This document shows, in pieces, positions 1 through 64,000 of a stretch of 64,000 nt of DNA (position 1 is its first letter; each line of letters begins with the position of its first letter). The DNA lies in contig JAWPGT010000024.1 in assembly GCA_034638255.1 (NCBI GenBank), positions 1-64,000 of the forward strand, given 5' to 3'. The position numbers and the translations under genes are program-made. The DNA is from Coprinus comatus. Taxonomy: Eukaryota; Basidiomycota; Agaricomycetes; Agaricales; Agaricaceae. A model generated the notes under the pieces. That model saw only the letters and a list, made by a program, of their open reading frames with translations, was not told the origin of the DNA and ran no database searches.

Positions 1-1880
1 TTTGTGTGGTGATCCTTCGAAGTAGTGTCTCCACTCTGTGAGTGCTCGAATTATTGCGAGAAATTCTTGCTCTGAGCAATGATAATTTCGTTCGGCGGGA
101 TTGAAACTTCGGCTGTGATAAGCAACTGGGTGCTTGACTCCATTGGTGTCTCGTTGTAGTAGGACAGCTCCTGTTGCGTATAGAGATGCATCGCATTCTA
201 TTTCAAATGGTTTAGTTTGATCGGCAACTGTGAGGATGGGCTGTGTGAGAAATCGCGCTTTCAGATCTTCGAATGAAGACTGGCATTCGGATGTCCAATC
301 GAATACTTTAGTATTAGACATAAGAGCGTTAAGCGGATGTGCGAGGTCGGAGTAATTTCGAATGAATTTGCGGTAGAAGTTGCAAAATCCAATGAACTTG
401 CGAACGTCTCGTACTGATTTGGGTACGGGCCATTGTTGGATGCCTTGTAATTTCGCGGGGTCCATGGCGACGTTGTTGGGAGTGATGATTACACCGAGAT
501 ACTCGAGGTGTTGTTTTTCGAATTCGCATTTCTCTGTTTTGAGAAATAGATCATTCTTTAGGAGGATTCGTAGTACTTCTTTAGTGATACGGCGAAGTTC
601 CTCTTTAGTTTTGGCATGAATGAGGATATCATCCATATAGACAATGACTTCTCCATCATCTATCAGCTTTCTAAACAATGAGTCCATCATTGCTTGGAAG
701 GTAGCTGGCGAGTTGCACATTCCAAAGAACATGACTGTGGGTTCGAAAAGTCCTTTAGTTGTTTTAAAGGCTCCTTTCCATTGATCTCCATCTTTTATGC
801 GGATATTGTTATATCCTAGACGAACATCAAGTTTTGTGAACCATTTCGAATCTCTCAATTTGTCGAGTATTGATGAGATGAGGGGAATGGGATATGCGTT
901 TTTGATAGTGTGTTGATTTAGATATCTGTAATCTTGACAGGGCCGTAGTTTTCCATCTTTCTTTCCTACAAAGAAGAAAGGGGAGGCCATAGGTGATTTT
1001 GAAGGTCGAATGTAACCTTTTTCAAGATTCTCTTTTAAGAAGGTGTCGAGTTCCTTCTCTTCCAGAGGTGATAACCGATATGGTTTAATTGAACGAGCTT
1101 CGAATGAATCTTCGAGTTCAATTTTATGATCCCAAGGTCGGGTTTGAGGAAAGCGTTCTGATGCTTTCTTGTCAAAGAGTTTGTAGAATTCGGCGAACTC
1201 TTTAGGAACGACTTTCTTGGGGTCGTCTTGTTTCTTGTCACCAAATTGTTGAGCAATGGTGTTAGAGGATGATGTTTTGACATTGATTTCAACTGAGTCT
1301 TCCTCATCGAGGTAGATTTTGTTCAGTTGTGTGTCATCATCTGTAATGGTTTGAATTAGATCAAGGTATATCTCGTCGCTTGATTCTTCTTCTCTCCATT
1401 TAAGTAATCTGTCAGACCAATTGATGTCTGGATTATTTTCCTGTAACCAGGGGAATCCTAAAATGATTCTAGGTTTTCCGAGACTGATTATTTTGGCTTC
1501 GATGGTTGTTTGTCGACCATTAACTGTACAGTTCAATGGGGAATAGAATGAACAAACACCATTTTTGGTACCATCTGCATTGTAAGCAGTAATGGGTTTT
1601 AAGAGTTTCTTGACAGGCCATTGGTGTTGTTTTACCAAAGCTGGGTCAATGAAATTTCCTCCTGCTCCTGAGTCGATGAGGGCGAGGATATCCACGGTTT
1701 CTGAGTTGGCTACTGCACTGGAAGTTTGTGTGGGGGCGTAGATAGAGTTGGATCCATTTCCTCCGAGTTGTACAGCGTTGAGTGGAAGAGGAATAGAATA
1801 TGATGATGTAGATGGGGCAGTAGGCATAGATGGAAGAGAGTTAGACGTGGTGGCTAGTCTCTTTAAGCAAAATCCTTGAT
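1..1880 (-). CDS. pol: Gypsy-1 Pol polyprotein (protease, reverse transcriptase, RNase H), partial
   Basis: This is the retrotransposon polyprotein that processes Gag, copies the RNA and integrates the cDNA. On the minus strand I read an aspartic protease motif DSGAGGNF near 1660-1680. It is followed by the reverse transcriptase core with FFVGKKDG, the CQDYRYLN block, [11 protein letters not shown] and the catalytic YMDD near 635-645. The start of RNase H with a PFEIECDAS motif lies near 190-215, and HCSEQEF near 75. The frame is open to the left edge, so integrase is outside the window. Pol lies in the -1 frame relative to gag and overlaps its end, so expression by -1 frameshifting is likely; no canonical slippery heptamer was found. 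Arg codons at 88-90, 409-411 and 820-822 (CGA, CGA, CGT) align with TGA stops in the decayed copy. Confidence 0.9.
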
Positions 1881-3023
1881 TTCGCTGTTGAAATCGTCGT
1901 TCATGTTATCTTGGGAGAAGTAATCGTAGACGTCTGCTACTTCTTCTTCAGGGGCGGTTTCAATGAGGTTGTTGATCTGGCGTCGTAGATGGGGGTTTCG
2001 ATTTTTGGTCGGGGCCTTCCTCTGGTTGTATGCCTGGCGAGGGATTGACCTCGGGCGATTAGGTGATGGGCCAGTTCGTCGAGCTGGGCATCGGTTGGCG
2101 AAATGGCCTGGTTTCTTGCAGAGGAAACAGAGTCGATCTCTGAATAATTCCTTTTGTTCGCTTGTGAAGACTCTGTCGATGAATTGATTAAGGATTTCTC
2201 CGGGATCAATTTGAGATGGCTGAGGGGTTTCTTCTTCAAAGTCCTCCTGTTCATCGTGTATGTTACAGAGTTCCTCTTCACCGTTGAGGCGAAGGTAATT
2301 GATTGCCTCTTTGATGTAGTCGACATCCATGGCGTACGGGTCTTTTGCGACCACGGGTGGTTGAATGTAACGCGGGATAGACTGCGGTTGACGAAAGTTT
2401 TGAGCCTGGCGATAGCGAGGGTTTTGACGTATTTGAGGGTTCCTTTGGGGATAGTGTGTCTGACGATAGTCTCGTTCAGACTGAAGTATGTGGCTGGCTG
2501 CGCGGGCAGCGCCTTTCCATGCTTCATAGGTATCGGCTGGCATGGCTCTGATGGCATACATTCCAATTGTGGGTTCAAGACCCATTTTGAAGAGATGGAT
2601 TTTGAGTGTGTCTTGTGTGATTTGTGCTTCGAGTGCGAGGGATTCGAATTCTGCGATGTACTCGTGTACGTTGCGCATTCCTTGTTTAAACTTGGTAATC
2701 CGGGCCATGGCATCTGAGACATGGGTGGATGAGCGGAAGCTTGTGTCCAAGGCTTTTGTGAATGCTGTGAAGGTTCCCAAATTATAGGTTGAAGTCTTGT
2801 CGTCATATGCGCTTTCTGTGAAGGCATGTGCCCATGTGGCTGCCGGTCCAACCATAAGGGAAAGAGTGTATAGGATCTTTGTTTCGCTGTCATGGAATCG
2901 GGCTTGATCTGCTGCATAGTAGATTCCAAGTCGTTGTTTCCAATGACTGTAGGATGCTGTGTCTCCAGCGAATGGTGGGGGAACTGGGAGTTTGAGTGCT
3001 GGGACTGTAGTTGTGGAGGGCAT
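1863..3023 (-). CDS. gag: Gypsy-1 Gag (capsid/nucleocapsid)
   Basis: This 386-residue structural protein packages the element RNA. The first half is a retrotransposon capsid domain, with W-x-H-x(2)-AF and F-x-AL motifs around residues 60-95. A basic stretch of Tyr, Gln, Arg and Pro follows. A CCHC zinc knuckle of the form C-x2-C-x4-H-x4-C is clear at about residue 300 ([14 protein letters not shown]). The start at 3023 was chosen because the same position starts Gag in the related element at 19855. The frame stays open upstream through an acidic, Pro/Ser-rich stretch without another ATG until a stop near 3541, so a longer non-AUG product cannot be excluded. The TAA stop is followed directly by the -1 pol frame. 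Confidence 0.9.
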
Positions 3024-3633
3024 CTTTGGATTTGAGCTTGACGAGCTGTTCGTAGTAGATGTGGAGGGATTTGGTGGAGCCGGGGGTAATGACGGAGTGT
3101 GTGGAGTTGTTGGGTTGGCGGGAGTTGTGATTGGTGTATGGACTCGAGACGGGATAGTAACTCTAGGTCTTCGAGGAGGGATTGGCGGGGGGTCGTCGTC
3201 GTCTGAGTCGTCTTCTTCAGATGAAGATTGTTGTTGTTTCTCTCTGTATTGCTGTTTTGAAGTTTCGCTAGATTGCGAACCTTGTCGTTGTATAGGACTA
3301 GGTTCTCCGAAAAGCTGAGATTGGGGAGGTACTGGTGGTTGTGTATAAAATGACGAGGTGGAGCGTCCAGAGTCTTGTGAGGTAGAGGCTTGGATCGGTC
3401 CGGGGATGTGAACTGGGAAGGGTTCGGTGGAAGGGGTTTCTCGGTAGCGAGATCTGCTTCGTTGAAGTTGTGACCTATCAAATTCCGGTTTAGGAACTGA
3501 TGTTTGGCTGGTTCTTTGTTGTCGTGAAATGATGATTCAGAGTTGGTGGTTGCCCAAGAATTTGTAGAGGTTTTTATAAAGGAGTGTGGTGGTGTAAGGA
3601 ATGGATTGGGAATGGAAAAGGGAGAACTGCTGC

Positions 3634-3742
3634 CTAACAGCTTGATAATGCTCGCTTAGAGCTTTTACTGACTAACAGCTTGAGTGCTCGCTTAGAGCTT
3701 TTACTGACTTAACAGCTTGCGCTCGCTTAGAGCTTGACGGCC
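3634..3742 (-). repeat. Three tandem ~36-bp repeats in the Gypsy-1 leader
   Basis: Three imperfect units sharing AACAGCTTG and GCTCGCTTAGAGCTT follow each other in the untranslated leader between the 5' LTR and gag. Spacing varies by a few bases. They could be a packaging or regulatory element of the retrotransposon RNA; the function is inference. Confidence 0.8.
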
Positions 3743-4098
3743 AGGGGGTCCTAATTAAAGGGGCCTGACTACGACTTACTAAATGCGTAGATTTCAGCGA
3801 TGTACAAACCCACCGCGGTCCGGTTGGCTAGGATTTCAAACACCTAGACTTCCCACTTTGCTCCGGCGAAGGAGTATCACTTTGTGAGCTGCGACGCGTT
3901 ATACCAGGGATTAGCGGGTATAACGACTACCAGTATACCACTAAGAGGTACCGGTTAGACCAGAACAAGTAACGCCGTTTCAAGTTCCAAGATGACGGGA
4001 ATCGATTGACTGCCGGGTTTCGACAATCCTCCGTTCGGTTCCAAGGGGGAGAGACCGGATAACCCTACCGGTCCAGTGAAAGGGAAGCTTTAATCTAA

Positions 4099-4624
4099 TG
4101 TTATGACCACGAACCGTTAAGCTGAACACTCCTGGAACTTAAACGCTAGAGTGCAGTCGTGTAGGAACGTGCGATCAATAAACACTCTGCTGCAATCTCA
4201 AGGCCTTTCAACCTAGTGACCGAGAGGTATGGAGACAGAGATGTATAAGGGCTACAACAGAAGAGATTAAAGCTTAAGGCTTTAATCGTCTAATACATCA
4301 AGTATTTATACTATTCTAGGGATGTACCTAATAATAGCTACTAACTAATTATAACCTAATACTCGTCATCGCTTTATAATCTACTCCATACACAATGCTA
4401 GAACTGTCAACAGGAGTAGGTGAGACATCGGGGTCGGGGACTATTTACTCCATATACAATGAAAGATTAGTCAACAGGAGTAAAATGACGAAACAGATAA
4501 CTAATACTGGAGCTGGGGAAATGTATACTTCTAAGCATAAGTGGAGTCTCATACTTAGTTCGACGTTAGGTCATAACGATGTCATAGTGATGTCACTGTG
4601 ATGTCACCGGGGAGTGGTATGTCA
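4099..4624 (-). repeat. Gypsy-1 5' LTR
   Basis: On the minus strand the segment begins TGACATACC and ends GGTCATAACA, the usual TG...CA ends. It lies directly upstream of the leader and gag, which fits a 5' LTR of about 526 bp. Its end resembles the end of the Gypsy-2 LTR (GGTCTTAACA at 18816-18825). The sequence directly after it, beginning TTAGATTAAAG on the minus strand, does not look like a standard tRNA 3'-end complement. The 3' LTR is not in the window, so the borders rest on this one copy. Confidence 0.7.
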
Positions 4625-4733
4625 AGCGGAGTCGTCCATGGTGTCATCATTGGGAATGAGTTCGGGGAAGATGGCGAACAAGTCTTCCTCGGTGGTGGTG
4701 GTACGGGCCGGTGGTTTGGGTGGACTCGTAACA
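4625..4733. other. Short unassigned segment between Gypsy-1 and the palindrome
   Basis: About 109 bp, richer in G, C and CpG than the adjoining decayed element. It matches neither the right-hand Gypsy-2 copy nor the Gypsy-1 LTR. A minus-strand frame reads through it from the Gypsy-2 integrase remnant to a stop at 4622, but that looks accidental. It is either the pre-insertion target of Gypsy-1 or the sequence joined at the palindrome break. Confidence 0.5.
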
Positions 4734-6910
4734 CTTTCAATTAGAAGTTCAGCTATGTCATCCGCAGTAGCCATTTTTGAAGTGGGTATTAATAGTATTC
4801 CCTTCATAAGTCCATGGTCCACAATAGACAAAATAGAATCATGTGGGCCATCTGGAGGTAGATCGGTAATCATGTCCATGCTGATTTGAGTAAAAGGTCT
4901 GGTTGAAACAGGGCCTTTTATTGGTTGTAGGGGTGGTTTGAGAGGGTGTTGGTTAATTTTATATTGTTGGCATGTTCCACAGCCTTTGACATAATTTTTG
5001 ACAAATGCTCTCATTCCAGGCCAATAGCAATATTGCGCTATTTTTCAATAAGTTTCAAGTATGCCAGGGTGTCCAGCTGTTATGTGGTCATGCACTCATT
5101 GTAAGAGTGACTGTCTTAAGGTTAGATCATCAGGTATGACAATTTTCCCTTGAAATCTTGTAAATCCATTATTGTCTTGTTCATAAGAATTGTTGTTGAG
5201 GATAGACTTGTGTTGTTTTGTAGAGTCTTTGATTCTTTGACCAATAATATTATCGATAATGTTGATTTCAATTTGTTGAGTGAACAATGTTGCAGGCATG
5301 GCTGTAACATTGTGGTTGTCTTCTTTGTCTAGAGTGTGATCTGGTCTTCTAGATAAATGGTCTGCTGGGCCATTTTTCTTTCCAGGTGTGTGTTTGATTT
5401 CAATGTTGAATCATTGGATGTAAGCTGTCCAATGTGCTTGTCTTCTGTTCAGGTCTTCTGGTTTTCTCCATCTTTTGAGGTTTTCGTGATCCGACCATAC
5501 AATTGTCTTGTGTGGTGATCCTTCTATGTAGTGTCTCCATTTTTTTAGAGCACGAATGATGGTGAGAAATTCTTGTTCAGAGACATGGTAGTTTCATTCG
5601 GCAGTAGTAAAACTTTTGCTGTGAAAAGCAATGGGGTGTTTTACTCTGTTTATGTCCTTTTGAAGTAACACTGCTCCAGTAGTGTTTACTGATGCATCAC
5701 ATTCAATTTCGAATGGTTTTGTTTGATCAGCAACAGCTAGTACTGGTTCTTTGAGAAAGTGTTCTTTAAGACTTTCAAATGAATTTTGACATTCTTCAGT
5801 CCATTTGAACTTCTTGGTGCTTGACATTAAAGCATTGAGTGGTGCAGTGAGAGATGAATATCCACGGATAAATTTGCAATAGAAGTTGCAAAATCCAATG
5901 AATTTTCTGACGTCTCAAACTGTTTTTGGGATTGGCCACTGTTGTATGCCTTTGAGCTTGGCTTGGTCCATGGCAATATTGTTTGGAGTAACAATAATTC
6001 CAAGGTATTCCAATTGTTGTCTTTGGAATTTGCATTTCTCTGTTTTGAGATAAAGATTGTTGTCTTTGAGAACTTTCAGTACTTCTTTAGTTAAGCATTG
6101 AAGTTCTTCTCGAGTTTTCACATGAATGAGTATATCATCCATATATACAATTACTCCTCCTTTGTCAATGAGTTTTCGAAATAGTGAGTCCATCATAGCT
6201 TGAAATGTTGCTGGTGAATTGCACATTCCAAAGAACATCACAGTTGGTTTGAAAAGTCCTCTGGGAGTCTTGAATGCAGCTTTCCATTGATCTCCATCTT
6301 TGTTTGGATATTGTTACACCCTAATCAAATGTCTAACTTTGTGAACCATTTGGAATCACAAAGTTTGTCCAGTATGGATGAGATGAGAGGGATTGGATAA
6401 GCATTCTTGATAGTATGTTCATTGAGATAATTCATCTTCAGACATTGTTTGAATCAATTGTTGAAAACATGCTTTGTTTTCTGATTCAGTTCTCCATTGT
6501 AGAGTTTTGTCTGTCCAGTTGATGTCTGGATTATGTTCTTGTAACCAGGGAAATCCTAGAATGATTCTGGGTTTTCCTAGTCTGATTACTTTTGCTTCAA
6601 TAAGGGTTTCCTTTCCATTGATTTCACTTGTCAATGGGCAAAAGGTAGTACAAACTCCATTTCTTGTTCTGTCTGCATTGTATGCGGTGATTGGCTTGTC
6701 TAATGGTTTGACTGGCCACTTGTATTTTGTTACAAGTGCTGGATCTATGAAGTTTCCTCCTGCTCCTGAATCTATAAGGGCAAGAATGTCCATGGTTTGT
6801 GTTTTCTGTGTTACTGCACTTGAAGTTTGAGTTGGGGCATAGATCACATTTGATCCATTTCCTTGCAGTATCAGAAATTGCGTTTAGAGAATTAGACATG
6901 GTGGCTAATC
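4734..6910 (-). pseudogene. pol: Gypsy-2 Pol remnant, left copy
   Basis: Decayed polyprotein. Protease DSGAGGNF is near 6750, reverse transcriptase with YMDD near 6140, RNase H with PFEIECDAS near 5705, and the integrase zinc-binding end with C-x2-C (GCGTCQQY) near 4970. A 405-bp in-frame deletion at about 6428-6432 removes the protease-RT linker and the first RT blocks; right-arm positions of about 21499-21903 have no counterpart here. In-frame TGA stops fall where the right copy has them. One codon in the segment GIQQWP is still CAG here but TAG on the right. It cannot encode an active enzyme. Confidence 0.9.
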
Positions 6911-6913
6911 TCT

Positions 6914-8070
6914 TCAAGCAAAATCCTTGATTTCATTGTTGAAATCAGTTTTCATGTTTTCATGAGAAAAGTAGTCATAGACATCTGCTACTTCCTCTTC
7001 TGTTGCATTGGTGATGAGATTGTTAATTTGTCTTCTTAAGTTGTTGTTGCGTTTTGGTGGGTATGTCTTCTTCTGAGGGAAGGACTTCCTTGGGAAGTTC
7101 CTTGGCCTAGATGACATTGGGCTGTTCCATTTGTTTGGGCAGTCCCTTGCATAGTGTCCTGTCTTGTGACATAAGAAGTATTTCCCATCTCTAAATTCCT
7201 TCTTTTGATCATTTGTAAAGATCTTGTCAATGAATGCTGACATGATCTCCTTTGGATCAATCTGCTTGTAAGGTTCTTCTTCATCTTCTGAGTATTCTTC
7301 TTGCATATACTTGTCTTCTTCATCCTGTATTCTGAGATTGTTGATGGCTTCTTGGATATAGTCAACATCCATGGCATTTGGGTCTTTCTGATAAGACGTT
7401 GGTTGTGTTTGATGGTGGATAGGATACGGTTTGTGATATCTTTGGTTTTGGTGATGGTACGGGTGCAAATAGATTGCAGTTCACCTTCTTGCTTGATATT
7501 TTCTATCAAATTCTCGGACTATATCAAATACTGATTCGGCAGCTCTGGCAGCTCCTTTCCATGCTTCCCAATTATCTGCTGGGTTTGCTCGGATTGCATA
7601 TCCTCCGATTTCAAAGTCATGTCCTTTCTTGAACAAGTAGATTTTCTGTCTGTCTTCTGTAACTCCTGCATCTGTAGCAAGTGCCTCGAATTCAGCAATG
7701 AATTCATCAATGGTTCTTCCTCTTTGCTCGAGGTTAGATAGTTTGTCCAACGAGTTTGAGGCATGATGAGTTGACTTGAAACTGGCTTCAAGTAGTTGTA
7801 CGAATGCTGGCCATGTTCCAAAGTTGTAGACTTGTGTGGTGGCATTAAGTTTTGAGTTCTGAAAGGTTACTCTCCATGTGCCTGCTGGTCCAGCCATAAG
7901 GGCAAGACAGTACATGATTTTCCTTTCATCACTATGGAATTTGTCAGGATCTGTGATGAAATACAGATCAACGGCTTCTTTCCATCTTTGGTATGAGGTG
8001 GGTCTCCTAAGAATATGGGTGGTTGTAGCAACTTGAGTGCTGGGTGATTTGTGTTTCCACTTCCAGACAT
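6914..8070 (-). pseudogene. gag: Gypsy-2 Gag remnant, left copy
   Basis: Counterpart of the intact 386-codon frame at 19855-21015. It is broken here by a 1-bp frame change near 8005 (GGAGACCCACC against GGAGACCATACC on the right) and by a TGA near 7481 where the right copy reads CAA. The C-terminal part still shows the basic Tyr/His-rich stretch and a zinc knuckle whose first Cys is Tyr (YFLC...H...C). The right copy has the same substitution, so it was present before duplication. The local cluster of differences from the right arm near 7480-7540 is denser than elsewhere. Confidence 0.88.
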
Positions 8071-8109
8071 TCTGCTATTTGGTCCTACTGGTGGTGGTGG
8101 AGGTGGTGG

Positions 8110-8795
8110 TTATTGTCTTTGTGGTGACTGCTGTCTTTGTGGAGACAGTTGTCTTGGTGTTGGAGGGTTTTGTGGTATGATTGGAGGGGGTGGAGTGTTT
8201 GAAGGTTCATAGGGTGGTGGAGGTGGTGAGGGTATTCTTGGAGGTGGGTCTCTTGAGTTGGAGTCTGTTCCTGGCTCCTCTTCTTCTTCGGACTCTCCTG
8301 ATTCTTCTTCTGATTCTTCCTCTGTACTTCCTTCTCCTTCTTCTTCTTCTCCTGAAGACTGTTCTGGATTTTTGCAGTAAGGTAGTCTTGGATCAGAGTC
8401 TGTGGGTTGATTGACTCTTTCCCTTAGTGAATTTGGGTATGATCTACTGCTTCCAACACTAGTTGAGTGTTGTAAAGGTATGGGTTGTCTCAAAACGTAA
8501 GTTCCAGGTGATAGTTGTTGAGTTGTGTAAAGTGGTGAGGTGGGGGTGTAAGTTTGTTGATAACTTGTTGATTCTGTTGCTTGTGTTCTGAATAGTAAAG
8601 ATTGTGGATTTTCTTCAAAACTGTTTTCTCGGTTTTCTCAGTTTCTTCTTTCTCTAGCTTCTCGGAGCTCTTCTCAACTGTACCCTGTATATTGAGGAAT
8701 TGCCTCCCCTTGGCTAGGTCCTCTTCACTCAATTCTGTTGTTTTACCAATTAAAGTATTGACCCAGATTTTGATCTTGGAGGAATCACACAACAA
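8110..8795 (-). pseudogene. Gypsy-2 leader ORFs (acidic/Pro-rich), left copy
   Basis: There are two short frames upstream of gag. The frame at 8490-8795 encodes a Lys/Glu-rich 101-residue peptide. The frame at 8110-8493 encodes 127 residues with a long Glu/Ser run followed by Pro-rich and Gln-rich tracts. In the right arm the second is in the same frame as gag, separated by a single TAA, so together they are probably an N-terminal extension of Gag that lost continuity. Gypsy-1 has a comparable acidic and proline-rich stretch upstream of its Gag start. Confidence 0.65.
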
Positions 8796-9101
8796 TGGCT
8801 CAGTGTTTTAACTGAACACTGCTAGTCTTCTTTGACACAGACCCTGTCTCGGTGAGGTTCACGCTTGCTCTGCAAAGCAAGTTAGGGGGTGCAACCCTAA
8901 AAATTATCGACACTTTCTTCTGGCCTACTCCAGGAATCCAAAATTTCCATAGGGCAGATGGGGGCAGGGGCCTAATAGTGGCAACGGTGTAGAAGGTTAT
9001 CCCAGGTAGATCTTTAGTACAGTGCAAAGCAATGAATAGATCCTCTTGGCTGCCATGAGGGCGCTTCCAAGATTTAAGGGCAGTGAGGCTTTTAACTAAT
9101 G

Positions 9102-10025
9102 TTAAGACCTCGAACCATTAGATGCCTGTGAATCTAACATGAGCACCATATGGGAACAAGCTGGCAATCTTCACTACTATCCTTCTAATTAGTATCCTAG
9201 TGCCCAGTAGCTAGGACTGTTTTGGGATAATAATGAGTTAGAATTAACCAGTTAAAAGCCTGGCTTTTAACCCTACTAGTACATGTGTATTTATACCTAT
9301 CTAGACTAAGTTCTAGAGATATCTATATACTGGTAGTCCATGAGTCATTACTAGTCAACTATGGTGGCTATGAGTGTCCAGACAAGTAGAGAACTGTTAT
9401 GAACCCAACCAAATCAGAAGATTCCGACTCTGACGATGAACTGAATCAAACTATTTTGATTCTCTTACCAAGCTGGTCACACACTGAGTCCAATGACTCA
9501 GACTCTGAGCTGGAGTACCACTCAGTGGAAGACAATCCTACCACTCTCTAGAAGAACTATTTATAGCTCTGCACAGTATGTATAGCTTTGAGAACTTACT
9601 ACAAACTATATATACAGACACATAGCCATATACCTGTGTACATTGAAATAGCCACTAATAGTTTCTTTATATCTCTTTATGTTTCTTTATGCCTCTTTGA
9701 ACCCAAGTAGATAGTTCTCTTGTTGTGTATATTGTTCTCTACTTGTCTGGACACTCATAGCCACCATAGTTGACTAGTAATGACTCATGGACTACCAGTA
9801 TATAGATATCTCTAGAACTTAGTCTAGATAGGTATAAATACACATGTACTAGTAGGGTTAAAAGCCAGGCTTTTAACTGGTTAATTCTAACTCATTATTA
9901 TCCCAAAACAGTCCTAGCTACTGGGCACTAGAATACTAATTAGAAGGATAGTAGTGAAGATTGCCAGCTTGTTCCCATATGGTGCTCATGTTAAATTCAC
10001 AGGCATCTAACAGTTTGAGGTCTTA
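9102..10025. repeat. Nested inverted repeat around a 340-bp segment, left arm
   Basis: 9103-9394 and 9735-10025 are inverted copies, about 290 bp each, corresponding to the 3' half of the Gypsy-2 LTR. They flank 9395-9734, which starts TGTTATGAACCC. That 340-bp core is in the plus orientation here and also in the plus orientation in the right arm (18192-18530), although the arms as a whole are inverted. The core has therefore flipped in one arm. Confidence 0.9.
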
Positions 10026-10051
10026 ATACATACCTCATTCCCACTCTCTAG

Positions 10052-10269
10052 TGTTAAAACAATAGTGTAGCATATGTTGCATGGGTAGGTATGACTTAGA
10101 ACTTACTGAGGGTGGTTGTTGCAGTAAGAGGAACTGAAGTATATAATGCAGGAATACAAATGTTTATATACTATAATACGTTGGTCCATGCGAGAACATA
10201 TTAGGTCACATGTTCATCAAGTGTGATGCCATTAGAGAATGTTATTGTAGAACTAATAATAGTTCAACA
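10052..10269 (-). repeat. Copia-1 3' LTR, left copy
   Basis: On the minus strand it begins TGTTGAACTATT after a purine tract and ends GTTTTAACA, giving TG...CA ends and 218 bp. The mirrored copy lies at 17725-17943. Confidence 0.75.
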
Positions 10270-10305
10270 CTCCCCTGAATTCAAACATGGCAGCTAAATA
10301 GCACC

Positions 10306-12460
10306 CTATGTTGAGGACATATTCTTTGAGTGCTTGGCAGTGCTATATGTGGGATTAGAAAACTCTAACCCATAATAGTTATCATAGAAGTATTCAAACT
10401 TCACACATCCAAGATTCTTTGTTAAAAGATCAGCAGGGTTTTCAGTGCCTGGAATGAAATAAAGTTGAACTTTCTTTTCATCAATTACTTGATGAATGAA
10501 ATGGAAGATTATATCAATGTGTTTTGATCTCTTCTTGACAGCAGGATTTTGCATGATGAAGAGAGAGCCCATATTGTCTCCACATATTTCCATTGGTTCA
10601 TTGTTGTGTAAACCAAGTTCCATCATTAGACTTCTGATCCATACTGACTGATGGCTACAATCAGAGAGAGCCATGTATTCAGCCTCAGTGGATGACAATG
10701 CAATAGTCTTTTGTGATCTACTGACCCAGGCTACCAGGCAGGATGCAACAGTTGACAGATAACCAGTTTGGGATCTTTGGTTTGAAGGATCACTAGACCA
10801 ATCAGAATCACTATAAGCAATGAAGCCCTCATTACCAGAACCATCAAGCATCATTCAGTATTCCTGAGTTGCTAAAAGGTATCTACAAATATAGAGAGCT
10901 CTATGCAAATGTTCTTCAGTAGGGTTGTGAGCATGTTGACTTAGCTTAGTCACAGCAAATGAGATGTCCAGACATGTGCCTATAGCAATGTACAATAGTG
11001 ATTGGATCACCTGTTGGTACCTAGAATGGATGGAGGAGTTGATCAGCTTGTCATTAGGAACTAGATAGTACCCTTCTAGCAGCAGGGTTTATGCCAGTTT
11101 GGTATCATAGTCAGAGCCAGTGATTTTAAACCTTTCCAGGATCTTCTCTAAATAAGCACATTGATCTAGGAAGATCTTTTGATTAGCTTGATCTCTCCAG
11201 ATGCACATACTGAGAAATTCTTTGACTTCTCCAAGGTCATGGTATTCCCACTTTTTCATGAACTCTTCTTTTAGCTTTTTCAGCAGGGCAGAGTCATTTC
11301 CCATAAAAAGTATGTTGTCAACATACACAACAGCAATGACAAATTTGCCATCTTTTCAACAATATATATAAATACCAGCATCGGATTCACATTGCTTGAA
11401 TCCTAGTTGGTTCATGGAAGATGCCATCTCCTTCTACCAGGCCAAGCTGGCTTGTTTAAGGTATACAATGCTCATTGTAACCTGCAGACCAAATGTTCCT
11501 TTCCCTTAAGTTTGAAACCTTCAGGTTGATCCATGTAGATTTTCTTATCCAGTTTGCCACAGAGATATGCTGTCTTTACATTGACAGATTCGATATCCCA
11601 GTCTTCAAGGGTGGCTAACCTGAGCAGGATTTGAGTGGACTCATATCTTACTACTGGAGAAAATAGTTCATCAAAGTCAATGCCCTCAACTTGAGAAAAT
11701 CCTTTAGCAACTAGTCTAGCATGTTTGCAACTGTCACTCTTTTCATTAAAGACCCATCTATTTTTACAGCTTTCCTTCCTTCCAGAAGTGTCACTAACTT
11801 GTAAACTTGTCACTTCTTAAGCACACTTAGTTCTTCAAGACAAGCTTTGTGCCAGTGGTCTCATTCCTCTGGATTTAATTTTACAAGATCACAGAATTGC
11901 TTGGGAACTGATGCAGAACTTGCTTTTGCCAATAAAAAGTTCATCAATTCTAACCCCCCTTCCTTAGTAATCCATTGAATCTTACAATCTGCATCTTCTT
12001 CCATTGCATCAGGTTTTTGTTCCCTTGCATATTGCTATGAAGCATCCTCGTGTTGTCTGTGTATTTCATCACAATGTTCTTAGATTTCTTCAGGTGAAAG
12101 TTGATGTGGATCTGCTGCATTTGGGCAATCTTGTTGATTTCTGATTCTGAAATCATGACCACAGAGATGAACTCTCCCCTGGGGAGGTAGGGGTTCATTT
12201 ATATTATAATCTTGTAGGATTTCAGATGGATGTGTTCTCTCCCCATAAATGTTACCTTCTTTAAATGGAACAAACCTTTCTTGGCCAGAATGGCAAGGTA
12301 AGGGTTCAACTGGTCTAGTAGGTTGTTCAGGTGATGGAGAAATGGGACAGGTGGAGTCAGTTCGAGGAGCAGGGCTTGGACTTGGGTGACAAATAGGTGA
12401 TCCGGGATCAGTGTATGATAACATGTCATCATCATCTTCATCAGTTACTTCCTCGACTGT
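10306..12460 (-). pseudogene. pol: Copia-1 Pol remnant (RT and RNase H), left copy
   Basis: Conserved copia blocks are readable: a linker with Pro/Ser-rich sequence (12080-12424), RT motifs NRWVFNEKSD, ARLVAKGFSQ, VNVKTAYL and MDQPEGF at 11500-11750, and the catalytic YVDN in place of YVDD near 11320. RNase H motifs YSDSDW, SSTEAEYMAL and NPADLLTKNLG lie at 10400-10810. At least five stops interrupt it, several of them TGA where copia proteins usually have Arg. The catalytic Asp-to-Asn change is present in both arms. It is inactive. Confidence 0.88.
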
Positions 12461-12475
12461 TGTTTTCCTGGGAGC

Positions 12476-12875
12476 TGTAAGGGCGACTCACATCGGTGAC
12501 AAGCAGCCTGACAACTAGCGAGGAATCCAAAGTTATATTTGATCGGAAACATATTACAGAACAGATACAACATACCTAGTGAGGAATCTAAAGAGAAAGA
12601 GTTGGGGATTCACTCGCACAGGCTACACACAATATATACTACTATACAAACAGAGATGCCAGCTATTGTCCAGAGGGATGTCGTAACATGGACAATGGGA
12701 ACAATGGGGGACGGGTCACATGAGGGGGCAAGTCATGAAAGCATGAAGTCAGGAGGTGTTCCAATGGAAGTTGGAACATCGGAGGATCGATTGGTAGTCA
12801 GTGTGTTAGTGTAAGGGTCAGTAGTCGGTGTGTCAGTGTATCGGTGTAAGGGTTGGTGAGGAAGGTCCCCTTACA
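12476..12875 (+). repeat. Copia-2 5' LTR, left copy
   Basis: 400 bp beginning TGTAAGGGCGAC and ending CCCCTTACA, so the ends form the short inverted repeat TGTAAGGG/CCCTTACA. Gag coding begins within a few bases after it. The mirrored copy is 15119-15518. Internally there are near-repeats of CAGTGTGTTAGTGTAAGGGT type near 12800-12850. Confidence 0.8.
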
Positions 12876-13552
12876 CTGCAGCTATTGGTGGTTCACCTGC
12901 TACTGCCACCACTGCTCTGGTACCCCCCACAAATGCTGATGAAATTTGGAAGTTTGATAATTGTGAGGTATTTGCTCTTGGGATGATAAATTCCCAATTG
13001 AGTGACGACATGCTCCGGCATGGACAAATTACCTCCAATGGTCTGTGGAACCACCTAAAATGAATGTACGGCACATTCTCAGCAGGCGCAGCTTACGAGC
13101 TGTATGCTTCTGCAGATTCTTTTTGGCTCTCCAGTGTGACAGATCCCTCTAAGGAGATCTCCACCTTCTGGAATTATTTCACACAGTTACAGCAAGCCTT
13201 GCCCTCCATCAATGTTCCTGAGATCCTTTGGGCTCTCATGTTGATGACACGCATTCCTCCTCAATGGAGTGCAACACATGCTGCTCTACTCATTCAATAT
13301 GGTAATTCCCTTTCAACCTTAATGGTCCAGATTGTCTCTGATGCAATAATGGGTGCCTGGTGGGATTCCTGTGGAGCTGCATCTGCTTCTTGTGCCACTT
13401 CTACTGGCATTAAAAACTATAAGGGTGCAAAGCCCTATTCTAAACCCTCCGGTGGCACTCCACAGCAGTCCCAACAACAACAACAACAGAAGTCATCTGG
13501 TTCTGGTGGTGATGCTTCTGGGGGGGATAAGGATAAAAAGAAGAAGCATTGA
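12876..13552 (+). pseudogene. gag: Copia-2 Gag remnant (UBN2/copia-type), left copy
   Basis: Translating from just after the LTR gives a copia Gag pattern: TNADEIWKFDNCE, a helical region with FWNYFTQLQQALPSIN, then a Gln/Gly-rich and Lys-rich tail ending at 13552. One TGA at 13061-13063 breaks the frame just before MYGTFS; 162 codons stay open after it. I see no CCHC knuckle before the frame ends. The right-arm copy at 14442-15118 has the same break and only a few residue differences (for example W or R at one site), showing how similar the arms are close to the centre. Confidence 0.8.
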
Positions 13553-13679
13553 CACAGAAAATGTGGAGGCAACAAGGCAAACAAAGCCAAAGGAGATGAT
13601 GGTAACATCAACATGATTTTGTCACCCACTGTTCTGGAGTCTTTCACAACTCCCACTAACAAACCCTCTTCCACTCATT

Positions 13680-14320
13680 CTCTGGGGCAGGAGACTGATA
13701 TAAATGGTAACAAACAGGTACCACTAGTCATTATAAATGGATACCACTAGTTGTTTCAAATAGGTACATACATATGTATCTTACTTGGCACATATGTCTG
13801 TACCACTCTTTGTACATATATATGTATCCATTATTATTATGATAGGCAATAGGAATGAATTAATCTGAATTTTGTACACTTTTAGATTAGAGAAATTCAA
13901 AAAATTGAAAAAAAAAAAAAAAATTAGGTGAAATACAGTAGATTTGTACAAGTTTTCTGTACAGATTTACTACATTTTCTCATAATTGTGGTAGGTTTGT
14001 AAATGTACTACTTTTATGAGAAATGTAGTACATTTGTACAAGTTTCCTGTACAAATCTACTGTATTTCACCTAATTTTTTTTTTTTCAATTTTTTGAATT
14101 TCTCTAATCTAAAAGTGTACAAAATTCAGATTAATTCATTCCTATTGCCTATCATAATAATAATGGATACATATATATGTACAAAGAGTGGTACAGACAT
14201 ATGTGCCAAGTAAGATACATATGTATGTACCTATTTGAAACAACTAGTGGTATCCATTTATAATGACTAGTGGTACCTGTTTGTTACCATTTATATCAGT
14301 CTCCTGCCCCAGAGAATGAG
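13680..14320. repeat. Palindrome centre, A/T-rich and non-coding
   Basis: The centre lies at about 13986-14013, with 28 unpaired bases between arms. Each flank has a poly(A)/poly(T) run (13907-13922 and 14075-14086) and short repeats of TGTACA-like and ACTAGTGGTAC-like words. No gene is supported. The adjacent TTTGTACAAG and TTCTGTACAGAT words are themselves dyads, which could promote fold-back. Confidence 0.9.
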
Positions 14321-15518
14321 TGGAAGAGGGTTTGTTAGTGGGAGTTGTGAAAGACTCCAGAACAGTGGGTGACAAAATCATGTTGATGTTACCATCATCT
14401 CCTTTGGCTTTGTTTGCCTTGTTGCCTCCACATTTTCTGTGTCAATGCTTCTTCTTTTTATCCTTATCCCCCCCAGAAGCATCACCACCAGAACCAGATG
14501 ACTTCTGTTGTTGTTGTTGTTGGGACTGCTGTGGAGTGCCACTGGAGGGTTTAGAATAGGGCTTTGCACCCTTATAGTTTTTAATGCCAGTAGAAGTGGC
14601 ACAAGAAGCAGATGCAGCTCCACAGGAATCCCACCAGGCACCCATTATTGCATCAGAGACAATCTGGACCATTAAGGTTGAAAGGGAATTACCATATTGA
14701 ATGAGTAGAGCAGCATGTGTTGCACTCCATTGAGGAGGAATGCGTGTCATCAACATGAGAGCCCAAAGGATCTCAGGAACATTGATGGAGGGCAAGGCTT
14801 GCTGTAACTGTGTGAAATAATTCCAGAAGGTGGAGATCTCCTTAGAGGGATCTGTCACACTGGAGAGCCGAAAAGAATCTGCAGAAGCATACAGCTCGTA
14901 AGCTGCGCCTGCTGAGAATGTGCCGTACATTCATTTTAGGTGGTTCCACAGACCATTGGAGGTGATTTGTCCATGCTGGAGCATGTCGTCACTCAATTGG
15001 GAATTTATCATCCCAAGAGCAAATACCTCACAATTATCAAACTTCCAAATTTCATCAGCATTTGTGGGGGGTACCAGAGCAGTGGTGGCAGTAGCAGGTG
15101 AACCACCAATAGCTGCAGTGTAAGGGGACCTTCCTCACCAACCCTTACACTGATACACTGACACACCGACTACTGACCCTTACACTAACACACCGACTAC
15201 CAACTGATCCTCCGATGTTCCAACTTCCATTGGAACACCTCCTGACTTCATGCTTTCATGACTTGCCCCCTCATGTGACCCGTCCCCCATTGTTCCCATT
15301 GTCCATATTACAACATCCCTCTGGACAATAGCTGGTGTCTCTGTTTGTATAGTAGTATATATTGTGTGTAGCCTGTGCAAGTGAATCCCCAACTCTTTCT
15401 CTTTAGATTCCTCACTAGGTATGTTGTATCTGTTCTGTAATATGTTTCTGATCAAATATAACTTTGGATTCCTCGCTAGTTGTCAGGCTGCTTGTCACCG
15501 ATGTGAGTCGCCCTTACA
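14014..15518 (-). mobile_element. Copia-2, right copy: gag and 5' LTR
   Basis: Mirror of 12476-13985. The LTR is 15119-15518 and the gag remnant 14442-15118 on the minus strand, with the in-frame TGA retained. Four or five residue differences from the left copy are visible in gag, so the arms are near-identical but not identical here. Confidence 0.85.
14442..15118 (-). pseudogene. gag: Copia-2 Gag remnant, right copy
   Basis: Same protein family and same interruption as the left copy. The frame is open for 162 codons from 14930, with the upstream part separated by the shared TGA. It has a Gln run, then a Ser/Gly stretch, then a Lys run at the C-terminus. A Trp codon of the left copy is Arg (CGA) here, near residue 21, so the left arm carries the derived TGG or the right arm has reverted; the direction cannot be told from two copies. 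Confidence 0.8.
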
Positions 15519-15529
15519 GCTCCCAGGAA

Positions 15530-17688
15530 AACAACAGTCGAGAAAGTAACTGATGAAGATGATGATGACATGTTATCATACACTGATCCCGGATCACCTA
15601 TTTGTCACCCAAGTCCAAGCCCTGCTCCTCGAACTGACTCCACCTGTCCCATTTCTCCATCACCTGAACAACCTACTAGACCAGTTGAACCCTTACCTTG
15701 CCATTCTGGCCAAGAAAGGTTTGTTCCATTTAAAGAAGGTAACATTTATGGGGAGAGAACACATCCATCTGAAATCTTACAAGATTATAATATAAATGAA
15801 CCCCTACCTCCCCAGGGGAGAGTTCATCTCTGTGGTCATGATTTCAGAATCAGAAATCAACAAGATTGCCCAAATGCAGCAGATCCACATCAACTTTCAC
15901 CTGAAGAAATCTAAGAACATTGTGATGAAATACACAGACAACACGAGGATGCTTCATGGCAATATGCAAGGGAACAAAAACCTGATGCAATGGAAGAAGA
16001 TGCAGATTGTAAGATTCAATGGATTACTAAGGAAGGGGGGTTAGAATTGATGAACTTTTTATTGGCAAAAGCAAGTTCTGCATCAGTTCCCGAGCAATTC
16101 TGTGATCTTGTAAAATTAAATCCAGAGGAATGAGACCACTGGCACAAAGCTTGTCTTGAAGAACTAAGTGTGCTTAAGAAGTGACAAGTTTACAAGTTAG
16201 TGACACTTCTGGAAGGAAGGAAAGCTGTAAAAATAGATGGGTCTTTAATGAAAAGAGTGACAGTTACAAACATGCTAGACTAGTTGCTAAAGGATTTTCT
16301 CAAGTTGAGGGCATTGACTTTGATGAACTATTTTCTCCAGTAGTAAGATATGAGTCCACTCAAATCCTGCTCAGGTTAGCCACCCTTGAAGACTGGGATA
16401 TCGAATCTGTCAATGTAAAGACAGCATATCTCTATGGCAAACTGGATAAGAAAATCTATATGGATCAACCTGAAGGTTTCAAACTTAAGGGAAAGGAACA
16501 TTTGGTCTGCAGGTTACAATGAGCATTGTATACCTTAAACAAGCCAGCTTGGCCTGGTAGAAGGAGATGGCATCTTCCATGAACCAACTAGGATTCAAGT
16601 GATGTGAATCCGATGCTGGTATTTATATATATTGTTGAAAAGATGGCAAATTTGTCATTGCTGTTGTGTATGTTGACAACATACTTTTTATGGGAAATGA
16701 CTCTGCCCTGCTGAAAAAGCTAAAAGAAGAGTTCATGAAAAAGTGGGAATACCATGACCTTGGAGAAGTCAAAGAATTTCTCAGTATGTGCATCTGGAGA
16801 GATCAAGCTAATCAAAAGATCTTCCTAGATCAATGTGCTTATTTAGAGAAGATCCTGGAAAGGTTTAAAATCACTGGCTCTGACTATGATACCAAACTGG
16901 CATAAACCCTGCTGCTAGAAGGGTACTATCTAGTTCCTAATGACAAGCTGATCAACTCCTCCATCCATTCTAGGTACCAACAGGTGATCCAATCACTATT
17001 GTACATTGCTATAGGCACATGTCTGGACATCTCATTTGCTGTGACTAAGCTAAGTCAACATGCTCACAACCCTACTGAAGAACATTTGCATAGAGCTCTC
17101 TATATTTGTAGATACCTTTTAGCAACTCAGGAATACTGAATGATGCTTGATGGTTCTGGTAATGAGGGCTTCATTGCTTATAGTGATTCTGATTGGTCTA
17201 GTGATCCTTCAAACCAAAGATCCCAAACTGGTTATCTGTCAACTGTTGCATCCTGCCTGGTAGCCTGGGTCAGTAGATCACAAAAGACTATTGCATTGTC
17301 ATCCACTGAGGCTGAATACATGGCTCTCTCTGATTGTAGCCATCAGTCAGTATGGATCAGAAGTCTAATGATGGAACTTGGTTTACACAACAATGAACCA
17401 ATGGAAATATGTGGAGACAATATGGGCTCTCTCTTCATCATGCAAAATCCTGCTGTCAAGAAGAGATCAAAACACATTGATATAATCTTCCATTTCATTC
17501 ATCAAGTAATTGATGAAAAGAAAGTTCAACTTTATTTCATTCCAGGCACTGAAAACCCTGCTGATCTTTTAACAAAGAATCTTGGATGTGTGAAGTTTGA
17601 ATACTTCTATGATAACTATTATGGGTTAGAGTTTTCTAATCCCATATATAGCACTGCCAAGCACTCAAAGAATATGTCCTCAACATAG
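15530..17688 (+). pseudogene. pol: Copia-1 Pol remnant (RT and RNase H), right copy
   Basis: Linker 15570-15914, RT 16181-16905, RNase H 17140-17688. In-frame TGA codons at 16133-16135, 16182-16184, 16520-16522 and 17137-17139 sit where copia polymerases commonly have Arg or a similar residue (EE-x-DHW, LKK-x-, CRLQ-x-ALY). A further TGA near 16600 is specific to this arm; the left arm reads CAA there. The RNase H block with SSTEAEYMALSD and the C-terminal NPADLLTKNLG is the longest open piece, at 182 codons. The active-site motif is YVDN. Confidence 0.88.
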
Positions 17689-17724
17689 GGTGCTATTTAG
17701 CTGCCATGTTTGAATTCAGGGGAG

Positions 17725-17943
17725 TGTTGAACTATTATTAGTTCTACAATAACATTCTCTAATGGCATCACACTTGATGAACATGTGACCTAATATGTTC
17801 TCGCATGGACCAACGTATTATAGTATATAAACATTTGTATTCCTGCATTATATACTTCAGTTCCTCTTACTGCAACAACCACCTCACACTCAGTAAGTCA
17901 GTTGTACCTACCCATGCAACATATGCTACACTATGTTTTAACA
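17725..17943 (+). repeat. Copia-1 3' LTR, right copy
   Basis: 219 bp with TGTTGAAC and TTTTAACA ends, placed directly after the purine tract that follows the RNase H coding region. It differs from the left copy by a few substitutions and a small indel near 17880-17900. Confidence 0.75.
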
Positions 17944-17944
17944 C

Positions 17945-18825
17945 ATATGGGAACAAGCTGGCAATCTTCACTACTATCCTTCTAATTAGTATCCTAGTGC
18001 CCAGTAGCTAGGACTGTTTTGGGATAATAATGAGTTAGAATTAACCAGTTAAAAGCCTGGCTTTTAACCCTACTAGTACATGTGTATTTATACCTATCTA
18101 GACTAAGTTCTAGAGATATCTATGTACTGGTAGTCCATGAGTAATTACTAGTCAACTACAGTGGCTATGAGTGTCCAGACAAGTAGAGAACTGTTATGAA
18201 CCCAACCAAATCAGAAGATTCTGACTCTGACGATGAACCGAATCAAACTATTTTGATTCTCTTACCAAGCTGATCACACACTGAGTCCAATGACTCAGAC
18301 TCTGAGCTGGAGTACCACTCAGTGGAAGACAATCCTACCACTCTCTAGAAGAACTATTTATAGCTCTGCACAGTATGTATAGCTTTGAGAACTTACTACA
18401 AACTATATATACAGACACATAGCCATATACCTGTGTACATTGAAATAGCCACTAATAGTTTCTTTATATCTCTTTATGTTTCTTTATGCCTCTTTGAACC
18501 CAAGTAGATAGTTCTCTTGTTGTGTATATTGTTCTCTACTTGTCTGGACACTCATAGCCACCATAGTTGACTAGTAATGACTCATGGACTACCAGTATAT
18601 AGATATCTCTAGAACTTAGTCTAGATAGGTATAAATACACATGTACTAGTAGGGTTAAAAGCCAGGCTTTTAACTGGTTAATTTTAACTCATTATTATCC
18701 CAAAACAGTCCTAGCCACTGGGCACTAGGATACTAATTGGAAGGATAGTAGTGAAGATTGCCAGCTTGTTCCCATATGGTGCTCATGTTAAATTCACAGG
18801 CATCTAATGGTTCGAGGTCTTAACA
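17945..18825 (+). repeat. Gypsy-2 5' LTR (18192-18825) and truncated inverted LTR copy, right arm
   Basis: 18192-18825 begins TGTTATGAAC and ends GTCTTAACA directly before the Gypsy-2 leader, so it is a candidate 634-bp 5' LTR in the same orientation as the gag and pol that follow. 17945-18191 is an inverted, shortened copy of its 3' half. Compared with the left arm, 69 bp are missing at its outer edge, next to the Copia-1 LTR end. No matching intact 3' LTR was found, so the LTR start is provisional. Confidence 0.65.
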
Positions 18826-19132
18826 TTAGTTAAAAGCCTCATTGCCCTTAAATCTTGGAAGCGCCCTCATGGCAGCCAAGAGGATCTATTCATTGCTTTG
18901 CACTGTACTAAAGATCTACCTGGGATAACCTTCTACACCGTTGCCACTATTAGGCCCCTGCCCCCATCTGCCCTATGGAAATTTTGGATTCCTGGAGTAG
19001 GCCAGAAGAAAGTGTCAATAATTTTTAGGGTTGCACCCCCTAACTTGCTTTGCAGAGCAAGCATGAACCTCACCAAGACAGGGTCTGTGTTGAAGAAGAC
19101 TAGCAGTGTTCAGTTAAAACACTGAGCCATCG

Positions 19133-19815
19133 TTGTGTGATTCCTCCAAGATCAAAATCTGGGTCAATACTTTAATTGGTAAAACAACAGAATTGAGTGA
19201 AGAGGACCTAGCCAAGGGGAGGCAATTCCTCAATGTACAGGGTACAGTTGAGAAGAGCTCAGAGAAGCTAGAGAAAGAAGAAACTGAGAAAACTGAGAAA
19301 ACAGTTTTGAAGAAAATCCACAATCTTTACTATTCAGAACACAAGCAACAGAATCAACAAGTTATCAACAAACTTACACCCCCACCTCACCACTTTACAC
19401 AACTCAACAACTATCACCTGGAACTTACGTTTTGAGACAACCTATACCTTTACAACACTCAACTAGTGTTGGAAGCAGTAGATCATACCCAAATTCACTA
19501 AGGGAAAGAGTCAATCAACCCACAGACTCTGATCCAAGACTACCTTACCGCGAAAATCCAGAACAGTCTTCAGGAGAAGAAGAAGAAGGAGAAGGAAGTA
19601 CAGAGGAAGAATCAGAAGAAGAATCAGGAGAGTCCGAAGAAGAAGAGGAGCCAGGAACAGACTCCAACTCAAGAGACCCACCTCCAAGAATACCCTCACC
19701 ACCTCCACCACCCTATAAACCTTCAAACACTCCACCCCCTCCAATCACACCACAAAACCCTCCAACACCAAGACAACTGTCTCCACAAAGACAGCAGTCA
19801 CCACAAAGACAATAA
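19133..19815 (+). pseudogene. Gypsy-2 leader ORFs (acidic/Pro-rich), right copy
   Basis: The frame at 19133-19435 (100 codons, Lys/Glu-rich) is followed with a 4-base overlap by 19432-19815 (127 codons). The latter carries a run of Glu and Ser around residues 48-75, then Pro-rich and Gln-Arg tracts. It is in the same frame as the Gag start at 19855, with only a TAA between, so it was probably an N-terminal extension of Gag. Function unknown. Confidence 0.65.
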
Positions 19816-19854
19816 CCACCACCTCCACCACCACCAGTAGGACCAAATAGCAGA

Positions 19855-21015
19855 ATGTCTGGAAGTGGAAACACAAATCACCCAGCACTCAAGTTGCTAC
19901 AACCACCCATATTCTTAGGAGACCATACCTCATACCAAAGATGGAAAGAAGCCGTTGATCTGTATTTCATCACAGATCCTGACAAATTCCATAGTGATGA
20001 AAGGAAAATCATGTACTGTCTTGCCCTTATGGCTGGACCAGCAGGCACATGGAGAGTAACCTTTCAGAACTCAAAACTTAATGCCACCACACAAGTCTAC
20101 AACTTTGGAACATGGCCAGCATTCGTACAACTACTTGAAGCCAGTTTCAAGTCAACTCATCATGCCTCAAACTCGTTGGACAAACTATCTAACCTCGAGC
20201 AAAGAGGAAGAACCATTGATGAATTCATTGCTGAATTTGAGGCACTTGCTACAGATGCAGGAGTTACAGAAGATAGACAGAAAATCTACTTGTTCAAGAA
20301 AGGACATGACTTTGAAATCGGAGGATATGCAATCCAAGCAAACCCAGCAGATAATTGGGAAGCATGGAAAGGAGCTACCAGAGCTGCCAAATCAGTATTC
20401 AATGCCATACAAGAATTTGATAGGAAACACCAAGCAAGAAGGCAAACCACAATCTATTTGCACCCATACTATCACCGAAACCAAAGATATCACAAACCAT
20501 ATCCTATCCACCATCAAACACAACCAATGTCTTATCAGAAAGACCCAAATGCCATGGATGTTGACTATATCCAAGAAGCCATCAACAATCTCAGAATACA
20601 GGACAAAGAAGACAAGTATATGCAAGAAGAATACTCAGAAGATGAAGAAGAACCTTACAAGCAGATTGATCCAAAGGAGATCATGTTAGCATTCATTGAC
20701 AAGATCTTTACAAATGATCAGAAGAAGGAATTTAGAGATGGGAAATACTTCTTATGTCACAAGATGGGACACTATGCAAGAGACTGCCCAAACAGATGGA
20801 ACAGCCCAATGTCATCTAGGCCAAGGAACTTCCCAAGGAAGTCCTTCCCTCAGAAGAAGACATACCTGCCAAAACGCAACAACAATAACTTAAGAAGACA
20901 AATCAACAATCTCATCACCAACGCAACAGAAGAAGAAGTAGCAGATGTCTATGACTACTTTTCTCATGAAAACATGAAAACTGATTTCGACGATGAAATC
21001 AAGGATTTTGCTTGA
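19855..21015 (+). CDS. gag: Gypsy-2 Gag, open frame
   Basis: 386 codons, the same length as Gypsy-1 Gag. Capsid domain in the first 180 residues, with YQRWKEAVDLYF, ALMAGPAGTW and F-x-AL motifs. A basic His/Tyr/Gln linker and an acidic segment (EEYSEDEEEPY) follow, then a zinc knuckle at about residues 298-311. The first Cys of the knuckle is Tyr (YFLCHKMGHYARDC), so RNA binding by the knuckle is probably lost although the frame is open. The C-terminus matches Gypsy-1 Gag in [12 protein letters not shown]. The stop is followed by pol in a shifted frame, as in Gypsy-1. Confidence 0.85.
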   Translation: MSGSGNTNHPALKLLQPPIFLGDHTSYQRWKEAVDLYFITDPDKFHSDERKIMYCLALMAGPAGTWRVTFQNSKLNATTQVYNFGTWPAFVQLLEASFKSTHHASNSLDKLSNLEQRGRTIDEFIAEFEALATDAGVTEDRQKIYLFKKGHDFEIGGYAIQANPADNWEAWKGATRAAKSVFNAIQEFDRKHQARRQTTIYLHPYYHRNQRYHKPYPIHHQTQPMSYQKDPNAMDVDYIQEAINNLRIQDKEDKYMQEEYSEDEEEPYKQIDPKEIMLAFIDKIFTNDQKKEFRDGKYFLCHKMGHYARDCPNRWNSPMSSRPRNFPRKSFPQKKTYLPKRNNNNLRRQINNLITNATEEEVADVYDYFSHENMKTDFDDEIKDFA

Positions 21016-21029
21016 AGAGATTAGCCACC

Positions 21030-24000
21030 ACGTCTAACTCTCTAAACACAATTTCTGATACTGCAAGGAAACAGATCAAATGCAATCTATACACCAACTC
21101 AAACTTCAAGTGCAGTAACACAGAAAACACAAACTGTGGACATCCTTGCTCTTATAGATTCAGGAGCAGGAGGAAATTTCATAGATCCAGCACTTGTAAC
21201 AAAATACAAGTGGCCAGTCAAACCATTGGACAAGCCAATCACTGCTTACAATGCAGACAGAACAAGAAATGGAGTTTGCACTACATTTTGTCCATTGACA
21301 AGTGAAATCAATGGAAAGGAAACTCTTATTGAAGCAAAAGTAATTGGACTAGGAAAACCCAGAATCATTCTAGGATTTCCCTGGTTACAAGAACATAATC
21401 CAGACATCAACTGGACAGACAAAACTTTACAATGGAGAACTGAATCAGAAAACAAAGCATGTTTTCAACAATTGATTCAAACAATGTCTGAAGATGAATT
21501 TCAAATAAATCAAATCTTAACCAAAGATGATGATTCAATTGAAATTAACAAGACATCATTCTCAAATGCAATTGCCCAGCAATTTGGACAAAAGAAAGAG
21601 GACGACCCAACAAAAGTCGTACCTAAAGAATTCAAAGAATATCTGGAAATATTCAACAAGAAAGCATCTGAACACTTTCCTAAATCAAGAGAATGGGATC
21701 ATAAAATTGAAATGAAAGATACTTTCAGACCAATTTCTATGAAACCATACAGACTATCACCACTGGAAGAAGAAGAACTCAACAAGTTCATTGACGAAAA
21801 TCTTGAAAAAGGCTATATTCGACCATCCGAGTCACCAATGGCCTCACCATTCTTCTTTGTTGGAAAGAAAGATGGAAAACTTCACCCATGTCAAGACTAT
21901 CATTATCTCAATGAACATACTATCAAGAATGCTTATCCAATCCCTCTCATCTCATCCATACTGGACAAACTTTGTGATTCCAAATGGTTCACAAAGTTAG
22001 ACATTTGATTAGGGTGTAACAATATCCAAATCAAAGATGGAGATCAATGGAAAGCTGCATTCAAGACTCCCAGAGGACTTTTCAAACCAACTGTGATGTT
22101 CTTTGGAATGTGCAATTCACCAGCAACATTTCAAGCTATGATGGACTCACTATTTCGAAAACTCATTGACAAAGGAGGAGTAATTGTATATATGGATGAT
22201 ATACTCATTCATGCGAAAACTCGAGAAGAACTTCAATGCTTAACTAAAGAAGTACTGAAAGTTCTCAAAGACAACAATCTTTATCTCAAAACAGAGAAAT
22301 GTAAATTCCAAAGACAACAATTGGAATACCTTGGAATTATTGTTACTCCAAACAATATTGCCATGGACCAAGCCAAGCTCAAAGGCATACAATAGTGGCC
22401 AATCCCAAAAACAGTTTGAGACGTCAGAAAATTCATTGGATTTTGCAACTTCTATTGCAAATTTATCCGTGGATATTCATCTCTCACTGCACCACTCAAT
22501 GCTTTAATGTCAAGCACCAAGAAGTTCAAATGGACTGAAGAATGTCAAAATTCATTTGAAAGTCTTAAAGAACACTTTCTCAAAGAACCAGTACTAGCTG
22601 TTGCTGATCAAACAAAACCATTTGAAATTGAATGTGATGCATCAGTAAACACTACTGGAGCAGTGTTACTTCAAAAGGACATAAACAGAGTAAAACACCC
22701 CATTGCTTTTCACAGCAAAAGTTTTACTACTGCCGAATGAAACTACCATGTCTCTGAACAAGAATTTCTCACCATCATTCATGCTCTAAAAAAATGGAGA
22801 CACTACATAGAAGGATCACCACATAAGACAATTGTATGGTCGGATCACGAAAACCTCAAAAGATGGAGAAAACCAGAAGACCTGAACAGAAGACAAGCAC
22901 ATTGGACAGCTTACATCCAATGATTCAACATTGAAATCAAACACACACCTGGAAAGAAAAATGGCCCAGCAGACCATTTATCTAGAAGACCAGATCACAC
23001 TCTAGACAAAGAAGACAACCACAATGTTACAGCCATGCCTGCAACATTGTTCACTCAACAAATTGAAATCAACATTATCGATAATATTATTGGTCAAAGA
23101 ATCAAAGACTCTACAAAACAACACAAGTCTATCCTCAACAACAATTCTTATGAACAAGACAATAATGGATTTACAAGATTTCAAGGGAAAATTGTCATAC
23201 CTGACGATCTAGCCTTAAGACAGTCACTCTTACAATGAGTGCATGACCACATAACAGCTGGACACCCTGGCATACTTGAAACTTATTGAAAAATAGCACA
23301 ATATTGCTATTGGCCTGGAATGAGAGCATTTGTCAAAAATTATGTCAAAGGCTGCGGAACATGCCAACAATATAAAATTAACCAACACCCTCTCAAACCA
23401 CCCCTACAACCAATAAAAGGCCCTGTTTCAACCAGACCTTTTACTCAAATCAGCATGGACATGATTACCGATCTACCTCCAGATGGCCCACATGATTCTA
23501 TTTTGTCTATTGTGGACCATGGACTTATGAAGGGAATACTATTAATACCCACTTCAAAAATGGCTACTGCGGATGACATAGCTGAACTTCTAATTGAAAG
23601 GTTGTTTTCAAAATTTGGAACACCCGAGAAGATCATCTCTGATCGCAGTCCCCAATTTATAGCCAAATCACTACAGCAGTTCTATTCAAGGCTAAATATA
23701 GAACCTGCATACTCCACTGCCTATCACCCACAATCTGATGGATCAACTGAAAGATTCAATCAGGAAATAGAACTATTCCTAGCAATTTATTGCTCAGCAA
23801 ACCCCAACTCTTGGGCAAAATCACTTCCAATACTGGAATTCAACCACAACTCAAGAACACATGCTGGAAGAACCCATACACCTTTTGAACTAATGTATGG
23901 CTACGCACCCAGAATATTCCAAACTATGGAAGAACCATCAAACTTCCCCAGCATTGACAGCTGACTTGAATACCTAGAACAATCCAGAGAACAAGCTCAA

Positions 24001-24483
24001 CAAGCACATGAACACATGCACCAAATCATGATGGAAAGATCTACCAAACCACTGCCTTCACTAGAAGTAGGACAATGTGTTTGGCTAGACAACTGCAACT
24101 TGCCAATTCAGTACAAGTCAAAGAAACTTGCACAGCACTAAGGCCCATTCACCATTACTAGAAAGTTCAGAAACACCACTTATGAACTCAAACTACCCCT
24201 CAAATGGAAGATTCACAACAAGTTCCATGTTCATCTACTAACACCAGTAGAAGAAAATGAAACTTATAGAAAACACTACACAGCACCACCTCCAGACCTA
24301 GTGAATAGAGAAGAAGAATATGAAGTAGAAGCTATTCTTAAACACAAAGGACAAGGGAAGAGAAGACGATATTTGGTCAGATGGAAAGGCTATTCACCCA
24401 CAGAAGATTCCTGGGAAGACAAAGAAAATCTAGAGAATTCCAAAGAAACTCTGGATGCTTATAAAAAGGCTCACAAACTGTGA
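21030..24483 (+). pseudogene. pol: Gypsy-2 Pol with C-terminal chromodomain, multiple stops
   Basis: Protease (DSGAGGNF near 21160), RT (YMDD near 22190), RNase H (PFEIECDAS near 22620), integrase zinc finger (C-x2-C near 23355), integrase core (DMITDLPPDG near 23458, ISDRSPQF near 23637, SDGSTERFNQE near 23735) and a chromodomain (YEVEAILKHKG, YLVRWKGYSPTEDSWE) at 24318-24425. This domain order defines chromoviruses, whose chromodomain targets heterochromatin. In-frame TGA stops lie at 22006, 22417, 22738, 22921, 23236, 23287 and 23962. Others are TAG at 22393 and TAA near 24138. Gypsy-1 has CGT, CGA and CGA at the counterparts of the first three TGA codons. Confidence 0.92.
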
Positions 24484-24765
24484 TCCTATTCCTCACCCTC
24501 TTATGACTACTTTGCCCTCTACATCTGCACTCAAACAAACCAAATGCAACCAACAAACAATCTACTCTCACCCATCCCCAAGCTCATTGAATCTCCCAAT
24601 GAGAATCAACAGCAACTCCATCAGGAGAATGCCATTGGAACTACCACAGCTGAATCCCACATACTACTTGGAACACAAATCCATGTCCTCAAATCCCTTT
24701 ATTGAAGCAATCCTCAACTCCATGCACTTATTTACCAATTATGCCAAAACGTGGATGATTGCTTT
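24484..24765 (+). other. 3' non-coding end of Gypsy-2 up to the hAT insertion
   Basis: Sequence between the chromodomain stop and the outer hAT. A frame of 115 codons crosses it but has no recognisable domain. It ends with the target-site copy ATTGCTTT at 24758-24765; the same eight bases recur at 33741-33748 on the far side of the transposon. Confidence 0.75.
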
Positions 24766-25381
24766 TAAGGCTCCAACCATATCAATTAATTACTGTATAT
24801 AATCAATTAAAACTATATAAATTCCATATCCATATATACCACCTTGAGGAATTCCTGAAACCCAGTAATTATATGGTAACTGATATGGTTTAACTGGAAA
24901 GACAGAAATTTCCAAATATAGTAAAGTCTGGTATTTGATGGCACACCTTTAATCTTTTTCGCTTTTTTGGTCTATTCTTTCATGTCAGAATCACAAAATC
25001 CCTCTATGGGTGAGAAAGAAGGACCTTAAAAAGAGACCTATTATAACCATAACAGATGAAGACTCAGCTCAAAGTTCACCAAAGTGAGTTAGACATAGGG
25101 ATTGGCAGGGGTACATGATACCTGGAGGGTTAGATGCCGGGTAATTGGTGGGTCGGGTAAGGGTCTAGCTGGTATTACCCATTTAGGAACCCGTACCCCT
25201 CATGGCGGGTGGCAGGTACATATATCTAAATATAGTAGGGAAATCTTGCAAATCCACTTGTACATTGAAAAGATACGTTGCTAGACTATCAACGTCAGGT
25301 GTCATATTTCTAGAGTACTACTACACGTAAAACAGTCAATCTACATCTACAAGTACCAAAGCTGAGGCGAAAATTTTCTTC

Positions 25382-26130
25382 ATGGCTTCCCCATTAAACC
25401 CTCACTCTCCTCCTAATCCCTTGCCCAAGAATGTTTCTGCTGTTGGAAAGTGGAAACGAGTAATACCAACAATGCCTGATGGTACTCCTGCAATTACTGT
25501 AGGGTTAGGTGCTGAGCCTAAGGAGCCAAAAAAAAAGAAGAAGAAAACCCAGGAAGGCTTACCAGTTACCGAGCCTCCTCAGCACCATACCTCACAACCA
25601 GAAATTACCAACACTTCTACTACTACATTGATTGAAGATACTGATGTTGAAGACTTTAAAGATGATGTTGTAGAAAGACGGGGGGATGATATGGCTTCTG
25701 AGAGTGAGGTTGAGATTATAGGCAAGAAGGAAGCAGAAACAGCTGAGGAAGAACTTTGTGAGTACTAGTTCTTTAAATAAGCAGGAAAAAAAAACTTACA
25801 TTGATCCAGTTTGCCTGAAGCAAGACTGGACTTCTTTCATATATGGTTTCTTCCATCCTCTCCCTGCTATTGTAGAACTCAGCAGTCCAAAGAAGCGACG
25901 ATGCCATGACTTTCTCTGCATGAAAGAGCATTGCAAAGGACGATCATGATACGTCCGTCGTTACCTGGACACTGAAGATCGGAAATCAACTGGAAATCTT
26001 CATAAACATGCAAAGGTCTGCTGGGGAAAAGAGGCTGTAGAAGAGGTTAATAAAGAGACTCCAGAAAAAGTTCGAGAAGCACTTAAACGACCACTAAAAA
26101 AGTCAGGCACCTTAGACATTATGTTTAAGG
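25382..26130 (+). pseudogene. Inner hAT transposase, N-terminal part with BED zinc finger
   Basis: Exon one begins at 25382 with a Pro-rich and Lys-rich N-terminus and an acidic segment. A probable intron at about 25757-25783 (GTGAGT...AAGCAG) leads to a second exon with a BED-type finger: Cys pair in RRCHDFLCMKEHC and the His-x(4)-Cys partner in LHKHAKVC. A TGA at 25947-25949 (context CGA TCA TGA TAC) breaks the finger region. The exon continues to the Copia-3 target site GTAAT at 26130-26134. Function would be DNA binding and transposition of the element; this copy is disabled. Confidence 0.82.
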
Positions 26131-26134
26131 TAAT

Positions 26135-26482
26135 TGTAAGCGCAGGATCGTAGAGGACGACGAGACGAGCACGATGACGAAGGAATGGAGGGAAACCAAT
26201 AAGAAATGACTGAGATAAAACACAAACACTGCAGACACTTGTATTAGACTAGAGAGATACAATAACTTCTTAACTACTCACCTGCAGACACTTGTATTAG
26301 ACTAGAGAGTCTTCATGTGTCTGCAGGACGCTTCAGTAACGTGTGATGTGACACTGTGATGTCACAGAAAGCGGAAACAATCTACAAGTCCAGAACTCTA
26401 AAGAGAATATCCAACCACAACTCTTCTAACCTCAACCAACAATAAGTACTGACCTTGGGGACTGTCTAGAGCATTCCTGACA
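26135..26482 (-). repeat. Copia-3 3' LTR
   Basis: 348 bp. On the minus strand it starts TGTCAGGAATGC directly after a purine tract (AAGGGGGTA) and ends GCTTACA at the GTAAT duplication. The first ~52 bp (26431-26482) are repeated in direct orientation at 30579-30630, the other end of the element. Confidence 0.9.
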
Positions 26483-26571
26483 TACCCCCTTGATCTAGCC
26501 AGTCCAGACAAAGGAAGGAAATAAATGGAAAAGAAAAGAGTGAAGTGATAAAAGAAAAGGAAGAGAAGGAA

Positions 26572-29083
26572 TTATGATGAAAGTCCAAGAAGAGGAACAA
26601 AGTGAGAGACTGCCTTTGGTTCAACAGCCTTGGTGAAGATGTCAGCCAGTTGTTCAGAGGTAGGAACGAAGAGAGGGGAAATGACTTTGTTTTGAACAGC
26701 ATCACGGAGCCAGAAATAACACAAATCCAATTGCTTCATACGACCATGGTGTTCAGGATTCTTAGCAACAGTAATAGCGGATTGGTTGTCAATGTTAAGA
26801 ATGGAGGGGAAAGTGAAGGAATAACCAAACTCGGATAGAATGTTGCGCATCCACATAATCTCCTTTCCGCCTTCAACAGCCGCAACGTACTCAGCTTCAG
26901 TGGAGGAGAGAGTGACTAAACTCTGACGTTTTGAAGACCAACCAACAGCCGCACCACATACCAAAGTCACATAACCACCCGTAGCCCTTCCAGTCTCTTG
27001 ACACGAACCATGAGAAGCATCAGAATATGTGATGAAGAGATCCTCGGTAGCCATGTCACCTTTGTAGACCAGCTTATAGTCCATTGTACCCTTGAGATAG
27101 CGGAAGAGATGTTTGACAGCGGCCCAATGTTGAGGACCAGGATTGTGATTGAATCTCCCAAGGTAAGAAACAGCAAAGGCAATGTCAGGACGAGTCATGG
27201 TGGCCAGATATTGAAGAGCACCAACAGCGCTGAGGTAGGGAACATCTTTCATGAGGAGTTTGTCATCTTCAGTGACAGTGACAGTGGAGAGATTGAGTCC
27301 AGGAGTGAGAGGGGTCTTCACAGGTCGACAGTCAGACATCTGGAAGCGTTCGAGGAGTTCCTTGACATATTTCTCTTGTGAAAGTGAAATGGAGCGATGA
27401 GAGGGGTCTTGATCAACCTTAACAGCCAATAACCAGGAGGTAGAGCCGAGATCTCGAAGTTTGAAGTGAGTAGAGAGTTCTTTGATCGTATCATCCATGG
27501 CCTTGTCATCCTTCGAAGCAAGAGTAATATCGTCAATGAAAATGGGAACAATAACCTTGACTGGACCTTTAGAGTAGATGTAGATAGAGCTGTCAGATTG
27601 GAGTCGAATGTAACCAAGTGAAATGAAGACCGAGTGAAGTTTCTTGTTCCATTGTCGAGCTGCTTGTTTGAGTCCGTAAAGTGATTTTCGAAGCCTAAAA
27701 ACCATGTTTGAGTCACCAAAATGATAACCTTCAGGTTGACGCATATAGATCTCTTCTTCCAGGTCACCATAAGTAAAGGCGGAGGAGATGTCGATAGAGC
27801 GTAACTTGTAACCTTCTTTGGCGGCAAGGGCGACAATGAGGCGGAGGGAAGCGGGACGGAATGTTGGAGCAAAGACTTCAGTATAATCATATCCAGGACG
27901 TTGAGCGTAACCTTTAGCAACAAGACGAGCTTTATACCGTTCGATGGAACCATCAGGATTGTCCTTAATCTTGTAAACCCAACCAGACTTGATAGCTTTC
28001 TCACCACGGGGTAAAGGAATAAGTTCCCAAGTACCATTCGCCTCGAGTGTAGAGTACTCCTTGTCCATTGCCTCTTTCCACAAATGTGAATCAGGGGAAT
28101 TCATCGCAGCTTTGAATGATCCTGGATGACCGGATGACACATTACCAGCAAACTCAACTTCCTTAAAACCATTCTTCTCATCAGATACTGAAAACGCGAA
28201 ATCTTTGTCACTATCCTCAGCTTCAGAGTCAAAATAGAGCTTTTGTTGTTGGAGATTCTCTCGAACTTTCCAAGAAGGTTGTTGAATTCGAGAGCCTCGT
28301 CTACGGGATGGTGGTTGAGCAGAAGGTGGTTGACGATGAGGAGGAGTAGAAGGAGGAGGAGGAGGTGTAGCTGGTTGAATGCGAGGTGTTGGAGGTGGAG
28401 AGAGTTTTGGTGAGTGAGGTGGGGATGGTGAAGGTGAAGGTGAAGGTGGGACAGGTGCCGGAAGATGAATAGGAGCAGCAGGAACTAGAGGTGGAAGTGA
28501 AGTGGAATGCTCTACAATACCCCCCTCATCTTCGGGAAGTGGAACACCTGAGATCGTTGGCGAAGTTGGAGTAGATGATGAAGAGGAAGATGGTATAGAG
28601 GATAGGGAGAAGTCAGGAACATTGTTCGTCTTCCCTTTTGAAAGACCCGGAAAGTAGCGTTCGTCAAAATGAGCGGTTTCGGAGATGATCACCTTTCGAG
28701 TTGTTGGATTATAAAACTTCCAACCTTTGTAACCAGGTTCGTAACCCAAGAAAATACACTTCTCCATATGAGGTTCAAGAGATGTACGCTTATCCTTTTG
28801 TATGAAAACATAGGCAGTACATCCCCAGACTCGAAGGTGAGAGACATCAGGTTTACGCTTGTAGAAGGCCTCAAATGGTGTGGTGTGAGGAAGTGGGGAA
28901 GTAGGAAGGTGATTCCAGACATGAACCATAGAGGCAATACATTTGCCCCAGAAAGAAGGAGGAAGACCAGATTCTGAGAGCATGGTGGTGATACGTTCAC
29001 CCATTGTTCGATTTGCACGTTCAGCGAGACCATTTTGCTGAGGACGATTACGGGTAGAGTGCCTACGTTCAATACCACACCCC
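26572..29083 (-). CDS. pol: Copia-3 Pol, C-terminal part (integrase end, RT, RNase H)
   Basis: An uninterrupted frame of more than 800 codons. It holds the end of the integrase core with LAERANRTMGER and FWGKCIASMVHVWNHLP, a long Pro/Ser linker, and RT with SGWVYKIKDN, RYKARLVAKGYAQ, ISSAFTYGDLEEEIYMRQP and YGLKQAARQWN. The active site is FIDD. RNase H shows YSDASH and LSSTEAEYVA, with QLADIFTKAV near the end. The first methionine at 29004 is not a true start; the frame enters from the integrase, and the upstream half of the polyprotein is missing from this strand because of the inversion at 29084. Confidence 0.9.
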
Positions 29084-29084
29084 C

Positions 29085-30586
29085 TCTCGCATTCCCATTT
29101 GCTTGGCTGATCATTCTGTGGTTTACTCAGCTGGCATAGGTTCTGTGGTGTTTGAGCCTATTCTGAAAGGAAAGAAGGCTAGACCGGTCGAATTTTCGAG
29201 GGTTTTACACGTTCCTGACCTAGGGAACAACCTCCTATCTTGCCTACATCTTACCCGACATAAAGGCTTCAATATCAACATCTCTTCCCATTCCATCACC
29301 TTCAGGAAGTCCAGATCTACTCTCTTCACTGCCACCATTGACTCTGACAACTGTGCTTACCTCAATGGCTCAGTTATTGCCTCTGAGGTCGCTTTTTCCA
29401 CCTCAATTACTCAGATGTGAAGAAGATGATTGCTCAAGACCTGGTTACTGGTATTTCTCTTGATTCTGATTCACTCCCTGACCCAATTTGTGAACCTTGC
29501 CTTGCTGGAAAGATGCACTCGACTTCATTCCCTCCCTCCACCCACCATACTCGATCTCCACTCGAACTCATTCATTCTGATCTCCATGGTCCTCTTCCTA
29601 CACCTACTGCTCAAGGTTACAAATATTGGATTACCTTCATTGATGATGCTACTCGATTTCGGTCTGTTATATTACTCAAGGCCAAGTCTGAAGCTTTTGA
29701 AGCATTCAAACACTACAAAGCATGGGTAGAGAACCAACTCGGGATGAAGATCAAGGCGCTTCAAGATGATAAGGGAGGTGAATACATGTCCAATGCCTTT
29801 TGCTCCTTCACTATGGGGTGTGGTATTGAACGTAGGCACTCTACCCGTAATCGTCCTCAGCAAAATGGTCTCGCTGAACGTGCAAATCGAACAATGGGTG
29901 AACGTATCACCACCATGCTCTCAGAATCTGGTCTTCCTCCTTCTTTCTGGGGCAAATGTATTGCCTCTATGGTTCATGTCTGGAATCACCTTCCTACTTC
30001 CCCACTTCCTCACACCACACCATTTGAGGCCTTCTACAAGCGTAAACCTGATGTCTCTCACCTTCGAGTCTGGGGATGTACTGCCTATGTTTTCATACAA
30101 AAGGATAAGCGTACATCTCTTGAACCTCATATGGAGAAGTGTATTTTCTTGGGTTACGAACCTGGTTACAAAGGTTGGAAGTTTTATAATCCAACAACTC
30201 GAAAGGTGATCATCTCCGAAACCGCTCATTTTGACGAACGCTACTTTCCGGGTCTTTCAAAAGGGAAGACGAACAATGTTCCTGACTTCTCCCTATCCTC
30301 TATACCATCTTCCTCTTCATCATCTACTCCAACTTCGCCAACGATCTCAGGTGTTCCACTTCCCGAAGATGAGGGGGGTATTGTAGAGCATTCCACTTCA
30401 CTTCCACCTCTAGTTCCTGCTGCTCCTATTCATCTTCCGGCACCTGTCCCACCTTCACCTTCACCTTCACCATCCCCACCTCACTCACCAAAACTCTCTC
30501 CACCTCCAACACCTCGCATTCAACCAGCTACACCTCCTCCTCCTCCTTCTACTCCTCCTCATCGTCAACCACCTTCTGCTCAACCA
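29085..30586 (+). CDS. pol: Copia-3 Pol, N-terminal part (protease end, integrase, linker), inverted
   Basis: Plus-strand segment of the same element. It shows the protease end (VVYSAGIGSVVF, VPDLGNNLLS) at 29115-29250, then the GAG-pre-integrase region, which is broken by a TGA at about 29417 and lacks the first His-x-His part of its zinc-binding motif. Integrase follows from 29417 with IHSDLHGP, DDKGGEYM and PQQNGLAERANRT, which carry the DDE residues. 29815-30586 duplicates the integrase end and linker present on the minus strand at 28312-29083. The frame runs into the LTR fragment and stops at 30628. Confidence 0.85.
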
Positions 30587-30635
30587 ACAATAAGTACTGA
30601 CCTTGGGGACTGTCTAGAGCATTCCTGACAGTAAT

Positions 30636-32968
30636 GACTTCTGATAAACTGGTTTACTCCTTAACGCCTTTGAAAGAGGAAGATGCAAGGTAAGTTTATA
30701 TCTTAAGTTCAATAAAATAAGCGTACTTACCAGTTTACAGAGTAGAAATCATTGCTTGGATAACAGTGAGCAAGCGACCCTTCAGTATTGTGAAGGATCA
30801 TAGCTTCCTTATCTTGATCAAAACTGGCCGGCCCAACTTTTTTATCCCCTCACCAGACACTGTTGCTCGGGATGTGTGACGTGTGTTTGTATATGTGTAC
30901 GCGTATAGCTGAAGAGTTACAAGTAAGTCATAACTCATATTTGTAATATAATAGTGCATATACTCACCATTTCTCATAATATAGAACTACCCAGGGAATC
31001 TCAGCTTCGCAACCGATGCTTGGTCATCTCCCAACAATCGTGCATTTGTAGCTTTTGTGGTTCATTATGTTCTTGATGGCGTTGTAGTATCAAGAATGTT
31101 GGATCTGGTTGAAGTTGCATGGTCTCATAATGGTCGTAACCTTGCCGCATGTTTTATCAAGGTTTTGGAGGATTTTGGTATCAAGAACAAAGTAAGTAAA
31201 CGATTTACACTGTACCAAAGTAAAGAGAACTTACGTTAGAGTTTAGATACTAGGTGTAACCTGCAATAATGCATCAAATAATGATTTGATGCTTAATGAG
31301 ATGGAAGATTCCCTTGAATCATTCCAAGGGCAACAATCACGCTCACATTGTTTCGCCCATATCATCAATCTAGTTGTAAAAAGTATTCTTCAACAGTTTG
31401 ATACACGGAAAAAAGGTCTCGCTCACTCGGAAGGGACACCGATAAGCGATCAAGATGAAGATGAAGATAATGTCATGCTTGATCCCTTTGCCACATTGGA
31501 TGATGAAGAGGTACCGGATAATACTGAGGGATGGGTAGATGAGAAAGAGTTGTTGGGAGATGTTGCAAAGGCAACACTGGATAAACAAACTGGTCCTGTC
31601 CGAAATGTTTTGTACAAAGTAAGCAAAACATTATGTCACAGCTTAGTACTCACACACTCACCTTCTCTCAGCTTTGTAAAACTGCTCTTGCTATTCCTCG
31701 CTCTTCAACAATCTTACTTCCAAAATGGTGGTCAATTCTCGTTACCCTCAAACTCAAGGATTGTGTAATGCCTCATGATGTTTCGACTCGATGGAATTCA
31801 ACTTACGAAATGTTGATTTTCGCCATTGAGTACAAAGCTGCAGTAAAGCTCATCACAAGCGATGTAGATCTTGGGCTGACTGACTATCAGCTCAAAGTAG
31901 AAGAGTGGGTATTAGCAGAGCAGCTGAGAGATGCTCTAAAGGTACGTTGTCAAACCAATAACTTGTATATTCTTTCTGATCTAAAGTTATAACAGGTCTT
32001 CTATAATGCAACGCTCTTTTTTTCGCGTGAAGGTTCAAGCACCTCATCAGTTATCCCTGCTATGGACAGAATTGACAACCTTCTTACTACTGATATGGCT
32101 AATAAAAAATATTCCAGTGCTATCCTATCTGCGCTCCAGATTGGAAAGAAGATGCTTAATTGGTACTACTCAAAGACAGATGAATCTGAGGTGTATCAGA
32201 TCTCAATGAGTATGTATTTTCTTTTCAATTTCTATTCTACTGTGTATTGTGTTAATATATTATTTCTTTTTACAGTTCTCCATCCTGCACACAAGCTGAA
32301 GTATTTCAAGAAGAAGAAATGGGAGGACAGCTGGATCAATGAAGCTAAGTGGTTAATCAAGTTGCAGTGGACTATAAAATACAAGTCAAGTGAGATACTA
32401 GGAGGACAGGAATTGACATTGGTGAGTTCTATCTACATTACTTAAATTAATATCATATGAATTAACACCCGCTTTAGCATTATAATCCCTCCCATGCTAG
32501 TGACGACAACCCCTTTGACCATCTCTATCTTAATTCGGACTCCGATGAAGAAGAAGAAGATGAACTGCTTCAATACCTCGGGTCTGATGTTGTCCAGGGA
32601 CCAGTGGACCCTGTTCAATGGTGGAACGCCAACCAAAAGACATATCCACAGTTGTCACATATGGCTTTTGACTATCTCGCCATCCCAGGTATGTTCAAGT
32701 TTTCAATTTTTACTATTGCTACATCTGTTAACAATATTGATTTTGTTTAGCATCATCTGTATGCGTTGAGCGTGTCTTCAGTGAGGGAAGACTCATTCTA
32801 CCATATACTCGTAATCGTCTAAGTGCTCAGTCAACATGAGCACTCATATGCCTTGGAGAATGGTTCAAAAAGGGTTTGATAAAAAATAGTGATGTATTAA
32901 AGGTAATTAATCCTTGTGATTCTCGTCCTAGTGATAACTTAGATGCTGGATGGGATAGTATTGTTTAG
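30636..32968 (+). pseudogene. Inner hAT transposase, catalytic and dimerisation parts
   Basis: Coding resumes directly after Copia-3 and spans several exons with introns of about 50-60 bp. Recognisable hAT blocks are FATDAWSSPNNRAFVAF near 31005, RSHCFAHIINLVVKS near 31340, STRWNSTYEML near 31785, and the C-terminal hATC dimerisation block (CVERVFSEGR, NRLSAQST) near 32760-32840. Disabling lesions include a TGA at 30877-30879, a frame change shortly after it, and a TGA at 32837-32839. The end at 32968 is the first stop after the hATC tail. Confidence 0.85.
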
Positions 32969-33289
32969 TTACCACATTCATGTATGACAGTAGGGTAGTA
33001 TCTATAGTATCACCTTGTTCTCAACAGACTTGTTGAATGTACGCATTGTTGGTGTTACTCAAAACTTAGTGTGACCCGTAACCCTGGGTAACCCTTGAGA
33101 AACCCGTACCCTCACCCGCAAAACCCGGACCCATGAGTGATGGGTAGGGGTAGGTATGGGTAGGGTAGGGGTAAGGGGAATTTTACCCCGGGTTTACCCC
33201 TGCTGATCCCTAGTTAGACATGAAGAAGAAGATAGAGAAGAGGTCATATCTGAAAAAAAGAAGAAAAAGCGAAATTCAAAGGTATATAT

Positions 33290-33570
33290 ATATATATATC
33301 TTTACAATCCTCTTCAATGGTGGAAGGTAAGTAGTTTTATATCATTATGAATTATTACTTATTTCTTCAGTCATTGCTTGTCCTATTAGACTCATGAAAC
33401 ATCATTCCCCATACTGGCAAGAGTTGCTAAAGATATTCTAGCAATCCCTGCAACAAGTGTTGCTGTAGAGAGAACTTTCTCTAAGTCTAGGCATATTTGC
33501 TCTGATTTAAGAGCTTCTTTAAAAGCTGAAACAATTTCCAAAGCTCTTTTAACACAGGTCTAGATTAGAA
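33290..33570 (+). pseudogene. Outer hAT transposase, hATC remnant
   Basis: Short exons encode an NPLQWWK motif near 33303 and, after a probable intron, ILARVAKDILAIPATS and VAVERTFSKSRH near 33412-33490. This is the classic hATC dimerisation motif of a hAT family different from the inner element. A TAG follows Q-V near 33560. Upstream parts of this transposase are missing on the other side of the inner element, apart from a short stretch before 25088. Confidence 0.85.
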
Positions 33571-33748
33571 ATGGAGTTTTCAACCCAAAAGATATCTAGA
33601 TTCATTATATTTCCCCTTGTTCAAAACAACTATATAAAACAAACTAATTACCATATTTTAATTGATTAAAATACAGTAATTACCATATCCAGTTAATATA
33701 CTCATTGTTTGTATATGGATACAATATGGTTGGAGCCTTAATTGCTTT

Positions 33749-33988
33749 TCTATCCAACATAAAGAGGAATACATATGGGAAACAAATACCGGGATTCATC
33801 ATGCTCTACAACAGACTCGTGTTGCTCAACATCTCCATCCCCACTATCAACTCATCATTGAATCTCTTAACAGAAGGAGACATTCATTGCCTTTGATTTT
33901 CAGCACTCAGGCCAGATCACAATATAATGGCAATAGCAGCAATCAAGAAACTCGTCAAGGAGGAGACTCCTGAGGAGTTAAATGTTGG
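33749..33988 (+). other. Gypsy-2 3' flank resuming after the hAT nest
   Basis: 240 bp continuing the sequence interrupted at 24765. It ends with a purine-rich stretch (AAGGAGGAGACTCC near 33957) before TGTTGGAAAA at 33985. No coding domain is recognisable. Confidence 0.5.
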
Positions 33989-34300
33989 AAAAAGGGACTA
34001 TTATTAGATAGTCACATGACTCTTTTTCATTTGTTTTGTTTCACCTTAGCATTACTCTCTTGCATTATATGGCAGCTCCTTATTGGTTGAGTTAGTGTTT
34101 CACTTATGTGTTTCAATTCCTGTATCATCTCCTGTTTCATGTATAATTACCTAACACATAGTAGACACCTGACTCCTTTCTAGTCATAGCATGGACCATT
34201 CTATTCTCCTATAAGTAGTGTACTTTCGTTTGTATTATTTCTTCAGTTCCAATAACTACTTCTACTCACCTCTCACAAGCCCCCTACACAATACTACCTA
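33985..34300 (+). repeat. Possible LTR-like segment
   Basis: Begins TGTTGGAAAAAGGG after a purine tract, and holds a TATAAG box near 34211 and a CT-rich start-site-like region before a gag-like ORF. It could be the 5' LTR of the element whose zinc-knuckle ORF follows, or the 3' LTR of Gypsy-2. It does not match the Gypsy-2 LTR at 18192. No second copy was seen, so this is tentative. Confidence 0.35.
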
Positions 34301-34322
34301 CCACTTTGTGCATATACTTATT

Positions 34323-35181
34323 ATGTCTTCTATGACTTGTATTCGTGCTCACTTCAACATTAAAGAAACGAATCATTTGGCTCACCAAGAGCTATGCATC
34401 AATGGAACTTTGGGCTCAGAACTGCAACAACCTGCAAATTGAGTCCCTAGTCAAGATACTCAGCCACCCAGCATTCCCCGCAAATGTACAGAAACCCCAT
34501 GTTTGTCACCTACAGCCACACCACATGGTCAGTGCATTGCATGTAATAGATTTAACCATTACCTACCACACTGCAAGGAGTACATATGTGTCCACTGCAA
34601 ACATAAAGCCCCAGGACATTTTGCCAAGTACTGTACCTTCAATCCCTACAGGGGAAAACCAGCAGACACTGTCCCAGAATCAATCAGGGAAGAACACTTC
34701 AAACTCAACCCCTTCCTCACAAACAGAATTGCTGAAACTTCTAGTTAAAGAAGAACTAAACCCACCATTCTTTCCACACAACAGTCTCTTACCCTTGGGA
34801 AAGACAGAAAGAAGAATATTAACCTTCTTAAATCACTCGAGATATGCAAGTCCTGCTCCACAGGGACAAGAACCCCACTACCTTCTCCATGCCATAATGA
34901 AGGACATAGTAGATGCACTACCAGCACTCACCGAGCTAGCATATGCTCACCATCACCCCACATCCCAACTGACTCCTATGGAGAGGACTACAACCCAATC
35001 ACCAAGGCCAACATCACAGGCTCCCCCGGCCCCACCATGTATTAGAATTGGTCATAATGTGGACATTACTCCTAACGAAGGGAATAATGTTATGAACCCA
35101 ACTGAATCAGAAGATTCTGATTCAGTTGGGTTCATAACAGTATGTGTGAGAGTACCAGAATATTCTCAACATTGTATATAA
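34323..35181 (+). pseudogene. Gag-like ORF region with two zinc-knuckle motifs
   Basis: Two overlapping frames. The frame starting at ATG 34323 gives 39 residues and stops, then continues in frame from 34503 to 34748 with a Cys/His region: CIACNRF, HYLPHCKEYIC and CKHKAPGHFAKYC, the last being a C-x2-C-x6-H-x4-C variant knuckle. A second frame at 34345-35181 (278 codons) has no recognisable domain and may be partly accidental. The setting between LTR-like ends suggests a non-autonomous retroelement with a nucleocapsid-like protein. I do not recognise the family. Confidence 0.5.
35088..35139. repeat. 52-bp palindrome made of two LTR-type starts
   Basis: TGTTATGAACCCAACTGAAT... is followed head-to-head by its own complement, with 25-bp arms and a 2-base centre. 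The arm matches the first ~25 bases of the Gypsy-2 LTR at 18192 and the flipped core at 9395 with a few differences. A purine-rich AACGAAGGGAATAA precedes it. Confidence 0.9.
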
Positions 35182-35766
35182 TCATTCTCAAAGATAGTAT
35201 GAGAGAATCAGATTGTTGTGGAAAAAACACCTTAGTATGTTAATATGTCCTTCCATAGCAAGCTCAGCTGACACTTAATTCTATTAATATGTGGAAATAC
35301 ATTGTTCCTGCTAATATCTATCTAAGGTCAATGTTTTGATAATTGTGATTGACCATGGGAAAGCTGATTGCATGATCAATTAATGATCAAAAGGGTGTGT
35401 ACACTGTTGATGATGTGCAGGAATCGTGGGAACATAAGTCCGGTTAAGTCCACTCAGATGATCCCGAATTACACACAATCAATTTTTCACTGGGTACGAG
35501 CATTGACTCTAACTCAAGAAATATTTAATCTCATTCTGTTAAGTTTCTCATCGCCGACATAAATTAAATTAAAAGTGAATGAATGAAAAAACATTGAGAG
35601 CTAAGTGGTAATAGTAAAAAAAACTTGTTACAACCAACGAATGTCAACCTTTAAAGACATCGTTCAATCCTTTTTTTCGATCAACTACAGACTCGCTCAC
35701 AAGGGGGTGGGGTATGAGGCGAGGGGGGCAGCAAATGGATGGGTATGCTTTACTTATGTTTCTACT
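35182..35766. other. Intergenic, transposon-to-gene transition
   Basis: A/T-rich, with no ORF or RNA that I can support. It contains a G-rich stretch near 35702-35735 (GGGGGTGGGG, GAGGGGGGCAG). It marks the border between repeats and the conserved genes. Confidence 0.7.
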
Positions 35767-37511
35767 TTACAGCAGGTCACCAAGCGCGCCCATCTCAGCA
35801 CCGGTACTTTCCCTCATACCGATTTCCCAGTCTGCAAGCAAAAAGTGAGCATGAAACAGAATGATGGAGGGAGAGATGTGGTACGTACAGCTGTAGATGA
35901 TAGTAACAGCCATGAGAATACCAGTTCCACTTCCAATAGCACCCATCAAATCAGCAGCAACGGAGAGGAGACCGAGGATGGCGCCACCAAAGGCAGCAGC
36001 AGTAGGAATGACACGCTTGAGCTCCTTGTACATGGAACCTTCACGATGGCCAGCCATGACCTGAAAAAAAAATGACATTAACATTAATATGACAAAAAAG
36101 CGGATGCATGACGTACCATTTGTTGATCCTTAAGTTGCTTGGCGACGTCACGCGGACCAGATCCAGATACTTCAATCCAAGTCTTGGAGAACAACGCACA
36201 GGCAGAGAGCATGAACGCTATGTAAACAGCAGTATGAACAGGGTCAAGAACAGCTTCCTTCATGGTGTGGGGTGGAGACATGTAATAGGCGATACCAGAT
36301 ACCGCGCGGAGTTGTGGTGAATCGTCAAGAGGCTGTGATGACGTCAGTTCAATATTTTGTTCGAAGAAAAAGATAAAATACGTACCTCCCAAACACCCAA
36401 AAGACGAACGAGGAGATTGGTTGGGAAACGGGTGGCAAGCATTTGGGAAACGATGAACACGTTCGAAGTAAGAGCGCTCTCGAGCATGATGGGCATGTTT
36501 GATGTATAGAAGAGTTTGACCGGATATGAACCACGTTGACCACGGAACCTGTTACTCTTAACGGGAATTTCAATACGGAAACCCTGGAGGTAGATGACGA
36601 CGGCGAAGATGACGATAGTGGCAATGAGGTTCATGACGTTGGGAAGACGATCGCGCCAGAATGCCTCACGAAGTGCCCGTCCTTTATCATTCCATGTGAA
36701 GAGGAGATGAAAGAGGGCAACCATAGCACCTTCGAACTCTGGACCACGTCCAATATTGACAGTTGTGGGAGAGAAGGCTTTCCAGACGATAGACTCGCAG
36801 ATATTTGTAGCAATGAAAAGCGAAATACCGGAGCCGAGACCGTAACCCTTTTGAAGGAGCTCGTCGAGAAGGATGACGATGAGGGCAGCAGCGACGAGCT
36901 GGATGATGAGCAGAAGACAGACACCTGCACCGAGATCCTTTGGTTGACCATAGAGACCAGTAAGAACGTAAACGGTTGCTTGACCAAGGGAGATGATAAG
37001 AGCAAAAACTGGACACGTATGAGCACAAATATTTTAGATATTTATGGAAATAGAGACATACGCTTTTGAGCCCCACTGAAAAGTGCACGGTCCTCTTTCA
37101 AGCTGAAGTCGACTTCAATGAGATTTGCGCCGGCGAGGAGTTGCATGATCATGCCTGAAGTTACAATTGGAGAGATACCGAGTTCCATAAGAGTGCCACG
37201 ATTTGACGCAAGGATGACCCGCATCCAGTAGAGGGGATCCGACGAGTCCGACGACATGATGCCATACAGCGGCACTTGCGAGCAGACAAGGAAAATGAGC
37301 AGCGTCACTGCCGTCCATAGTACTTTCTGATTGAACGGAACCTGCGAAAAGGGGTAAGCACAGTTTATATTTCTTAGCTCAACGCATACCTTGCGATCAG
37401 GCGAGGACACCTCGGGAAGGATGGGCAGGAACGGGCGAACAAGGTTTAGAAACCGGACTACAGAATATTCAGCGCAATTCTGTGAAATAATCGACAAGAC
37501 TTACAACTCAT
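35767..37511 (-). CDS. SEC61: Sec61 alpha, ER protein translocation channel
   Basis: Pore-forming subunit of the ER translocon, which moves or inserts nascent proteins across the ER membrane. Seven exons are readable. Exon 1 is only ATGAGTT (37505-37511), followed by a GTAAGT donor and an acceptor ending at 37458, giving [14 protein letters not shown], like the N-terminus of known Sec61 alpha. Diagnostic blocks: [46 protein letters not shown], the plug and loop region, [21 protein letters not shown], and [18 protein letters not shown] near the C-terminus. Junctions preserve phase throughout, and the expected protein of roughly 475-480 residues is full length. It is an essential housekeeping gene, unrelated to its neighbours. 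Confidence 0.97.
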
Positions 37512-37836
37512 AGTTGGAGGAGGATAAGAGAACTCGCCACCTCACTTTCATCTTTTCTGGACGTGGCATATTATGTAATGCCATCACATGACACATCAAC
37601 ACCCAACATGAGTGGGTTATTTCCGTCCACCGCAAATGGGTCAATAACTATAACTCGCGGGTACTGAAATGATTGTTCGAATGGCGAACTGCTATTATCT
37701 GAAAGCCTGAGGATTAAACTCGCATATCATAGTATTTCCGTCGTTTACTAGCTCGAACCCTTTTTCACCTCCGACGTTGAGAGAATGAGTTGAAAGAAGT
37801 TAAGGATATCAATGGAGCTATGGCTCCACATGACAT
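37512..37836. promoter_or_regulatory. Upstream region of SEC61
   Basis: 325 bp between SEC61 and tRNA-Ala. It contains CATCACATGACACAT-like sequence near 37582 and CpG-bearing, non-repetitive sequence. No gene is seen. It probably holds the SEC61 promoter; this is inference from position only. Confidence 0.5.
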
Positions 37837-37919
37837 GGGCACATGGTGTAGTTGGTTATCACGCTCGCTTAGCATTATTACCTTGCGAGAGGTGTTGGGT
37901 TCAATTCCCAATGTGTCCA
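37837..37919 (+). tRNA. tRNA-Ala (AGC) with a 9-nt intron
   Basis: The acceptor stem GGGCACA pairs with TGTGTCC (one G-T pair), and the discriminator is A. The D arm is GTG...CAC, the anticodon stem CTCGC/GCGAG, and the T arm TTGGG-TTCAATT-CCCAA. The anticodon stem encloses 16 nt: TTAGCA, then TTATTACCT, then T. Removing nine bases after position 37 gives a normal 7-nt loop with anticodon AGC. A T-rich Pol III terminator follows a few bases downstream (TTGTCTTTTT). Confidence 0.92.
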
Positions 37920-38082
37920 TTTGTCTTTTTGTCTCCTGAAGTCATATATTCCTACAACTACCTACGGTGACTTCGCCGTGGAAGTATCGCACTTAATCCC
38001 GCTTTTCAGTTTTTGTTCAGGAGTTCGACGATTTACTAATTACGTTAACGTTGTCGACCCATCATCTTTATGACCTACCACG

Positions 38083-39505
38083 ATGAACACGCTTACAAAC
38101 CCTCCAGAAGTCCCTCCATTTCAACTTCAATCTATATTATCAACAGTTTTTGAAGAAGAGCTTGGTAAATAGCCTGTTGCTCTCACGACCAATCTGCATT
38201 ACAACAACTATTGTCAGATGTCAGTCGAAAATCCAAAGATACCACTACTCCATGTATAACCTCCGCTCAAGCACTTGGTATGTTGTCCCATTTATCATTG
38301 ACAACAGAACACTAAGCAAAGAGTTATAGGAACTGAAATATATATTGGTTGCTCTAATGGGGAGCTATTACGATTTGGTTTGGTAGCTGATGACCCAAGT
38401 AAAGTGAGTTCTCAAACAGACTATACCAAACGTTTTGTCCATACCCATTACTTTTTCGCCTACATAGCTCGAGTCATATACGTTATTATCTCGTCAAAGT
38501 ATTCCGACAACAAAGAGTATTGACCAGATTATCATACTTCCATCCCTCTCACGTCTTCTCGTACAATCAGGTGAGTTACTTCCCGAGTTCCAATCACCCA
38601 CCCAAGTCTTATGAAACGATTTTGCTGAAATGGACATGTTATAGACCATCAAATACATTTCTTCACTCTACCTACTCTTGATCCAGTGAACATCAAACCT
38701 ATTCGTAATGTTCTTACTTTTGCTGTCGATAATCGACATCTTCAAAGACCTCCAATCCCTACAAACGATCCCGTCGAATTCTCTGTTATCAAAAGAAACG
38801 GAATCGCAATGTTCTCTTTACGAAACGATAGATTATTCTACCAAAAGGTCCGTAAAAACAACAATCCCAGCCATAAATGAAAAGCCTTAAAAATCAAACA
38901 TTTCTACACACAGGAAATCCCATTACCTCCTGATTCCCAACCTGCCATAACAGCTCGAAGAACAGGCCACGCACTCTGTTTCTGCGACAACGAAATGTAC
39001 AGTCTCGTAGACCTAGAAGCAGCCTCTCTTTTTCCTCTTCTTCCTTTACGACAGGCATCCGATCCAACACCATTCGATGTTAAACCTATTATCAATGTCA
39101 TGGTGATAGTGAATTTTTGATATTATCTTGGACTGGACATCTGTTTTAGGACTTTTTATTACCGGAGAAGGAGATCCTGTTAGGGGAACTTTGGAATGGG
39201 CTAGTTACCCCAAGGCTGTTTGTAAGGATGCTTTTCCACTATAAGTCATGTCGCCTGCTCACTCCGTGACCCTTGTAGGTCTTGATTATCCCTATATCAC
39301 ATCACTCCTGCCTAACGAAACCATTGAAGTGCACAACATTGAAACCCAGGCTATTACTCAGGTCATCAATGCTCCTCCCGAAATGAGTTCCGTGAAACGA
39401 CTGGATCTCATTGCCAGCACTCATGGTTACGTAGTGCCGTCATCGGAGCGCGTAGGAAAACTCAAGAAGGTCAAGGTGAAGTTGAACAGAGGTGCACAGG
39501 AGTGA
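38083..39505 (+). pseudogene. CNH-domain protein of the Vps39/Vps3/TGFBRAP1 type, C-terminally truncated
   Basis: In relatives this is a tethering-complex subunit (HOPS/CORVET class) with an N-terminal CNH beta-propeller, acting in vacuole and endosome fusion. I read exons joined by introns of about 50-60 bp. Visible stretches are ALGTEIYIGCSNGELLRFGL, VQSDHQIHFFTLPTLDPVNI, RNGIAMFSLRNDRLFYQKE, GHALCFCDNEMYSLVDLE and YPYITSLLPNETIEVHNIET, all CNH-like. The frame stops at 39505 after about 380 residues, whereas family members run to roughly 1000 and continue with clathrin-heavy-chain-like repeats. The next gene starts 100 bp on, so the rest is missing. The intron near 39105-39150 joins one base out of phase. 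Either a truncated pseudogene or a short CNH-only protein. Confidence 0.7.
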
Positions 39506-39607
39506 ATTTTCAGCAAGTATATCCATGTTCATTTTAACCTGCGATGAAAGTCGTACACTATTATGATACAGTAATCTACACATAAATAAGCAAGTCTAGG
39601 ATGATGT

Positions 39608-40184
<577 letters not shown>

Positions 40185-40465
40185 TGTGAGGATGAGTAGT
40201 AGTTGGGTGGTGGTGGTTGGTGGTTGAGGTAGATGTGTAGTCTTCCATCGTCGGAGGTGTTGCTGTATTTATAGCAAAGAATCCAATCAACAAAGACGCG
40301 TCAATCCAAAACACGCGTTGAGCACCAAACAACACCAAAGTCACGTGCATCTATATATATACTCTCGCACACACATCGCTGAGATATCATTCCCCTTGAC
40401 TCAAGACCACCACCATCTTGCGCAACCCCCGTCTTTTCGCCTTCTAACTCCTCCAGTCATCCACT
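40185..40465. promoter_or_regulatory. Bidirectional H2A-H2B promoter
   Basis: 281 bp between the two start codons. A TATATATATA box at about 40352-40361 faces H2B. On the other strand GCTATAAATACAGC near 40262-40275 faces H2A. CCAAT-like words (AATCCAATCAAC, GTCAATCCAAAACA) and ACGCGT lie between them. Such shared promoters are normal for fungal histone pairs and support S-phase co-expression (inference). Confidence 0.8.
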
Positions 40466-41063
40466 ATGCCTCCCAAACCCGCTTCTACTGCTGGAAAAGC
40501 CCCTGCTTCCACTGCCTCCAAGGCTCCCGCCAAGCCTACTGAGGGTTCTAAGGCTGCTAAGAAGACCTCCAAGGCCGCAGCACCTGCTGATGGTGAAAAG
40601 AAGAAGCGCAAGAAGCTGAGAAAGGAAACCTACTCCTCTTACATCTACAAGGGTATGTTGATCTAATCATTTGACGATCCTAAACCTAACTTTTTAATCC
40701 TTTTTAGTCCTCAAGCAGGTCCACCCCGATACTGGTATCTCCAACAAGGCCATGGCTATCCTCAACAGCTTTGTCAACGATATCTTTGAGCGCATTGCCA
40801 CTGAGGCTTCCAGTAAGTTTGCCTCTGCCATCATCCTCATGTACCGTTCTGACATCATTTGCAGAGCTTGCTTCCTACTCCAAGAAATCCACCATCTCAT
40901 CGCGCGAAATCCAAACATCAGTGCGCCTTATCCTCCCTGGTGAACTTGCCAAGCACGCTATATCAGAAGGCACCAAGTCTGTAACAAGTACGTCTTTGTA
41001 CATCCTAATCATGACCCACTTCTTATGTTTTCTTCAGAATTCTCGTCAGCTGGTGCCAAATAA
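40466..41063 (+). CDS. H2B: Histone H2B
   Basis: Core nucleosome histone. Exon 1 carries a Lys/Ala/Pro-rich tail ([16 protein letters not shown]...) and [17 protein letters not shown]. Exons 2-4 read [77 protein letters not shown]. The C-terminal Lys of [11 protein letters not shown] is the conserved ubiquitination site of the family. Three introns of about 50-60 bp keep phase, and the length (about 140 residues) is normal. Transcribed away from H2A. Confidence 0.96.
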
Positions 41064-41178
41064 ACGAACGGCTACTGTTCTCATTCGTCATTTTTATTTG
41101 TTGTACATCAGTGTATTTTCTAATTGATTTTTCTTTTTGTATGTGTGTGTTCCCGGTGGTCAAATTAAGTCGAACTTG

Positions 41179-43401
41179 TCAGTCACGTCGCTTCCCCGGT
41201 ACCAAATACCAAAAGAACATCATGCACCCCATCATCGCAATCAAACTTCATGCTGTCGTAAGACAATTCGAAGACCGGAAGACAAAGAGACACTCACAAT
41301 GGTTGAAGACTACGAATTCCATGTTTCGAAGAAATAGCACCAGTAATAAATGGAAGTGCCGCACTGCCTGCCTGACCAAATCCGGCGATCCAACCAATTG
41401 AACTGGTTAAAAGCCATGCTGGAAGAACGCGTCCTGCATGATTCATAACGATGGGAAACATAGGGCCCAAGAATAAACCAACTATAGCAACGGAAATGGC
41501 ACCTCCTAACAAGGACGGTACAAGCCATACAATTAATTCGAGACTAAATGTCAAGATTGTAATTGAATCAATTTCTTGCACAAATAATCAAGGTCCAATT
41601 TCAATTAGCTCACCCGATTGCGAGTATTGAATATAGGAAGAGGACAAGTCTTTCTCCAACTTTCTTGTTTAACCATAAAAGTAGGACACGGCCCACCATC
41701 AAACCTATTTTAAATGTTTTAGTAAAATACATGTTAAGACCACAGACTTTACAAAAGAAAAAAGGTGGTTTTTATTACCACATACTCACCTCCGAAAAAA
41801 CCTGCTGAAATATAACCAGCGGATGGACCTCCATCACGAACATCGATCATGAAAGTTACTATCCAACCTACAATAATAAAACACATGAGAGTTAGAACGT
41901 TATTCTTTAAGTCTCTGAAACCATAATAAATGGAAAAAAGACGAACCTCCAATAGTAACTTCCACACCAACATAAACCAAAGCAAAAAGAGCGAGATAAT
42001 GAACAGCTTTGATTCTTATTACTTGACCAAACGAATTCGAACTACGATCTACATTTGTCTCTTTCTCCGTTGCTTCTTGTCCTATCAACACAAGACATTC
42101 TAGAAAGTGTGGGGGAAAATATTAGAAGTGAGAAATGATATGTATGGTAAGTTGGTGTAACGAATAAATTCGTCCGCATCAACCATCCCCAGTGTTAAAC
42201 GTAATTAAACATACCATCTTGTGTCTTAGTACCGAACACAATAGCAAGAATAACAGTATTAGAAACCGCAATTCCCAACGAAACAATGAAATGAAAGGAC
42301 CATCTTTTGAGTGGCGCGAACTGTGTAGCAACTAATGGTGCAACGAAAGCACCAGCACCTGATCACGAAATTCGAAAAAGTTGTAAGTATCTCATGTCAT
42401 GTCATAGCAATCAAACACATACCATAAGAAGCATGAAGGAATCCCATATAAATTTCAGCATTCTCCTTCAATGAAGCAACAAACCCATTCGCTTGAGCAT
42501 TCTTCCTCCAACAAATATATGATTAGCCATCAACCTCGTAGAAAATGAAAATGTTTTTCAAGTACCTGAAATGAGAAACCCATACTATTGATAGTATAAG
42601 TCATAGCAAATAAAGGGAATGGAGGGGCCGAAGCTTGAATCGCGTATCCAATAATTTGAACTGCGGCTCCTACCAAACGTAGTACGTGCATAAGAAAATG
42701 AAAATTGGGATTTTCGATCCCTGGCATGAATTCATCACTCGTACCTAGAATAAGAGTCTGTTTGGTTGAACATCAACGAATATCTTTAGCAGAGAAATAG
42801 TAATAAGTTGTACCTTTCCAAATCCAAGACGCTCCGTAAGATAAAAATTCGCCAAAGCTCCCGAAATAGAACCCTAACAGACTCTTTAAGTTAGCCACTG
42901 AAAATTAAAAATAGCAAAGATGAGCAGAGAGGAATATCACACTGACCAAGCATGCCAAAATGAATATCAACGACACAATGGTATAACCAACCTAATACAC
43001 GGGTAATCAGCGTCAGCAAAAACTACATATCAAACCAAACCAAAACATAATCTCTTACATGATATATTTCCTGTATACGAGGCAACAAAGGACCAGTTGT
43101 TCCGTCATTCCAACCATTAAGAAATAAAGCCCAACAAAGTGCAGCAAATTGGATTCTAGCCCTTCTCCTTTGTTTCAAGTTCGGTTTTGACATTGCCACA
43201 TGGGAAGGAGCAGGAGCACCACCACTAGTATCTACCGCTGGTGGTATTCCTTCGGTCACCGGCATCGGTGCTGTCTGAATTCGATAAACCTATCACATCA
43301 TTGAACTTGGGTTTCCAGGTGTTGGTGGTTGGACCAGGTGAAGGTAGTGTTTCCAACTGGATATCTTCAAGATTTCGACGCGTTAATCCTGTTACTTCCA
43401 T
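41179..43401 (-). CDS. MFS transporter, tandem copy A
   Basis: Multi-pass membrane transporter of the major facilitator superfamily. The first helix motif GWNDGTTGPLLPRIQ near 43100 and the late helices with GGAISVAIVGLFLGPM and AGFGQAGSAALPFITGAIS near 41340-41510 are shared with copies B and C. The substrate is unknown; the pattern resembles fungal MFS proteins related to the fucose-permease branch. The last exon ends MMFFWYLVPGKRRD, stop at 41179. The homologous N-terminal tail starts at 43401 (MEVTGLTRRNLE) but is one base out of frame with the remainder. The downstream ATG at 43265 starts an open frame into the first helix, so translation may begin there. About ten introns. Confidence 0.85.
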
Positions 43402-44153
43402 GTCTTGCCAATTGTGGATGATAGTAGAAGACCTCGTAGTGGAAACGTGGAAGAGATTACAAAACTTATAAAGGGTCCCAATATCCTTTCATGAACGCAC
43501 TTTCCGAATGGGGTTTCTCAATGAATGAACATGATGAACCTGAGGGTAGAGGGGATGAAAAAGGCATCGTGTTTTGGGACCTTGCAATCGTATTGGACGA
43601 TTAGAAATACATAAGTAAAGCGATGCAGCCTAATCCTATCCTAGATGGGGTGTACGGTGGGTAGGGAGGATACATACCCTTTCCATTTCGCATGTATTCT
43701 CTCCCCGTTCTCTCTTGTGCCGAGGTTTTTCCGAGAAGTTTCTATGAGCCTATTAGTAGACAATCGGCTAGTGTAGTCAGAGCAGTTCATACTAGAGTAG
43801 CTATCTGGCTTAGGTCTTCGTGATTTCCAGTGATTGCACCTGTCGTGTGTAGCAAGGCAACAGTAGAACAGGAGAGGTTTGGGGTACCGGTAATTTCCGA
43901 AACGTAAAAGATAAAAATAGACCAGCAATTACTTCAGGTGAGCGGAAGGCAAAGCTTCCTGAGCGCTGAAGCTGTTGTTCTCGTAATGAAATTTGCAGCC
44001 ACACCACGATAACCAGATTGCGGCAACTATGGGTGTCCGCTCAAGATTTGTAAAATATCAGGATGACATTCCAGGCGGAACCAGGAAATATAATTTGTGT
44101 ACTTCCAAAAGTTATGATCATCTTCAATACACTCTCTGCTAGCTCGTTACCAA
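43402..44153. other. Intergenic between MFS copies A and B
   Basis: Presumed promoter of copy A and terminator of copy B. Short ORFs of up to 95 codons show no homology to anything I recognise. Nothing else seen. Confidence 0.65.
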
Positions 44154-46245
44154 TTAATCCCGCCGTTTCGACGGTACCAAATACCAAAGAACCATCATAG
44201 ATCCCATCATAGCAATTAAACTTGAAAAAGTTGAAACCATGAAACATAATCAGCACATCCCCAACTTCAAAAAAAGCAAAAGATGGTAACTACAATGGTT
44301 GAAGACTACGAATTCCATGCTTTGAAGAAATAGCACCTGTAACAAACGGAAGTGCCGCACTTCCCGCTTGTCCAAAACCAGCAATCCAACCAATACAACC
44401 GGTCAATAACCAACCAGGAAGTATGCGACCTGCATGATTCATTGCTATCGGATACATTGGGCCCAGAAAGAGTCCAACGATTGCAACAGAAATAGCACCT
44501 CCGACTAATGATGGTACAAACCATACAATTAATTCAAGCCTAAACAACACCAGAGGTTCGTAAGTAAACGGACAATGTTGACAGCTTTAAGTTTCAACTA
44601 CTCACGCGATGGCGAGAATCGAGTACAAGAAGAGGACGAGCCTTTCACCGATTTTCTTGTTAAGCCATAAGAGCAAGATACGACCCAACATTAAACCTAT
44701 TTACTATTTAAATACATACCCAGTGTTGAGAAATATTTTTCAGCACTCACCTCCAAAGAATCCTGCTGATACGTAACCAGCAGACGGTCCTCCACCCCTA
44801 ATATTTATCATAAAAGTAACGATCCAGCCTACAGAATTATATAAATATATACACCATCCTCAAATTCGGAAATAATACAACGAACCTCCAATTGTAACCT
44901 CAACACCAACATATACCAATATAAAGAAGGCAAGACAATGGACAGCCTTGATACGAAGTATTTGTCTAAACGGACTCCGTAGACTCGTTCCTTTCTCAGT
45001 TGCCTCTTGTCCAATTAGTGCAAGACATTCTAGAGTAACGAATGAGAATGTTGGGAGTTGATAGTGGTGAAATTTCTTACCGTCTTGCGTCTTAAAACCA
45101 AAAACAATAGCAAGAATAATCGTATTGGAAACCGCAATTCCTAATGATACAAGGTAATGAAACGACCATTGTTCAAGTTGTGCAAATTGCGTGGCCACTA
45201 ATGGTGCAACAAATGCACCAGCACCTAGTATTTCAAGTGAGTATCATTTTCCACGCGTCTAGCACGATTCCTCGAGCCAATTGTGGATACACACCATAGC
45301 ATGCATGAAGAAAACCCATATACATTTCAGAATTTTCCTTTAACGATGCAATAAACCCATTCCCTTGAGCATGCTTTAAAGAAGTATCAGTTCACATTTA
45401 CCACAGTGATAGAGAAAATAAACAACAGTTACCTGAAGCGAGAAACCTATACTATTAACGGTATAAGCCATGACGAACACAGGAAATGGGAGATTTGGAG
45501 CTTGAAGCGTATAGCCAACAATGGGAAGCGTGGATCCTACAACGGTGTGTCCATGTATGTGTATGTATAAGCTTTTTTTTTGCGCCGGTAGTTGATCGTA
45601 TGATAACGTACCTAGAATGAGTGTCTATTTTGTTTAAATATCAGTCACCCATCTAAGCTCCAAGGAGATTAAGATTAATAGATAACATACCTTTCCAAAC
45701 CCTATGCGCTCAGTGAGATACAAATTCGACAAGGCTCCTAAAACAAAACCCTGTGGAGCATAAGAGTCAATTTTACAATCACTATTATGATGGGCACTAG
45801 TTGAAATAGGCAAGGCCACAAAAAAAACAAGACTCACCAAGCACACAAAAATGAATATCAGGGACACAATAGTATAACCAACCTAAATTCAAAACAACAT
45901 TGGTTAGAGCAATACCCAAAGTAAAATCACAACAAATCCATTCAATACATGATAAGATTCTTGTATACGAGGCAACAATGGTCCAGTAGTTCCATCATTC
46001 CAACCAAGAAGAAACATCATCCAACAGAGTGCAGAAAACTGAATTCCAGCTCTTGTCTTTTCTTTCTTGGTCCTTGGAATATTATCTTGAATTTTCCTTG
46101 TAGATATCGATAAGCCTAGGGAAGTCACGTTGTTGGGCTGAGTCCGTGGCTCAGCAGGTCTAAGTAGACCTGAAGCCGTGTCCAACTCTATAGTATGATG
46201 TTCCTCGAGGTTTCTGCGTGTTAATACTGTTGCCGTTTCTGTCAT
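44154..46245 (-). CDS. MFS transporter, tandem copy B
   Basis: Paralogue of copies A and C with the same exon layout and shared motifs: MTETATVLTRRNLEEH at the start, GWNDGTTGPLLPRIQESYHV, GALSNLYLTERIGFGK, YVGVEVTIGG, VPSLVGGAISVAIVGLFLGPMY and a last exon ending VLWYLVPSKRRD (stop 44154-44156). The start at 46245 was chosen because the TRRN motif lies a fixed short distance from the start in all three copies; an in-frame ATG at 46395 would add 50 unrelated residues. Of the three, this one has no frame break that I could find. Substrate unknown. Tandem duplication suggests selection for dosage or divergent substrate range (inference). Confidence 0.88.
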
Positions 46246-46943
46246 TTTTTTTTTACGAGCGACAGTGAGCAAGAATGAGTAAGAGTTACATAAAAAAAGA
46301 AGTTTCTCCATTGCTGACTGAAGTTGACAGGTCTTCTTAGAAGTGAATAAATCATAGAAGCTGGAGCCTGTCAGGGCTTCGATTGTCACTGTCAAAGTAC
46401 ATCAACGTCTCTATGTTTATCCGACACGTATTTAGAGGAGGCCACGAGTCAAGCTCATGAGTCAAGTTCATGGCATTCAAGAGAAAAGCCCCTTCTTACT
46501 CATGGGTATTTTCGCAAGTATCAAGCCTCCGTTTCCTATAAATAACCTCTTCTATATATTTGAACTCCCCAAGGTTTATCCGAGAACGACCTTTACGAAC
46601 GAACGCTTGAAACACTAATAAGTCATTGGGTTTACAATAAACAATTGATAAAAAACAACAAACAGGATCGGGGTGGAACTGACTATTCAGAATACTATAC
46701 TTCAAGCTGGATATTTTGATTGTTAAGTTTTCTACTCTCCTCGGATTTTACATGCATTCCATATAGTTAAAATGTAGATGATAGAACTAGAACTAGTACT
46801 ATAAACCTACTTGAATGTTCAGCATATCTCGTAGAATAACCGTCCATGACCACTATATTGTATGGTACATCATCATAAAATTCTCATTTTGAATCTCGTT
46901 CTTATAGCATGTTAACCACCGACAACGAAAAAACACTTCCCTC
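46246..46943. other. Intergenic between MFS copies B and C
   Basis: A/T-rich with no supported gene. Presumed promoter of copy B, which has a T-run next to its start (46246-46254), and the 3' end of copy C. Confidence 0.65.
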
Positions 46944-49076
46944 TCATTTATAATCCCTTCGTTGCGAAGGTACCAAATACCAAAGGATCATCATACATCC
47001 CATCATCGCAACCAAACTTCAAAATTAAACATTAACCACAATCAATTATCAATCGACAAAAAAAAAAAGAAGAGATATAGGTACTCACAAAGGTTGCAAA
47101 CTCTTAATCCCATGTTTCGAAGAAATAGCTCCAGTAACAAACGGAAGAGCCGCACTTCCAGCTTGTCCAAACCCAGCAATCCAACCAATAGAACCAGTCA
47201 ATAACCAAGCTGGTAAAACTCTACCAGCATGATTCATAGCTATAGGATACATAGGTCCTAAGAAAAGACCAACGATTGATACTGAAACTGCTCCTCCTAT
47301 CAAGGAAGGTACAAGCCATACGATTAATTCAAGTCTAGAGATTGAGGGATTTTTTTTTTTTGTTAGCATGGGAATGGTGTTATTTTGAATATAATATAAA
47401 GCTTACCCGATTGCGAGGAGTGAATAAACAAAGAGAACTCGTCTTTCTCCTACTTTTTTGTTTAACCATAAAAGTAAAATACGACCCAACATCAAACCTA
47501 TCCTCAAAAAAGCTCATCAATCATAAACACCTTTTTTTCTTCGAATTTTATACTCTTACCTCCAAAGAAACCTGAAGAAATATAACCAGCTGAAGATCCA
47601 CCATCGCGAACATCTTGCATAAAAGTAACAATCCAACCTATAAATAATAAACGGTTAACAATATCATCACATTATTTACAATTAAGAAAAAAAAAAAACG
47701 AACCTCCGATAGTAACTTCAACACCAACATAAACCAGGATGAAGAACGCCAAATAATGAACAGCCCTAATACGTAATATCTGACCAAACGAGCTATGTTC
47801 TTCATTCGCTCTTTTTCGATTGCATCTTGACCAATAAGTGCAAGCATTCTATAAAGTGTGATAAAATAAAGTGTGGAAAAAGAGAAACGAGTGTGAGATA
47901 CACCATGAGGAATCAAATTAAAGCTTAAAAAACCAAACTTACGATCTTGTGTTTGGGTCCGAAAACTACACAGAGCACAATAGTATTCGAAACCGCGATA
48001 CCCAACGAAACCAAAAAGTGGAAAGACCATCTTTCTTGTTGAGCAAATTGTGTAGCGACTAGAGGTGCAACGAAAGCACCAGCACCTAAAATTCAAAAAA
48101 AGAAGATTCAATGGTTAATCATTCCGATTTTCTCGTTAGATGTTGGAAGGGATAGGATGTGCAGTACATACCATAAGCAGCATGAAGAAATCCCATTTGT
48201 GATTCAGCATTTTCTTTAAGTGATGCAACGAACCCATTAGCTTGAGCGTCCTATCAACAAAAACCGCTTTTTAGCGGCTTGAAAACGAGAAACGAGAAAA
48301 AGAAGTACCTGAAGAGAGACACCTATACCATTGATAACGTATGCGAGAACGAATACAGGGAAAGGCAAAGCAGGAGCTTGAAGTGTATATGCGATAATCT
48401 GGAAGCTAGATCCTATGTAGATTTGAAAGAAAGGGAAGGTTAGAAATGGTTGTATTTTACGGTGGGGGAATACTGTATACTTGCCGAGAATAATGGTCTA
48501 TTTTTTTGAGGACTCATCAGCCGCTTCTCTCCTCATACGAAATCAATTATAACACACCTTGCCGAAACCAAGGCGTTCTGTGAGATACACATTTGCCAGA
48601 GCTCCAGAAATAAAACCCTAAACAATATTGCATAAAGTCAACTTCTAGCTTGAAAAACGCACTGCATAAAACAAAAGAGACGCACGACACATGAGAAAAT
48701 GAAGATCAACGAAACGATTGTGAATCCAACCTGATTAGCTCAGTGTCAGCGAAGGGTTCTTGTTATATGGTAGAAATCGTACATGATAAACTTGCTGAAT
48801 ACGAGGCAATAGGGGACCAGTTGTTCCATCATTCCAACCGGCCAAGAACAAAGTCCAACAGAGAGCAGCAAACTGAATTCTAGCTGTTCTCCTTTGTTTT
48901 TTGGTCATTGGTGTACCTTTTTCTGTTTCTGGAACCGCAGGTGTTTCCCCAGATCCAGATATTGATGCAGATGAATGGATCACATCCGCTTTAGAATTTG
49001 AGTTGATGTGTTGTGAGAGACGGTCCATCTGTATGTTTTCTTCGGGGTTTCTACGCGTCAATACTGTTGTTGCCAT
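46944..49076 (-). CDS. MFS transporter, tandem copy C
   Basis: Third paralogue. Start MATTVLTRRNPEEN at 49076, first helix LAGWNDGTTGPLLPRIQQVYHV, late helices VPSLIGGAVSVSIVGLFLGPMY and GFGQAGSAALPFVTGAIS, last exon ending MMILWYLVPSQRRDYK with TGA at 46944-46946. At about 47800, in the cytosolic loop after GQDAIEKE, the frame shifts by one base; the homologous FGQILRI and YVGVEVTIGG stretch is readable in the next frame. Without that break the gene looks complete. An in-frame ATG at 49196 would add an unrelated 40-residue N-terminus and is less likely. Substrate unknown. Confidence 0.85.
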
Positions 49077-49397
49077 ATTGTGGGGTGCCGATTTTATGAA
49101 GCAGAAAGAAATTGATGGAGGGACGTTAAATATCAAGCGAGGTCCGAAGACTGTGGAGAGTTTATCCGAGATTTCTCCGAATGAAGAGTTGTACACAGGT
49201 ATTTTTGTAGTGATTTATAACGTTTGGTACGTGGTTGAGATGGTTATCTGGGCGTGTTTAGATGGTATTGGTCGAAGAGAAAAAACTCTTGCAATAGGAA
49301 CATTGTCATTCGTCGCGGTTAACGGGATTGATTACAAATACCCCGAGATTTATCCGAGGCCATCAAAAAAACCCTGCAACACTTCAACCGCCACGCT
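49077..49397. promoter_or_regulatory. Divergent promoter between MFS copy C and hypothetical gene
   Basis: 321 bp separating genes transcribed away from each other. Pairs of TTTATCCGAG-like words occur near 49161 and 49347. No ORF is supported. Confidence 0.5.
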
Positions 49398-50348
49398 ATG
49401 CTCAGGCTTTGTCGTCAAAGGCTTGTGGTTGGTCGGTGTGCCATTCGCCACAACTCAACCAGACAAAGCAGCCTCGACCTGTACCTCTCACCGCCTCTTT
49501 CTGAAGATGAACACAAACTCAACGCAGAACTCTGGCGTCTGGCTTCTACCTATCAATTCTCAGCTGCTGAACGTCTTCGTCTCAAAATCATCTCAAATGC
49601 TCTTCACATAACTCCACGTGTAGAATATGCCAATGTCGCATTATCCTGTCTCAAAAACCAACTTCTAACCGGGAGTTCTGGAAACAAGCTGCTTGACTAC
49701 AAGTCTTGGTTGGCTCTCATCCCAGACCGTCAAACACTCCGTCATTCTCAACACAACAGATCCTTACCTCCACCACAAAACATCAAAAGTCCTTTCTCAG
49801 ATATCCTTCGCGAATTGACTTACCGCAAGATGCCACTCTATCTAATGCCATACCTCACAGAAACCGGACTAGCGATCGCGTCTAGAGGTTATCTAGAACC
49901 CCATATCTTCACCATAATCCGTCCTATCCTTGCAGCAGCTCTCACTTTCAAGTCTCCCGCTGTACAGGAGGTATTCAAGATGGAGCGTCAAGCCATAGCA
50001 TACGAAGTAGAATGTGGTCTTCCTTCGAAATCTCTCGCCATCCACTTGCGAAGCGCAATTGTCATGTCATTAATACGCCGCGGTTGGACTTCTCTTGCCG
50101 TTAGGGTGGCCCGTCAAGAACGCGATTTTCCATTGAATGATGCAGCCTTCTCTCTTCTCTTGTCCAAGATGAGGTACGGGATGCCAGAGCACAGACATAT
50201 AACAAAGATCAAATTGAAACAGAAGAGTGAGCACCTTGAGAATGCATATTTCGTGGATGTTCTAATATCTATCGTGCAGTTGTTGTTTGACCTCCAGATT
50301 TCTCAGTCAATCGATCCACAATCCTCGCATCACCAACGTTTGGAGTAG
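49398..50348 (+). CDS. Hypothetical protein, possible mitochondrial helical-repeat protein
   Basis: Single open frame of 316 codons with no intron. I do not recognise the family. The first 25 residues are rich in Arg, Leu and Ser and free of acidic residues (MLRLCRQRLVVGRCAIRHNS), as in mitochondrial targeting peptides. The rest is predicted by eye to be alpha-helical with paired helices (for example LAIHLRSAIVMSLIRRGWTS), which would fit a PPR-like or similar organellar RNA-binding protein, but no repeat motif is convincing. The last 80 bp overlap the 3' end of the convergent PITH-domain gene. Confidence 0.65.
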   Translation: MLRLCRQRLVVGRCAIRHNSTRQSSLDLYLSPPLSEDEHKLNAELWRLASTYQFSAAERLRLKIISNALHITPRVEYANVALSCLKNQLLTGSSGNKLLDYKSWLALIPDRQTLRHSQHNRSLPPPQNIKSPFSDILRELTYRKMPLYLMPYLTETGLAIASRGYLEPHIFTIIRPILAAALTFKSPAVQEVFKMERQAIAYEVECGLPSKSLAIHLRSAIVMSLIRRGWTSLAVRVARQERDFPLNDAAFSLLLSKMRYGMPEHRHITKIKLKQKSEHLENAYFVDVLISIVQLLFDLQISQSIDPQSSHHQRLE

Positions 50349-51052
50349 GCACATCTAATAACGAGTTGATGGCTTGCTTATTCGAGCGCACGTCGCCTTT
50401 GAAACCGATATAGTAGAGCCTGGAGACATCATCTCCGACCGCCTCATTCTACAGTAGATCTCAGTGGGTAGAAATATGATAGTAGAAAGAGAAACATACA
50501 AAAAAGAGGGAGAGGGAATGTACGCTGGTGAATGCTGCGACTCGTAGAGGATATTCCACAACACCAGTCTGTCCTTCTAGGAGGGATATATCCAATTGTG
50601 CTTTCGTAGATTCTGCGTCGGAAAAGTCGATAATAGTAGAGTGATTGGCAAATATACGAAGATGGCGAGGTGCTAATTCTCCTCTTCCTGTATTCCTGTC
50701 AATAGAAACCTAAATCAGTGTACTTGAAGTACATACCTATCTTGAGGAGGACAGATCTTAATCTAACGTTCTCGGTGAACGGTACATGTATGATCATCTG
50801 ATCATCCACATTTGAGTCTGCGTATTTTTCAGTGTCTTCTCGTTCGTTCCATGGTTTGATGAGTTCCTTTGCGTTCTCTGGTACAGAAAGGTTCAAACCA
50901 TGGACGCTTAGATTGTTTTATGAAGTATTGTTCTGTACAATACAAAGTACTCACTTGTCTTTGTCTATAACGTTGTAAAGATTGGTTGTATCCGTTCCAG
51001 CAGAGGAGGCGGCGAGGGTATCGTTGGCTTCGCCGTTCTCAGTCGATGACAT
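50269..51052 (-). CDS. PITH-domain protein
   Basis: PITH domains are found at the C-terminus of thioredoxin-like proteins, where they bind the 26S proteasome, and in stand-alone proteins. Four exons give NLYNVIDKDK near the start, then DDQMIIHVPFTENVRLRSVL, APRHLRIFANHSTIIDFSDA, VEYPLRVAAFTSVNALSLFF and SRLYYIGFKGDVRS. This is the complete PITH pattern ending in the invariant YYIGFKG. No thioredoxin domain precedes it. The start at 51052 (MSSTENGEAND) gives a usual stand-alone length of about 215 residues; an ATG at 51286 is in frame but reaches into the sirtuin promoter. Stop TAG at 50269-50271, inside the convergent neighbour. Confidence 0.85.
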
Positions 51053-51308
51053 ATTCGTTTGTTCTCTACTTATCACTTGGTATAGTGTGTCACAGCTTTT
51101 GGTCCTCCGGTCCGGCACTACCATCCGGGCCGTTGGCAACCGAAGAAATTCAATTAACTTCTCGGCACCGCTCTCACCAGTACAAGCGCAAGTAACATGA
51201 ATACAGATCATTTCTATAGTCGCTTGAGTGACAACTATTTCGGGATTTGACTCGTTTGAACTTGATTGTACCATCCTTTCCCACATACCATCTTACAACA
51301 AAACCATC

Positions 51309-52362
51309 ATGCCACCCTCATCTGATTATATAGCTTTCAAGAAAGTACTTCAAGAATCAAAAAACATTGTTGCTGTAGCAGGAGCAGGTCTCTCTTCCGC
51401 ATCAGGTTAGTATCGATATCTTTTCAACGCTTAGCATTGTTGACTAACATATTGATGAGATTAGGTTTACCTACATTCAGAGGTACTGGTGGATTATGGC
51501 GAAAATACGATGCTATTTCGCTTGCTTCTGAAGATGCATTTTACGAAAACCCTTCACGAGTTTGGCAATTCTATCATTATCGTCGAGAAGTGTTCGTGAC
51601 CACTACTTAAAATCAACACGCTCACAACTCATGCTTTAATGAACTCTTATCTATCTATAGTGCAACTCATGCTTCACCAAATGCTGCACATTATGCTTTA
51701 GCTCGTTTCACTTCTCCTCAAATCCGTGATACAATATGTCAACCAAACTCAACATTCACATTAATAACTCAAAACGTCGATGGATTAAGTCCTATTGCAT
51801 TGAAAGAAATCTCATCACCAATACCAGAAGAAGACAAAAATCAACCCTCCATAATCGAAATGCACGGTCGACTTCACGATATCAAATGTACCCAACCCCA
51901 ATGTTCCTATATCGATAAAAACAATCGTTCCTCACCAATTTGTAAATCCCTTCAAGGAACTGAAAAATTAATCGAAGCCAATGTAACAGAATTTGATATT
52001 CCTCTTAACGAGTTACCAAAGTGTAAAAAATGTGAAGCTTTAGCTAGACCTGGTGTTGTTTGGTTTGGAGAGAATATTCAACATGGTGAATTGATTGATC
52101 AAGTTGTTGAGAAGGCTGATCTTTGTTTGGTTATTGGAACTTCTGCTGTGGTAAGTTCATTGAACATTGTTTGGTATTTATTCTATTTTTATTTTAATTT
52201 TTTTTGATATAGGTTTATCCAGCTGCTTCGTATGCTACTTATATCCAAAGAAAAAACGGTGGAAAGGTAGCAGTTTTCAATATTGAGGAAACTGATAAGA
52301 AAGCGGATTTCTTGTTTGTTGGACCTTGCGAGGAGACGTTACCTCGTGCACTTGGAATTTAA
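51309..52362 (+). CDS. Sirtuin, class III (SIRT5-like) NAD-dependent protein deacylase
   Basis: Removes acyl groups from lysine using NAD. Four exons. The Rossmann motif [13 protein letters not shown] is followed by [16 protein letters not shown], the class III signature FYHYRREV (Tyr and Arg that in SIRT5 bind succinyl or malonyl groups), [10 protein letters not shown], the catalytic His in [13 protein letters not shown], a zinc site with Cys pairs (C-TQPQC and CKKC), [11 protein letters not shown] and [18 protein letters not shown]. The C-terminus ends [10 protein letters not shown] with TAA at 52360. The start at 51309 gives about 300 residues, normal for the class. No mitochondrial presequence is evident. 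It is divergent from the PITH gene with about 250 bp between starts. Confidence 0.93.
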
Positions 52363-53047
52363 AAAGCCAAAGCCCTATCACTTATAAGCAAGGAGACAAA
52401 AGGGGGGAAGTTAAGGGATGTATTGGTGAAGAAACATCTTCGAGGCATGTGCAACAATGTATGAATATAAATTGTGTTTGTGAAGGAACTGCTAAGTGAG
52501 TCCTTGTAACTCAGCCTCAATCGTTATAAAAATTCTTTCCCTTTTGAAACTTTCTTACCCTCTTCCTCGAGAATCATATTCATCGACGTCACCTGACTCT
52601 TAAATCAAAATTTTACCTTTAACCTTTACTATGCCTCCAACTCTCCAGGCAGCCGACTTCAACAAAAGTGTTTGACTCTCTTGTGTGGGCCTGAGCTTAA
52701 CGAATGTGATTAATTCTTTCAGTGAATAACATTACCAGGTTAGTTTTGGATAATGGATTCAGATATTGAGTCACATTTGTGATACCATATCTTTAGGGTC
52801 GTAGAGATCTACGACCAAGATATCAATACAACATCTACTCCTTAATAGGATGAGATGGCTTTAGCTACTTGTACATTCCGATTCAGTGGTTGATTTTTGA
52901 TATAGTATATTGATTGAATTGTCTCCTTACTGACTGACTGACTGACTGACTGAGTATTTTGAGGATAATGATTTCCGAACAAGTCTACTACCAAAGATCC
53001 AGTCATAATCAAACTCGTGAAACTACACACAGGTAACATACATTACA
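52363..53047. other. Intergenic with a TGAC microsatellite
   Basis: No supported gene. A short tandem repeat of TGAC (five full units) lies at 52931-52950. A small ATG-initiated frame near 52630 (MPPTLQAADF...) stops after 14 codons and cannot be joined to anything convincing. Confidence 0.7.
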
Positions 53048-53668
53048 TTAAATCTCAACAACTTCCGACATCTCAAATTCTCCCCTAGCCACTTTCTCCT
53101 CCAACTGAATACTCTTTTCAACAATAATATCTTCAATCTCCTTCGTACCCTCCTCTCTCTTAATATAACCAGCATCTTTGAGTTTTTCATAAACCGACAT
53201 AATCCATGTCCTACAACTTAGTCCTTTTTTCCTATTTTCAATAACCGTAGAATATCCCAATGTAAATGGTGGATCGAAACCATTTTCAAAAATACTCTTG
53301 AACACCATATCCATATCTTCTCCCAATTGACCTGATGTACGAGGATGAAGAGAAGGATGAACAAATCCTCCAATACGGAAATACCCAAACATCACAACTC
53401 CAGGATCATAAATCGAATATGTAGTAATTGGATGAATAGACAACATCACTAATCCTTCAGCTTTTTTTTCACCCTTTTCGATTTCTTTGGATAATCCTAT
53501 TCCTGAGAGAACTGCCCAATGATATTTGGTAGCTCTCAAACCAGAATTATCAGTTAGATAGAAAGACCAATGGAATTTTCCAGTTGATGCCATGATTTGA
53601 TTAGTTGCGATGTATAGGCTGTTTGGTGAGAGTGTAATGATGGGATTGGAATTGGAATTGGAATCCAT
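53048..53668 (-). CDS. Hypothetical protein of fungal type
   Basis: Intronless frame. Starting at the methionine at 53668 (MDSNSNSNP) gives 206 residues; an upstream in-frame ATG at 53812 would add 48 residues with little character. Central motifs include KFHWSFYLTDNSGLRATKYHW and a later HPRTSGQLGEDMDM. HWS...H/KW patterns of this kind recur in uncharacterised agaricomycete proteins, from memory and without a search. No signal peptide or membrane helix is seen. The C-terminal third is charged and helical (KEIEDIIVEKSIQLEEKVA). Function unknown. Confidence 0.65.
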   Translation of the reverse strand: MDSNSNSNPIITLSPNSLYIATNQIMASTGKFHWSFYLTDNSGLRATKYHWAVLSGIGLSKEIEKGEKKAEGLVMLSIHPITTYSIYDPGVVMFGYFRIGGFVHPSLHPRTSGQLGEDMDMVFKSIFENGFDPPFTLGYSTVIENRKKGLSCRTWIMSVYEKLKDAGYIKREEGTKEIEDIIVEKSIQLEEKVARGEFEMSEVVEI

Positions 53669-53850
53669 AATTACTTTGTCTGAATGAGAAGTGTTGGTGG
53701 GACTTTTGAGATATACAGTAGTTGTACTATATCTATATATACCTTGTTCCATGCGCAATGCACATCCATACGACTGGCAAATGCCGGGGCGTGTGTATAT
53801 ATCCATGTTCATGAGACCTACCCCCCACTAAGGTCTCTGATCTCAACCAG

Positions 53851-54736
53851 CATGGCAAACCTCCTACGAACAGCCAAATCAGGTTCAGATTGGACTCGCA
53901 ACGAACTCCTCGCTTTTAACATACGGGTGGTAGACGCCGACACAGAAGAGTTCTTCCAGTTTTCATCGCCACTGGACCAGCTTCCCGTGCCTGGTGTGTC
54001 TGATGCAATCTCCAACAGCATTGGGAACCACGCGGTCTGTTAGAAAAATACGACCGATTATTCTTCCGTTATCTGGGACTAGTAGAGAGATCTCAATCCC
54101 CAGAATCCTATGTCATCGATTTTGCCGATCATCTTTTACGCATGTTGGACTATGATGCTATTGGAGATCATAGAATCTGCCATAAGCCAGAACTTTCTTT
54201 TCCTATGGCTGGGCAACGTGTCGACGTCAAGTGTGGTTTATGCGTGAAGAATGATCTTTACCTCCTCCTTTTTCAAGAAGGCAAGGTGAGCCTTCAGATT
54301 ATGTCGAAACAATTCATTGCACAACCAACACACTCACCAGCCTAATGACGATCCGGAGCCTCAGCTTATCGCTCAGGCCATAGCTGCTTTTTATGTAGAC
54401 AGCCTTCGTTGCAGATATCCAGGTGTCCCGGTAAAGACCAGATACATGCCTGGTATCACAATGGTTGGGTCCGCCCCAATCTTTTATCGTATCCCTGTTT
54501 CGTCGAAACTTCTCGATGCTATGATGGCCGCCACTTACCCAGCAGAGGAGACTATTGTTTTAAGGTACATCCCACATGTCCCGAACCTTGCAACGTACAG
54601 GGATGTCGGGATGCGGCCTTTAGCCAATCGTCATGTCGTTTTCCAATGCTTCGAAGGTTTCGGATGGTTTGTTGTACGTCTTTTTCATTACCAGAGAGGG
54701 TTAACACACAGCTCATACACACTAGTGAAAATCTGA
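53851..54736 (+). pseudogene. PD-(D/E)XK-like fold protein of agaricomycete type, frame broken
   Basis: Starts MANLLRTAKSGSDWTRNEL. The middle reads DRLFFRYLGLVERSQSPES and DFADHLLRML, then KCGLCVKNDLYLLLFQEGK. An intron from 54274 (GTGAGC) to an acceptor at 54342 joins to DDPEPQLIAQAIAAF and VKTRYMPGITMVGSAPIFYR. A conserved acidic residue, a hydrophobic strand, Q-E-x-K and a following QLIAQAIAAF helix resemble the nuclease-fold core (E-x-K plus helix). That assignment is by pattern only. Between NHAV and LLEKYDR (about 54035-54045) the frame is out by one, leaving a TAG at 54043. The end at 54736 is the first stop. Confidence 0.55.
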
Positions 54737-55512
54737 CATGTCCCTAGTCATACGACTGTGGGCCATTTTTTCCGGGTTTCCCTGGCTGTCTTTCTGCCCC
54801 GTTTATCTTTCTCCCAAGATATGTACTCTTTTAGCATCTGTTTGATATTCTTGTAAACCTGGCTTTGAGTGGAGTCTTTATGCATGATTATGACAAAAAG
54901 GTGTTCGATTTTCTCCCACAAAAGTTGAGAAGTCTCTGGAATTATGTCATAGCCTGGCATAACAGATTCAGATGGATTTGAAGTACCGCACCAAGCAACT
55001 TCTACTTGTATGTAGAGTGGTGGCGTCCAGTTTAATTTAATAAAAGTGTAGCACAGGTAAGAATTCTGCGAAACAAACAAGTGTCAGGGACCTGGGAGGA
55101 TTGTGAGTTAGTGATATAATTTTCTCCCCCTAACCTAAGAAGAATAGACAAAAGGAGACAGAATAATAGTATGTTTCAACCAGTCGTTTCAAGAAGGGTA
55201 GGCGCGCCGCATGGCACTGTATATCTGGAGCCGAAGGGTAACAGAAATCTTGTGATAGAAGATTGTGTTTTGGTGGATTTTAAGCAAGTGTATTGTCTTG
55301 AGCGTGTTGAATATTATCTCAGGACATACTTTCAAGAGACGGACAAATAATTGGTATAAGGGTAAACTGGAAAAATGGATTGCAAGGAGGGGATCATGTG
55401 GTACTTGCGAGAAACTAAAAGAGGAGCATTAGACATTACAGCAGCAAGATATTCCACTTTTTTGTAACCACCAGCGTAAACGATGTCAAGCGATGTACCC
55501 TGATGACTCTCT
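54737..55512. other. Intergenic with a possible 59-residue ORF
   Basis: The plus-strand frame 55171-55350 begins MFQPVVSRRVGAPHG and runs 59 codons with balanced composition (VYLEPKGNRNLVIEDCVL). It may be a stray 3' exon or a small gene. The minus-strand frame 54748-55080 (110 codons, basic C-terminus) has no recognisable domain. Neither is supported well enough to call. Confidence 0.4.
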
Positions 55513-56077
55513 TCAACGACCACCCCTACCACGGCCGCGTCCTCCTCTACCACCACGAGGTCCTCCACGATCAGGACCACCGCGACCTCTTCCACGTCCT
55601 CGTGCATCATCCTTCTTACGGCCTTTGGGTTTGGGCGCGTCGTCGACAAGGAGAGTGTCAAGTGGCAAAGCATCGGGTAGGACAAAGTAACGGATGTTGT
55701 TTCCACGAATCGATAGCGAGTCAAGGGTCTGAGGATCGCGATTCCGTGTAGTCATCTTGACAGTTTTGAGATGTGTGTTCATCTGCATGTCAACACCTAT
55801 ATAACAAGGTCATTAAAATATGTAGATGGATTGGATAGATGCTGTGAAAGTACCTGTTATTGTGCCATGTACAATGGATCCGTTCTTGAGTTCTATTGTT
55901 ACAGTTTCATTGTTCAATTTCATCAAAAACCTGGGATTCAAGATTAGATCTGTGCGCGAAAATATGGCCAATAGAAAAGAGATGCAAGGTTAATAATGCA
56001 CGGTTGGTGATAAACTAGAAGTTGGAGGCAAAAAGTGTATATGAAGAATGAGATAGTACACACCTGACGAGTTTCAT
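55513..56077 (-). CDS. SMD1: Small nuclear ribonucleoprotein Sm D1
   Basis: Core Sm-ring protein of the U1, U2, U4 and U5 snRNPs, needed for pre-mRNA splicing. Three exons: MKLVR (start 56077), then [20 protein letters not shown] with HGTITG, then [20 protein letters not shown] and [20 protein letters not shown], which contain the Sm1 and Sm2 motifs. The C-terminal tail is Arg-Gly repeats (GRGRGRGG...), the usual target of symmetric arginine dimethylation. Both introns (donors GTGTGT and GTACTT) keep phase. The length of about 130 residues is full. TGA at 55513-55515. Confidence 0.95.
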
Positions 56078-56342
56078 CTTGAGTTTTCTGGGTAAGAAAT
56101 GGAATATACAAGGGGATTATGGAACAGTGTTTATGAGTTGTGGGTGTCGATGGTAGTCGCCGACGTCGTCTTTGTCGTTCAGCCAAGTCAAGTCGGACTT
56201 TGAACCTCCAAGTAACTCCGCTATAAGATATATCTAATTGTCATGTGCCCCACTATTACGGTCACGTGACATACGCGGTACCAGTTCAACGGACTAGCTT
56301 GTTGACCACTTCAAGTCCCAACAGCCACATAAGGCTGCAAGA
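56078..56342. promoter_or_regulatory. Divergent promoter, SmD1 and kinesin
   Basis: 265 bp between divergent starts, containing a CGCCGACGTCGTC stretch near 56158 and GTCACGTGAC near 56259-56270, an E-box-like palindrome. No ORF is supported. Confidence 0.5.
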
Positions 56343-59300
56343 ATGGCCTCACACAAGATCAAGATTGCTGCGAGACTACGACCAGCGCTACCAGGAGAAA
56401 ACACCGACGATAATATTACAGTTCACCACGCGTCGGACGATTCAAACGATTCAACAAAAGGAAGTTACATTTCAGTTCTCAATCCAAGAGACGTCTCTCA
56501 AGTATTCAAATTCCCGTAATCATTCGTACTATCTTTCTGAACAAGAATATGAAATCTGAAGCCAAGTTCACAGATTTACCAGTTGTTATGATCAGAATTC
56601 GACACAAGACGAGATTTTCTTAAATGATGTCGAACCTCTCCTCGATGTCGTATTTAGTGGTGTTGTGCGTCATACTTTGCGTTCCAATTTGCTGTGATAT
56701 TGACTTCTCTGGATAGACGGTTACAATCTTTGCTTATGGTGTCACTTCTTCTGGAAAGACTCATACCATGCAAGGAACGAGGGCAGAACCAGGGATAATC
56801 CCTCGAACAGTCCAGGTTAGTTTCTTTGTTTCTCTGGAATACCATGCTCTATATCTCAACCGATGCTCCCCACAGGCCCTCTTTGATCAACAGAAACAAT
56901 ACCCCCAATACGATATCACATTCTCTATGTCCTACATGGAACTATATAAGGATGAACCTTATGATTTGCTTGTTACCCGTGAAAATGTCTGTAATGCTTT
57001 CCTCTACCATCTCCGCATCGATGTTCTCTTAACCACCATCTACAGGCACCCAAACTTCCCGTACGTGAGGACGGAAATGGACAGGTCTTTGTTGCGAACC
57101 TATCAACCGTTACAGTAACTTCAGCCGCTGAATTCGACACCATTTATAAGTAAGTACCGCTGCTTCTGGTTTTGAAAAACTTGATATTAACTCATTGCTT
57201 ATCAGCCAAGCAACCAAGAACCGTTCGATAGGAGCAACAAATCTTAACCGTGCTTCGTCCCGCTCGCATGCAATTTTGACATTCGAAGTACTCATGATGG
57301 ATCCATCGAAGCAAACAAGTAATCATTCCCCTTATATACTCTACACTTCATTTTCTGAAACTTGGTCTAGCATTAGCAGGAAAAATTAACCTCGTGGATC
57401 TGGCTGGATCTGAAAACAATAAAGTACATCTACTAGACATTTGATGGTGCAATTTGAACTCATGTATCCTTCTAAAGCTCACAGGAAACGATCCCTCACG
57501 AATGGCTGAATCAAAAGCCATCAACCAATCACTTAGTGTTCTAGGCCAAGTTGTCCATGCTCTCAATCAAAGCGCCGTAAGTAAAAAGCGCTCAGTCACA
57601 ATATTAAATTACATTATTCACTAAAAACGTGGACTTCGTCAGACACGTATACCCTACCGCAATTCAAAACTAACACGACTTCTGCAAGATGCACTTGGTG
57701 GTTCTTCAGTTGGACTTCTGATTTGCAACCTTGCTCCTGGTAAAAATTTCCGACAGGATACATTAAACACACTCAAGTAAGTCACTTCTCTATAACATCG
57801 AAGATGCGTATAATAACAATATTTGATCGTATCACTCCTTAGTTTTGCAACCCGAACCAAGAATATCGAGAATAAGCCAGTCATTAATGAACGAGGTGAG
57901 TACTTAGAACTCTCTCGAAAAAGAAATCTACATATTCCCACCCTTATTTTCATTTAGACAACCGACCAGTACCAAAGCCTCACTTTGCAGCTCCACCAGC
58001 ACCAAAACTCGCCCCTACTATCCTTCAACCTATTAATACTACTGCAGGACCTTCTGCACCTTCTGTTGTTCCTTCTTCGAGAAGAGCAAGACAATCTTTA
58101 GCTCCTACCGCTGCTACAAGAGTTCCGAGAATTTCATCTATTGGAGTTGGTGGAAGTGGGAGTGGATATCAAAGATTTGCTATACCTGCTGTTGGAGTTG
58201 GGAGAAGGTCATTGGAAAGTGTAGAAGAGAAGGTTGTTGGTAGGTTTGGAATGACAGAGAAAGATATTGAAGAGAAGGTGAGATCATTTTTTGCTTTTCT
58301 TGTTGACGCTTTCAATTAACAGAACTGATTTTCGTGATAGATTATGAAAGTGGTGGAAGTAGAGGTTGCTAAACGTTTAGCTGTTGAAAGGCAGAAGGAT
58401 GAGGCAGAAAGGAGAGTACGAGAACTTGAAAAGGAGAGAGAATTGGACCTTGCGCGTGAAAATGCAAGAATACAGGCAGAACAAGAAAGATTAAGAATGT
58501 CGTCACCTAGCAAGAAGAGTTCAAGTTCTTCGTTACCTGCAGGAGTACTTACACCACTATTGAAGAAGCATAAAGATCTGGATGATGAGTTGAGGGCGAG
58601 ATTACATGATCTCGAGAGGAAGCTGTGGGTTCCTTTCTGAATTCTCTTTCCACTTCTTTTTTGTTTTTGTTCTATTTTGCCGTTGTTAAAAAAAACACAC
58701 AATTGAAGTGGAGCTGTGTAACTGACTTTTAATGGTTATTCATGATAGGGATCAAGGTCATAAAGAAACGTCTCTAGCTGGAGTGATGTCACCAGTATCC
58801 AAAAAGAAGACAGGACGTGCATATGTATCCCTTGCGAGATCTTACTCCGAGAAGTAAGCCCTTTTGTTTATAAAATTCCATACATTATAATGCTTATGTA
58901 TATTGGGCCTTATCACAATAATAGGGGAAAATTAGAAGATGCACTTGAACTCTACCGACGAGCAGAGGCTTATGTACCTGACAACATCAAATTAAAAGAG
59001 AGGTGGATACTCTTTGTCATTCACGTCTTTTTGTTACATATCGATCATGAGAGACGGAAAGTCTGACTTACTCTTCTGTTTTTTTTTAAATCGCTTCTGT
59101 GACATGTTGTAACAATCCGTCATTCGCCACTTCGATTTCGATTTCGACATCGACTCTTGGACTTGGACTTTTCTTTCCACGTGGAATGTAATTCTTTCCC
59201 CTTGGAAACTCAAATCGGTGAACTACGCACGAACTCTCGGGTGGTGGCTTCTTTTTGTTCGACAACGACAATAACATCAATTCACCGTGGGATCTTCATT

Positions 59301-59810
59301 TCCTCCATGAATAATAATATCTCGGTTGTTATTCTTAGGATCATTGAATTGGAATGGGCGGTTAAGAATAACAAAGAGTTTATTCCGTCGCCTAAGCCTT
59401 CAAGAAAGGAAAGAAAGAAAAAGGGAAGGAAGGATAGAAAGGGGAAAGATGAAATAGAAGATGAAATGGAAACAGTAGTTGAGGAAGAAGAGAACGGAAC
59501 GAAGAAACTTGCGAATGGAAGTGGTTCTCAAAGTATAGATTTCGGTATGGAACTTACAAATCGAACGACAACCGAAAGCCCGAAGTTATCCAAGCGACTT
59601 TTCATGGAAACTAGAGATGGGAATGGGAATGGCGAGGATATCGGTGATGATGGCGTTCAAAGCGGTGGCGGTGGTGGTATAGATTCACAGACACCACACA
59701 AGAAGAAAATGAAACTTGAAGGTTCATTTGGTGGAGAGAGTACAGATCAGGAGGGTTGGCTTTTACTCCCACCAGCACCGACGAAGGATAGGAAGATGTT
59801 CATATCTTAA
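56343..59810 (+). CDS. Kinesin motor protein, kinesin-10-like, with TPR-like tail
   Basis: ATP-driven microtubule motor. Many short introns; exons join in phase. N-terminal motor: [37 protein letters not shown], the P-loop [28 protein letters not shown] (switch I), [11 protein letters not shown] (switch II), [36 protein letters not shown] and [14 protein letters not shown] Ser/Pro/Arg-rich linker and a coiled coil ([20 protein letters not shown]) lie near 58345-58640. A TPR-like helix pair follows ([20 protein letters not shown]), with a Lys-rich, Glu-rich tail to TAA at 59810. Motor followed by a short coil and tail fits the kinesin-10 (KIF22/Kid) group; that subfamily call is tentative. Such motors act on chromosomes in mitosis. 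Confidence 0.9.
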
Positions 59811-61115
59811 AGTGAGCGGTTGACGTCAATGCAACCGTTGTGATGATTCTTCCGTCGAATGTTCTCCCCTTCGACCTCCTTGCCGACTGTACCGATGTCA
59901 ATTCACGTGTGTGTGTGTGTGTATTTTTTTTATTTCCGTTGCATTGTCGTCTTTTTTTTTTTTTTGCATTGGAAACCCTGTTTTATTTAATTTGGGTGAT
60001 CAAGGTGATCACTATTACTTGTGTTCAAATAATATAAAATCAGTATTTTTCGACTTTGACTTTTTTTTTGTTTGGACTTATTAATTATTTATTACGTCAT
60101 TGTGCAGGCTATTATAACTTCTCCGAGTCTTGAGCGCTCCGATGTCTCCGTAATGATCACCTCATAGTTAATTGTATTTTTGCTTGCCTAAACTAACCTA
60201 AGGAAAACGTTGTATACACCATTGGATTGGACAGCACCTAATTGGCTTTGGTGTATGTACACACACAAACGCACATACCCATACATAACCGGCCTCAGTA
60301 CTCCACCCAGGAGAACGTAAGTCCCCTCCTCTTCCTTGACACATCATTTCAGGTGCTCGTGTCTAGATGTAGAAGATCACATACCATTGATATTATTATT
60401 CATGTAGTACCGAAATCAAAGAAGGCCGTTACATTGTTATGCAGATAGTGTCGGTACGAACTTTTTGGGCGTCTCCGTGATGGTGGGTGCCTATTACAAG
60501 ACATTCGCTATTTCATTCTCTAACCTCAATAAATAGCTAGATCATAAAAATTATAAGAGACTCTGGTTACAGAACACATTTGTTACTGTGATTTTACCTC
60601 AACTCATGTGTATTAAATTGATCCAGGATGGCGACCACTGACGACCGGTTCATTATTGCACGACGGGCAACTTCCCGAGTGGCGACTATGAGAAGTTTCT
60701 CTGGAGCTCTCCGGGAAGCTTCTTTTGAATGTATTCTTGGTATCTCGCCTATGGTTAGGTAAACTAAATGGGGTTGGAGATGTGGGAAGGTAAAACCCTC
60801 TAATAGGCTTTTAAGACTATAAATAGCCGTAGCGATGTCAAACCTTACTCCCCTCGAACATGCTTCGACAGGCCATTGCTTGTACTACATCGCTTCGACC
60901 AATCACGATGGTTTTATTAACATGAGATTACATAGCAAAATGAACTGCGGCCAGACTCATGAGAAGTATGACAACGATTTCCCACCGCATATTTGATGAG
61001 TTATGCCAGTTGCCATCCTCGATCAGCATACGTAGTTCGTCTCTCTTACTCTGCCACCTTCTCGTCTAATCGAGTACCCTAATCCCCAACCTACTTATCT
61101 TCTTTGATACCAAGA
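59811..61115. other. Intergenic, 1.3 kb
   Basis: T-rich with GT-rich (59908-59921) and poly(T) stretches. Short ATG frames near 60242 and 60626 have no recognisable content. A DOMON domain, which often precedes b561 domains in fungal genes, was looked for upstream of 61116 and not seen. Confidence 0.65.
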
Positions 61116-62256
61116 ATGTCCACCCCTATTAGGTTTCCATTATCAGCAATCGAGAAACAGGCTAGAACACATGCGATATTGTGTACCATTGGATTCTTAA
61201 TAATTCTGCCGATTGGTGCGCTAGTAGCAAGATATACGCGCACATTCACCAATAAGTAAGTTCAAATAATAAACAGACTGTGACATTGCTAAAAAAAGAA
61301 AAACCAATTCTGACTTGTTCGACTAATTAACCATTTATTAATTTCATTTCGTTGCTTCAAATTTTTACCTCCGTGTCTACTGGAAATGAAATTACAATTC
61401 ATACTCTTTATATTAGGTGGTGGTGGGCTCATTGGATTATACAACTTATCATTGCTGGTCCTATCATCTTCACTGGATGGGCGCTGGGCCATGACACAGC
61501 AAATATGCTTCATTTGCCTCACTTCGTCGATACGCATCAGAAATGTGGTCTGGCGCTCTTAATCCTTTATGTCGTCCAACTGGCACTAGGTGCAATTGTT
61601 CATTTCTTCAAGTTCCCAGGAGTCTTTCGTGGCCACCGTGCTCCACACAATTACCTACACGTTCTCGTCGCCGTCGCTATTCTAGTCTTGGCGGCATATC
61701 AGGTAAGCTTTAACCCCTCAAAACCATCCTTTTCACGAGTCCATTGTTCTGGTTGTCACGATTGGCGGTCAAGATTATAGATGGACTGGAGATTCCTGGA
61801 TCCGTAACTTTCCTCCAGTGGGTTTAGGGTGCACCCTACAGGTCACAGACTCGTGGTACTATTGCCCGTTCTGAAAGTGTACTGAAAGCCTATACATCTG
61901 TTGTACCCGTTTTAAATTCGGTTTTATCATTATCTCATGGTACTTGGCACTTTATGTTTGAATGGGAACTGATTTCCCTTACAACTAGGTTCACTACGGA
62001 TTGTATACGGAATGGGCCTTTGCAACTGGCGGTCTTCACGTCGTTCCTCAATCAGCGAAAAATGCTTGGATGGCGTTGATCATTGTGAGTGATCCTGCCG
62101 TCCTTACGGTGCTACCTGATACCAAAATAAACACATCATCGTGGTTTGATGTAGATCTTTTGGGTATTGTACATTACTGGAATGGCTTTACTGCCTCGAC
62201 AATTCGGTCAAGAGAAAAAAGTGAGGGAGAAAAGGAATACACGAGTGGTAGAATAG
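61116..62256 (+). CDS. Cytochrome b561-domain membrane protein
   Basis: Multi-helix transmembrane haem protein that moves electrons across a membrane, in relatives using ascorbate or feeding ferric reduction. Four exons: MSTPIRFPLSAIEKQARTHA with ILCTIGFLIILPIGALVARY; then WWWAHWIIQLIIAGPIIFTG and THQKCGLALLILYVVQLALG; then HRAPHNYLHVLVAVAILVLA; then VHYGLYTEWAF and NAWMALII. A last exon from 62150 reads IFWVLYITGMALLPRQFGQE, ending KRNTRVVE with TAG at 62254. His residues in THA, AHW, THQ and NYLH are candidate haem ligands. Reading straight through the third donor (GTGAGT at about 62087) would give a different tail ending at 62285. No N-terminal DOMON domain. Confidence 0.88.
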
Positions 62257-64000
62257 AACCTGTCTTCGAGATTTGGGTTGCATAAATTGATATGCTAAAG
62301 GAGACTTGGAAGTATGTTTAATAGTTTATGTGCTGGTAGACTAGACGGACATTCTCAAGTAACTTCGTATACGCCGCTATGTAATAGAGATCCCATTCAA
62401 TATGGTGTTTTACAAGACATCGGAGTCTTTTCCTGGTGGAGAATGTAATATGAGAAATATGGAAGATTTGACTTGGGGGCCAACAATGAGATAAGTAACA
62501 TTCCTGGGGATCTCGGGGGTGTTGAGAAACCGAGTTATACATCTACAATGTTACACGCAGGCTCAGGAAGGAGTAGGATTCAAATGCCTTGTGTTATCCA
62601 TACCAAGTCCGAGCCAGTCACCACCGTTTACCGGTAGCTTCATTCAGACGTTTGCCATTCGAGTTAAAGCTTATTCTTCACTAGGTACCAACTTAACGTC
62701 ATACACGAAACTGGAAGCTTTAATTCTTGTCCTTCGAGACACCTGCAGGTTCATATGCATATGTTACATTCCAACTATATGAAACGTTATTTTCCCGGGT
62801 TTTTCTCCGACTGGATTACTACATTCTTCTTTTCGGGGTTGACCTGACTACGAGATTCATTTTAGCTCAGGCATGACTCCGTTGATGATTAGGCATGCGA
62901 GCTCCCTACGACTCACGGGTCCTAAAAACCTGATAAGTCGAGTGCAAGCCGAAAAGTCTCCCATGCCAAGTGTGGGCTCCCTATTCTGATTATCTGTAAC
63001 ACTCCACAACCCTAGTTGATCGCATAGGATGGTAATCCTTGAAGTTATATGTGACCTGAATTATATTATAGTGTGTCAAGATTTATCTCCCAGACTTTAG
63101 CGATAGGTAAACATTTCTCCCAAGGGTGTTGTTCTGGTAATCTTCCCAATCCACACAATGGGTCTTCAAAAGGTGATATCTCCCGAGAATTGGGGTATTT
63201 GATCTACAGATTCATACTTGAATCCGGGTATGCTACGTGCCCGTCGCACGCGTCAAATGCCAGACCATGAGTCAGGTCTGACTCATACCATTTCTTCAAA
63301 TGAGGACTTGACCCAATTAAATACTATGTTCTGGAGCATAAGGGCGGTGCCCAAGAGAGTCCAACCGTGTCATTCTGTCTATATTCCGAAAATCATCCAA
63401 CCTCGGTAAATTCTGCTACAAGTGACAGGACGACGAAATTAATGATAACATTGAATTCTCATATCCCTTCTCGGTCGCCACTGTAACACTGACCAGAATT
63501 GTTTTGAAGCGAAAGACAATATAGGTTGTTTTAAATGCAGTAGGACAGTATGATACACATGTACCATCTTGCCCAACTCTGCTTATGTATAAATATGTAA
63601 CAGACAGTGATAATGATACAGCGGTTAGGAACTTTAGCTACAGCATAAATGCACCCTTCTACTAGTAGGGTTAGCATGAGACTTGTGTGAAACTAAATAT
63701 CAAAGAAAGAAAGATAGAGAAGACAAAGGATGAAAAGACGATTTACTCTAAAGGGCATGCGAGGCTCGGGAACTTTGCTACAGGAAACGTTTGCCAGAGG
63801 AGACCGGCAGAAATACTATGGCTACAAAACATTCGCAAGAAAATGAAAGGCAGAAAGTTCTGTGGCAGTGTCAATTGACAAGGCAAGACGTAGACTAAAG
63901 GATGATGCATAATGGCCCAGGAGATAGCCGGTGTCTTTAGGAGTCTGGGCTAATTTAGTGGAATCGTCCGGGATTTTGTTGATTATTGAAAGTCCCCCCT
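62257..64000. other. No recognisable gene
   Basis: 1.7 kb without an ORF longer than about 90 codons and without an RNA that I recognise. No LTR or terminal inverted repeat was seen. It has scattered CpG and neutral base composition. Confidence 0.6.

Follow-up and report, generated by a model that had tools for sequence, protein, structure and literature searches.

The question raised by this locus is how an inverted duplication of about 19 kb, with almost nothing between its arms, came to lie among nested retrotransposons. The window, by which we mean the whole stretch of DNA that was analysed, covers the initial 64 kb of contig C24 (365,136 bp) in an assembly of 35.7 Mb and 134 contigs. Our self-comparison and arm alignment confirmed the near-perfect inverted duplication reported in a preliminary description, with 4,734-13,950 mirroring 14,048-23,600 at 98.6% identity; self-blastn showed its outer coordinates, 4,734 and 23,600, to be correct, and the composition of the arm, nested retrotransposons, was also borne out. 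The features on which the argument rests are the following.

1-4,733, minus strand: Gypsy-1 element, truncated at the start of the contig and inserted into the left arm with its terminus at 4,733 (repeat ends, domains)
4,734-13,950, plus strand: left arm of the palindrome, its outer end cut by the insertion (self-comparison, arm alignment)
4,734-9,101, minus strand: Gypsy-2 remnant of the left arm, with 404 bp absent between 6,428 and 6,429 (comparison of the arms and of C11/C61)
6,429-7,640: divergent patch of the left Gypsy-2 remnant, 94.9% identity
9,102-10,026, plus strand: inner inverted-repeat element of the left arm, with 293-bp repeats and a 339-bp middle that is flipped relative to the right arm (self-comparison)
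10,052-12,475, minus strand: 3' part of a Copia element, from reverse transcriptase to 3' LTR (RVT_2; genome copies match to 12,475)
about 10,052-10,270: Copia LTR (comparison of genome copies)
12,876-13,683, plus strand: Copia-like gag, 5' side of the foldback insertion site (matches L004, L006 and L007)
13,684-14,310, no strand: foldback-type transposon of 627 bp in the Copia-like gag, with an A-type end on both sides (repeat matches, ends, folding)
13,951-14,047, no strand: unmirrored spacer, or loop, of 97 bp (arm alignment, folding)
14,048-23,600, minus strand: right arm of the palindrome, mirror of the left (self-comparison, arm alignment)
14,311-15,118, minus strand: mirror copy of the gag half (arm comparison)
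15,119-17,943, plus strand: mirror of the Copia 3' part and an adjoining fragment (arm comparison)
17,944-18,823, plus strand: inner inverted-repeat element of the right arm, shortened by about 70 bp on the border facing the axis (self-comparison)
18,824-24,766, plus strand: Gypsy-2 remnant of the right arm, uninterrupted through 23,600 (domains; a related copy matches to 24,766)
23,320-23,964: integrase frame of the right-arm Gypsy-2 (open reading frame)

By self-blastn, the segment 10,051-17,944 aligns with its own reverse complement (98.6%), while 6,429-9,394 and 4,734-6,431 match 21,500-18,531 (97.0%) and 23,600-21,902 (99.35%), both in inverted orientation. A global alignment of one arm against the other, which omits the flipped 9,395-9,733 and the axis, contains 126 substitutions in 8,800 columns, an identity of 98.57%. 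The near-perfect match described previously thus holds overall but is uneven along the arms: from the outer end to the axis, eight segments have identities of 99.4, 94.9, 98.8, 98.6, 98.0, 99.2, 99.5 and 100%, the last of these disregarding poly-A length. Near-perfect mirroring extends inward to 13,950 on the left and 14,048 on the right and leaves the spacer of 97 bp; the separation of about 28 bp given earlier stands as the unmatched middle left by an imperfect stem within this spacer, but not as the distance between the near-perfect arms. Both arms are inverted copies of the same flank and enclose a short single-copy spacer, as in fold-back inverted duplications.

The arms consist of transposons and we recognised no genes in them. 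Gypsy gag, protease and integrase domains were matched in Pfam, and the Copia pol label rests on RVT_2 at 11,472-11,816 and 11,089-11,355. Frames 13,064-13,552 and 10,306-10,854 have no Pfam match, the gag label (12,876-13,683) and the RNase H label (10,306-10,854) having been assigned by eye. The presumed fungal origin is likewise in keeping, by eye, with the retrotransposons and genes; one protein search (E 0.001) and an Rfam scan at gathering score gave no hits.

The element at the axis belongs to a repeated family: 13,684-14,310 gave 138 matches in the genome, both strands counted, among the best 40 of 64 candidates. The 15 ends read at 13 fetched loci are of two kinds, nine A-type and six B-type, which differ in their outer ~24 bases and are nearly identical farther in. 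Members on C26, C33 and C13 are A-B elements with target duplications matching at 8/8 positions each, and the member on C19, also A-B with a target duplication of 7/8, is an ordinary short insertion. The member at 323.6 kb of C24 is A-A; its two 309-bp halves are identical, its flanks are not mirrored and it lacks a target duplication. On C83, two B ends lying 4 kb apart, taken as one element, give a B-B member that also lacks a target duplication; the members on C9, C89 and C128 were each fetched at one end. The window and C19 elements fold as near-complete hairpins (-316 and -294 kcal/mol, respectively). The family therefore has both the long hairpin-forming inverted repeats and the target-site duplication of foldback-type TIR transposons. 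We found no match to the hAT dimerisation domain (PF05699) in the long members on C26, C33 and C13, and stop-to-stop frames across most of the C26 member's interior reach at most 117 aa; no hAT transposase was seen in a long member that would place the axis element in the hAT superfamily. It resembles Galileo and other foldback elements, and its superfamily placement is putative. The position of the axis within a foldback transposon had been missed in the first reading of the sequence.

The copy at the axis is unusual in having A ends on both sides. It is flanked on both sides by the same half of the gag and no target duplication is visible in the mirrored copy. All three gag copies without the insert that we examined (L004, L006 and L007) align with the window up to 13,683 and then continue into other sequence. 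The next 1.5 kb of L007 past the insertion site has no match in the window, and a genome-wide search allowing up to 3 mismatches gave no junction of B end, 8-bp duplication and right-hand gag. The sequence expected on the far side of the element thus appears lost: neither a B end nor the second half of the gag was found at the axis or in the window. The A-A ends, the mirrored gag flank, the absent gag half and the unmirrored loop are all read directly from the sequence. The point at which A switches to B is not visible inside the window element, since the A and B repeats are too alike beyond their outer ends. One base tends to differ between the two kinds of end, being T in 9/9 A ends and C in 4/6 B ends; it is C in both halves of the window element, which requires an earlier A-to-B conversion or a mutation.

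At the outer left end, the preliminary description had placed a breakpoint at 4,734 within the Gypsy-2 integrase and had taken the right side as original and the left as its fold-back copy. Neither proposal was upheld. The segment 1-4,733 contains gag, protease, RT and RNase H domains of Gypsy-1, and with 2,800-5,600 as query, 38 of the 40 non-self matches (the best 40 of 275 candidates) stop at query positions 1932-1942, corresponding to 4,731-4,741 of the window; the remaining two are shorter, one of these stopping at the edge of a contig. The 19 Gypsy-1 copies that we fetched have differing flanks beyond this common terminus, although 2 of the 19 alignments end 2 bases short of it. Judging from these match ends and flanks, a repeated Gypsy-1 element, a younger insertion into the left arm, terminates at 4,733/4,734, and a fold-back copy terminating at 4,734 is ruled out. 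The contig begins inside Gypsy-1 and the left arm thus runs off the contig. With the left arm interrupted by Gypsy-1 and the contig starting within that element, neither arm can be called original. On the other side, the right copy does run past the mirror point as had been described, its integrase frame being open through 23,600. When 22,500-26,500 was searched for, no near-identical remainder of the left arm appeared among the best 40 of 332 candidates, where the top matches past 23,600 have identities of 89-90% and lie on C61 and C39. An apparent second palindrome on C27 reflects the identity of one Gypsy-1 with another (99.2%) and is uninformative.

Each arm has private lesions, which like the mutation spectrum are read from the letters themselves: the Gypsy-1 insertion and the 404 missing bases on the left, and about 70 missing bases on the right. 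The inner element adds a third difference, 9,147-10,026 and 17,944-18,823 aligning in direct orientation at 98.4%. Because C11 is continuous with the right-arm order of this element and the match coordinates on C61 are concordant, comparison with these copies assigns the flipped middle to the left arm.

The substitutions between the arms are clumped, with a variance/mean of 5.34 in 200-bp bins (0 of 2,000 random placements were as high) that falls to 1.79 (P 0.003) without 6,429-7,700; the longest identical run between the arms is 1,043 bp (P 0.0045). The patch at 6,429-7,640 diverges by 5.1%, and the remaining arm by 0.84%. Conversion of one arm by an outside copy is not favoured as the source of the patch: in comparison with C61, 31 derived states fall on the left, 28 on the right and 5 on neither, the division being less even in comparison with C11 (26 left, 17 right, 1 neither). 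Faster mutation in the patch is not favoured either, identities to C61 being 90.1/90.3% in the patch and 89.5/89.1% in 4,734-6,428, a comparison over 1,269 and 1,695 columns. Given that the patch is at least as similar to C61 as 4,734-6,428 is, the simplest reading is that it retains an older divergence, other parts having presumably been homogenised by gene conversion from arm to arm.

We consider it probable that the inverted duplication was seeded by the foldback element's own inverted repeats and that the arms then decayed independently; this is suggested by the A-A ends, the presence of the same gag half on both sides and the absence of the other half. A short foldback transposon with inverted repeats of just under 300 bp would have lain inside the Copia-like gag, surrounded by other defunct retrotransposons of the cluster. 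Following a break or replication failure in or beside the element, its inverted repeats would have paired, most likely within a single strand, and repair synthesis outward from the A side would have yielded the arrangement flank-A-loop-A-flank, making the axis of the transposon the axis of the palindrome. The small spacer is explained by this position of the axis inside the transposon, the 97 bp being predicted to be its former loop. The process would have eliminated the B end together with the second half of the gag and would have passed through a hairpin-capped or dicentric intermediate. The left arm would later have gained Gypsy-1, lost 404 bp and undergone the flip of its inner element, and the right arm would have lost its ~70 bp, while arm-to-arm gene conversion may have re-matched portions of the two. 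We infer the break, the pairing, the intermediate and the gene conversion from the product. Several observations count against this sequence of events: the switch from A to B is not visible, both halves of the window element carry the B-type base at the position where the ends tend to differ, and the A-A member at 323.6 kb shows that the A-A form is possible without a palindrome. Nor can traces of a dicentric intermediate and its repair be seen here, since the left arm runs off the contig.

Other origins have to be weighed against seeding at the element's repeats. An assembly artefact, in which a read folded back on itself or two loci were wrongly joined at the hairpin element, is suggested by the location of the palindrome near a contig end, by the 627-bp hairpin itself and by the fact that the case is judged from assembled sequence alone. 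The arm differences argue otherwise: 119 of the 126 substitutions are transitions, 37 of these 119 lie at CpG, which makes up 3.6% of C contexts in the arm, and the changes are spread over both arms (taking C or G as ancestral, 30 right and 27 left in the patch, and 37 right and 25 left elsewhere). Gypsy-1 and its 19 fetched copies show the same lean more weakly, with 302 transitions and 78 transversions. Because of this transition and CpG bias and the deletion, insertion or flip private to each arm, a folded read appears unlikely, in agreement with the earlier view of the palindrome as an aged, real structure. A misjoin should have left a junction of B end and right-hand gag elsewhere; none turned up when the presumed 8-bp duplication was included and up to 3 mismatches were tolerated, but such a junction is possibly unassembled. 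Taken together, we regard an artefact of either kind as very improbable. Alternative transposition acting on the element ends of sister chromatids is known for Ac/Ds. The 8-bp target duplications are hAT-like and the genome has 21 matches to the hAT dimerisation domain, but the mirror axis lies in the element interior and not at the ends, where a transposase cuts, and the long members on C26, C33 and C13 lack PF05699; we give this origin hardly any weight.

A U-type exchange between the A repeat of one sister chromatid and the B repeat of the other, which needs no single-strand fold-back, would yield the same A-A product with mirrored flanks, and the near-identical inverted repeats that it uses are present. 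No sequence feature separates it from fold-back. A spacer is taken in PMC3907307 to mark fold-back as against homology-free fusion of sister chromatids, but an exchange between repeats would also retain the loop; we consider this exchange improbable. Ectopic recombination between two foldback copies, joining segments that were already duplicated, recalls Galileo, for which the generation of inversions by this route is described (PMC2775673), and the A-A member at 323.6 kb and the possible B-B member on C83 lack target duplications as recombinant copies do. Such an event requires an earlier duplication of >9 kb with the same element at the same gag site, and in the arm stretches searched (at most the 40 best candidates each) we found no relative as close as the other arm beyond 1.8 kb of Copia on C53. 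That stretch, C53:1-1807 at a contig start, has identities of 99.3% to 10,051-11,857 and 99.1% to 16,137-17,944. At the 11 of 1,799 columns where the arms differ it sides with the left at 3 and with the right at 8, and it has 0 differences of its own, a pattern suggestive of a recent sister copy or of reads blended at the contig end. As it parts from the arms at the end of the Copia LTR, we take it as a putative separate Copia insertion. Among at most 40 best candidates per search, no other relative matches an arm as closely as the two arms match each other; the remaining matches to arm stretches reach at most 95%, except for a 74-base piece of foldback element at 97%. The relatives were searched by arm stretches that did not include 7,701-8,899 as a separate query, a part of which matches C11 at ~92%. 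We hold ectopic recombination to be very improbable.

Seeding at the element's inverted repeats has parallels in other organisms. In yeast, inverted repeats near a break are described to prime fold-back synthesis, with fill-in by polymerase delta and passage through a hairpin-capped and then a dicentric chromosome (PMC10622511, PMC10164571), and nuclease attack on hairpins varies with loop size (PMC8053094). The human fold-back duplications reported in PMC3907307 leave an unduplicated spacer, and 3 of the 21 junctions sequenced there are hybrid Alu or LINE repeats with ~300 bp of homology. The window palindrome shares with these human and yeast cases its inverted arms and a short unduplicated spacer edged by inverted homology (PMC3907307, PMC10622511, PMC10164571). 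Unlike those described, it is natural and old, its seed is a hairpin transposon with distinguishable ends and its outer ends are unseen; its spacer is 97 bp, compared with 766-70,466 bp in the human set (PMC3907307). With Drosophila Foldback and Galileo, as described in PMC2775673 and PMC3573991, the family has in common long inverted repeats, internal tandem repeats, short members made of two repeats, chimeric members without target duplications and a tie to rearrangements. It differs in its target duplications (8 bp here, 7 bp there), in giving no transposase match and in being associated with a palindrome rather than an inversion. The sex-chromosome palindromes of willow (PMC7023750) also have long inverted arms, for which gene conversion is proposed to keep similarity, whereas the arms here are made of transposons without recognised genes and their conversion is a matter of inference.

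The palindrome is thus a natural, unusually legible instance of a rearrangement type that is already known; none of the open-licence papers listed in our searches deals with a large palindrome built around a foldback or MITE element in a fungus. Inverted duplications initiated at short inverted repeats have been described in yeast strains and human patients; here the distinguishable ends of the transposon allow an old natural event to be followed in detail, from the half that was copied and the sequence that was lost to the size of the loop and the decay of the arms. The A-A and B-B members offer a simple marker for further events of this kind, and the uneven divergence of the two copies opens gene conversion between the arms of a transposon palindrome to testing. 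That the foldback family repeatedly reshapes the genome, and that the palindrome persists as those of sex chromosomes do with its arms kept alike by conversion, seems rather unlikely to us; the A-A and B-B members would in that event mark past fold-backs or inversions. If transcribed, the palindrome would be a predicted source of hairpin RNA directed against its own Gypsy and Copia families, as could the inverted transposon duplication of maize Mu killer described in PMC3440606, compared with which it is known from sequence alone. The genome holds matches to Piwi domains and to DNA methylases.

Copia pol and the gag-like frame lie on opposite strands on either side of 12475-12876, an arrangement present in both palindrome arms, and the two are separated by a 347-bp fragment (12,476-12,822) with matches elsewhere on contigs C3 and C26 of the Coprinus comatus assembly. 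This segment is an inversion or junction that predates the palindrome. The start of contig C53 (G000:C53:1-1807, L065) is a mosaic of the left and right palindrome arms, with no private differences from them across the 1,799 columns compared. Self-comparison of the window revealed a further, almost perfect inverted repeat (28309-29083 / 29815-30589), with arms of 775 bp, a single mismatch and a spacer of 731 bp, enclosed within a Copia integrase-RT region.

One member of the foldback family, at G000:C24:323579-324344 (L049), has A-A ends, identical halves of 309 bp each, unmirrored flanks and no target duplication. It is located on the same contig as the palindrome, C24, and is possibly a second rearrangement scar. 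On contig C83 (G000:C83:31348-35396; L054, L055), two outward-facing B ends about 4 kb apart lack a matching target duplication.

Elsewhere in the window, two matches to the hAT dimerisation domain (PF05699) were found on the + strand at 32562-33554. A histone gene at 40448-41127, with a Histone match above the cut-off within 40,698-40,943, was identified by eye as H2B. Three related genes lie in tandem at 41198-48911, with a DNA identity of 66-71%, each having one exon with a weak MFS_1 match under the cut-off.
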